The notes beneath the pieces were generated by a model that was given only the letters and a program-made list of their open reading frames with translations, did not search any database and was not told the DNA's origin. A stretch of 32,440 nt of DNA from a virus, in the IMG/VR virus record IMGVR_UViG_3300017992_000721, positions 1 through 32,440 of that record; one strand, written 5' to 3'. Position 1 is the first letter of the stretch; each line of letters opens with the position of its first letter. This document shows positions 1 to 32,440 of the stretch, piece by piece. The translations under genes were made by a program, and so were the position numbers.

Positions 1-44
1 AGAGAAAGAAAGTCAGTTGCGTTTTGCGGCACGTCCCGGTTCCC

Positions 45-386
45 TCACGGGCGGTTGGGGGCCTCCGAAGGACCCGCGGGCGGTGGGGGGGCGGGGCGGG
101 TCGCCCCCTCTGCTGGGTGGCTGATGCGGTTGGGCCCAAGCAGGCGTTGGCGGTAGCTGGCCGGCTCGGCCGGTCCTCCGTTGAGGCAGACGATTTCCCC
201 GCCGGCGGTCTCGGCAAACTGGATAGCGTAGCCTGGCGGCAGAAACGTCATGCCCGGTTGGGCGATCGTAATCTTGATCCGGGTTGGCTCCGTTGCGCTA
301 TGTTCGATCCGGACGTCGGACGCGATCCCGATCTCCTTCCCGTTGATTTCGATCAGGACCGGGCGGGGCTTTTTGACAAGGTGCAT
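45..386 (-). CDS. Hypothetical protein, 113 aa
   Basis: I do not recognise this protein. The first 60 or so residues alternate hydrophobic and charged residues, as in a small beta-rich domain. The last 25 residues are rich in Pro, Ala and Arg and look disordered. The ATG at 386 is preceded by a GAGGAG ribosome site about 8 nt upstream, which supports the start. It is the last gene of the leftward series visible here and lies downstream of the membrane-protein and protease genes, separated from them by a strong hairpin at 415-454. Function unknown. Confidence 0.6.
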   Translation of the reverse strand: MHLVKKPRPVLIEINGKEIGIASDVRIEHSATEPTRIKITIAQPGMTFLPPGYAIQFAETAGGEIVCLNGGPAEPASYRQRLLGPNRISHPAEGATRPAPPPPAGPSEAPNRP

Positions 387-414
387 CTATCAGGCTCCTC
401 TACGTTCAAAGACA

Positions 415-454
415 GGGCCGGCCCGGCGAAAGGAAATGAAAGCCGGGCCGGCCC
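415..454. terminator. Perfect 13-bp hairpin between two minus-strand genes
   Basis: Arms at 415-427 (GGGCCGGCCCGGC) and 442-454 are perfect inverted repeats around a 14-nt A/G-rich loop (pyrimidine-rich on the minus strand). It lies after the stop of the 32-aa gene and before the 113-aa gene. Only a few T residues follow on the minus strand, so it could be a weak terminator, a processing site or an mRNA-stabilising stem. Its GGCCCGGG-type sequence resembles the terminator at 6975-7034. Confidence 0.5.
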
Positions 455-475
455 ATCGCGCCACTCTTGCGGGGC

Positions 476-574
476 CTATCCAAGCCCGGATATCTTGATT
501 AGCCCCCAGCCGACACCGTACGCCAGCAGGGGCCACAGAACCCGGAGCCATTTCCAGATCGTAAGCAGGCTCAT
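476..574 (-). CDS. Tiny single-pass membrane protein, 32 aa
   Basis: This small gene overlaps the stop codon of the upstream protease gene: ATG at 574-572 and TGA at 573-571 share an ATGA, a classic translational-coupling arrangement. The product is 32 residues, starts with MSLLTIWKWLRVLW and continues with a hydrophobic stretch rich in Leu, Gly and Trp, so it should form one short membrane helix ending in KISGLG. The coupling suggests it is made with the membrane-anchored protease. Possible roles are a partner of that protease or a holin-like lysis peptide, but the sequence does not decide. Stop TAG at 478-476. Confidence 0.6.
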   Translation of the reverse strand: MSLLTIWKWLRVLWPLLAYGVGWGLIKISGLG

Positions 575-2127
575 TTCTTCTCCGCCGGGGCTGCCGGCTC
601 TGCTTCGTCTCGCCCCAGGATGCGTCGGGCCAGTGCCCTCGCCTCCGCCACGTCCTCGTGGAACGCCGCTCGGAGCTTCGCCGTCTCGCTAACGGGGCTC
701 TGAATCCAGAGCGGATCTTCGCCGCCGGATCGCACGTAGTTGCGAACGTCCCTTACCATGTACTTCAGCAGCAACGCGAACGTCATCGCCACGGCCAAGA
801 CCAGCCCCATCCGCATCCAGCCGATTACTCCCTGATCGCGAACGCGGTCCTCGTACCAATCCTTCATGTACGCCTGGGCCTTCTCGATCTTTCCGGCGTC
901 TTCGCCTACTTGCTTTTCGACGGCCGCCATGCGGGCCTCGACCCGTTGGCTGATCGTGCCATTCGCCTTGATCGAGTCGGCCACCTTCTGTTGCTCGGCG
1001 GCCACCTGGTCGACTTTCGTGTTGACGGCCTCGGAGATATCGACCGCGCCCTGGACGGCCTCGGCGAGCTTCTCCCGCTCGGCAGCGGCGGCAACGTCGG
1101 CCTCTTGCAGCGCGGCAATCTCGGCCGTGTGTTGCTCGATCTCCTCCGGAGGCACGGCCGGAACCGGAACCGGTTCCGGGGCCGCCCGATCGGTTCGGAT
1201 CTCCACCAGCAGCGCGGCGACGTTGTCATTGAGCGAATCGAGCTTCGCGTTGGTTTCGCTCAGGTCGACCTTCGTCTCGACGTCCACGCTCGCCGGCGGC
1301 AGCGTCGGCCAGTTGTTTTGGTTTTGGTTCTGTTGCTGTTGCTGGGGTTGCTGTCCGCCGCCCCGCTGGTATCCCCATTCGCATCCGCCGCCGTTCGGGT
1401 CGCAGTACCCGCGACGCTGAAACAGAATCCCCGTCTCGGCCGTCTCGATCGAGGCGTTGATCCCGCCCCGCAAGGCCCGGCAGTAGGTGGCGATTCCCTG
1501 GGACTGGTCGGTCACGTTTCGCGTGTTGCGTTGCTTGAGCAGCCCAACCACATAGGTCCCCGTCTTATCAAAGATCGCCGAGCCGCTCCGGCCTTGCTCC
1601 GGGCCCGGACGGAAGAGGAGATTGCTGCCGGAGTAGCCGATCGCGTGGCCCCTCCAGAGGCTCGGCCAATGGCCCTCCGCGCATCCCACCGACAGGATCG
1701 TTTCGCCGGGTCGCACCACGTAATCCGCCGGTGCCGTCGGGATCGCCGGCGGCATCCGCCCTTGGAAGTGGCTCGCGTGCACGGCGATGATCGCCGCGTC
1801 GAGCCCCTTGTGGCGAAACTTGACCACGCCCTCCATCTTCCGGCTGGGGTGGCCGTCGCGATAGAATTGACACCACGCCCGCGGCCCGGTGGCCACGTGG
1901 TTGTTGGTCAGGATCCAGGCATAGCCGCCCGACACCTGGATACAACATCCGGTGCCGACGTCGTTCATCCCGTTGCCGGTCGGGGTCGACACCCGGCAGG
2001 TTGCGTCGATGCAGTCGCTCAACGCGCCTTCGCAGCACCGGCTACACAGCAGCATCACGGCAATGAAGCAAGCGGCCAACACCGCCGTCTTCAACACGTC
2101 TCGCAAAGTCGCTTCTTCGCGTTTCAT
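571..2127 (-). CDS. Secreted, membrane-anchored trypsin-like serine protease, 518 aa
   Basis: The start is the ATG at 2127, preceded by a perfect AGGAGG (2141-2136) at 8-nt spacing; the frame is open further upstream but that part is not protein-like. Residues about 10-35 form a signal peptide or membrane segment with several Cys. A trypsin-fold domain follows: TNNHV carries the likely catalytic His77, GLDAAII the Asp110, and QGRSGSAIF the Ser181. Around residues 235-260 there is a Gln/Asn-rich linker, then a long Ala/Glu/Lys-rich coiled coil, a membrane helix at about 436-457 and a charged cytoplasmic tail. The domain would lie outside the membrane, attached by the C-terminal helix. It is coupled to the 32-aa membrane gene. 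Roles in lysis, envelope change or superinfection exclusion are possible; substrate unknown. Confidence 0.85.
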   Translation of the reverse strand: MKREEATLRDVLKTAVLAACFIAVMLLCSRCCEGALSDCIDATCRVSTPTGNGMNDVGTGCCIQVSGGYAWILTNNHVATGPRAWCQFYRDGHPSRKMEGVVKFRHKGLDAAIIAVHASHFQGRMPPAIPTAPADYVVRPGETILSVGCAEGHWPSLWRGHAIGYSGSNLLFRPGPEQGRSGSAIFDKTGTYVVGLLKQRNTRNVTDQSQGIATYCRALRGGINASIETAETGILFQRRGYCDPNGGGCEWGYQRGGGQQPQQQQQNQNQNNWPTLPPASVDVETKVDLSETNAKLDSLNDNVAALLVEIRTDRAAPEPVPVPAVPPEEIEQHTAEIAALQEADVAAAAEREKLAEAVQGAVDISEAVNTKVDQVAAEQQKVADSIKANGTISQRVEARMAAVEKQVGEDAGKIEKAQAYMKDWYEDRVRDQGVIGWMRMGLVLAVAMTFALLLKYMVRDVRNYVRSGGEDPLWIQSPVSETAKLRAAFHEDVAEARALARRILGRDEAEPAAPAEKK

Positions 2128-2185
2128 CGTTCGAGCCTCCTGTAGGAAATGGTGGACGGTAAGTTTTCGTGGGTTGGGTTTTGAG

Positions 2186-2845
2186 TCATTTCTGGCGGAT
2201 TCTCGGGCCGTGGCAGCCGCGGCGGACCAGGGCGCGGCAGAGGCGGTTGGGCGACCAGGCCGAGGCGTTGCGGGTGCGGAATTCCCCGATCGACCGCAAC
2301 GCGGCGGGGACCAGTTCGGAGCAGTAGAGCGCGGCAAGGCTCTCCGGGCTCCGCAAGATCAGACGTCGAACCCAGCCGCAACAGGCCCCGCGGGCGCGGA
2401 CGGCGCCGAGGTAGTCGTAGGGGATGCGGCGGCGGGCGAAGGCGCGGAGATAGGCCGCCAGCTTGGCGGCGGAATGCCGGGTCACCGATCGGGCGATCGG
2501 GTAGCGGTAGACGCGGCCCCGGTAGGCCTCGATCGTGGCCTCGATCTCGTGGGCCTGCATACCCTCGACCGGCTCGCCGGCAAACAGGCAGGGGGCGGGG
2601 CTATCGTGGCGGGATTCCCATAGAACCAGGCGGTCGGGGTCGTCCGAGTGCAACGGCGCGACGATCGCCACATGGGAAATGTCGATCAGCGGGCGGCCCC
2701 AGGTGGCCAGGTTCACCAGCACACCCAGCCAGCATCGACCAGAAAAACCCAAAACGTCCCCGGCGTGCATCCCGTGGGAGGGGACGTTTTGGGCGTTGGA
2801 GGGCGGATTTTGGCCCAAGAAACGATCCGGGGGCGGCGTCGGCAT
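2186..2845 (-). CDS. YiiX/NlpC-P60-like permuted papain-fold hydrolase, 219 aa
   Basis: The protein has the order of motifs expected of YiiX-like permuted papain-fold enzymes: AGDVLGFSG near residue 28, ISHVAIV with the probable catalytic His58, a YDYLG stretch near 143, and LYCSELV with the probable nucleophile Cys175. Family members cut amide bonds or act on lipids or peptidoglycan; the substrate here is unknown. The ATG at 2845 is chosen because a GAGG lies 9 nt upstream and the homologous domain begins soon after. A 22-nt leader segment (2854-2875) that contains this ribosome site is identical to the leader of the glycosyltransferase gene starting at 22554. Confidence 0.75.
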   Translation of the reverse strand: MPTPPPDRFLGQNPPSNAQNVPSHGMHAGDVLGFSGRCWLGVLVNLATWGRPLIDISHVAIVAPLHSDDPDRLVLWESRHDSPAPCLFAGEPVEGMQAHEIEATIEAYRGRVYRYPIARSVTRHSAAKLAAYLRAFARRRIPYDYLGAVRARGACCGWVRRLILRSPESLAALYCSELVPAALRSIGEFRTRNASAWSPNRLCRALVRRGCHGPRIRQK

Positions 2846-2853
2846 AGTAAGAT

Positions 2854-2875
2854 GCCTCACGTCGCCCCCCGGCCC
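2854..2875 (-). promoter_or_regulatory. 22-nt leader repeat, copy 1 (contains the ribosome site)
   Basis: Read on the minus strand it runs GGGCCGGGG...GACGTGAGGC. The identical 22 nt occur at 22562-22583. In both places the GAGG ends 8-9 nt before an ATG. A TACAAT that could be a -10 box lies about 19 nt upstream of this copy. The pair may mark two genes controlled in the same way. Confidence 0.55.
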
Positions 2876-2933
2876 GACAGTCTCAACTCGGGGAATTGTA
2901 GCGGGGGAAGTGGGGCGTGGGTAGGGGGTGGCG

Positions 2934-2971
2934 GAAGTTTGAAGGGTGAAGTTTGAAGGGTGAAGGGTGAA
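2934..2971. repeat. (GGGTGAA)n heptamer array
   Basis: On the plus strand this reads GAAGTTT then GAAGGGT-type 7-bp units. The array sits directly beside the stop of the radical SAM gene (2974). Between 2880 and 2934 there is no gene; it is the leader of the YiiX-like gene. Confidence 0.8.
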
Positions 2972-2973
2972 AG

Positions 2974-3822
2974 TCAGCGGGCGGCGGAGAAATCGGGCTT
3001 TCTTCCGCGGTGTTGGTAATACCAGTGCATTAGCTGGCGTTGTTTCGGCGGGGTCCACCCGCGGGCGGCCTGGTCGGGGGTTATCGCGTTGTGTTGCAGG
3101 GCGTCGAGCGGATGGAACCACATAGGGCAGGCGGGTATCCCGTGGGACTCGACGAATTCGCAGCGGTCCCAGTCGTCGGCGGGCGTCCCGGCGTAGCCGC
3201 ACAGGACCAGGGACCGGATGGACTTTTTGCGGATTCCCGCGGAGCGGAGGCGGTCGACGGCGACGGCCCAGTCGTCGCGGTGGGCGTCGTGGTCCAGGGC
3301 CAGCCGCACAATCGGCCGATGGATACGGGCGATTTGCGCGGCGTGGAAGTCGGTCAGCAGCCGGGCGTCGAGGCCCTGGTTGAAGTCGGCCCATCCCCAT
3401 CGGACCAGGCGGTCGACGACCCGTTCGACGTGTTGGGGGCTGGCGGCCAACAGGTTGTTATCGCAGATCACCGGGCCGTCGGGCCAGTCGAGCAGTTCGC
3501 GGAATTCCCCTTCGATCAGTCGGCGGCCGATCGCGCAGAATTGGCAACGGTTGGGGCAGCCGATCGTGGTTCGCGTGGCGTAGCGGTTCGCGCGCTGCAG
3601 CACCCCGGGCAGATCGTGGCCGATCGTGGCCGGGGTGTCGGCCAGGTAGTCGGGCATCAGTTCCACGGCCGGGCCGCCGACGATCCAGCGCGAAACCGTG
3701 AAATCCCGTTGAAGAATCCGGGCCTTGGCCGCCGGCAGCAACCACGTAAACGGGACCGACATATAGCCGACGTCGCCTTCGTTCCAGGTCAGCAAGTCTT
3801 TCGGCCAGGTGGTCTTCATCAT
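2974..3822 (-). CDS. Radical SAM domain protein, 282 aa
   Basis: The TTIGCPNRCQFCAIG segment carries the CxxxCxxC iron-sulfur motif (Cys89, Cys93, Cys96) that defines radical SAM enzymes. The following GPVICDNNLLAAS and GLDARLL segments fit strands of the partial TIM barrel. The C-terminal region ends with WYYQHRGRKPDF. Such enzymes cleave S-adenosylmethionine to make a radical; the target here cannot be read from sequence. Phage genomes often carry stand-alone radical SAM genes. Two start codons lie in tandem (MMK); the leader has only a weak AAGAGA. It follows a three-hairpin repeat element (3837-3893). Confidence 0.82.
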   Translation of the reverse strand: MMKTTWPKDLLTWNEGDVGYMSVPFTWLLPAAKARILQRDFTVSRWIVGGPAVELMPDYLADTPATIGHDLPGVLQRANRYATRTTIGCPNRCQFCAIGRRLIEGEFRELLDWPDGPVICDNNLLAASPQHVERVVDRLVRWGWADFNQGLDARLLTDFHAAQIARIHRPIVRLALDHDAHRDDWAVAVDRLRSAGIRKKSIRSLVLCGYAGTPADDWDRCEFVESHGIPACPMWFHPLDALQHNAITPDQAARGWTPPKQRQLMHWYYQHRGRKPDFSAAR

Positions 3823-3836
3823 CTATCGTCTCTTGT

Positions 3837-3893
3837 GGCGGTAGGATCCTATCGCCGTTTTCGGCGTGGAGGTCCGGACCGCCATTTCCGGCG
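3837..3893. repeat. Three-hairpin repeat element, copy 1
   Basis: The element has a 21-nt near-palindrome GGCGGTAGGATCC...ATCGCCG at 3837-3857, a CGCCGAAAACGGCG-type hairpin next to it, and GCCATTTCCGGCG at 3881-3893. The same 21 nt and 13 nt recur at 22761-22781 and 22722-22734 in another gap, in the opposite relative order. It behaves like a dispersed REP-like element. Confidence 0.65.
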
Positions 3894-3907
3894 GTGGAGT
3901 ACTCCTC

Positions 3908-3936
3908 TTTCACTCTTCACCCTTCACCCTTCACCT
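3908..3936. repeat. (TTCACCC)n heptamer array
   Basis: TTCACTC followed by CTTCACC-type units on the plus strand, touching the stop codon of the 107-aa gene at 3935. Confidence 0.75.
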
Positions 3937-4258
3937 ATCCTGAGTTTTCCCGGTAGTCCATTTCGTCGCGGAGTTCGGCCAGCCGGCCGTCGGCCGCGGC
4001 GGCCAGGATCTCGTTCGGCGGTCCGGGGCACGCGTCGGGCGGGTCGAATTCGCCCAACAGGGCCAGGGCTTCGCGGGTCTCGTCGTAGGCCCGGACGATG
4101 GCGTTGCGAATTGCGACCGTGTCGTCGGTGGCCGCGGGGTAGGTGGCGACGTCGGCGGCCGATAGGTGGGCCCGGGCCTGTTTCAGCGATCGGACCAGCG
4201 CGGCCCGGGCGCGGGCGGCCGGGTCGGTCGGGATGGCCGAGTGTTGGGGCGTGTTCAT
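3935..4258 (-). CDS. Hypothetical protein, 107 aa
   Basis: I do not recognise a family. The protein starts MNTPQHSAIPTDP and looks largely helical, with many Ala, Arg, Glu and Leu and a final DGRLAELRDEMDYRENSG. The ATG at 4258 is chosen because the longer frame upstream runs through the TTCACCC repeat and then through another frame of the methyltransferase gene. No Shine-Dalgarno site precedes it; the heptamer array ends with CTTCAAACTTCC directly at the ATG. Its neighbours are a methyltransferase upstream and the radical SAM gene downstream. Confidence 0.55.
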   Translation of the reverse strand: MNTPQHSAIPTDPAARARAALVRSLKQARAHLSAADVATYPAATDDTVAIRNAIVRAYDETREALALLGEFDPPDACPGPPNEILAAAADGRLAELRDEMDYRENSG

Positions 4259-4299
4259 GGAAGTTTGAAGGGTGAAGGGTGAAGGGTGAAGGGGGAAAC
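4259..4299. repeat. (GGGTGAA)n heptamer array abutting a start codon
   Basis: GGAAGTTTGAAGGGTGAAGGG and further 7-bp units fill the gap between the methyltransferase stop (4311) and the ATG at 4258. It occupies the place of the ribosome site. Confidence 0.8.
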
Positions 4300-4310
4300 G
4301 TCCTCTTGGC

Positions 4311-4940
4311 TCATCGCTCTTTCGCCTTTCGTTGTCGCTCTCGCGGGCGGCGGCGGAAATCGGCGTTGTGGGTGTGGATCCAGCAGCCGTTCCAGGCGAG
4401 GTAGTCTCGGCCGAAGCGTTCGGCAACGGCGGCCCGGACCGTCGGCAAGGCCAAGTCGTGGCCGGCCGCGATCCCGTCCGGCTTGAGCTTTGGCATCCAG
4501 GCGGCCAGGTCGGCCAGCAACGCGGGGGTCGAATGGTCGGCGTCAAGACAAAGGAAGTCGATCGAGCGGTCGGGGAAGGCCCGGGCAACGTCGAGCGATC
4601 GGCCGACGATCGGCGTCACGAATCGCTCGACGTCCAGGGCGTCCAGGTTGGCCCAGAAGGCCGACAGGAGGCTTCCCCCGTGTTCGGTCACCGTGGCTTC
4701 GTGTTCGGGGTTCCCCGGCGTCCCCTCGAACGTGTCGACGGCCGACAGCGCGATCGTCTTCCCCGATTCGCGGATCAGTTCGCCCATCATGCAGGCGGAG
4801 CGGCCCAGCCAGACTCCCACCTCCACGAAACAGGCCCCGTCGTCGGCCCAGTCGACCACGTCGCGGTAGAGCCATTCGAGGTTGCGGGACCAGCCGGGGA
4901 TGTCGCGCCAAGAGGCTGGAGGGTCGGGGGTCATGGGCAT
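4311..4940 (-). CDS. Class I SAM-dependent methyltransferase (Methyltransf_24 type), 209 aa
   Basis: The domain starts with ACFVEVGVWLGRS at residues 37-48, the glycine-rich SAM-binding motif I. IDFLCLDADHS at about 128-137 is the DxDH segment typical of the Methyltransf_24/CmcI-like group, often linked to sugar or antibiotic methylation. GIAAGHDLALPTVRAAV fits the next strand. The start is set at the ATG at 4940 (a second ATG is at 4934); the frame upstream is only translated GATTG repeat. There is no clear ribosome site. The stop TGA lies in a GAGCGATGAGCCA segment shared with the end of the next gene upstream, part of the junction repeat. A role in modifying surface sugars with the glycosyltransferases is possible. 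Confidence 0.75.
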   Translation of the reverse strand: MPMTPDPPASWRDIPGWSRNLEWLYRDVVDWADDGACFVEVGVWLGRSACMMGELIRESGKTIALSAVDTFEGTPGNPEHEATVTEHGGSLLSAFWANLDALDVERFVTPIVGRSLDVARAFPDRSIDFLCLDADHSTPALLADLAAWMPKLKPDGIAAGHDLALPTVRAAVAERFGRDYLAWNGCWIHTHNADFRRRPRERQRKAKER

Positions 4941-4963
4941 TGGGAAATCCAAAGGGTAAGGGT

Positions 4964-5040
4964 TTGATTGATGAGTGCTGATTGTTGAAGTGGTACTTCC
5001 CTCGACAATCAACAATCGCCGATCAGCAATCGTCAATCTC
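4964..5040. repeat. (GATTGNN)n / (CAATCNN)n inverted heptamer element
   Basis: GATTGATGAGTGCTGATTGTT on one side and CAATCAACAATCG-type units on the other face each other around a TTGAAGTGGTACTTCC spacer, so the strand can fold into a hairpin. On the minus strand the first unit gives the stop codon (GAT TGA) of the DUF5131 gene. A decayed ACCCTT stretch lies between it and the next ATG. Confidence 0.8.
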
Positions 5041-5863
5041 TTTGTGGCTCATCGCTCGGAAACTCTTGCATCCTCAGCGGCGCGGGCCATTCGGCCGGGT
5101 CTTTCGAGACGCGGCCACCGACCGAGAGTTGTTTGATGAACAGGGGCACGCCGTGGGCGATCGCCCAGGCGGCCGTGTAGTCGACCCATTCGAGCGGACA
5201 GGGCCGGCGGTTCGGGCCCGACTCGCAACCGATAATCAGCCAGTCGAGCGGGTGACTGTCCGCGGACGACGGCTTGGCAGGGCCGACCGATCGGCCGTCG
5301 AGCAGGTCGACCTTGCGGAAGTCGATCGGCGTTAGCAGCGGTTCGGCCGAGACGAAACGACGCGCGGCGGGCACCCGCAGCAGGTGGGCCAGTTGGCCGA
5401 CGTTGGCCTGGGTCTCGACCGTGCAGCCGACCCAGACGTTTGCCGGCCAGCCGCCACTCCCCCAGCGTTCCGACCACAGCGGGGCCAGCAGCGGCCGAAA
5501 GTTCTCGGGGCGTTTCGTGAGAATCAACCAGGTCAGGTTGGGCGTGTCCTCGATCAGCCGCACCGTATCGCGGCGCGGCTGGACCAGATCGGGGTGGTCC
5601 TCGAGAAAATCGCCCATCGACTGCAAGAAGACTTTGTCGCGGCGGCCGGCGGCCTCGGCGGACCGGTTCCATTTCAGCGGCTCGGCGTAGGCCCCCGGCC
5701 CGCGGATTTTGCGGGGCGAATCGCCCCAGCAGTCGTGGCCGTAGCGGTGGCTGGTCGCCGCGGCGTAGCAGTTTTCGCAACCCCGGCGGCCGGGCAGTTT
5801 TTCGCAGCCCCACCAGGGATTAAAGGTGTGGTCGGTCCAGCCGATTTTGGAGTTGGCTCCCAT
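5033..5863 (-). CDS. Phage Gp37/Gp68 family protein (DUF5131), 276 aa
   Basis: The N-terminus MGANSKIGWTDHTFNPWWGC followed by a GCENCYA segment is the signature of the DUF5131 (Gp37/Gp68) family, common in phages and mobile elements. Conserved cysteines are Cys20, Cys29 and Cys32. Later family blocks visible are LTWLILTKRPENF, NVWVGCTVE, FVSAEPLL and WLIIGCESG. The biochemical role of the family is not settled. The start is the ATG at 5863 with GGAAG about 8 nt upstream; the 13 residues further upstream are not conserved. The protein ends DEPQRD, where the last codons and the TGA come from the GATTGA junction repeat. Confidence 0.88.
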   Translation of the reverse strand: MGANSKIGWTDHTFNPWWGCEKLPGRRGCENCYAAATSHRYGHDCWGDSPRKIRGPGAYAEPLKWNRSAEAAGRRDKVFLQSMGDFLEDHPDLVQPRRDTVRLIEDTPNLTWLILTKRPENFRPLLAPLWSERWGSGGWPANVWVGCTVETQANVGQLAHLLRVPAARRFVSAEPLLTPIDFRKVDLLDGRSVGPAKPSSADSHPLDWLIIGCESGPNRRPCPLEWVDYTAAWAIAHGVPLFIKQLSVGGRVSKDPAEWPAPLRMQEFPSDEPQRD

Positions 5864-5896
5864 TGGCGTCTTCCTTTCGGGCCATGAGCGGTAATT

Positions 5897-5933
5897 CATC
5901 AATCAGCAATCAGCAATCGGCAATCTTCAATCC
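5897..5933. repeat. (CAATCNN)n half element
   Basis: Five CAATC units with 7-bp period (CAATCAGCAATCAGCAATC...) and no facing GATTG array. On the minus strand GGATTGA at the right edge supplies the stop codon of the 334-aa reading frame. Confidence 0.75.
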
Positions 5934-6931
5934 GTTTGCTGTTCGTCGTCGGCCCCTTCCTTCTCGGTCACATCGACCACGCAGACGGCGGCGCGGCCGA
6001 CCACGGCAACCGGGTGGGCCCACTTCCCGGCCGGCTCCGGGGTCCATCGCACGGCACAGAACAACGCGGCAAGCTGGCGGGGATCGCAAACGGTACGAAT
6101 GATCTTGTGGCCGGCTTCGTCGCGTTCGTCCAGGTTGCGGATCACGTCGGCGGCGTCGAGCATTTCGCGAAGCGTGTACTTCGACAGGTCGGGCGGGTCG
6201 CCGGCGGGCCGCATTTCGTCGTCGGCCGCGTACATCGAGTGGTACAGGCAGGCTGCGTTGATCTCCTCGGCCCGCTGGCGGTCCATGGAAGTTGGAAGGG
6301 TGAAGGGTGAAGGGTGAAGGCCGGCGGCCTTGGCGCAGGCCATTTCGGCGATTCGCTCGGCGGCGTTGATGACGGTATTCGATAGCGTGGTGGCGGCAAT
6401 CGCGCAGTCGGCCAGGTGGTCCGTCGGCTCGGCTCGCTTCTCGCGGGCGCGTAGTTCGCGGACCAGGTCGGCCGTCTGGCTCATCACGTCAATCGGGCCT
6501 TTGTGGCTCGCCAGGCCGGCCACCTCGGCAAGGGTGGTCGCGGCGGCGCTGAGCACCCCGGCATGGGCCCGGGCTCGGTGGGCGGCCTTCGCGGCGGCCG
6601 TGGCCACGGCGTCGTTGCGTTCGGACAACTGGCGTACCATGGCGCCCAGTTGGCGGACCAGGTCGGCCGGGTCGACGAGTCCGTTGTCGTCGGGCGTGGC
6701 GTCCAGGCTTAATATCTCCACGGCGTCCAGTAGGGCGTTGCACGTCCGGGCGTAGCATGTCACCCGCGCGGCCGCCTGGTCGATCAGGTCGTCGGGGATC
6801 TCGCCTTCGGGGTCGACGCCCATGGCTTCGGCCAGGCGGAGCGTTTGTTCGGTCACTTCGCGGAGCCGAACGAATTCGACGGGGACAAAAGCGGCCGCTT
6901 CCAGTTTGGCGGTGGCATTTTCGCTGAGCAT
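5927..6931 (-). CDS. Hypothetical 334-aa frame, probably two genes joined through a repeat
   Basis: No family recognised. Residues 1-205 form an Ala-rich helical protein (MLSENATAKLEAAAF...). Then come about 14 residues, AGLHPSPFTLPTS, that are only a translation of the TTCACCC repeat. The sequence then restarts with MDRQRAEEINAACLYH (ATG at 6286) and continues 119 residues to the end. At other junctions the same repeat precedes a start codon, so this looks like two genes whose stop codon between them was replaced by the array. A single fused protein and two separate products are both possible. The first start has a GAAAGGAAACC ribosome site. The stop codon lies in a GATTGA unit. Confidence 0.6.
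   Translation of the reverse strand: MLSENATAKLEAAAFVPVEFVRLREVTEQTLRLAEAMGVDPEGEIPDDLIDQAAARVTCYARTCNALLDAVEILSLDATPDDNGLVDPADLVRQLGAMVRQLSERNDAVATAAAKAAHRARAHAGVLSAAATTLAEVAGLASHKGPIDVMSQTADLVRELRAREKRAEPTDHLADCAIAATTLSNTVINAAERIAEMACAKAAGLHPSPFTLPTSMDRQRAEEINAACLYHSMYAADDEMRPAGDPPDLSKYTLREMLDAADVIRNLDERDEAGHKIIRTVCDPRQLAALFCAVRWTPEPAGKWAHPVAVVGRAAVCVVDVTEKEGADDEQQTD
6287..6320. repeat. (GGGTGAA)n array inside a reading frame
   Basis: GGAAGTTGGAAGGGTGAAGGG and following units lie in frame within the 334-aa frame and end at an internal ATG (6286). Because the unit is 7 bp, losing or gaining one unit would change the frame. Confidence 0.8.
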
Positions 6932-6943
6932 GGCGGTTTCCTT

Positions 6944-6976
6944 TCACTCTTCAAACTTCCCGTTTTCAAACTTCAA
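6944..6976. repeat. Decayed TTCACTC/TTCAAACTTC repeat
   Basis: TTTCACTCTTCAAACTTCCCG followed by TTTTCAAACTTC on the plus strand. It lies between the terminator at 6975-7034 and the ribosome site of the 334-aa frame. Confidence 0.5.
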
Positions 6977-7034
6977 AAAGCCGGCCCGGGTCGGGCCTGG
7001 GTGGGGGCGACAGGTTACCGGTCCCCGGGCCGGC
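6975..7034 (-). terminator. Rho-independent terminator on the minus strand
   Basis: Arms GCCGGCCCGGG at 6980-6990 and CCCGGGCCGGC at 7024-7034 are perfectly complementary (11 bp) with a 33-nt loop. On the minus strand the stem is followed at once by TTTTT (6979-6975). It sits just after the stop of the 187-aa gene (7050), so it can end the leftward early transcript that includes csrA. Confidence 0.75.
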
Positions 7035-7049
7035 GGCTACGATCAGAGG

Positions 7050-7613
7050 TTAGGTCTCGTCGTCGACCTCCGTGTTGTCGGGGAAGAGGTCGGGCACGGG
7101 GGCCTCGTCCACAATGGCCGTCGGGTCCGGAGCGGCCGGCTGAGGCCGGCTGGGCTCCGGCGGCGTCCCAGCGATCGTGGGCGACTCCGAGGATGGACGG
7201 ATATCAAAATAGATCCCGGCCGGCTTCACGACCGGGCGGTAGCTGCGGGGCTGGTCGCCGGGGGCCAACAGGCGGGCGAACCAGGTCTCGTCGGCCGGGC
7301 GAAGCTGAAAATGGCCGGCGGCCACGGCACCGGCCGAGTCGGCGATCGTTCCGCGGGTCGGGTTCAGCGGGTAACCGTCCATCGGGTTCTGCACGCGGAC
7401 GATTCGCAGCGTCTGGCCGTTGATCGACTCGAGCTTCAGACAGTCGCCGACCTGGAGGTGGTAGGTGGCCGCAAGTGATTGAGCGATATTGAAACGGAGG
7501 TAGTCGCCTCCGCGGTTTCGGCCGCGCGAGATCGTCAGCGGGGCGGCCGGCGTGCGGCGGCGGTGGCGTCGGGGTTTTCCGATGGCGGTGGCGGTCTTGG
7601 TATCGGTACTCAT
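7050..7613 (-). CDS. Hypothetical protein, possible AbrB/SpoVT-like fold, 187 aa
   Basis: The N-terminal 35 residues are basic (KPRRHRRRTP). The middle part, with FNIAQSLAATYHLQVGDCLKLES, resembles swapped-hairpin DNA-binding domains in pattern (VGD followed by alternating hydrophobics), but the match is weak. The C-terminus is Pro/Asp-rich and acidic. Start at ATG 7613 with AAAGGAAA upstream; the 43 residues upstream are translated repeat. It lies just downstream of csrA in the same leftward unit and is followed by a terminator. Function unknown. Confidence 0.6.
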   Translation of the reverse strand: MSTDTKTATAIGKPRRHRRRTPAAPLTISRGRNRGGDYLRFNIAQSLAATYHLQVGDCLKLESINGQTLRIVRVQNPMDGYPLNPTRGTIADSAGAVAAGHFQLRPADETWFARLLAPGDQPRSYRPVVKPAGIYFDIRPSSESPTIAGTPPEPSRPQPAAPDPTAIVDEAPVPDLFPDNTEVDDET

Positions 7614-7653
7614 GGGTCGGGGTTTCCTTTCTTGAAGTGGTGGGGAGAAAGCG

Positions 7654-7752
7654 TGATTGATGATTTCCGATTGATGATTGTTGATTGTTGAAGTTGGAGC
7701 TTCGCGTTCTTCCTTCGTCAATCGACAATCGGCAATCATCAATCGTCAATCC
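7654..7752. repeat. (GATTGNN)n / (CAATCNN)n inverted heptamer element
   Basis: The plus strand has GATTGAT GATTTCC GATTGAT GATTGTT GATTGTT, then GAAG and a short spacer, then CAATCGA CAATCGG CAATCAT CAATCGT CAATC. The two halves are complementary. On the minus strand the first unit supplies the last codons and TGA of csrA. Confidence 0.85.
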
Positions 7753-7930
7753 GTTTCTGGCTCACGGCTTCTCTCGGCTCCTTGCGGTTGGCGTCGTCGC
7801 GGACGATCGGCACGCAGCGCGGGGCGTCGATCGCCAGGGCGACCTTTCCGGATTTACGGGGTTTCAGCACAGTGACAACGGCGTTCCCGATCGTCACGGA
7901 CTGGCCAGGTCGTCGGTCGATAATCAGCAT
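7739..7930 (-). CDS. csrA: CsrA-family RNA-binding regulator, 63 aa
   Basis: The sequence MLIIDRRPGQSVTIGNAVVTVL followed by GKVALAIDAPRCVPIVRDD matches CsrA along its length: the MLxL start, the G(E/Q)S(V)xIG turn, the VxLxIxAP strand and the conserved Arg of the VxRxE segment. CsrA dimers bind GGA motifs in mRNA leaders and usually block ribosome access. The last residues (QKRIDD) and the stop codon come from the GATTG junction repeat, so the normal C-terminal tail seems to have been replaced. The leader has GAAAGGAAACC. Many early genes here share that leader, which contains an AGGA core that CsrA could bind (inference). Confidence 0.88.
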   Translation of the reverse strand: MLIIDRRPGQSVTIGNAVVTVLKPRKSGKVALAIDAPRCVPIVRDDANRKEPREAVSQKRIDD

Positions 7931-7959
7931 GAGTCGGTTTCCTTTCCGGTGGTTGGGAT

Positions 7960-8394
7960 TCAGACAACGGCCTCGTCGCGGGCGGCGCGGTCGGCCGGGT
8001 CGAACAGGGTCTGGCCGGTGGCGTAGCGGGCGGCCAGGACGCGGATCTTCTCGTCGGTTCCCGGCTGGGCCTCGGTCGGCTCGGTCGCCTCGGCGCGGTA
8101 CTCGTTCTCCCGGCCTACGGTGGCGGCGAATCGGGCGCGGTCGGTGAAGCAGAAGCCGGGATAGCGGCGGTTGGCGGCCCAGGTCAAAATACCCTGGAGC
8201 TTGTGGAGGTCGCCGGCGGCGACGATGCGATCGAGCCGGGCCAGTGTGCGGGCGTCGTTCGCCGCGCGGGCGGCGGCCCGGAGGCGGACGGTCAGCCGGC
8301 GAAGCGTGCGGCGGCGGGTCCGGTCGATCTGGTCGCGGTCGAGCCGGACCGTCGAAAGCGTCGGCTGGCCCTCCTCGTGGGATCGTTTTGGCAT
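7960..8394 (-). CDS. Hypothetical basic protein, 144 aa
   Basis: No family recognised. Residues 1-70 are very rich in Arg (DRDQIDRTRRRTLRRLTVRLR) and probably helical, so nucleic-acid binding is plausible. The middle LTWAANRRYPGFCFTDRARF is more ordered; the end is acidic. Start ATG 8394 has a GAAAGGAAACC ribosome site. It lies between the DUF2303-like gene and csrA in the early leftward unit. Confidence 0.6.
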   Translation of the reverse strand: MPKRSHEEGQPTLSTVRLDRDQIDRTRRRTLRRLTVRLRAAARAANDARTLARLDRIVAAGDLHKLQGILTWAANRRYPGFCFTDRARFAATVGRENEYRAEATEPTEAQPGTDEKIRVLAARYATGQTLFDPADRAARDEAVV

Positions 8395-8496
8395 CTTTGG
8401 TTTCCTTTCGTGGTTGGGGCGTTGTCAGGCATCCGAGGGGATATCAAAACTCCGCGGGGCGCCCCTGCCCCTGGGCGCCCCGCGGCGGTGAGCGGA

Positions 8497-9306
8497 CTAC
8501 GGGGAGCCGTAGTAGACGGGCAGGTCGACCTCTTCGGCGGACAGCACGGCACCGATGCGGGTGCGGATGTCGGCCTGGTGGTCGTCGACGGCGGCGCGGA
8601 GCTCGGTCTGGCTCGGGGAGAGCCGGACCGTCTGGGCGGTGGTGTCCAGGGTAACCAGCACGCCCACCCCGTAGGCGTTCCGCTCGCCGGCCACGTCGTA
8701 GACGGGCACGGTCAGCCGGAGCTCCTCGGGGATGTCGGTCGCCTGGGCCACCTCGGCCTCGACGCCGTGGCCCAACGACTCGCGGCCGTGTTGGACGGTC
8801 CCGGCGGTCTGGTCGGTCCGGGCCCAGGTGAGCGAGCGAAACGGCGCGGCCAGGTCGGGCCGCTCGCACTGGACGCGGAGGAAATCGACCACCTCCTTCT
8901 GGCCCATCGCGGCCCGGTTGCGCTCGAAGGCCATGGCGCAGAGGAGTTGAAACACCTCGGCCTGGGGTAAGTCGAGCGTGACCCGGTCGCATCGGTAGCC
9001 GTCGTGGTCCAGGATCAAGACCACGGCCTCGGGCCCGTGGTAGATCGCCGGGGTGTGGGCCGGCGTCTGTTCGTCGGGGCCATCAACGCAGGTCTTCGCG
9101 GCCCGGACGGCCCAGGCGGTCAGGTCGCACAGGGCGTTGACCGTGTGGGCCCGGGCGGGGATCGGGCGGGGGTTGCCGACCAACTCGCCGTTGTAGGCGG
9201 CAACAAGCTGGCGTTCGTTGCTCAGGGCGTGGATCGTCTCGGGCTTCTTGGCCCGGGACTCCATCGCGGCGATTTCCTGGATCGCCTTTTCGGTCAGTTC
9301 GGACAT
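8497..9306 (-). CDS. DUF2303-like phage protein, 269 aa
   Basis: The N-terminal pattern (MSELTEKAIQEIAAM, then a loop, then PIPARAHTVNALCDLTAWA and a hydrophobic VVLILDHDGY strand) resembles DUF2303 (YfdQ-like) proteins found in phage early regions. Later parts such as AMGQKEVVDFLRVQ and the C-terminal beta-rich IRTRIGAVLSAEEVDLPVYYG fit the same length and layout. Family function is unknown. Its place next to replication genes is typical. The start has AAGGAAT about 8 nt upstream. The family call is from memory, not a search. Confidence 0.55.
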   Translation of the reverse strand: MSELTEKAIQEIAAMESRAKKPETIHALSNERQLVAAYNGELVGNPRPIPARAHTVNALCDLTAWAVRAAKTCVDGPDEQTPAHTPAIYHGPEAVVLILDHDGYRCDRVTLDLPQAEVFQLLCAMAFERNRAAMGQKEVVDFLRVQCERPDLAAPFRSLTWARTDQTAGTVQHGRESLGHGVEAEVAQATDIPEELRLTVPVYDVAGERNAYGVGVLVTLDTTAQTVRLSPSQTELRAAVDDHQADIRTRIGAVLSAEEVDLPVYYGSP

Positions 9307-9369
9307 TCTTGGTATTCCTTACGGGTTGGAAAATGTGGGGTAGTGTAAACGTGTAAGAGGTGGTCGGGG

Positions 9370-9765
9370 TTAGTCGACGTCGTGGACGTCTTCCTCGGTC
9401 GCTCCGTCAACGGCGGCGTGGCCGTCCAGGGTGCGTTGTCGGGGGTTTTTCAGTTCGTCCTCATTGAACTGCAACAAGCCCTGGTGGGTGGCGGCCATCG
9501 TGTAGTCGCGGGTCTGTTGCGTGGGGATGGTCGTCTTGAACTGGAAGGCGACCTTCACGCCGGCCAGGTAGACGGCCTGGGTCTCCTCGTCGTGGTCGGC
9601 CACCGGCCAAAGTTCGACCTGCATGACCACCTTGCGGTGGCGGTCGTCGCCGGGTCGGTCCTGGCAGTCGCGTACCGCCTGGGTCAGACGTTGCAGAAAC
9701 GCGGCGGCCGGGCGGCCTCCGTCCAGATCGTGGAGCGATTCAAGATTCAACGGCTTGATGGCCAT
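9370..9765 (-). CDS. Hypothetical phage early protein, 131 aa
   Basis: No family recognised. The protein contains LTQAVRDCQDRPGDDRHRKVVMQVELWPV and a beta-rich YLAGVKVAFQFKTTIP, a small alpha/beta domain with an acidic end (ATEEDVHDVD). Its start (ATG 9765) overlaps the last 26 nt of the replication gene, so translation is probably coupled; AAAGGA precedes it. Small proteins in this position often bind DNA or help replication, but nothing in the sequence proves that. Confidence 0.6.
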   Translation of the reverse strand: MAIKPLNLESLHDLDGGRPAAAFLQRLTQAVRDCQDRPGDDRHRKVVMQVELWPVADHDEETQAVYLAGVKVAFQFKTTIPTQQTRDYTMAATHQGLLQFNEDELKNPRQRTLDGHAAVDGATEEDVHDVD

Positions 9766-10711
9766 CGTTGGCGGTCCTTTTCGTGCGTGGGGTCAGGTCG
9801 AGGCGGGCCAGGGTCGGCCCGGGGAGACGTTTGCGGATCATGCCGAGATAGAGCCGGCCGGGTGAGGCGCGGATCCGGCCGGCCTCGCGGGCGGACCGGA
9901 CGGACTCGGCACAGTGTTCGACGTCCTCGAGCGCGGCGTCGTGGTCGTAGACGGCCTCGGCGATCCGGCGGTAGATGGACGGGTCGGTTTCCGAATCGGC
10001 CACGGCCCGGGCCTGGTAGTCGACCAGGGCCTCCTTTTGACCGCGGAGTTGCTCGGCCTTGGTTCCGGCGGCTTCGACGATGCGGGCGCAGTCGGTTGCG
10101 CTGAAGGGGACCGGAACGTGGCGCCCATGGTCCATGGTGTCTATGGTTCCATGGGTATGGGATAATCGAAGATTATCCTTTTCTATGTCCATGGGGGATC
10201 GCGGGGGTTTTCGTCGTTTGGCCGGGGGGTGAGTTACGAAAACCCCCGGGGGGTTTGTTGCGTTTTCCTCGGGATTGGCGCGTTTTTGCGAAAACCCCCG
10301 CGGGGGTTTTTGCGCAGAAACCCCCGCGGGGGTTTTCGTCGTTTCGGCCGGCTCCTCCGGGGGGAAAGTTCGTTGGGCCGGTTGGTCCTCTTCCACGGCC
10401 AGCGGCAACCGTTGCTGGGGGTCCGGCCGTTCCTCGCGTTGGCCGGGGGCTGGCTGGTAGACGTAGACCTGGTAGACGCCGCGGCGGGAGCGGTCCACGA
10501 CGTCGACCAGGTCGGCGGCGGCCAGCGCGTCGAGCCAGTCGCGGGCCGTTCGGGCGTCCCGTCCCAGCCGGGACGCCCAGGCGGCGGCCGTGGTCACGAC
10601 ATGGCCCGGCCGGCCCCCGGCCAGGTCCCAAAGGTCCAGGAAGGCGAGCTTCACGGCCGGGCCGATCGAGCGGGAGGCCAAGAGCGGGCGGAGTGGGTCG
10701 AGGTCAGTCAA
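9740..10711 (-). CDS. Replication initiator-like protein (lambda O / replisome organiser type), 323 aa
   Basis: Residues about 15-80 form a winged-helix-like region (LDLWDLAGG...VVTTAAAWASRLGRDARTARDWLDAL...LVDVVDRSRRGVYQVYVY), the layout of phage replication initiators with an N-terminal DNA-binding domain. Residues about 90-175 are a Pro-rich, repeat-derived linker. The C-terminal 130 residues are charged and helical. Start is TTG at 10711 because AAGGAAG lies 5 nt upstream and the frame further up is not protein-like. The linker DNA carries palindromic repeats and an AT-rich palindrome, as in lambda O where the origin lies inside the gene. It lies among early genes left of attP. Confidence 0.6.
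   Translation of the reverse strand: MTDLDPLRPLLASRSIGPAVKLAFLDLWDLAGGRPGHVVTTAAAWASRLGRDARTARDWLDALAAADLVDVVDRSRRGVYQVYVYQPAPGQREERPDPQQRLPLAVEEDQPAQRTFPPEEPAETTKTPAGVSAQKPPRGFSQKRANPEENATNPPGVFVTHPPAKRRKPPRSPMDIEKDNLRLSHTHGTIDTMDHGRHVPVPFSATDCARIVEAAGTKAEQLRGQKEALVDYQARAVADSETDPSIYRRIAEAVYDHDAALEDVEHCAESVRSAREAGRIRASPGRLYLGMIRKRLPGPTLARLDLTPRTKRTANDGHQAVES
10160..10348. other. Candidate replication origin inside the initiator gene
   Basis: Three palindromic units with an AAACCCCC...GGGGGTTT core lie at 10239-10256, 10291-10311 and 10318-10336. A half copy (GCGGGGGTTTTCGTCGTTT) lies at 10201-10219; the same sequence recurs at the right side of the last unit. Next to them an AT-rich palindrome GGATAATC-GAA-GATTATCC spans 10160-10178. 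Repeated palindromic units beside an AT-rich segment inside the initiator gene match the plan of the lambda origin. They could also be terminator-like hairpins that happen to lie in the linker. Confidence 0.5.
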
Positions 10712-10772
10712 CGTGTCTTCCTTGCGTGCAACGGCTGTCGGGAGTATGGGGACCGGAAGAAGCGAGCGCGGA

Positions 10773-11012
10773 TCAAGCGGGCCAGTATTGTTCGATCTGG
10801 CCGACCAACTCCTCGGCCATGTCCGTGCACGCATCGTCCTTCGCGACGGCCACGGCGGCCTCGGTCACGAGGGCCGCGTCTTGCGTGCGGATCGCCTCCC
10901 GGGAGAGCCGGGTGGCCTCCTCGTCGTGTTGCTTGCCGATCTGTCGGACAACGGTCAACAGGCGGCTCTTGGCCGTCGCGGGGCTGGGCTTGCGGGTTCG
11001 TTTCTTGGCCAT
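10773..11012 (-). CDS. Hypothetical protein, 79 aa
   Basis: No family recognised. Basic N-terminus (MAKKRTRKPSPATAKSRLL), then one or two helices rich in Ala, Glu and Asp ending VGQIEQYWPA. Good GAAAGGAAACC ribosome site in front of ATG 11012. Located between the LexA-like gene and the replication gene in the early leftward unit. Confidence 0.6.
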   Translation of the reverse strand: MAKKRTRKPSPATAKSRLLTVVRQIGKQHDEEATRLSREAIRTQDAALVTEAAVAVAKDDACTDMAEELVGQIEQYWPA

Positions 11013-11037
11013 GGTGGTTTCCTTTCAGGTAACGGGG

Positions 11038-11268
11038 TCAGGTGTAGCGGAGGATGCGAATTCCACGGGTCACGCCCTCATCGCGTTCGATGTAGCCCTT
11101 CTTGGCCAGGGCTTCGAGATGGCCGACGGTCGCGCTAATGTGCACCCCAAGCCGGCGGGAGATTTCGCGGATCGTCGGCGGATAGCCGCGGTCGGTGAGC
11201 GATTCCCGGATGATCTCCAGGACTTCCGCTTGCCGGTCGGTCAGTGGGGAAATCGTTGTGCTGGCCAT
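11038..11268 (-). CDS. LexA-type winged-helix repressor without peptidase domain, 76 aa
   Basis: The sequence LTDRQAEVLEIIRESLTDRG, then YPPTIREISRRLGV, a recognition-helix region HISATVGHLEALAKKGYIERD and a final RGIRIL strand match the DNA-binding half of LexA over its full length. The C-terminal Ser/Lys autoprotease is absent; the frame ends right after the winged helix. It is therefore a small DNA-binding regulator that cannot self-cleave. Being the first gene left of attP, it may control the early leftward operon or compete with host LexA at SOS boxes (inference). Confidence 0.82.
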   Translation of the reverse strand: MASTTISPLTDRQAEVLEIIRESLTDRGYPPTIREISRRLGVHISATVGHLEALAKKGYIERDEGVTRGIRILRYT

Positions 11269-11639
11269 GTTTGATCGTCTCGCGTAGTGGCGTTCAGTGG
11301 TCGACTGTGCTGGAGTCTACGGGAGACCGTCGGGGCGATGTCGAAATAAGGTGACGGCGTTGCAACTCGTGATGATCCCACGACTTGAGAGCGGGGCGCG
11401 TCAAAAGCCCCCTTGAGTTCCCCGGCGACATTTCGGCGACCTTCCGGCGAGTCGGCGAAACTGGCGATCTAAGAAAATCTGAAGAATTCCAGAATTCCCA
11501 AATCGGCCCGGATCGGCCGCCGTCACCTTAGCCGTCACCTGGGCCGGAACTAACAGCCGCCGAAGGCACTTAGCGAGAAGAGAGAGGGCCCGTCCCCGCC
11601 GAGTTTCCTGGCGAGTTCGGGCCCAGTTGGGCATCCAGA
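11269..11639. other. Gene-free attP left arm
   Basis: No convincing gene. It holds the leader of the LexA-like gene, an inverted single AGGTGACGG (11349-11357), a short GAATTCCAGAATTC repeat near 11485, and the paired CCGTCACCT repeats at 11520-11540. A reading frame here on the minus strand (11401-11706) is an artefact of the tRNA fragment. Confidence 0.6.
11520..11540 (+). repeat. Paired integrase arm-site-like repeat, left copy
   Basis: CCGTCACCT at 11520-11528 and again at 11532-11540, with starts 12 bp apart. The same pair, differing only in the 3-nt spacer, lies at 11756-11776 on the other side of the tRNA fragment. The arrangement fits arm-type sites bound by the N-terminal domain of tyrosine integrases. 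Confidence 0.6.
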
Positions 11640-11686
11640 TTTGACTGGGGGTCAAAAGGTCGCTGGTTCGAATCCAGTCGCCCCGA
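11640..11686 (+). tRNA. 3' half of tRNA-Pro(GGG): attP core (partial tRNA)
   Basis: Reading 5' to 3': anticodon stem TTTGA, loop CTGGGGG (anticodon GGG at 11647-11649), stem TCAAA, variable AGGTC, T stem-loop GCTGG TTCGAAT CCAGT, acceptor strand CGCCCCG and discriminator A at 11686. G72 and A73 match bacterial tRNA-Pro identity bases. No matching 5' half (acceptor CGGGGCG or D arm) lies upstream, so this is a fragment, not a working tRNA. It sits 26 nt from the integrase stop. Phage genes on both sides make it attP rather than attL or attR. Confidence 0.8.
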
Positions 11687-11712
11687 CTTGTAACGTTCTT
11701 TGACAACTCGAC

Positions 11713-12990
11713 TTACGTTGACGGATTTTCCTCGGATTCGTTGTCGGAGGGCCCGCCGTCACCTAAACCGTCACCTTGCGCCCAGATTTGGGCCGCCAGG
11801 TCGTCGGCCTCGCGGTGATGGTAGTTTCGTCGTGTTGTCCGCGGGTCCTTGTGGCGTTGCCATTTGGCCAGGTCGATTTCGGATAATCGATCGGCCAAAC
11901 GCATCGTCAGGGCACGTTTCCCGATGTCGTGGGAAGTGGCCTTCTTGCGAACGTCGGACTTTTCGCCCGTTTCCGGATCGATCTTGGTCCTGGACTCCAG
12001 GGCGGTGATCACGCCGGCCTTGACGCCGATCTTCGCTACCACCTCGCCGGCCCAGGTCTTGGAGACCTGGCGGGCCCGGCCTCGGTCCTTCTTGTTGCGG
12101 CTGGCCAGCAGCGGAAAGACGCGGCCGTGGCGAAACGGGTAAGGCGTGGCGTCGATCAGGGCCCAGAATTCGGGCGTGATCGGCTGGTATTGCTGCTTCC
12201 GTCGCTTTTGGCCGCGCTTGGCGAACCGGACCATCGGGTACCGGCCGCCAAGGTACAAGCTTACGTTCGTCGAGTCGTCCCAGGATAGCTCCCAGAGTTC
12301 TCCCAATCGAAAACCGGACTCCCAGAGCCCCCGAAGAAAATGCTCCCACTGGGCGGCGTCCCTCGTGCGTACCTTCGGGACGGCCATCAGGATCCGCTCG
12401 AATTCCTCCAGGGTGATCGGGCGGCTCCGCATGTCGTCGCCGTCGCCCCCGTCGATTTCGATTGCGACCCGTTGGGATAGCAGGCCGATTCGATGGGCCC
12501 AGTTCAACGCGACCCGTAGGGTCTTGAGATAGGAGGCGATCGTCGCGTCGCTGACGATTTCGGTCTTCCGCTCGAGCTTCTTGCGGAGCTTCGCCGTGAA
12601 GCGGGAAATTGACGAGGAATTCACCTCGTCCAGGAATTGGGGCTTCATCAGGTCGGCGTAGTGGGCCCGGACCGTGCCCCAGGCGTTGCGGTAGCCGGGT
12701 GACTTCGAAGCGAGCCGCTCGGTTTCGTAGCGATCGCAAAATCGGGTCCAGGTCACGTCGACCGAATCCTCGCCCAGCAGGCCGAGTTTTCGGGAAAGCT
12801 CGATTGCCGCGTCGCGGGCCGGCCCTTCGGTCGTACAGCCGGTCGATTGCTGGTGGGAGTCGCCGGCCTCGTCCGTGTACCGTAGGACGTAGTAGGGCCG
12901 GCTTCGGGTCGGCCGAAGCAGACTCACCCCGGGGTGGAGAGTGACGCCCTTGCGGCGTCTTACTCGTCGTCGCCGTCTTCGCTTGGCCAT
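11713..12990 (-). CDS. int: Tyrosine integrase, 425 aa
   Basis: A very basic N-terminus (KRRRRRRVRRRK) leads into an arm/core-binding region (residues about 80-170) and a catalytic domain. Visible active-site residues are Arg228 in GFRLGEL, a Lys near 258 in the AKRGQKRRKQ hairpin, His354 in SHDIGKRA, His380 in WQRHKDP and the nucleophile Tyr390 in TTRRNYHH. The usual HxxR reads HDIGKR, so the second Arg is displaced by one or two residues. The gene ends beside the tRNA-Pro fragment and its 3' end contains paired CCGTCACCT repeats. It overlaps the excisionase-like gene by 31 nt. It should catalyse site-specific recombination into a tRNA-Pro gene. Confidence 0.9.
   Translation of the reverse strand: MAKRRRRRRVRRRKGVTLHPGVSLLRPTRSRPYYVLRYTDEAGDSHQQSTGCTTEGPARDAAIELSRKLGLLGEDSVDVTWTRFCDRYETERLASKSPGYRNAWGTVRAHYADLMKPQFLDEVNSSSISRFTAKLRKKLERKTEIVSDATIASYLKTLRVALNWAHRIGLLSQRVAIEIDGGDGDDMRSRPITLEEFERILMAVPKVRTRDAAQWEHFLRGLWESGFRLGELWELSWDDSTNVSLYLGGRYPMVRFAKRGQKRRKQQYQPITPEFWALIDATPYPFRHGRVFPLLASRNKKDRGRARQVSKTWAGEVVAKIGVKAGVITALESRTKIDPETGEKSDVRKKATSHDIGKRALTMRLADRLSEIDLAKWQRHKDPRTTRRNYHHREADDLAAQIWAQGDGLGDGGPSDNESEENPST
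11756..11776 (+). repeat. Paired integrase arm-site-like repeat, right copy
   Basis: CCGTCACCT at 11756-11764 and 11768-11776, again 12 bp apart, inside the 3' end of the integrase gene, where it encodes GDGLGDGG. It matches the pair at 11520-11540. Confidence 0.6.
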
Positions 12991-13190
12991 TCGTCTTGGT
13001 TCCTTTCAATGAAACGGTGGAATTCGGCCCCGGAGATCAGGCGTTTCTGCTGGCGGGTCTTCTGGAAGTAGCGGAGCCCCCGGGGGCCCTTGTAGTAGCC
13101 ATTGAGTTGATCCTCACTGATGTTCAGGATTTGTAGGATCTGCTGGTCGGTGTAGACTCGATCGGCGTGAATCGTCCCGTCGTAGTTCAT
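12960..13190 (-). CDS. Excisionase-like helix-turn-helix protein, 76 aa
   Basis: The sequence VYTDQQILQILNISEDQLNGYYKG, then LRYFQKTRQQKRLISGAEFHRFIER is the MerR/excisionase-type winged helix (HTH_17 pattern). Length 76 aa fits recombination directionality factors. It lies directly upstream of the integrase and overlaps it by 31 nt, so the two are made together. The ribosome site is a modest AGGTAA. It probably bends DNA at the attachment site or represses the int promoter. Confidence 0.72.
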   Translation of the reverse strand: MNYDGTIHADRVYTDQQILQILNISEDQLNGYYKGPRGLRYFQKTRQQKRLISGAEFHRFIERNQDEWPSEDGDDE

Positions 13191-13215
13191 TTGGTTACCT
13201 GTCTGCTTTAGGGGG

Positions 13216-13244
13216 TTGACAGGTCGCCAGAGACCGACTAGGAT
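13216..13244 (+). promoter_or_regulatory. Sigma70-type promoter, rightward
   Basis: TTGACA (13216-13221), a 17-bp spacer, and TAGGAT (13239-13244). The -35 box is perfect and the -10 box has four of six consensus bases. Transcription should begin near 13251. Confidence 0.6.
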
Positions 13245-13250
13245 TGCGCG

Positions 13251-13371
13251 TACAACTCACGCGGGGTCGTCTGGCGGCCCTTGTGAAATGCCGAGTCAGG
13301 GACTGGTGTGCAAAGCTAACCCCTGGCCAGGCAACGGTTTGCGGGGGCCATCGGCGGCCCCCTTTTCTTTT
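13251..13371 (+). ncRNA. Candidate small RNA of about 120 nt
   Basis: A rightward promoter (13216-13244) and an intrinsic terminator (13343-13371) define a short transcript with no believable coding content: the only frame, 34 codons from 13288, runs through the terminator hairpin and has no ribosome site. Inside, GCAAA (near 13310) can pair with TTTGC (near 13338) around the palindrome CCTGGCCAGG. The RNA is antisense to the leader of the xis-int transcript, so it may reduce integrase expression or act elsewhere. No known RNA family recognised. Confidence 0.5.
13343..13371 (+). terminator. Rho-independent terminator T1, rightward
   Basis: GGGGGCC (13343-13349) and GGCCCCC (13356-13362) form a 7-bp stem with a 6-nt loop, followed by TTTTCTTTT. 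Confidence 0.75.
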
Positions 13372-13460
13372 GCCTACGCGATCAATCCATAGGCCCTCCC
13401 CGCCGGTCTTGGCGTTGGGGTGAAGCCGCGCAGACGCTCAGCGCGGCGGGAATCCAGGGG

Positions 13461-13487
13461 AAAAAGAGAGCGGCGCGTTACGCGCCG
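13461..13487 (-). terminator. Rho-independent terminator, leftward
   Basis: CGGCGCG (13471-13477), loop TTA and CGCGCCG (13481-13487) form a perfect 7-bp hairpin. On the minus strand it is followed by CTCTCTTTTT. It could stop most leftward transcripts from the promoter at 13784-13755 before they reach xis-int. Confidence 0.5.
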
Positions 13488-13554
13488 AGAGAATACATCC
13501 GTGGATGGCCCGTGCATGGGTTTCGTCGCTTCTGCACGTGGTGCGTTGCGGATC

Positions 13555-13592
13555 GGGCCTCGACTGCTCCAACAGTCGGGGCCCACTTTTTT
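13555..13592 (+). terminator. Rho-independent terminator T2, rightward
   Basis: A 12-bp stem (13555-13566 with 13573-13584, one G-T pair) closes a 6-nt loop and is followed by a T6 tract (13587-13592). It would stop rightward transcripts that pass T1, or a second RNA starting between 13372 and 13550. Confidence 0.75.
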
Positions 13593-13601
13593 GCGCAACG
13601 G

Positions 13602-13620
13602 ATTCAGGTTTTGCCTGAAT
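13602..13620. promoter_or_regulatory. 7-bp inverted repeat
   Basis: ATTCAGG (13602-13608) and CCTGAAT (13614-13620) with a 5-nt spacer. It could be a small hairpin or a protein-binding palindrome. Confidence 0.35.
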
Positions 13621-13754
13621 ATACGGCGAGAAAACCGATCTGTAAACCCTCGCATGGCACGGAGAATGGACCACGTCCCGATCGACGGTGCATCTGGCTG
13701 CAGCGGGACACCGGCGGCCGCCTGGCCGGTTCGGTCATCGTGATTGTGAGGATT

Positions 13755-13784
13755 AGTGTACGCATGAACAGTACACAATGTCAA
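13755..13784 (-). promoter_or_regulatory. Leftward promoter overlapped by a palindromic operator
   Basis: On the minus strand TTGACA (13784-13779), an 18-bp spacer and TACACT (13760-13755). The perfect inverted repeat GTGTAC-N9-GTACAC (13756-13776) covers the -10 box and most of the spacer, so a bound repressor would block the promoter. Candidate regulators are the LexA-like and XRE proteins. Confidence 0.6.
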
Positions 13785-13857
13785 GAGGCCAAACCGCACA
13801 ATCCGCATAATCTGCCCCGGGGGTGCCAGCCAGGATGCCACTGCAACGCCGGATACC

Positions 13858-13989
13858 GCCGGGAGCCTCGACTCCCAGCGGCTCTGTTCGGGCCCTCTCA
13901 GGAAGACCCCGGCACGGTTGCCCGTACACGACCGCGTTGCCGCGACCGAACGCCGAAACCGCCGAGAGCCGAGGCTCCCGGCCTGAGAG
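13858..13989. ncRNA. Crossed complementary segments, possible pseudoknotted RNA
   Basis: Segment A (13858-13870, GCCGGGAGCCTCG) is perfectly complementary to A' (13970-13982). Segment B (13895-13901, CTCTCAG) is complementary to B' (13983-13989, CTGAGAG). The order A-B-A'-B' is that of a pseudoknot. The strand and the ends of any transcript are unknown. Confidence 0.4.
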
Positions 13990-14128
13990 AGTTTGAACAC
14001 CCGAATCCTGACGCGATTCGTGGCATTTGTCAAGCGATTGCCGCGGCGACTCGACCGGTCGGGCAAGGCGTACCGGCTGGCTGTTGACGGAAACCCCCCG
14101 AGATTACAAAACATTTACATGGCGGGAT

Positions 14129-14157
14129 TTGCAGTGCGGGGCGTCGGTTGGTACGAT
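14129..14157 (+). promoter_or_regulatory. Rightward promoter for the plus-strand pair
   Basis: TTGCAG (14129-14134), 17-bp spacer, TACGAT (14152-14157). The predicted start falls at about 14164, the ATG of the 37-aa gene, so that mRNA may be leaderless. Confidence 0.45.
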
Positions 14158-14163
14158 CGGGCC

Positions 14164-14277
14164 ATGCCGTGGATGTACGATCCGCCGCCGGGGCGTCTGG
14201 TCGGCTATGCCGCCTTCCTGGCCGTGGTCGCGATCGTGGCGGGCATCGTGGAGTTGATCCGGTGGATTGTCGGGTAA
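14164..14277 (+). CDS. Tiny membrane protein, 37 aa
   Basis: The 37 residues MPWMYDPPPGRLVGYAAFLA and onward contain one strong membrane helix (about residues 13-36) ending in IRWIVG. ATG 14164 lies where the predicted promoter at 14129-14157 would start transcription, so translation may be leaderless; an in-frame ATG at 14119 would give 52 residues. It is the first of two plus-strand genes, the only ones in the window on that strand. A role in immunity or superinfection exclusion is possible but unproven. Confidence 0.5.
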   Translation: MPWMYDPPPGRLVGYAAFLAVVAIVAGIVELIRWIVG

Positions 14278-14293
14278 TCGAAGGGAGGCCGTT

Positions 14294-14989
14294 GTGAGCA
14301 AGCTGGGCGTAATCGTCGTGGGAGTGGCGTCTGGGGCGGGCGGGTTGTTTCTGGGGCTGGTCTTGGCGCTGGCGACCGAGTCGACCGATCAGGAGAAGAT
14401 CGACCAGGCCGTGGCCGAGGCGGTCGCCGGACCGGAGGCGCGGTGCAAGGAGCTTCGGGCGGAAGTGGCCGAGGTTCGCGCGAAGTTGGCCCAGGCGGAG
14501 CAGGCGGCGGAGACCAAGGAGCCCGACGACGCGGCCAGGCGGGCGGCGGAGACCGCGCAGCGGTTGGTGGGGATCACGCCGCTACGGGAGAAACAGACGA
14601 GCGTGGAGTTCGGCGGGTCGATTACGCTCGATTCGGTCCGGATCGATCTCGAGCGGGCCGAGAGGGCCGAGGATGGAACGGTCCGGGTCTTCTGGCGGCT
14701 GGCCAATGTTTCCGAAGGGGAGGTGTTCGAGCCGGAAACGCTCTTCTTGGCCTATGACAATTTCGGGAACCAGTGTGACACGAGTTTCGTTAAGCTGGTC
14801 GACGGCGGAGGCATCCCGGAACTTAGGCCAGGCGAGTTCGTGAACCTGGCGTCGACGATCACGCCGAAGATTGCGACGGCCACCTCGTTTGACGTTCGGG
14901 TCTGTCAGCGGTCGACCGTTCGGCAATACGACGTGACGGACGGACCTGATTGGCATTTTCGGATCACCGCGGCGGAGCTAGCGGAGTAG
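14294..14989 (+). CDS. Membrane-anchored protein with coiled coil and beta-sandwich-like domain, 231 aa
   Basis: Start is GTG 14294 with GGGAGG 5 nt upstream. Residues about 5-28 are a membrane helix (GVIVVGVASGAGGLFLGLVLALA). Residues about 30-90 form an Ala/Glu-rich coiled coil. The last 130 residues (SVEFGGSITLDSVRIDLERA, VFWRLANVSEGEVFEP, FVNLASTITPKI) alternate in the manner of an immunoglobulin-like or telokin-like domain. The domain probably lies outside the membrane. It lies 16 nt after the 37-aa gene and converges on the XRE gene, overlapping its stop by 12 nt. Expression in the lysogen is plausible from position and strand. Confidence 0.65.
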   Translation: MSKLGVIVVGVASGAGGLFLGLVLALATESTDQEKIDQAVAEAVAGPEARCKELRAEVAEVRAKLAQAEQAAETKEPDDAARRAAETAQRLVGITPLREKQTSVEFGGSITLDSVRIDLERAERAEDGTVRVFWRLANVSEGEVFEPETLFLAYDNFGNQCDTSFVKLVDGGGIPELRPGEFVNLASTITPKIATATSFDVRVCQRSTVRQYDVTDGPDWHFRITAAELAE

Positions 14990-15202
14990 TTCCGCCACGT
15001 CGACGCCTAGGGCGGCGGCCATCGCGTCGAGGGTTTCGAGGCTGGGGAGCTTTCTTGCGGTCTCGGCGTCGGACCAGGTGGCCTGACGCAGCCCGGCACG
15101 CTCGGCGGCGGCGGCCTGGGACAACCCGGCCGCGGTGCGCAGGGCGGCCAGGTTGGCGGCGACTCGGTCGCGGGCCGTGCGGGGGCGTTTCTTGCGGGGC
15201 AT
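14978..15202 (-). CDS. XRE-family helix-turn-helix regulator, 74 aa
   Basis: The protein has the Cro/C1-type fold: LAALRTAAGLSQAAAAERAGL, then QATWSDAETARKLPSLETLDAMAAALGVDVAELL. A basic arm MPRKKRPRTARDR precedes it. Start ATG 15202 with AAGGA about 10 nt upstream; the frame upstream is not protein-like. It converges with the plus-strand membrane gene and follows a second XRE gene. It could be a Cro-like or prophage repressor. Confidence 0.8.
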   Translation of the reverse strand: MPRKKRPRTARDRVAANLAALRTAAGLSQAAAAERAGLRQATWSDAETARKLPSLETLDAMAAALGVDVAELLR

Positions 15203-15233
15203 TACTCGCAATCCTTTCGAGTTCGGTGGCTCG

Positions 15234-15650
15234 TTATTCTTCGCTCGGCGGTTCCAACTCGACGCCGAGTAGTTGCTCCAGTTGCTCAATCCACTCGGCG
15301 GTTGGCCGGAGGTGGCCGCACTCCCAGCGGTTCAGCGTTTTGCGGCTGATGCCGAGGCGTCGGCAGGCCTCGGCTGCCGACCAGCCGATCGCCTCGCGCG
15401 CGTCGCGGAGTCGACTCGGCAAGTCGGGCTCCAACAATCCGGCCCGGCGGAGTTTGTCGCGGACGAGGCCGCGGATTTGCCGCTGCGCGGCCAGTACGCG
15501 ATGGTCGATCTCTCGCAGCAACTCGCCCACCTGGTATCGGCTCGTGCCGCGCCGGCAGACGGCCAACACCTCAAGGCCCGGGATCGCGTGGACCATCACG
15601 CGGTGGCCATAGCGTCGGATTTGGTAGGGCGGTTTGTTGGGCATGGCCAT
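15234..15650 (-). CDS. XRE-family regulator with N-terminal extension, 138 aa
   Basis: The C-terminal 65 residues are a helix-turn-helix (LRDAREAIGWSAAEACRRLGI, then SRKTLNRWECGHLRPTAEWIEQLEQLLGVEL). The N-terminal 70 residues (YQIRRYGHRVMVHAIPGLEVL and the QVGELLREIDHRVLAAQRQIRGLVR helix) may bind a partner or dimerise. ATG 15650 or 15644 is the start; neither has a good ribosome site. A large hairpin (15660-15705) lies directly upstream and may be an operator or attenuator. Confidence 0.72.
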   Translation of the reverse strand: MAMPNKPPYQIRRYGHRVMVHAIPGLEVLAVCRRGTSRYQVGELLREIDHRVLAAQRQIRGLVRDKLRRAGLLEPDLPSRLRDAREAIGWSAAEACRRLGISRKTLNRWECGHLRPTAEWIEQLEQLLGVELEPPSEE

Positions 15651-15659
15651 GCAAATAGG

Positions 15660-15705
15660 CCGCAGCGCCGCCGGCCGCACGGTGCGACTGGTGGCGGCGC
15701 TGCGG
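15660..15705. promoter_or_regulatory. 13-bp inverted repeat in the leader of the XRE gene
   Basis: CCGCAGCGCCGCC (15660-15672) and its exact complement (15693-15705) flank a 20-nt loop that itself holds CGCAC-G-GTGCG. It lies between the 167-aa gene and the start of the XRE gene. It could be a terminator without T tract, a translational block or a repressor site. Confidence 0.5.
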
Positions 15706-15712
15706 GAGAGTG

Positions 15713-16216
15713 TTAGTCGTCCAGCCTAGTGACCGTGAATTCGCAGCCCTCGGCATCACGGCCGCAAGCCTCCTCGCTGCCAGCAACCACCGACGCAACT
15801 GCCTCTTTCAGCGCGGAGTCTGCATCGCCTGGCAGGTCGGCCGCGGAACCCTCGTAGATCGTTTGGTCACCCTCGTTGACGAGAATCATACATGGGCGCT
15901 TGTCCAGCTGGCAATCCTCGGGGTAGAGTTCTTCGACTTCGCGGGCGGCCTCTTCCTCGTCGTCGACCTGGTCGAGCCCCAGCGCGGCGTAGTGGTCGCG
16001 GCTGATTTCCAGCGAATCGAGTACGGCGGCGTAGGCGTCGAAGCCGCCGACCAGGTCGCCGGGGAGGAGGATCGGCGGGATCAGGTTGGGATTCTCTCGC
16101 CATTGCGGCAGACTAACGCCGTCGACGGCGCCGAGCTTGATATTGTCGGCCAGGTCGCGGAGCTTGTAGACCTTGATTTCGCCGTACTTCGTGGTCGCTA
16201 CGGTGGCAGTTTTCAT
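15713..16216 (-). CDS. Hypothetical acidic protein, 167 aa
   Basis: No family recognised. It starts MKTATVATTKYGEIKVYKLRDLAD and is acidic in the middle (QVDDEEEAAREVEELYPED). CMILVNEGDQTIYEG is a likely beta hairpin. A GAAAGGAAACC ribosome site precedes ATG 16216. It lies between the 160-aa gene and the XRE genes. Small acidic phage proteins can be antirepressors or host-enzyme inhibitors, but nothing here shows which. Confidence 0.6.
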   Translation of the reverse strand: MKTATVATTKYGEIKVYKLRDLADNIKLGAVDGVSLPQWRENPNLIPPILLPGDLVGGFDAYAAVLDSLEISRDHYAALGLDQVDDEEEAAREVEELYPEDCQLDKRPCMILVNEGDQTIYEGSAADLPGDADSALKEAVASVVAGSEEACGRDAEGCEFTVTRLDD

Positions 16217-16249
16217 CGTTCGGTTTCCTTTCGATTGGGGTTGGTGGAT

Positions 16250-16732
16250 TTACTCGCAGAGTTGGGCGACGTGGGACCGCCAGGCCATCGAACCGACGAT
16301 GATCTCGACATCCCAGGGGCCCGCGTTGCCGCGGTCGGCGGCGGCCATGTCGCGCTCGGGGGTGGCGGGGACCAGGTGGTCGGCCAGGCGGAGCGTTCGG
16401 CCGTCGCGCTGGTAGTATTCCGAGCCGCTTTCCGATTCGTGGGTCAGCGCCCAGCCGGCGGCCAGCAGATCGGCACGGGCGGCGGCCCAGGCTTCCATTA
16501 GGGCCGTTTCCTCGGCCTGGCGGGCCTTCCAGCCGGCCGCCTCGCGGTTGCGCCGCTCGTTTCGCTCGGCGGCCACGCCGCGGACGGCATCGAGCAACTC
16601 GTCGGCTGTGCAGCCGAGGCCGGCCGCCTCGCGGTCGATCCGGGCGGCGAAGGCGGCCTTCGTCTTGCGGTTTTGGATCTTGGCCAGCTTGGCGGCCGTG
16701 TTTCGGATGGCGTTGGTTCGCGTGTTGGTCAT
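16250..16732 (-). CDS. Hypothetical protein, 160 aa
   Basis: No family recognised. Residues 1-90 are basic and helical (LAKIQNRKTKAAFAARIDRE and so on, with KARQAEETALMEAWAAARADLLAAG). The rest contains SEYYQRDGRTLRLADHLVP and MAWRSHVAQLCE. ATG 16732 has AAAGGAAAC upstream. A TATAAT box (16771-16766) about 34 nt upstream and repeated AGCGTAT sites show that it heads a leftward transcript towards the XRE genes. Confidence 0.6.
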   Translation of the reverse strand: MTNTRTNAIRNTAAKLAKIQNRKTKAAFAARIDREAAGLGCTADELLDAVRGVAAERNERRNREAAGWKARQAEETALMEAWAAARADLLAAGWALTHESESGSEYYQRDGRTLRLADHLVPATPERDMAAADRGNAGPWDVEIIVGSMAWRSHVAQLCE

Positions 16733-16765
16733 TTGCTCGTTTCCTTTCGTTCGCCCCACATTCTT

Positions 16766-16841
16766 ATTATACGGCAGAGCGTATAGAAAGGAAGAGGAAA
16801 AACCGAATCGGGGCGAAAAAAGACGATACGCTAAAGCGTAT
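16766..16841 (-). promoter_or_regulatory. Leftward promoter with AGCGTAT operator-like sites
   Basis: A perfect TATAAT -10 box is at 16771-16766 on the minus strand, but no good -35 box lies 16-18 bp upstream. AGCGTAT occurs at 16778-16784, inside the promoter spacer, and as a palindrome ATACGCT-AA-AGCGTAT at 16826-16841. The pattern fits a repressor or activator bound at two places. Confidence 0.5.
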
Positions 16842-16976
16842 GGCAGCAAGGGGTTACGGCGACGCGAAAAAGTATTTTCGAGAAAATTCGGCCGGTGAGG
16901 GCGAACGCACTACAGGGGGAAGGAAACCGCCGAGACGCGAAGGGACTCGCTTCTCGCCGTTATCCTTTCTGGGGTA
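16842..16976. other. Gap without gene
   Basis: No gene seen. It contains an AT-rich stretch (GAAAAAGTATTTTCGAGAAAA) and a fragment CCGCCGAGACGCG at about 16928-16940 that belongs to the repeat family also seen at 21156-21185 and 20412-20440. Confidence 0.5.
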
Positions 16977-17062
16977 TCTGATTGATGATTGATTGTCGAG
17001 GGAGTTCGCTCGCCTGTCTTCCTTCATCAATCAGCAATCGCTAATCATCAATCGTCAATCTC
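16977..17062. repeat. (GATTGNN)n / (CAATCNN)n inverted heptamer element
   Basis: GATTGATGATTGATTG on the left and CAATCAGCAATCGCTAATC... on the right, around a spacer with CGAGGGAGTTCGC. On the minus strand the right edge supplies the end (GRD, GAT TGA) of the glycosyltransferase gene. Confidence 0.8.
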
Positions 17063-17954
17063 TTCCTGGCTCGTGGCGTCGCGCGCGATCAAGGGCGGCG
17101 AGTACGGTCTCCACAATCAGCCGCGGGTCGAACAACTCGCGGGCTCGATCGCGGATCGGATTGAGGTCCCACTCGTGGAGGTCCTCCACGGCGGAAACGA
17201 CGGCCGCCGCGTCGGCCAGGTCGTCGATGTACAGGCCGGTTTGGTCGGGCTCGATCCAGGGGGCGGTCGAGCGGTGGCCGATGACGGGGCAGCCGGACAG
17301 CAGGATCTCAGCCAGGGCCAGGGGGCCGTGGTCGTCGGCGGAGAGGTAGACCGCGGCGCGGCTCTGACGGGCCAGGGTCAAGAGCGTGTTGCGGCTGTGG
17401 GTCCCGTATCGCAGCACCACGGCCCGGGGCCAGCGGTCGCGCAGGGCGGTGACCAGGTCGTCGTAGGGGCCCGATTTGTAGTAGATCAGCAAGGGGAAGA
17501 ACGGCAGGGTTCCCAGGTCGGGCGGCTCGGGCCAGACGGGATAGGGGACCGGGCAGATCTCCGCGGCGTTGTGTTGGCCCAGGCCCCGGCGGATGCAGTC
17601 GGCATACTCGGGCGTATGGCAGAAGATGAGCCGGCAGGTCGGGGCCCGGGCGATCGTCCGCTCGTGGCGGGTGGCGTTGGGACGGACGCGGTTCACCCAG
17701 AGCATGTTGGGGCCGATGATGAACGGCCGGCCGGCGGTCGCGTCGCGGGCGGCGGCTCGGGCCTGGCCGGCGTTCCAATACCAAGGGATCGCGGTATCGC
17801 AAGCGGAGGCCGCGATCGAGAGCCATTCGGGCAGGCCGAACTTCTCGAGGTAGTGGACCAACCCGGCCATCCCGACGGCCGGCCCGCGGCGGATCTCGCC
17901 TTCGGCCGGCGGGGAGTAGATCAGGCGGACGGTGGAAGGGTGAAGGGCGGTCAT
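17055..17954 (-). CDS. GT-B glycosyltransferase (GT4-like), 299 aa
   Basis: The C-terminal half has the GT4 signature: DDHGPLALAEILLSGCPVIGH with the Glu of the EX7E-type donor site, then APWIEPDQTGLYIDDLADAAAVV. Upstream are YYKSGPYDDLVTALRDRWPRAV and SRAAVYLSADD strands. The N-terminal acceptor domain is short. ATG 17954 follows the TTCACCC repeat (CTTCAAACTTCC-ATG) without a ribosome site; the frame upstream is repeat. The end HEPGRD is provided by the GATTGA repeat. It is one of four glycosyltransferases between 17 and 22.6 kb. Confidence 0.75.
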   Translation of the reverse strand: MTALHPSTVRLIYSPPAEGEIRRGPAVGMAGLVHYLEKFGLPEWLSIAASACDTAIPWYWNAGQARAAARDATAGRPFIIGPNMLWVNRVRPNATRHERTIARAPTCRLIFCHTPEYADCIRRGLGQHNAAEICPVPYPVWPEPPDLGTLPFFPLLIYYKSGPYDDLVTALRDRWPRAVVLRYGTHSRNTLLTLARQSRAAVYLSADDHGPLALAEILLSGCPVIGHRSTAPWIEPDQTGLYIDDLADAAAVVSAVEDLHEWDLNPIRDRARELFDPRLIVETVLAALDRARRHEPGRD

Positions 17955-17988
17955 GGAAGTTTGAAGGGTGAAGGGTGAAGGGTGAAAC
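17955..17988. repeat. (GGGTGAA)n array abutting a start codon
   Basis: GGAAGTTTGAAGGGTGAAGGG and further units from the ATG at 17954 to about 17988. From there to 18051 nothing else is seen. Confidence 0.8.
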
Positions 17989-18051
17989 ATCGGGCGAAAT
18001 CGGCCATTTTTGCGGGCCTCGGGGTAGGGTTTCGGGGGCAAATGTCGGGTT

Positions 18052-18525
18052 TTATGGTCCGGAGAAAGGGCATTTTCGGACCGAGGGGGTGATTTTGCAG
18101 GAGGAGGCGGAGGCGGCGATTCGTTCGGCCAGGCGGCGGACGTTGCGGGAGAAGTCGCCGTCGACGCTGGCCAGGGTGGATCGTTCGAGGGCGCGGGCCG
18201 CGGATTGGGCGACGTAGGAGACGTGGCAGTCCTGGACCCGGGCGGTATCCACCAATAGCGGCAACGCAGCGGCGGCATGGTCGGGGGTCAGGCCGGCCCG
18301 TTGGATGATATCCAGCGCGGCCAGTTGGTCGATCAGCGGGTTATAGAGACAACGGGCCTCGGTGACCGGGACCAGGTAGCCGCGGCGGCCGGGCCGCATG
18401 ATCCGCCAACGGCGGCCGAGCCGGGCCAGGACGAAGACCCCGCGGCGGACCCCGATCTCGATCTGGTTTTCCATTTCGGCCCGCGTGGCCCGGGCCTTCT
18501 TCATCCGTCGGCGGCTGAGTTTCAT
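18052..18525 (-). CDS. Hypothetical basic protein, 157 aa
   Basis: No family recognised. It starts MKLSRRRMKKARATRAEMEN and contains VRRGVFVLARLGRRWRIMRPGRRGYLVPV, a small beta-rich basic module, then helices (YNPLIDQLAALDIIQRAGLT). Its start overlaps the stop of the 84-aa gene (ATGA at 18525-18522), so translation is coupled. Pro-rich tail ends ITPSVRKCPFSGP. Confidence 0.55.
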   Translation of the reverse strand: MKLSRRRMKKARATRAEMENQIEIGVRRGVFVLARLGRRWRIMRPGRRGYLVPVTEARCLYNPLIDQLAALDIIQRAGLTPDHAAAALPLLVDTARVQDCHVSYVAQSAARALERSTLASVDGDFSRNVRRLAERIAASASSCKITPSVRKCPFSGP

Positions 18526-18776
18526 GGGTTGGGGCCCTCAAGTTGAACAACCGGGATGGCGTCAGTCGGACAGCGATATACCCACTCGACGTCGCCAACA
18601 CGGTAGCGGCGGGGTCGCATCGCCTCGAGTTCCATAACCTGGGCGATCAGGTCGGCGTTTATCTTGGCCAGCGCGACGATACACTCGTGGGCGGGTCGGC
18701 CGGCGCGGTGGAAGGCGGCCACAACCGCGTTGTTGCGGACGGCGTCGGCGTAGCTTTCGATCGGCGGCGCTTTCAC
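18522..18776 (-). CDS. Hypothetical protein, 84 aa
   Basis: No family recognised. MKAPPIESYADAVRNNAVVAAFHRAG is helical, and ALAKINADLIAQVMELEAMRP is a second helix; the rest is a short beta segment (YRVGDVEWVYRCPTDAIPVVQL). ATG 18776 is preceded by GAAAGGCCC. It is coupled to the 157-aa gene by an ATGA overlap and follows the GT2-like gene's region. Confidence 0.55.
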   Translation of the reverse strand: MKAPPIESYADAVRNNAVVAAFHRAGRPAHECIVALAKINADLIAQVMELEAMRPRRYRVGDVEWVYRCPTDAIPVVQLEGPNP

Positions 18777-18827
18777 GGACGGGGCCTTTCTCTTGGCGGC
18801 GGAGGAATGGTCGCGGGCGTGGGGATA

Positions 18828-19643
18828 CTAAAACGGTCTTGCCGTTACTCCCGGGCGAATGTTGGGATTGTCGAGGTCGATTCCCGGCGGGTCGTAGACG
18901 GTTAGCTCGGCCTTGGCCGTCGCGCCGCGGCCCATGCGGTGCCAGCCCCGGGGGCCCATGCCGGATAGGTGGCGGTGGCCTGTGTGGGTGCGGTGGATCG
19001 AGTAGGGTTTCCATCCGTAGGCGATGGGGTCGGCCTCGGGCGTGTTGCAGTTGGAGAGCTTGGCGGCCAGGGCCGCGTCTTCGCCGTTGCTTTGGTCCGG
19101 CGGGTAACCCCCGGCTTCACGGAATACATTGCAGGAAAAGGCCCAGGCGGCGTGGTAGCATTTCCAGGCCGGGTCGGCCGGGGTGTTGGTGGCGATCTGG
19201 ATCAGGTCGCCGGACCCGTCGCGGGTAACGTCGAGCACGACCGACGGGCGGATCCAGTCGGCATCGGAGACGGCCATCGTCTCGGCCTGGGCTTTCAGGG
19301 CGTGGGGCAGATAGAGATCGTCATCGTCCCAGGGGGCAATTACGTCGGTGTCGGGGTCGATCAGGCTGGCCGCGGCGTTGCGCTTCTGGCCGAGGCTGTC
19401 GAAGCGGACACCGGTCGAGACGACCCGCCAACGGTCGCCGGTCGGCTGGTCGGGGTACTGGCCGGCGTCGTCAAGGATCACCAGCCGGCGGTTTTCGTAG
19501 GTCTGGCGCTCGAAACAGCGGATCATCTGGCCGAGTAGCTCCGGCCGGCGGAACGTACAGCAAACGGCGGCGATTCTTAGTTGCGTGCGAGGGCTTCCGG
19601 GAGTATGGGGGCCGGGTGAAGCGGGACGGGGCGAGTTGGTCAT
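18828..19643 (-). CDS. GT-A glycosyltransferase (GT2-like), 271 aa
   Basis: RIAAVCCTFRRPELLGQMIRC at residues 23-43 is the N-terminal nucleotide-sugar-binding strand of GT2 enzymes, and RLVILDDAGQ follows. DVIAPWDDDDLYLPHAL carries the DxD metal-binding motif. SNGEDAALAAKLSN is the ED segment of the catalytic base, and the C-terminal part has GWKPYSIHRTHTGHRH. ATG 19643 directly follows a TTCACCC-type repeat (CTTCGGACTTCCC-ATG) and lacks a ribosome site. It probably adds a sugar to a surface polymer or virion protein. Confidence 0.8.
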   Translation of the reverse strand: MTNSPRPASPGPHTPGSPRTQLRIAAVCCTFRRPELLGQMIRCFERQTYENRRLVILDDAGQYPDQPTGDRWRVVSTGVRFDSLGQKRNAAASLIDPDTDVIAPWDDDDLYLPHALKAQAETMAVSDADWIRPSVVLDVTRDGSGDLIQIATNTPADPAWKCYHAAWAFSCNVFREAGGYPPDQSNGEDAALAAKLSNCNTPEADPIAYGWKPYSIHRTHTGHRHLSGMGPRGWHRMGRGATAKAELTVYDPPGIDLDNPNIRPGVTARPF

Positions 19644-19757
19644 GGGAAGTCCGAAGGGTGAAGGGTGAAGGGTGGATTGATGATTGCCGATTGATGATTG
19701 CTGATTGTTGAAGTGGAGCGTATTACCTTCGGCAATCAACAATCGCCGATCATCAAT
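19644..19757. repeat. Composite element: (TTCACCC)n plus (GATTGNN)/(CAATCNN)
   Basis: Plus strand: GGAAGTCCGAAGGGTGAAGGG units to 19673, then GATTGAT GATTGCC GATTGAT GATTGCT GATTGTT, GAAG, a short spacer, and CAATC units ending at the TGA of the sulfotransferase. This is the full composite, filling the gap from one stop codon to the next start codon. Confidence 0.85.
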
Positions 19758-20376
19758 AGCCAAATACCTCGTAGTCGGCGGCGTAGTAGTCGGTAAGGGC
19801 TTGGGCGGAGGAGAGGGAGAGGGCCAGAGCGGACAAATCAAGTGGGTACTGCGCGGCGTTTTTGTGTGGCAGGGGATGGGCGCGATGATCGAGGCCGCAG
19901 TAGTTGGCCAGGCGGGCGTAGTCCTGGGTCAGGTTCTCGTAGCGGCCGACGAAATCGACGATGATTTTTCGCGGGCCGGCACATAGGAACCGATGCTGGG
20001 GGCGGAAGTGGACGTCGTCGCGGACGCGCTTCGGCATCGTGGGAAACGCGGCGGCAAAGGCCTCGAGCGTCGCGTAGTCGCGGACCCAGGCGGATATGGC
20101 GGCGTTGGCGGTCGCCCAACGGTGGTCGGGCGGCATATTGAAAAGGTAGTGGTAGGCCGAGGCGAAGCGGGTGAGCGGATCGCGGACGAAGCCGGCCTTG
20201 ACGCATCGCTTCCAGGACGTGGGAGTCAGGCGGCGGCGGACGTCGCGGGCGCGGACGTGGCCGGCCCATTGGTCCCAGATGTCCAGGGCTTCGAAGCTAC
20301 TGCCCCCGGTACGTGGGACGTGAAAATATAACAGGTTGTATTCGTCGGAGTAGTTGCAGGCGGCGGGGAGGTTCAT
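19753..20376 (-). CDS. Sulfotransferase (Sulfotransfer_2 family), 207 aa
   Basis: LLYFHVPRTGGSSFEAL at residues 15-31 is the 5'-phosphosulfate loop that binds PAPS. KAGFVRDPLTRFASAYHYLF at about 60-79 is the 3'-phosphate loop with Arg65 and Ser73. The C-terminus (YYAADYEVFGY) is typical of carbohydrate sulfotransferases. It would move sulfate from PAPS to a glycan hydroxyl. Start ATG 20376 has AAAGGAAC. The stop TGA lies in the GATTG repeat. It lies inside the glycosyltransferase cluster, so the product is probably a sulfated surface sugar. This gene is unusual in a phage. Confidence 0.85.
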   Translation of the reverse strand: MNLPAACNYSDEYNLLYFHVPRTGGSSFEALDIWDQWAGHVRARDVRRRLTPTSWKRCVKAGFVRDPLTRFASAYHYLFNMPPDHRWATANAAISAWVRDYATLEAFAAAFPTMPKRVRDDVHFRPQHRFLCAGPRKIIVDFVGRYENLTQDYARLANYCGLDHRAHPLPHKNAAQYPLDLSALALSLSSAQALTDYYAADYEVFGY

Positions 20377-20483
20377 GGGGCGTTCCTTTCTTTTCCGTGT
20401 TTTCCGTGGTTCTCTCGGCGGCTCGGCGTCTCGGCGGTTGGCTCGTCTTCCTTACACGGGCCGGGGGCCCATGCTACGGGCGG
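20377..20483. other. Gap with short dispersed repeats
   Basis: No gene. It has the ribosome site of the sulfotransferase gene, TTTTCCGTGTTTTCCGTGGTT (a 9-bp-period repeat), TCTCGGCGGCTCGGCGTCTC (20412-20440 family) and the 27-nt repeat at 20451-20477. Confidence 0.6.
20451..20477. repeat. 27-nt repeat with GC palindrome, copy 1
   Basis: CTTACACGGGCCGGGGGCCC and the following ATGCTAC are identical at 21476-21502. The core CACGGGCC/GGCCCATG can fold into a hairpin. Both copies lie at the 3' end of a glycosyltransferase gene. Confidence 0.7.
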
Positions 20484-21134
20484 CTACTTGAACAGGTCGT
20501 TCGGGTTCGCCAGCGTTCCGATGAAATCGGCGGACTGGCGCAAGGGGCCGGCCAGGTCGTCGCCTAGGGCCGAATTGCCGATGCCGATGTGTTCGACCAG
20601 GCTGGGCGAGTGATACCAACAGGCCAGGCCGGCGGTTTGCAGGAATTTGCCGATCTCGGCGTCGGCGTTGTAGTTGGACTGGCGCGGGCCAAGCGTTTCC
20701 ACGATTCGCTCCGCCGAAAGGCGTGGAAAAATCCAGGCCTGGGAACCGGCCAGGGCCCAGCCGCGGTTCTGGGTTCGCCATTGGCGGCCGAGGCCCCGGC
20801 GGCGCGGGGCGTAGGCGGCCGGGCAGTAGGGGGAGACCAGGCCGATCGTGTCGGGCTCGGCTGGCCACAACTCGCGGTCGAGGTAGTCGGCCAGGCCGCG
20901 GCAGAGGATGACGTCGTCTTCCAGTAGAAAGATCGCCTCGGCCTTGGGGCGGGCGTCGAGCGTGGCGGCCAGGGCCGAGAGGTAGGCCGTGTAGTGGCCC
21001 GACGGCGGGCTGTCCTCGTGGATCCAGACCTCGGGCCCGTCGTAGCCGGCCTGGGCCAGGCTGGCGACGGCGGTCTGCAGGGTGGCCTTGGGCCGCGGGG
21101 AGGTCAGGACGGTGATGGCGAGATTGATTGGCAT
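20484..21134 (-). CDS. GT-A fold glycosyltransferase, 216 aa
   Basis: INLAITVLTSPRPKATLQTAV begins a GT-A fold; AEAIFLLEDDVILCRGLADYL carries the DDV metal/nucleotide motif, and GLVSPYCPAAYAP, WALAGSQAWIFPRL and SLVEHIGIGNSAL match the central and C-terminal blocks of small GT25/GT2-related enzymes. ATG 21134 is chosen because the protein-like sequence starts there and GGAAAA precedes it. The stop TAG is 7 nt from a 27-nt repeat shared with the GT4-like gene at 21499. Confidence 0.7.
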   Translation of the reverse strand: MPINLAITVLTSPRPKATLQTAVASLAQAGYDGPEVWIHEDSPPSGHYTAYLSALAATLDARPKAEAIFLLEDDVILCRGLADYLDRELWPAEPDTIGLVSPYCPAAYAPRRRGLGRQWRTQNRGWALAGSQAWIFPRLSAERIVETLGPRQSNYNADAEIGKFLQTAGLACWYHSPSLVEHIGIGNSALGDDLAGPLRQSADFIGTLANPNDLFK

Positions 21135-21155
21135 GGGGCGTTTTCCTGTTGGGAT

Positions 21156-21184
21156 GAACCGCCGAGACGCGGAGACGCAGAGAA
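21156..21184. repeat. CCGCCGAGACGCGGAGACG repeat family
   Basis: GAACCGCCGAGACGCGGAGAC and the next bases lie right beside the stop of the 82-aa gene. Related pieces are at 20412-20440, 21450-21475 and 16928-16940. Confidence 0.5.
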
Positions 21185-21433
21185 TTAGACGGGGCAATTG
21201 TCGTCTTCGAGGGGCCCGCAACAGGCAATCGAGTGGCGGGTCGGCAGGTCCAGCAGCGTTGTCGGCTGGGCGTAGAATTGGACGGCGGCGGCGCGGGCAA
21301 CGGCCTCGGTGCAAGGGGTGATCGCGAAAATCGACGACGGGCCAAGGTGCTTTTCGAAGGCGGGGCCGGCGTAGCGTTGGTGGCCCATCACTTCGACAAT
21401 GGCCCAGGTTTCGGCGGGGGTTTCTTCCGGCAT
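21185..21433 (-). CDS. Small conserved phage-type protein, 82 aa
   Basis: ETWAIVEVMGHQRYAGPAFEK and then FAITPCTEAVARAAAVQFYA is a pattern I recall from a family of small phage proteins of unknown function that begin TWAIVE(I/V)MGH. The middle part usual in longer members appears missing, so this is a short form. Ends in PLEDDNCPV. ATG 21433 has GAAAGGAAACC. It sits between two glycosyltransferase genes. Confidence 0.6.
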   Translation of the reverse strand: MPEETPAETWAIVEVMGHQRYAGPAFEKHLGPSSIFAITPCTEAVARAAAVQFYAQPTTLLDLPTRHSIACCGPLEDDNCPV

Positions 21434-21475
21434 GATTGGTTTCCTTTCTCGGCGTCTCTGCGCCGCGGCGGTTGT

Positions 21476-21502
21476 CTTACACGGGCCGGGGGCCCATGCT
21501 AC
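21476..21502. repeat. 27-nt repeat with GC palindrome, copy 2
   Basis: Identical to 20451-20477. Here the repeat contains the TAG stop codon (21501-21499) of the GT4-like gene. Confidence 0.7.
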
Positions 21503-22554
21503 TTGAGGGATGAAAATAGGGCCTCCCAGGCTTCCCAGATCGGGCCCGGGTCGGTTAGTTTCTGGACGCGGGCGCGGGCGGCGTGGGCCATCTTGAGCCG
21601 GCGGGCGTCGTCGTGGTGGAGGAGGTTCAGGGCTGCGACGAAGTCGTCGGGGCCGTCGCATAGAAAACCGGTCGAGCCGTGGCGGACCATTTCGACCCAG
21701 CCGCCGCGGTTGTCAACGATCAGCGGGCAGCCGGTGGCCATCGCCTCCAGGCCCACGCGGGGCCAGTTCTCCAGGGCAGAGCCGCCGGGCTGGCAGTAGG
21801 CGTGCAACGTGGAGAGGAAATACTCGACGTTCGCGCCGAAGCCGCCAGGCGGATAGGTCAGGACGTGGGTCGGCGGTTTTCCTATGGCCTTTTCGAGCTT
21901 GGGCAGCCAGCCGAGGACCAGGGCCGTTTTCGGGTTGTCCACCGCGTCGAAGATCTGCCAGGTGTGGCGGCTGAACTTGTGGCGGTCGGGGCGGCTGATG
22001 CGGCCGAAACGGAACGCGTGGTTGGGGCCGCAGCGTTTTTCCGGACGGAACGGGAAATCATCGCAGCAAAAGGCCCCGGGGATCAGGTGGCCGTGTTCGG
22101 GGGTGTAGCCGTAGGGCCGTAGTGCTTCTTCGTGGGTGGTCCGTTGGAAGCGGGATTGAAAGACGTAGGCGTCGGCCGGGCCGTTTTGCTTGGCGTCTCG
22201 GCGGGTCAGGGGCAGCGGTTCGCCCATGCAATCGACCACCACCAGGCGGCACCAGAAGCGGCGCAGATCGGCGGCGTAGTGCTTGGTGGCGTGTTGGGAG
22301 CAGAACAGCACGGCGATCGAGCCGTGCAGATCGGTCAGGTGGGCCAGGTCGCTCAGGTCCTCCGGCGGCGGGAAGATTTCGCAGCCGATACCGCGGAGGC
22401 GGTCGACCCAGACGGCGGGGGCGGCCTGGTCGGTGACGACGGAGACCTCGAGGCCGTGTTCGCGCCAGAGGCGGAGCGTGTGCCAGATTTCGGTCTTGGC
22501 CCCGCCGATGTCGCCGGGGCTGCCGAAGAGAAAGACGGGGCGGTGCGTGGGCAT
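21499..22554 (-). CDS. GT-B glycosyltransferase (GT4-like), 351 aa
   Basis: A full GT4 layout: an N-terminal FLFGSPGDIGGAKTEIWHT loop, DAYVFQSRFQRTTHEEALRPY, then the C-terminal donor domain with FRFGRISRPDRHKF and NWPRVGLEAMATGCPLIVDN plus GWVEMVRHGSTGFLCDGPDD. The Glu of VGLEAM is the likely EX7E residue. ATG 22554 lies 8 nt after GAGG in a leader element identical to that of the YiiX-like gene. It is probably the first gene of the sugar cassette. Confidence 0.85.
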   Translation of the reverse strand: MPTHRPVFLFGSPGDIGGAKTEIWHTLRLWREHGLEVSVVTDQAAPAVWVDRLRGIGCEIFPPPEDLSDLAHLTDLHGSIAVLFCSQHATKHYAADLRRFWCRLVVVDCMGEPLPLTRRDAKQNGPADAYVFQSRFQRTTHEEALRPYGYTPEHGHLIPGAFCCDDFPFRPEKRCGPNHAFRFGRISRPDRHKFSRHTWQIFDAVDNPKTALVLGWLPKLEKAIGKPPTHVLTYPPGGFGANVEYFLSTLHAYCQPGGSALENWPRVGLEAMATGCPLIVDNRGGWVEMVRHGSTGFLCDGPDDFVAALNLLHHDDARRLKMAHAARARVQKLTDPGPIWEAWEALFSSLK

Positions 22555-22561
22555 ACCAAAA

Positions 22562-22583
22562 GCCTCACGTCGCCCCCCGGCCC
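22562..22583 (-). promoter_or_regulatory. 22-nt leader repeat, copy 2 (contains the ribosome site)
   Basis: Identical to 2854-2875; the GAGG ends 8 nt before the ATG at 22554. Confidence 0.55.
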
Positions 22584-22641
22584 AGTTCAGACGAGATCAG
22601 GATAGCCGGTATCGGGCGGCGGTAGTAGGGGGGAGGGAGGA

Positions 22642-22676
22642 GGAAGTTTGAAGGGTGAAGGGTGAAGGGTGAAAGA
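22642..22676. repeat. (GGGTGAA)n heptamer array
   Basis: GGAAGTTTGAAGGGTGAAGGG and two further units. Here it does not touch a start codon. Confidence 0.8.
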
Positions 22677-22721
22677 AGAAGGGGCTGCCGGCATCGCCGT
22701 GGGTGGCGGGGCTGCAGGATC

Positions 22722-22781
22722 GCCATTTCCGGCGATGCGGACGTCCAGCCCGACGTTTTCGGCGGTAGGATCCTATCGCCG
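22722..22781. repeat. Three-hairpin repeat element, copy 2
   Basis: GCCATTTCCGGCG at 22722-22734, GACGTTTTCGGC near 22752, and the 21-nt near-palindrome at 22761-22781 that is identical to 3837-3857. Confidence 0.65.
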
Positions 22782-22828
22782 TCGGCGTCGGTGGCGGCCG
22801 ACACTTACGGTTCCGGCGTGGTCACCAG

Positions 22829-22872
22829 GTTTCACCCTTCACCCTTCACCCTTCACCCTTCACCCTTCACTC
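22829..22872. repeat. Longest (TTCACCC)n array
   Basis: Five to six 7-bp units on the plus strand. On the minus strand its edge gives the last codons and the TGA (22862-22860) of the 131-aa gene. Confidence 0.85.
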
Positions 22873-23255
22873 TTCCACCCGGGGCATGTGCCCCGGCAGA
22901 GTCTTGCGGCGTGGTGTTGGTGCCAGTGGCAGGGGGTTCCGGTTTCGGTGCAGGCGCCGGCGGCGACGCTGAACAGGTCGCGGGGGCATTGTTCGCAGAT
23001 TTGCAGCAGCCGGACGATTTCGCCGTTGGAGCGGGTCGCCTTCCCGTCGGCGACCAGTTCGGCAACGCAATCGGCCAGCGTCCGTTTTTCCCCCTCTTCA
23101 TCCTTCGAACTTCTGACCGGGCAGCGGCGCGAGACCTTCTCCGGCGGGTAGGTGCCGAGGCGGGTGTGGCCGCAGTCGGGACACCTCAAGGCGTACAGCC
23201 GCGGGGCGTTGGGCTCGTCGATCGTCCGCAGCAGTTCGTATCGGCAGCGAGTCAT
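22860..23255 (-). CDS. Cysteine-rich, zinc-ribbon-like protein, 131 aa
   Basis: No named family. LRCPDCGHTRLGTYPPEKVSRRCP and ICEQCPRDLFSVAAGACTETGTPCHWHQH hold spaced Cys and His residues that could bind zinc. Its start overlaps the stop of the 175-aa gene (ATGA at 23255-23252). Its last residues (GWKSEG) and stop come from the heptamer array, so the original end may be lost. The place at the end of the tail module suggests a minor virion or assembly role. Confidence 0.6.
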   Translation of the reverse strand: MTRCRYELLRTIDEPNAPRLYALRCPDCGHTRLGTYPPEKVSRRCPVRSSKDEEGEKRTLADCVAELVADGKATRSNGEIVRLLQICEQCPRDLFSVAAGACTETGTPCHWHQHHAARLCRGTCPGWKSEG

Positions 23256-23779
23256 GGGTAAACGGGCTCGATCGTTACCGTGGGCGGGAGGGTTCCGGTG
23301 CAGACGGAGCCGTCGTGGTTCTCGGCTCCGTATTTGGTCAGCGTGATCTTGTTGGTCGCCGGGTCGAGGTCGTATAGGCAATCGTCGGCGGTCCGGCTCG
23401 GGCCGCGGTAGCGGGCGATCGAGCGGCGGTAATACCAGTCGTCGGACAGGGAAACCAACAGTTCCCAATACCAGGGGGAGGCGGCCCCGACCTTTAGTTC
23501 GATGTAGAGGTGGGCAACGCGATTGATCCCGACGAGGTTCCAGGTGCAGGCGGACCCCACCGAATAGGTCCAGACGCAGGGCGCGTACTCGTTCGCCCGG
23601 GTGTTGAATCCCTCGAATGCCAGATCGAACAGGCCGGCCACGTTGGGGCAGTAGGCGCAATTGACGGGCGTCCAGCCGCCCGCGCCCAGGTCGAGTTCGA
23701 ATGTGTGGGGCTGGCCGCAGCGAAACGTACAGTTGTGGCAGAGTCGGCCGCAGGGATACCAGCCGTGATGTTGGGCCAT
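23252..23779 (-). CDS. Cysteine-rich tail-module protein, 175 aa
   Basis: No family recognised. The N-terminus CGRLCHNCTFRCGQPHTFELDL is Cys-rich; then come aromatic beta strands (VAHLYIELKVGAASPWYWELLV) and a final DGSVCTGTLPPTVTIEPVYP. ATG 23779 lies 4 nt after the stop of the 342-aa gene. The beta-rich, aromatic composition fits a distal tail or virion surface protein; this is inferred from position. Confidence 0.6.
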   Translation of the reverse strand: MAQHHGWYPCGRLCHNCTFRCGQPHTFELDLGAGGWTPVNCAYCPNVAGLFDLAFEGFNTRANEYAPCVWTYSVGSACTWNLVGINRVAHLYIELKVGAASPWYWELLVSLSDDWYYRRSIARYRGPSRTADDCLYDLDPATNKITLTKYGAENHDGSVCTGTLPPTVTIEPVYP

Positions 23780-23783
23780 GGCC

Positions 23784-24812
23784 TTAGCAGTGTTGCTGGG
23801 TGATGCGGTATTTTCCGTCGTCGCCGCGGCGGGCGATGCCGCCGGCCCCGGCCAGGCCGTGGAACATCGCCAGGGCAACCCCGCCTGGCTGGTAGATCGT
23901 GATGCCGGCCCCGGTCGGGTCGGGGTGGAGGCCGTCCCAGTGGTCGATTACGGTAGCGGCGAAGTAGGCGGAATAGTCGAAGTCGACGTCGGCCGACCAG
24001 GTGATCTCCCGGGCCAACTCTTGGAAGTCGAAAATCTCGAAAACGGCCTCCTCGGGCCACAACAGCGCGATGCCGCGGCTTCCGTGGAGGGCGTCGGAGA
24101 TCCGGGCGCGGCCGACCCGGTCGCCGCGGGTGTCGTGGACGGTAAACTCTTCCGACGTGTCGGTGGTCCAGGAGCCGGCCCCGCTCGGGTAGCGGGCGTA
24201 GGCGGTCGCCTGGCCACTCGTGAAGGTCGTCTTGAGTTCGAAGTGGACCGGTTGGGCGCGGCCCTGATTGAGCAACACGGTCGCCCAATACTGGCCGGTT
24301 CCATCAATTTCGATACTAAGAAGCTCGGCGGGGCCGTACTCGGCCGGGACGAGTTGGGTGAGGTCGGAGCCGTCGAACCGGGCCCGGTCGCAGTAGGCGG
24401 CGTAGGTGGGCGTCATATCGAGCCGGACGGGGCACGGGCCGGTGAACCAGGCCCGGCCGATCGAGCCGTCGGCGATCGGCTCGGCCAGGACGGCAATCGG
24501 TCCGTAGTGGGTCGCCGGGGCGTGGCCGGTCGGGATCGGCTGATTGCAGTAGGCCAGCAGGTTGTGTAGCGGGGTGATGGCCGAGGCGGAGACGGTCGGG
24601 CCGATCGCGAGAACATCAAAACGGGAGCGGTCGGCGCCGGAGTCGTTTTTGATCAGCGTGGTGGGGAGGCCGGATGTCGGAGGCTGGAGGCTGGAGGAAG
24701 GGGAGCGGGTCAGGCGGCGGACGGTTTGGCTCGTCTTCTGCCAGGTATTGAAGCAGTCGGCGGGGATCTCGAGCTTGTCGCCTTGTTTGACGCGTTTGCC
24801 TTCGTGGGCCAT
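23784..24812 (-). CDS. Probable distal tail / virion protein, 342 aa
   Basis: No named family. After MAHEGKRVKQGDKLEIPADCF comes SPSSSLQPPTSGLPT, encoded by CCTCCAG 7-bp units (24679-24698). The rest is rich in aromatic and acidic residues in beta-type patterns (IGRAWFTGPCPVRL, GQYWATVLLNQG, TIYQPGGVALAMFHGL). It lies 3 nt after the 268-aa gene and close to the next gene, in the tail operon. A baseplate or tail-tip role is likely but only from position. Confidence 0.6.
   Translation of the reverse strand: MAHEGKRVKQGDKLEIPADCFNTWQKTSQTVRRLTRSPSSSLQPPTSGLPTTLIKNDSGADRSRFDVLAIGPTVSASAITPLHNLLAYCNQPIPTGHAPATHYGPIAVLAEPIADGSIGRAWFTGPCPVRLDMTPTYAAYCDRARFDGSDLTQLVPAEYGPAELLSIEIDGTGQYWATVLLNQGRAQPVHFELKTTFTSGQATAYARYPSGAGSWTTDTSEEFTVHDTRGDRVGRARISDALHGSRGIALLWPEEAVFEIFDFQELAREITWSADVDFDYSAYFAATVIDHWDGLHPDPTGAGITIYQPGGVALAMFHGLAGAGGIARRGDDGKYRITQQHC
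24679..24698. repeat. GGAGGCT heptamer repeat inside a virion gene
   Basis: Plus strand GGAGGCTGGAGGCTGGAGGA: almost three 7-bp units, in a third sequence family, within the 342-aa coding sequence. It encodes the SSLQPPTS stretch. Confidence 0.6.
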
Positions 24813-24815
24813 GAC

Positions 24816-25622
24816 TCAAATCCCCAGGTTGGAAAAGTCGCCGTCGGGGACCACCTTGTTGACGATCACGGCAATCGGCTTCTTGATGAGGATATTCGCG
24901 GTCGCGTCGGTATCGGTCGCGTAGCGGGTCCAGAGGTAGTCCCAGCCGAGTTTGTTGATACCGGTAACCGTCCCGATCGTGTGGCCGGTGACGTTGGGGC
25001 TGGCCTCGAAGCTGAAATTGATGGCCCAGTCTTCTTCCCCGCGCTGGGAGCCGTCGGCCCCGTGGAAGAGCACCTCGCCGGCGTCGAAGCCGCGGAACGT
25101 GTCGTCGTTCTTGCAGCCGGTCAGGCCGTAGAGGGTGGCCTTATAGGCGTCGTCGACGGCCGAGGCGATAATATAGTGGGTTTCGGTCCAGGCGAATTTG
25201 GGCACGATGACGTCGCAGCCTTGGACCTTCCCCTCCTCGTCAACTCCGATCGCCTTCTGGAAATTCGGTGTCGGGTCGCCGGCGGGGACGTAGACCGTTT
25301 CGTCGTCGGCCTGAAAGCGGGTCTCGGTCCCGCCGCCGGTGGCGAACGAGTAGGACGATTCGCCGGTCGATTTGCGGGCGGTGTAGCCGTAGGAAACGGC
25401 CGCATTCCACAGGTGAGCCGTTCCGCCGTCGCCGATGTAGTCTAGGCTGGCCTTCTGGCGGACCAAGGAGAGGCCGCCGACGGTGACCAGGACCGGGGCG
25501 GCGGCCAGCAGGGCGAAACGGGCCGTCGGCTCGTCGTTGGTCCCGTGGACGTTGTAGCGGTAGATGGCTGACGATTCGGTCGTCGACCGGCTGTTGATCT
25601 TTTCGCTAACCGTAACGGCCAT
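24816..25622 (-). CDS. Probable phage tail protein, 268 aa
   Basis: No named family. It starts MAVTVSEKINSRSTTESSAIYR and is rich in beta strands, with YIIASAVDDAYKATLYGLTGC, WAINFSFEASPNVTGHTIGTVTGI and GWDYLWTRYATDTDATANILIKK. ATG 25622 follows the tape-measure stop by 12 nt; a TTG at 25634 would add four residues. Gene order (tape measure, then this) fits a distal tail protein. Confidence 0.65.
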   Translation of the reverse strand: MAVTVSEKINSRSTTESSAIYRYNVHGTNDEPTARFALLAAAPVLVTVGGLSLVRQKASLDYIGDGGTAHLWNAAVSYGYTARKSTGESSYSFATGGGTETRFQADDETVYVPAGDPTPNFQKAIGVDEEGKVQGCDVIVPKFAWTETHYIIASAVDDAYKATLYGLTGCKNDDTFRGFDAGEVLFHGADGSQRGEEDWAINFSFEASPNVTGHTIGTVTGINKLGWDYLWTRYATDTDATANILIKKPIAVIVNKVVPDGDFSNLGI

Positions 25623-25634
25623 GGGGGCATCCAA

Positions 25635-27956
25635 TCAAGCAAAGGTGGCGGCCAGGGCGGCGCGTTCGGCCATGGCGCGGGTACTCTCGGCGATGTCGGC
25701 CGTGTTCTTGGCGGTCTGTTCGGCGGCCTTCTGGGCGGCCGGCTTGTACTGGTCGCGGAACGCGTGAATAGAAAAGGATCCGCGGATGGAGTCGGCGGCG
25801 AGGCGGACGGCCTGGTCGACGCCGGCCAGGGCGTCGGGGGCGTTGCCGGCGGGGTCGCCGGACCCCGGGGCCTTCGGCGCTTCGTTGGCCAACGCGTTGG
25901 CCTTCGCGACGGCGGCCTCCCATTCGGCCTTGGCGTCGGCCAGGGCCTTTTCTTGTTCGGCGAGTTGCTTTGCTTGGGCGGTCTGGCGGCGGGCGTAGGC
26001 GCGGCGGCGGTTGTCTTCCAGCGCGTCGAGCGCGCCGGTCTTGTTGGCCTCGATCTCGGCTTGGCGGGTGGCGGCGTCCTTTTTGATCCTTTTTAGGTCG
26101 GCCTTGCGTTGGCCTTGGCGTTCTTTCCGGGCGCTGTCGTATCGGTCGTCGACGGCCTTCTTGCCCTCTTCCAACTCGAAGGAGTCGTCGACCAGGGCCA
26201 TTAATTCAACGACCCGGTGGGAAATGAAGCGCTGCGTGGCCGTCCAGTTGTCGACCACGAAGCCGGAGAACTTAGCCCAGGCGGCTTGCATGTTGGCCGA
26301 GACGGTGGTCCAGGTCGATTGCATCCCATACCAGATTTTGACCAGGCGGGACGAGATCGAGAAATGGGCTTCGGTGATCACATTGGCAAAAAAATGCTTC
26401 CAGTCGGTGAGCCAGGCCTTGGTGGCGTTGATGCCGGCGGTGAATTCCATCTTGATGTAGGCCCAGGCGACGCGGACGGCGAGCCCGAGATCCCCGGCGG
26501 CAAAGGCTTTGCCGATCGCGCCGAAGGTGGTCGACGCCCGGCCGGCCAGTTCGGCGAACTTGGCCGAGATCCAATCGACCGCTTTGCCAAGCACGCCGGA
26601 GGTCTTGGCGAAATGGACCCCCAGGCCGACGATCGCGGCCACGGCCAGGCCGACCGGCGAGATCAGCGCGCCGATCGCGGCGGCGACCGCGCCGAGCACG
26701 GTCCCGGCGACCGAGACGATCGTGGCCAGGCCCGACAGGGCGAAGCCGGCGGCGGTGGCGATCGTCCCCAGGGCGACCAGGCCGGCCCCGATCGCCCCGA
26801 CCGCGGCGGTTACCTTGGCGATGGTGACGACCAGGCCTTGATTCTTGGAAATCCAATCGGCCAGGCCCTTGGCGAACTTCTTGACCGAGACGGCGATCTT
26901 GGCCAGCGGCTTGGCCAGCGCGCCGCCGATCGCCCGGAAGGCGGCCAGGCCGGCCTCGCGGACCTGGCCGAAGGCGTGGGAGAGCGTCGCGGCCATCTTG
27001 GCGTAGGCCTCTTCGGTCGCCCCGGTCCGGCCGGCCATGGCGGCCGTGTCGGCGGCAAAACCCTTCAGGTCTTTCAGCGCCGGCAAAATACCCTTGATCG
27101 CGCGGATGTTGGGGAAGAGTTTTGCGATCGCGTCGGGCGGGAGTTTGGCAATCCGGGCCATCACGCCGGCCAGGCCTTCGCTTTCGAGCGTGGCCGAGGA
27201 GAGGTTCAGCCCCAGCGCGGCGGCGTACTGGGCGGCCTCCTTCGACGGCTTCAAGAACGACGTAATCACGGCGTTGACCGACGTCAGGGCGTTGTCGGTC
27301 TTGATGCCGTTGCGGGTCAGCGTGGCGATCATCGCGCCCAGTTCGTCGAGCCCCACGCCGGCCTGGGCTGCGATCGTGGTGACGTTGCCGATCGACGGGG
27401 CCAACTCCCCAAACGTAGTTTTGCCCTTCTTGACAATACTAAAAAGCCAATCCGAGACGTCGCCGGCGTTCTCGGCGGCCAGGCCGTAGGAGTTTAGAAC
27501 GGTGGTGATCGCGTCGGCGGCGGTCCCCGTGTCGGTCATGCCGGCCTTGGCGGCGCGGGCCGAGACGGCCAGGACGGCCAGGGCCTTTTCGGCGGGGACG
27601 CTGGCGGAGAGGATGTCGTAAAGGCCCTTGCTGAGGGTCTCGGTCGATTCGCCGAATTCCACGGCCATGTCGGAAACGGCCGTCTTGAAGTGTTCGAGGT
27701 GTTTTTCCGGCTCGGCCAGCATCGTCGAGACGGCGGCCATTTGCGTCTCTAAATCGGCGAACGCCTTCGCCCCGATTACCAGCGGGGCCGACATGGCGGC
27801 CGAGGCGGCCAGCATCGACTTGCCCATGGCCGTGGCCGAGGCCCCGAAGCTCTTGAGCTTCTTGGACCACATGCGAAGGCCCGCGGCGGCCTTGCCGTCT
27901 TTGAGGTACAACTCGATGAAGGCCGCCCCGGCCTTGATGGAGGAAGCGCTAACCAT
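25635..27956 (-). CDS. Phage tail tape measure protein, 773 aa
   Basis: The TP901-type core is clear: ADLETQMAAVSTML, MAVEFGESTETLSKGLYDILSASV, GTAADAITTVLNSYGL and TTFGELAPSIGNVTTIAAQAG, followed by NALTSVNAVITSFLKPSKEA. Residues about 370-460 hold several hydrophobic segments. Residues about 600-700 form a long Arg/Lys/Glu-rich coiled coil, ending in a tail with NTADIAESTRAMAE. The length sets the tail length, and this is a fairly short one. The start ATG 27956 is 3 nt from a repeat (CTTCAAACTTCCGCC-ATG) with no ribosome site. It lies downstream of the chaperone gene, as is usual in siphoviruses. Confidence 0.93.
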   Translation of the reverse strand: MVSASSIKAGAAFIELYLKDGKAAAGLRMWSKKLKSFGASATAMGKSMLAASAAMSAPLVIGAKAFADLETQMAAVSTMLAEPEKHLEHFKTAVSDMAVEFGESTETLSKGLYDILSASVPAEKALAVLAVSARAAKAGMTDTGTAADAITTVLNSYGLAAENAGDVSDWLFSIVKKGKTTFGELAPSIGNVTTIAAQAGVGLDELGAMIATLTRNGIKTDNALTSVNAVITSFLKPSKEAAQYAAALGLNLSSATLESEGLAGVMARIAKLPPDAIAKLFPNIRAIKGILPALKDLKGFAADTAAMAGRTGATEEAYAKMAATLSHAFGQVREAGLAAFRAIGGALAKPLAKIAVSVKKFAKGLADWISKNQGLVVTIAKVTAAVGAIGAGLVALGTIATAAGFALSGLATIVSVAGTVLGAVAAAIGALISPVGLAVAAIVGLGVHFAKTSGVLGKAVDWISAKFAELAGRASTTFGAIGKAFAAGDLGLAVRVAWAYIKMEFTAGINATKAWLTDWKHFFANVITEAHFSISSRLVKIWYGMQSTWTTVSANMQAAWAKFSGFVVDNWTATQRFISHRVVELMALVDDSFELEEGKKAVDDRYDSARKERQGQRKADLKRIKKDAATRQAEIEANKTGALDALEDNRRRAYARRQTAQAKQLAEQEKALADAKAEWEAAVAKANALANEAPKAPGSGDPAGNAPDALAGVDQAVRLAADSIRGSFSIHAFRDQYKPAAQKAAEQTAKNTADIAESTRAMAERAALAATFA

Positions 27957-28100
27957 GGCGGAAGTTTGAAGGGTGAAGGGTGAAGGGTGAAGGGTTGATT
28001 GATGATGGCCGATTGATGATTGATGATTGTTGAAGTGGGAAGGGCGGCGTTTCGCGTTCTTCCTTCGTCAATCGACAATCGGCAATCATCAATCGTCAAT
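27957..28100. repeat. Composite element: (TTCACCC)n plus (GATTGNN)/(CAATCNN)
   Basis: Plus strand: GAAGTTTGAAGGGTGAAGGG units to 27994, then GATTGATGATGGCCGATTG and further GATTG units, a spacer, and CAATCGACAATCGGCAATC and more. The right edge supplies the stop (GTD, GAT TGA) of the frameshift-encoded tail gene. It fills the whole gap between that gene and the tape measure ATG. Confidence 0.85.
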
Positions 28101-28844
28101 CCGTTCCTGGGCTATCTCCGACCATCACGCGGCGCAAGACGTCCCAGTGGGCCTTGCAGGGCGGGTGGTAGTCGTCGGGCTGCGGTCGTTCGGCCGTCGG
28201 GTTCATCTGGCTCGGGGTTACGCAGTCGCTTTTCTTCGCGCAATTGCAGTTGTGGAGCATGGCCAGCAGGTGGGCCGTCCGGTTCCAGTCGTGGGCTACT
28301 CGGGCGTTGGTGGCGGTGACGAGATCGCGGAAGGTCCATCCGGCGGGGTCGACTCCGATGATTCCGGCACACTCGGCGACGATTCGCCAGGGGTCGAAAG
28401 GATCTTGTCGATCTCCTCCTCCGTCTTGGCTAGCTCGGCCTCCATCCGCTGGTCCATCTTCGGGCTCTTGAGGATCGAGGAGGCGAGTTCGATAGCCTTC
28501 GCCTGATACTGCTTGTGCTTGGCGATCGTCTCCAGCAGGACGGCCCTCTTGGGGCCCGGGAAAAAAAGCGCGAGGGCCTCGAGAAAGGCGTCGGTGGCGG
28601 CCTGTAGCGCGTCGCCGGCCAGGGCCTGGCCGAATTGCTCGTCGGTCGTCTCGCCGACGCCCGGCTCGACCAGGACCCAAAGGACGTCGACGAACGCGAC
28701 CGGGTCGAGGGTGAGACGCTGCAACAGGTCGGAGGTCAAAACCTCCATCAGGTCGACGTCGAGCCGGGCGCGGACCCGGCGGACGTCGGCCACGGTGATC
28801 GAGACCGTCCACTGGCGGCCGTTTTGGTCGGTAAAGCTGGACAT
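28096..28844 (-). CDS. Tail assembly frameshift product (gpGT type), about 249 aa
   Basis: The second frame is open from before 28844 to the stop at 28098-28096 and is clearly coding at its end: PWRIVAECAGIIGVDPAGW, then LVTATNARVAHDWNRTAHLLAML and DDYHPPCKAHWDVL, the pattern of the second half of gpGT-like tail proteins. It has no start of its own with a ribosome site. A -1 shift from the chaperone frame would join the two. The likely slip is near the frame-0 codons ACC CCT (28394-28389), where CCT can re-pair as CCC; a U UUU UUC heptamer at 28566-28560 is another candidate. The end GTD and stop come from the GATTGA repeat. Confidence 0.7.
28296..28844 (-). CDS. Tail assembly chaperone (gpG type), 182 aa
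   Basis: MSSFTDQNGRQWTVSITVADVRRV, then LDVDLMEVLTSDLLQRLTLD, VDVLWVLVEPGV and DEQFGQALAGDAL match the chaperone encoded before the tape measure gene in siphoviruses. The last 30 residues are Ser/Pro-rich and are mostly the other-frame reading of the downstream domain. The chaperone helps the tape measure protein and tube assemble. The start ATG 28844 lacks a clear ribosome site. Gene order (tube, chaperone, tape measure) is conserved. Confidence 0.82.
   Translation of the reverse strand: MSSFTDQNGRQWTVSITVADVRRVRARLDVDLMEVLTSDLLQRLTLDPVAFVDVLWVLVEPGVGETTDEQFGQALAGDALQAATDAFLEALALFFPGPKRAVLLETIAKHKQYQAKAIELASSILKSPKMDQRMEAELAKTEEEIDKILSTPGESSPSVPESSESTPPDGPSAISSPPPTPE
28389..28394 (-). promoter_or_regulatory. 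Possible -1 frameshift site (ACC CCT GG)
   Basis: Frame 0 reads ACC CCT GGC and the -1 frame reads CCC TGG. A tRNA-Pro(GGG) on CCT can slip back to CCC. It lies just where frame 0 stops looking protein-like and the -1 frame starts (PWRIVAE). The T7 run at 28567-28561 forms the alternative heptamer U UUU UUC in frame 0. Confidence 0.4.
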
Positions 28845-29010
28845 TATGCAAAACTCGTTGAAGGTGTGGGGATGGCGGAAAATGCCTCTTCTCCGGTCCT
28901 TCCCCTCCCCTGGTCGGTCGGGGCCTCATTCACTACCCGGGCGGGATGCCGTAAGCGGCTCGGGGCTTCGGAACCGGCCCGGCTTCGGTTCGGTCACCAG
29001 TCAACCAAAA
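28845..29010. other. Gap of about 165 bp
   Basis: No gene. It has GC-rich stretches with short direct repeats (CCGAAGCC, GGTTCCGAAGC) and no clear promoter or terminator. Confidence 0.5.
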
Positions 29011-29658
29011 TCAACTGGGGATGAAGTCGCTATCGAGGAGGATGCCCAACTTGAACGTGGCCTCGACGGTGGTCGAGAGGTTCGAGGCGACCACGTTGAC
29101 CACGTCGACGCCGGCCAGCGGGTTGGTCAGGCCCATTTCGTCGGCGTAGAACCAGGCCTCGTTGGGCAAGAGAAGCTGGTTGTGGACGTCGCCCTGGTCG
29201 CCGGACCCGTCGAACGACTTGAACAGGCAATGGCCGCCCTTGTCGCAGTGGGCGGCGATCGCCTTGATTTGGTCGCCGTCGAAGAGCATGTCGACGTTAG
29301 CGCAGGGGGCCAGGTAGACCGTAGCGTCGTCGGGCGTGGCGGGCAGGGCGGTCCCGGACCCGTTGGCCAGGACGTAGTCGTAGTTCGACCCGTTGGGCGT
29401 AACGGAAACGACGTCGCAGCCGTAGCGGCACTGCAGGACGCCGTCGGCGTACCAAAACAGGTCGGCCCACTGGCCGGCGGAAATGTAGGTCTGCGTGGCG
29501 ACGGTTACGGTCTGGGTGCCGTAGGTCCAGGTTACGGACTCCTTGGCGACCGGCAGCGTCAGTTCGGCCGATTGCTGGGCCCCTTCGGTCCGAATGAGCG
29601 TCGATTGAATCGAGAGGCCCCCGATCTGAATGACCGAGGACATGGTGGCATTGGCCAT
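29011..29658 (-). CDS. Virion protein paralog 2 (tail module), 215 aa
   Basis: Closely related to the next upstream gene: both have IEIGGLSIQS/IQIGGLSIQS, LTLPVAK, CRYGCDVVS(I/V)TPNG, APCANVD, FDGDQIKA, GGHCLFKSFDGSGDQG and LLLPNEAWFYADEMG, then NVVASNLSTT. The pattern is beta-rich. It differs in the middle (YGTQTVTVATQTYISAGQW). AAGGAG precedes ATG 29658. Position between the tube protein and the chaperone suggests a tail or neck structural protein. Family not recognised. Confidence 0.7.
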   Translation of the reverse strand: MANATMSSVIQIGGLSIQSTLIRTEGAQQSAELTLPVAKESVTWTYGTQTVTVATQTYISAGQWADLFWYADGVLQCRYGCDVVSVTPNGSNYDYVLANGSGTALPATPDDATVYLAPCANVDMLFDGDQIKAIAAHCDKGGHCLFKSFDGSGDQGDVHNQLLLPNEAWFYADEMGLTNPLAGVDVVNVVASNLSTTVEATFKLGILLDSDFIPS

Positions 29659-29682
29659 CGTGATGGCTCCTTGTGTTGGTGG

Positions 29683-30354
29683 TTATCCGCCGCTGGCCGG
29701 GACGTAGTCGTTGTCGAGCAGGACGGCCAGCTTGAGTTTGGCGGTGGTGGTGGTGGAGAGGTTCGAGGCGACCACGTTGACCACGTCGTCGCCGGCCAGC
29801 GGGTTGGTCCGGCCCATTTCGTCGGCGTAGAACCAGGCCTCGTTGGGCAACAGAAGCCGGTTGTGGACGGCCCCCTGGTCGCCGGACCCGTCGAACGACT
29901 TGAACAGGCAGTGGCCGCCCAGGTTGATGTGGGCGGCGGCGGCCTTGATTTGGTCGCCGTCGAAGGCCAGGTCGACGTTGGCGCAGGGGGCAAGGATCGG
30001 GCTGATGCCGTAGGTGTCGTAGGAGTATTGGGTCGGCAGCGAGTCGCCGGACCCGTTGGCTAGCGTGACGTCGTAGTTGTCGCCGTTGGGCGTGATGGAA
30101 ACGACGTCGCACCCGTAGCGGCAGCCCCAGCCGCTGGTGGAGCTATACCAAAACACGTCGGCCCAGTCGCCGGCGGCGATCGCGTCGTCGTCGGCCACGG
30201 TGATCGTCGACGTGGCGGCGGTCCAGTTGACGGCCGCCTTGGCGACCGGCAGCGTCAAGGCGGCGGCGAGTTGGGCGGACTCGGTCCGGATAATCGACGA
30301 CTGGATCGAGAGTCCGCCGATCTCGATTACCGCGTTATGGGTGGCGTGGGCCAT
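29683..30354 (-). CDS. Virion protein paralog 1 (tail module), 223 aa
   Basis: The sister copy of the 29011-29658 gene, in tandem with a 24-nt gap. The C-terminal halves are nearly the same, while the N-terminal third and the loop before APCANVD (QYSYDTYGISPIL) differ. AGGAGG lies before ATG 30354. Two copies of one structural gene could form two neighbouring rings or adapt to different partners. Ends YVPASGG. Confidence 0.7.
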   Translation of the reverse strand: MAHATHNAVIEIGGLSIQSSIIRTESAQLAAALTLPVAKAAVNWTAATSTITVADDDAIAAGDWADVFWYSSTSGWGCRYGCDVVSITPNGDNYDVTLANGSGDSLPTQYSYDTYGISPILAPCANVDLAFDGDQIKAAAAHINLGGHCLFKSFDGSGDQGAVHNRLLLPNEAWFYADEMGRTNPLAGDDVVNVVASNLSTTTTAKLKLAVLLDNDYVPASGG

Positions 30355-30378
30355 CGGGTGGGCCTCCTATGTCGGGGC

Positions 30379-30798
30379 TCAGACCCAGGCCGGCGCGCGG
30401 GTGCTGTAGGTCGGCTTGGCGGTAACCGTGACAGTAACCGCCTCTTCCAATTGCTCGTTTCGGGAGAAGTTTGAGATCGTGAAATCGGCGTCCAGGCCTT
30501 GGCCCGCGCCGGCGACGTCGTCGAGCACCGCCAACGCAACGGCCGTGTTGTTGAACCAGGCGGCCTTGATGGCGTTGAAGGCGGCGTTGGCCGGGTCCCA
30601 GACCATTTCGAATTCCACGCTGCCCTCTTTGAGCGTGGAGACCATTTGCCGCCAGCCGTTGGCCCCGCGGGTGGTGACGTCGGCCTCGGCCTTTTCGAGG
30701 TTAAGCGTCACGTTGCGGACGTTGTCGACCAGGTTGGCCGCCGTGGAGCCGGCGGTGCCCCAGTAGAGCTTGCAGTCGAGTCCTAAACGGTATCCCAT
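30379..30798 (-). CDS. Phage tail tube protein, 139 aa
   Basis: GLDCKLYWGTAGS, then VRNVTLNLEKAEADVTTRGANGW and TLKEGSVEFEMVWDPANAAF and a final TVTVTAKPTYSTR match small siphovirus major tail tube proteins: N-terminal strand, long loop, beta sandwich. Length 139 is normal. AGGGGA precedes ATG 30798. It lies two genes upstream of the chaperone, the usual order. It would polymerise into the tail tube around the tape measure. Confidence 0.82.
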   Translation of the reverse strand: MGYRLGLDCKLYWGTAGSTAANLVDNVRNVTLNLEKAEADVTTRGANGWRQMVSTLKEGSVEFEMVWDPANAAFNAIKAAWFNNTAVALAVLDDVAGAGQGLDADFTISNFSRNEQLEEAVTVTVTAKPTYSTRAPAWV

Positions 30799-30885
30799 GT
30801 GTTTTCCCCTTGTGTTAGGTGGTTGGCAGCAACGCGGGGAAAACGCGGGGTTGGGCGGTTCTTCTCGGCGGTTGGGTGGTTTGGG

Positions 30886-31290
30886 TCAGTAACGGACGGA
30901 GCGAGCCCAGAACTTGGACAGTCGCGGGCGGATCTTCTCCAGGGCAGTCGACATGAACGGGCGCTCGGGGTACTGGTCGCCGCGGAAACGTTCGCCGTGT
31001 TCGTGGGCGGCCCCGGCGCGGCCGATGATGCGGTAATCGGGGCCGACGAGGCCCCAGGTCTTGGCCGCGTTGAGGTAGTAGAGGATCGACGTTTTCAGCC
31101 GGCGGGTGGGGCTGCGTGGCGGCTGGCCTTCCGGGCTCGGGTCGCCGCTCTTGTTCGGCTTCTTCAGCGATCGACGCGCGACCACACGCAACAGGCGCAG
31201 GGCGTGGCCGAGGTTCTTGATGTCTTCCTTCTTGCGGGTCGCTCGGACCCGACGGAAGTTGTCGCGGGTTTGGACTTTGTAGCCGATCAT
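30886..31290 (-). CDS. HK97-gp10-like head-tail connector / tail component, 134 aa
   Basis: A basic N-terminus (VQTRDNFRRVRATRKKEDIKNLG), a helix with LRLLRVVARRSLKK, a Pro/Arg loop and then LVGPDYRIIGRAGAAHEHGERFRG followed by RPFMSTALEKIRPRL fit the gp10-like connector family. The PERPFM(S/R)xAL motif near the end is typical. It would complete the tail end. It lies 12 nt after the SGNH gene, upstream of the tube gene. Confidence 0.72.
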   Translation of the reverse strand: MIGYKVQTRDNFRRVRATRKKEDIKNLGHALRLLRVVARRSLKKPNKSGDPSPEGQPPRSPTRRLKTSILYYLNAAKTWGLVGPDYRIIGRAGAAHEHGERFRGDQYPERPFMSTALEKIRPRLSKFWARSVRY

Positions 31291-31301
31291 GGGGTTGCTG
31301 G

Positions 31302-32357
31302 TTAGTTGATGGCGGCGGCGATCGCATCGGCGAGCGCGGCGTAGCCGGCGGAGGTCGGGTGGATATAGTCGCCCGGTTCCTGGGCAAGCAGGCTGTCGTT
31401 GATGACAGAGGAAACGTCGATATTCTGTAGGCCGTTGGCGCTACACCAGGAGGCCATCGCGGTGTTGTAGGCGTCGAACTCGGTGTTCCAGTAGTCGGCA
31501 TCGTGGCCGCCGGCCGTGTAGCCGTCGGCGACGTGGTACAGACTCATTCGGGCCAGGGTCAGGCCGCCGGCGGCGGCGGCGGCCTGCATGGCCGCCCAGT
31601 GGCCTTGGTGGGTGGCGATGGGCATTTCCGCAATGGCGTCGTTGAAACCGAAACAAGCAACCACGCACGCCCCCGGGGCGGCATACGCCGAAACCCGAGT
31701 TGTCCATTGAGATTCACCCCAGGCGGCTGTCTGGCTGCCAAGGCCGCAATTCATGGAGGCGGCGGCGCCGATTCGAGCGCGGATCAGGCCGGCGAAGTTG
31801 CAATCGATCGAGCGGCGGCCGGCTGCGTAGAAATCGGAGTTCAGCGCGCCGGACCATTGGGAGCCGGTGAGCGACGCGCCGATGGTTACACTGTCGCCGT
31901 AGGTCAGGACGTCGGGCTTCCAGCCGCGGAACTCGGCAATCAGGTAGCTATTCGTGCTGGTATACGGCCAGTCGCCGGCGGCGAGCTTCTCGCCGTTGGC
32001 GAAGTGTAGCTTGCCGGCTCCGGATGCCCCGTAAGTGGCCAGGCGCTCGGCTCCCTGACGTTGGAAGGTGAGGCCGATCGAGTCGCCCGCCTGAATCTCG
32101 ATCGGGTTGTCGAGGCTTACCCAGGTGGCGTGCGGAATCTGACTATTCGGCAACGTCGATTGGCCCACGGGCGTGTAGGCGTCGAGCGATGCGGCGTCGT
32201 TGTCGCGCCAGGCACGAATCGCGGCGTATTGTAGCGGGCCGTTGGCGGCCTCGTCGCGGAGGTAGTAGCGCACGGAGGTGACAGGCCCGTCGATCAGCGA
32301 GCGGGCGGCGATCGAGGCGTCGACGGCCGCCGTCGTGTCGGGGTAGGGCCAGCCCAA
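31302..32357 (-). CDS. SGNH/GDSL hydrolase with N-terminal beta domain, 351 aa
   Basis: Catalytic motifs are clear: LTYGDSVTIG with Ser156 (block I), FGFND with Asn239 (block III) and DYIHPTSAGY with Asp330 and His333 (block V). Residues 1-145 form a beta-rich domain that could bind sugar. Such enzymes remove acyl groups from glycans, and in phages they sit on virions to attack capsule or exopolysaccharide. The only start in frame after the upstream TAG is TTG 32357, without a ribosome site. A good ATG with GGGGGGAG at 32382 lies in another frame. The gene lies first in the visible operon. Confidence 0.8.
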   Translation of the reverse strand: MGWPYPDTTAAVDASIAARSLIDGPVTSVRYYLRDEAANGPLQYAAIRAWRDNDAASLDAYTPVGQSTLPNSQIPHATWVSLDNPIEIQAGDSIGLTFQRQGAERLATYGASGAGKLHFANGEKLAAGDWPYTSTNSYLIAEFRGWKPDVLTYGDSVTIGASLTGSQWSGALNSDFYAAGRRSIDCNFAGLIRARIGAAASMNCGLGSQTAAWGESQWTTRVSAYAAPGACVVACFGFNDAIAEMPIATHQGHWAAMQAAAAAGGLTLARMSLYHVADGYTAGGHDADYWNTEFDAYNTAMASWCSANGLQNIDVSSVINDSLLAQEPGDYIHPTSAGYAALADAIAAAIN

Positions 32358-32440
32358 TTCGGAAGCGGGCGACGTTTCGCATACTCCCCCCTATTTCACT
32401 TCCTCGAAAGCGCGCGAAGCGGCGGCGCGGCGGAAATGGC

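Follow-up and report, generated by a model that had tools for sequence, protein, structure and literature searches.

Why would a phage carry a trypsin-like protease that appears built to sit in a membrane, and what might such an enzyme do together with the genes beside it? The locus that raises this question lies in a virus record of 32,440 bases, all of which was analysed (the window) and to which no completeness estimate is attached. Phage genes in the window, among them those for a tape measure, a tail tube and an integrase, were identified with Pfam and PHROGs. Terminase, portal and major capsid families were absent from the Pfam and PHROG matches listed for its proteins, so the window is probably a fragment. 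Relatives of the protease occur in three MAGs, titled Planctomycetota, Pirellulales and Phycisphaerae, and these titles support a planctomycete host. The features of the locus are as follows.

45-386: 113-aa ORF beyond the 32-aa ORF, at the left end of the window, with no family match in Pfam or PHROGs
476-574, minus strand: cationic, W-rich small protein of 32 aa, in ATGA overlap with the protease stop
571-2127, minus strand: trypsin-fold serine protease, predicted to be membrane-tethered, 518 aa, ATG start, stop TGA at 571-573
751-831, minus strand: C-terminal hydrophobic helix of the protease, residues 433-459, then a basic tail (Kyte-Doolittle, AlphaFold2)
835-1149, minus strand: helical stalk of the protease, residues 327-431 (AlphaFold2 model)
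1540-1956, minus strand: protease domain according to Pfam, residues 58-196, with the triad H77, D110 and S181
2020-2106, minus strand: N-terminal hydrophobic segment of the protease, residues 8-36, a predicted signal peptide or signal anchor (Kyte-Doolittle)
2186-2860, minus strand: predicted permuted papain-fold (C92/YaeF-YiiX-like) Cys hydrolase, the next gene upstream (family profile)

The protease gene is preceded by AGGAGG at 2136-2141, 8 nt 5' of its ATG as read from the sequence. Trypsin_2 (PF13365) matched residues 58-196 with E 1e-10 and 43 bits, above its cut-off of 27.6. AlphaFold2, run on a 13-row alignment, returned a beta-barrel domain (mean pLDDT 68, pTM 0.44), and its 10-residue blocks from residues 61 to 140 reached pLDDT 83-91. 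A Q/N-rich linker of low confidence follows the protease domain in the model, and then come helices at 327-389, 392-431 and, at the predicted membrane segment, 434-466. Hydrophobic segments were defined by a Kyte-Doolittle mean of at least 1.6 over 19 aa, and several relatives have an A-x-A site directly after the N-terminal segment (sequence reading). Given hydrophobic segments at both ends and a basic tail after the second, the head is expected to be exported and the C-terminal end to be anchored in the inner membrane, an expectation based on Kyte-Doolittle values and charge. The initial annotation had described a protease with a C-terminal membrane helix and Ser181 at the catalytic position; the Trypsin_2 match, the AlphaFold2 barrel and segments 8-36 and 433-459 bear out the first as a prediction, and the alignment of H77, D110 and S181 in all relatives reaching those columns bears out the second.

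The stalk had also been called a coiled coil. Heptad periodicity beat shuffling in four relatives (L033, L012, L036 and L052, with 29, 5, 5 and 0 of 1000 shuffles as high, in segments chosen by hand), but not in the window, where 220 of 2000 shuffles were as high. NCBIfam gave the protease one coiled-coil-type match, to SMC (E 0.0011). A long helical stalk is thus supported by the modelled helices, and a coiled coil moderately so, by the heptads of the relatives and not by the window's own. The enzyme had further been held to be unusual for a phage. It matched no PHROG at E 0.1, and tblastn at E 0.01 against 50,697 phage records found zero relatives; however, BFVD lists trypsin-like peptidases from uncultured Caudovirales (A0A6J5RC96, A0A6J5NXY4; compared by listed name only), so that the trypsin fold itself is found in tailed phages.

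Relatives were collected from IMG/VR and GTDB contigs, and 25 loci, the window included, remained after removal of copies. Left out were loci sharing a contig, L004 and L006 (copies of L005 and L036) and L059 and L060, taken as copies of L058 by identical coordinates and E-values; L064 and L066 are both in the count, although their domain rows are identical. Upstream counts omit L009, L020 and L041, which lie at contig edges (n=22), and counts of C-terminal helices and downstream genes omit L017, which is cut (n=24). Genes were called with our own codon-model script and not a standard gene finder. The neighbour in L066 and the partner in L020 were taken from ORFs, since the script called the wrong strand in the former and shortened the latter.

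The catalytic Asp and Ser were kept in 25/25 loci and the His in every one of the 24 loci that cover its column; Cys149 was likewise kept in 25/25. A C-terminal hydrophobic helix was found in 20 of 24 proteases and was absent from L043, L062, L063 and L067, of which L063 and L067 form long branches in the protease tree and L062 has collagen-like Gly-X-X repeats (sequence reading) in the stalk position of the others. The N-terminal segment exceeded the threshold in 19/25 proteases, and one of the six misses is cut short. A host housekeeping gene was considered as the source of the protease and rejected: among 392 genomes from the phylum to which G001, a Pirellulales MAG, belongs, only G001 itself gave a match at E <= 1e-20, with up to four candidates per genome scored in the matches listed and weaker relatives falling under the threshold. 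In G001 a few genes separate the protease gene from the terminase-like and portal-like genes that follow it (the portal by sequence reading). A weaker host relative in G001 (E 2.3e-14) reads as a fusion of thioredoxin-like and trypsin-like domains (sequence reading) and has no predicted membrane helix.

The distance from a WPTLP-like motif to the membrane helix could be measured in 14 of the 25 loci and fell into two ranges. Ten loci (the window, L033, L012, L036, L037, L039, L042, L009, L052 and L057) have long stalks of 133-155 residues, the window having 155 from its WPTLP at 273-277; L020 gave 137 under a looser rule. The other four (L041, L053, L055 and L058) have short tethers of 29-40 residues, and in all four the first or second gene downstream encodes a membrane protein of 124-147 aa. 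The four proteins belong to a single homologous family, each being recovered by a profile built from the remaining three (E 3.9e-34 for L053, 1.3e-38 for L055, 5.7e-22 for L041 and 6.9e-7 for L058). Elsewhere in the 28 searched stretches, some of them short, the family was found at E 0.1 only in the copies of L058. This suggests, in a small sample, a correspondence between tether length and partner set.

We then asked how general the small downstream gene of the window is. As the initial annotation had stated, the 32-aa ORF and the protease share an ATGA, at 571-574 (TCAT on the plus strand). Both of the closest relatives have a homologue after the protease gene, of 37 aa with an ATGA in L033 and of 33 aa after a 2-nt gap in L012, and 11 residues are invariant among the three. 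In all three pairs differences are fewest at second codon positions and most frequent at third positions, and a chance overlap is ruled out by the homologues together with this pattern. The family evolves fast, with 16 nonsynonymous and 7 synonymous codon differences between the window and L002, for example. The best 19-aa Kyte-Doolittle mean was 1.26 in the window and 1.77 and 1.09 in the relatives. Thus the proposed 32-aa membrane protein holds as a real ORF, and its membrane location is weakly predicted. The three loci form one protease clade with 100/100 support, and a family profile run on 4,229 ORFs of 28 stretches recovered these three copies only (next best E 0.78), which rules the ORF out as a universal partner. 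Lack of the small gene in relatives with the protease had been named as evidence against the pairing: the outcome is mixed, with a homologue present in 3/3 loci of the close clade and in 0/22 others. A 'pair' was therefore too narrow a description, as elsewhere a different small membrane protein often follows.

The next downstream gene encodes a predicted membrane helix in 13/24 loci: L033 (its 37-aa protein), L036, L039, L042, L041, L020, L009, L052, L053, L055, L056, L057 and L058. Outside these 13 stand the window and L012, whose proteins fall under the threshold, and L067, whose N-terminal segment looks lipoprotein-like; the next gene has no membrane helix in L037, L043 and L061-L066. A family whose members combine an N-terminal helix with a charged tail recurs in six loci (L036, L042, L020, L009, L056 and, as the second gene, L055), and a profile built without the L009 member recovered it at E 3.5e-36. 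Protease and next gene overlap by 4 bases in 9 of the 18 loci measured. Among PHROGs, the partners reached E 0.001 or better with the unknown-function families phrog_1009, 2990 and 15236. Holin and Rz-like families in PHROGs gave the partners chance-level scores (best E 0.005; Rz-like matches at E 0.022 or worse), and for this reason we do not name them holins or spanins. The outline of an i-spanin, an inner-membrane helix joined to a helical domain, is seen as a prediction in the protease and in the TM-coil partners.

A more telling recurrent neighbour than the 32-aa gene is the C92-like hydrolase upstream. Its start in the window is uncertain: ATG at 2860 or 2785 by sequence reading, GTG at 2722 by the gene caller. 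It lies one or two genes upstream of the protease in 11/22 loci, the window among them, as the next gene in ten and the second in L036. In L033, the closest relative of the window, it is seven genes upstream, and the stretches examined for L042, L043, L056 and L061-L067 contained none. By virus record, it occurs somewhere in 10/12, including G008, where it is away from the protease, and is absent from G009 and the 5-kb G405; seven of the ten positive records gave profile rows, and G402 and G403 are near-copies of one of these. Ten of the 11 upstream hydrolases have no hydrophobic segment, that of L053 being cut, and the hydrolase of L055 has one at 59-77.

The family profile, which does not include the hydrolases of L052, L053, L055, L057 and L058, matched PDB entry 3kw0, a cysteine peptidase by its entry name, at E 5.5e-6 and yiiX (2if6) at E 0.082. 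We take 3kw0 to be a permuted papain enzyme of the C92 YaeF/YiiX kind; H, E and C were kept in 7/7 rows of the hydrolase alignment, but PF05708 missed its cut-off of 27 in all seven members, with 16.1 bits for L037's and no match in the other six. NCBIfam gave no match for the two hydrolases scanned, and an AlphaFold2 model (mean pLDDT 67.9) had a best Foldseek match at E 4.6 and none in the PDB. The C92-like assignment is accordingly a prediction from family profiles. PHROGs places the hydrolase in phrog_1128, 'enoyl-CoA hydratase/carnithine racemase-like' (class moron), a name that we suspect is wrong for it.

In the 7-row hydrolase alignment, in which the window row does not begin at a start codon, the window hydrolase is 20% identical to that of L012 and 46% to that of L036, its nearest, whereas the window protease is 61% identical to that of L012 and 36% to that of L036. 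The window and L012 belong to the same close protease clade, and the hydrolase adjoins the protease in both. One hydrolase of this family thus seems to have taken the place of another next to the protease, with the pairing preserved, and this favours a functional link between the two.

Where does the group stand in its genomes? It precedes terminase genes in L033, L037 and L042. In L033 the genes beyond the group encode a GDSL-domain protein, then small and large terminase and portal (read from Pfam matches); in L037 a methylase-like gene and then a large terminase follow (phrog_38, E 7.4e-39). In L036, L017 and L020 the group lies between head/neck-type and tail-type genes, several of them named by sequence similarity. 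In L064-L066 the protease, with a 4-base overlap, stands between capsid-type genes and a connector-type gene, again named by similarity. L042 is a Pirellulales MAG contig with host fliM and proA to the left (sequence reading), and L010, in G001, is a prophage-like stretch in which the protease gene is open. The group appears, from these arrangements, to sit in or near the late region at differing positions, like a mobile cassette.

Classical lysis genes were sought in the same records. Phage_lysozyme, Amidase_2, SLT and Peptidase_M15_4 were each found in 0/12 virus records, with positive controls in 3, 6, 8 and 1 of 14 genomes, respectively. Glyco_hydro_108, the fifth and last lysin family scanned across the records, was also found in 0/12, but its controls were silent too. 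No peptidoglycan hydrolase was among the best 25 of 37 Pfam families for the 38 window proteins scanned, nor among the best 25 of 42 for 33 proteins of G004, whose second half (L034) has nine proteins in the Pfam scan and unreliable gene calls. As the records are perhaps fragments and the scan across them took in these five lysin families, the absence of classical endolysins is supportive only.

We propose that the group is a late envelope-breaching cassette for lysis or egress in which the tethered protease cuts planctomycete envelope proteins; we hold this tentatively, as close to an even call. The protease would be made late and, as we infer, exported; its C-terminal helix would hold it in the inner membrane, and the stalk, which would span about 15 nm if its 105 residues were all helical, would put the catalytic head out in the periplasm. 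There the substrates of the head may be lipoproteins, outer-membrane anchors or Cys-rich wall proteins. A membrane lesion could let out the C92-like enzyme, as a cytoplasmic lysin-like hydrolase, and holin- or spanin-like steps might fall to the small membrane proteins. Among the functions that the initial annotation had entertained (exclusion, lysis or envelope processing), lysis or envelope processing is the likeliest, here extended to a cassette that includes a second hydrolase; this reading of the function agrees with how the protease is built, with its place among late genes and with the neighbours that recur.

The planctomycete envelope is unusual. Cell-wall preparations contain Cys-rich YTV proteins, according to PMC8567305, and most peptidoglycan-synthesis genes of Planctopirus limnophila are reported as not essential (PMC10632474, whose abstract speaks of certain genes). 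Planctomycetes nevertheless have peptidoglycan, and lysozyme disrupts them, as stated in PMC4432640; a protein wall is therefore not the sole barrier. A lytic phage would plausibly need a protease and a peptidoglycan- or lipid-directed hydrolase, and the proposed cassette would offer both. Phage exit from planctomycete cells was not described in any of the matches listed for a few search phrases, judged by title and the start of the abstract, mostly in non-subscription journals.

Phage lysis cassettes built of endolysin, holin and i-spanin likewise combine a hydrolase with small membrane proteins that have helical tails, at varying late-gene sites. They differ in that the central conserved enzyme here is a tethered protease, and no holin or spanin was recognised among the partners scanned. 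A stronger claim, which we regard as doubtful, is that proteolytic lysis replaces the classical endolysin-spanin set in planctomycete phages through a tethered protease on a stalk that works together with small membrane proteins and a permuted-papain hydrolase; long stalk and short tether would then be two designs of one machine.

Several observations speak against the proposed envelope-breaching cassette. In L064-L066 the stretch holds no C92-like gene and the next gene no membrane helix. The hydrolase lies outside the two nearest upstream genes in 11/22 loci, and the 32-aa family is confined to three. The protease domain resembles the regulatory and quality-control proteases DegS and DegP. 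Finally, one relative is from a Phycisphaerae MAG, whereas YTV genes are reported only from Planctomycetales in PMC8567305 and only from class Planctomycetia in PMC10632474.

Four rival explanations were considered. One, which we consider unlikely, is superinfection exclusion: in an infected or lysogenic cell the tethered protease would destroy, in the periplasm, the entry protein of an incoming phage or a receptor, with the small protein as anchor or targeting factor. The integrase in the window record and the gene kept open in the prophage-like stretch of G001 agree with this, and membrane-anchored prophage proteins are a known theme of exclusion (PMC10286901). However, the protease lies in or beside structural and packaging genes and on their strand, and because the group sits there late lytic expression is favoured; a recurrent link with a second hydrolase also speaks against exclusion. 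PADLOC, moreover, matched the proteases to LmuA alone in the window (E 0.00046, residues 41-118) and to LmuB alone in L052 (E 0.0012, in the helical part).

The neighbours might instead be unrelated: the C92-like enzyme would be associated with the virion and act in entry, and the protease gene would be a passenger in its own right. Permuted papain-like amidases are listed among the tail-module wall-degrading proteins of Bacillus phages (PMC9703825), and several loci have the hydrolase placed with neck-type genes on one side and tail-type genes on the other. We give this a low probability, as the two genes stay together across genome positions and hydrolase subtypes.

A case of about equal weight can be made for periplasmic quality control or stress signalling, in which a DegS/DegP-like phage protease would relieve envelope stress or trigger a host response; this we judge improbable. 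The closest folds are indeed those of DegS, DegP and HtrA: Foldseek gave probability 1.00 to chains of all three, and VIA-align gave Z 22.0 (rmsd 5.6, 189 aligned) to DegS delta-PDZ (2qf0) and Z 21.8 (rmsd 2.6, 183 aligned) to DegS 3gdu. The HtrA/Deg proteases share the trypsin fold and triad, and they, DegS especially, are membrane-tethered and periplasmic, as is predicted for the window protease. DegS is anchored in the membrane at its N-terminal end, the end opposite to the anchor here. The window protease also differs from them in its long stalk, its C-terminal anchor, its phage late locus and an identity of about 18%. It gave no PDZ match in a Pfam scan with E up to 1, low-confidence linker and helices standing there instead, and because the PDZ domain is absent we liken it to HtrA/Deg and do not file it there.

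Least probable is late trimming, in which the protease would strip surface or receptor proteins from the host and so keep newly released virions from sticking to debris. Predicted export and a long stalk suit the shaving of envelope proteins, but a C-terminal inner-membrane anchor would keep the protease from the cell surface, and the linkage with the C92-like hydrolase is left unexplained.

We return to the envelope-breaching cassette as our preferred reading. A conserved, apparently active tethered protease, as its sequence predicts, would be a testable handle on which proteins hold the planctomycete envelope together. If the reading is right, phage lysis would be extended to proteolysis.

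All four short-tether proteases (29-40 residues from the WPTLP-like motif to the membrane helix) are accompanied by a membrane protein family of 124-147 aa which, copies aside, was absent from the other stretches searched.

124-147-aa membrane proteins of the short-tether stretches
L041 12178-12621
L053 1506-1880
L055 3552-3956
L058 6265-6657

The protease relative on L062 (4992-6284) carries collagen-like Gly-X-X repeats in place of the stalk, and no C-terminal membrane helix was predicted in it. In the Pirellulales MAG, a host protein (L032 769-2439) fuses a trypsin-like domain related to that of the phage protease to a second domain that we read as thioredoxin-like. The protease domain of the phage may derive from this fusion protein.

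Upstream of the cassette in the window, the radical-SAM-like protein matched phrog_9298 (E 1.6e-18) and the DUF5131/phrog_2045 protein had matches at E 5.3e-50 and 2.2e-59. Pfam matches also indicated phage-encoded CsrA-like and LexA DNA-binding-like proteins, with the assignment to genes being our reading.

Window genes
2974-3822, radical-SAM-like protein
5033-5902, DUF5131/phrog_2045 protein
7739-7930, CsrA-like protein
11038-11268, LexA DNA-binding-like protein
29011-29658, tail-region gene
29683-30354, neighbouring tail-region gene

The two tail-region genes look like a tandem duplication, and their copies at 29018-29314 and 29699-29995 share 88% DNA identity.

CACCCTTCANNCTTCACCC, a repeat of 7-bp period, gave 25 overlapping matches in the window with up to 2 mismatches, against 0.01 expected from shuffling. 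We read its clusters as lying at gene starts or between genes. A second dispersed family, of TCAATCGACAATC type, adjoins CACCCTTCANNCTTCACCC repeats at some sites.

Repeats in the window
CACCCTTCANNCTTCACCC clusters: 2930-2969, 3911-3936, 4263-4295, 6298-6323, 17959-17984, 19656-19674, 22639-22671, 22833-22879, 27957-27996
TCAATCGACAATC-type repeats: 4966-5047, 5877-5941, 7626-7760, 17005-17069, 19646-19774, 27968-28110

Pfam matches at 17055-22554 included glycosyltransferases and a sulfotransferase, which we assigned to single genes by our own reading; this region perhaps serves glycan modification of the surface or virion.
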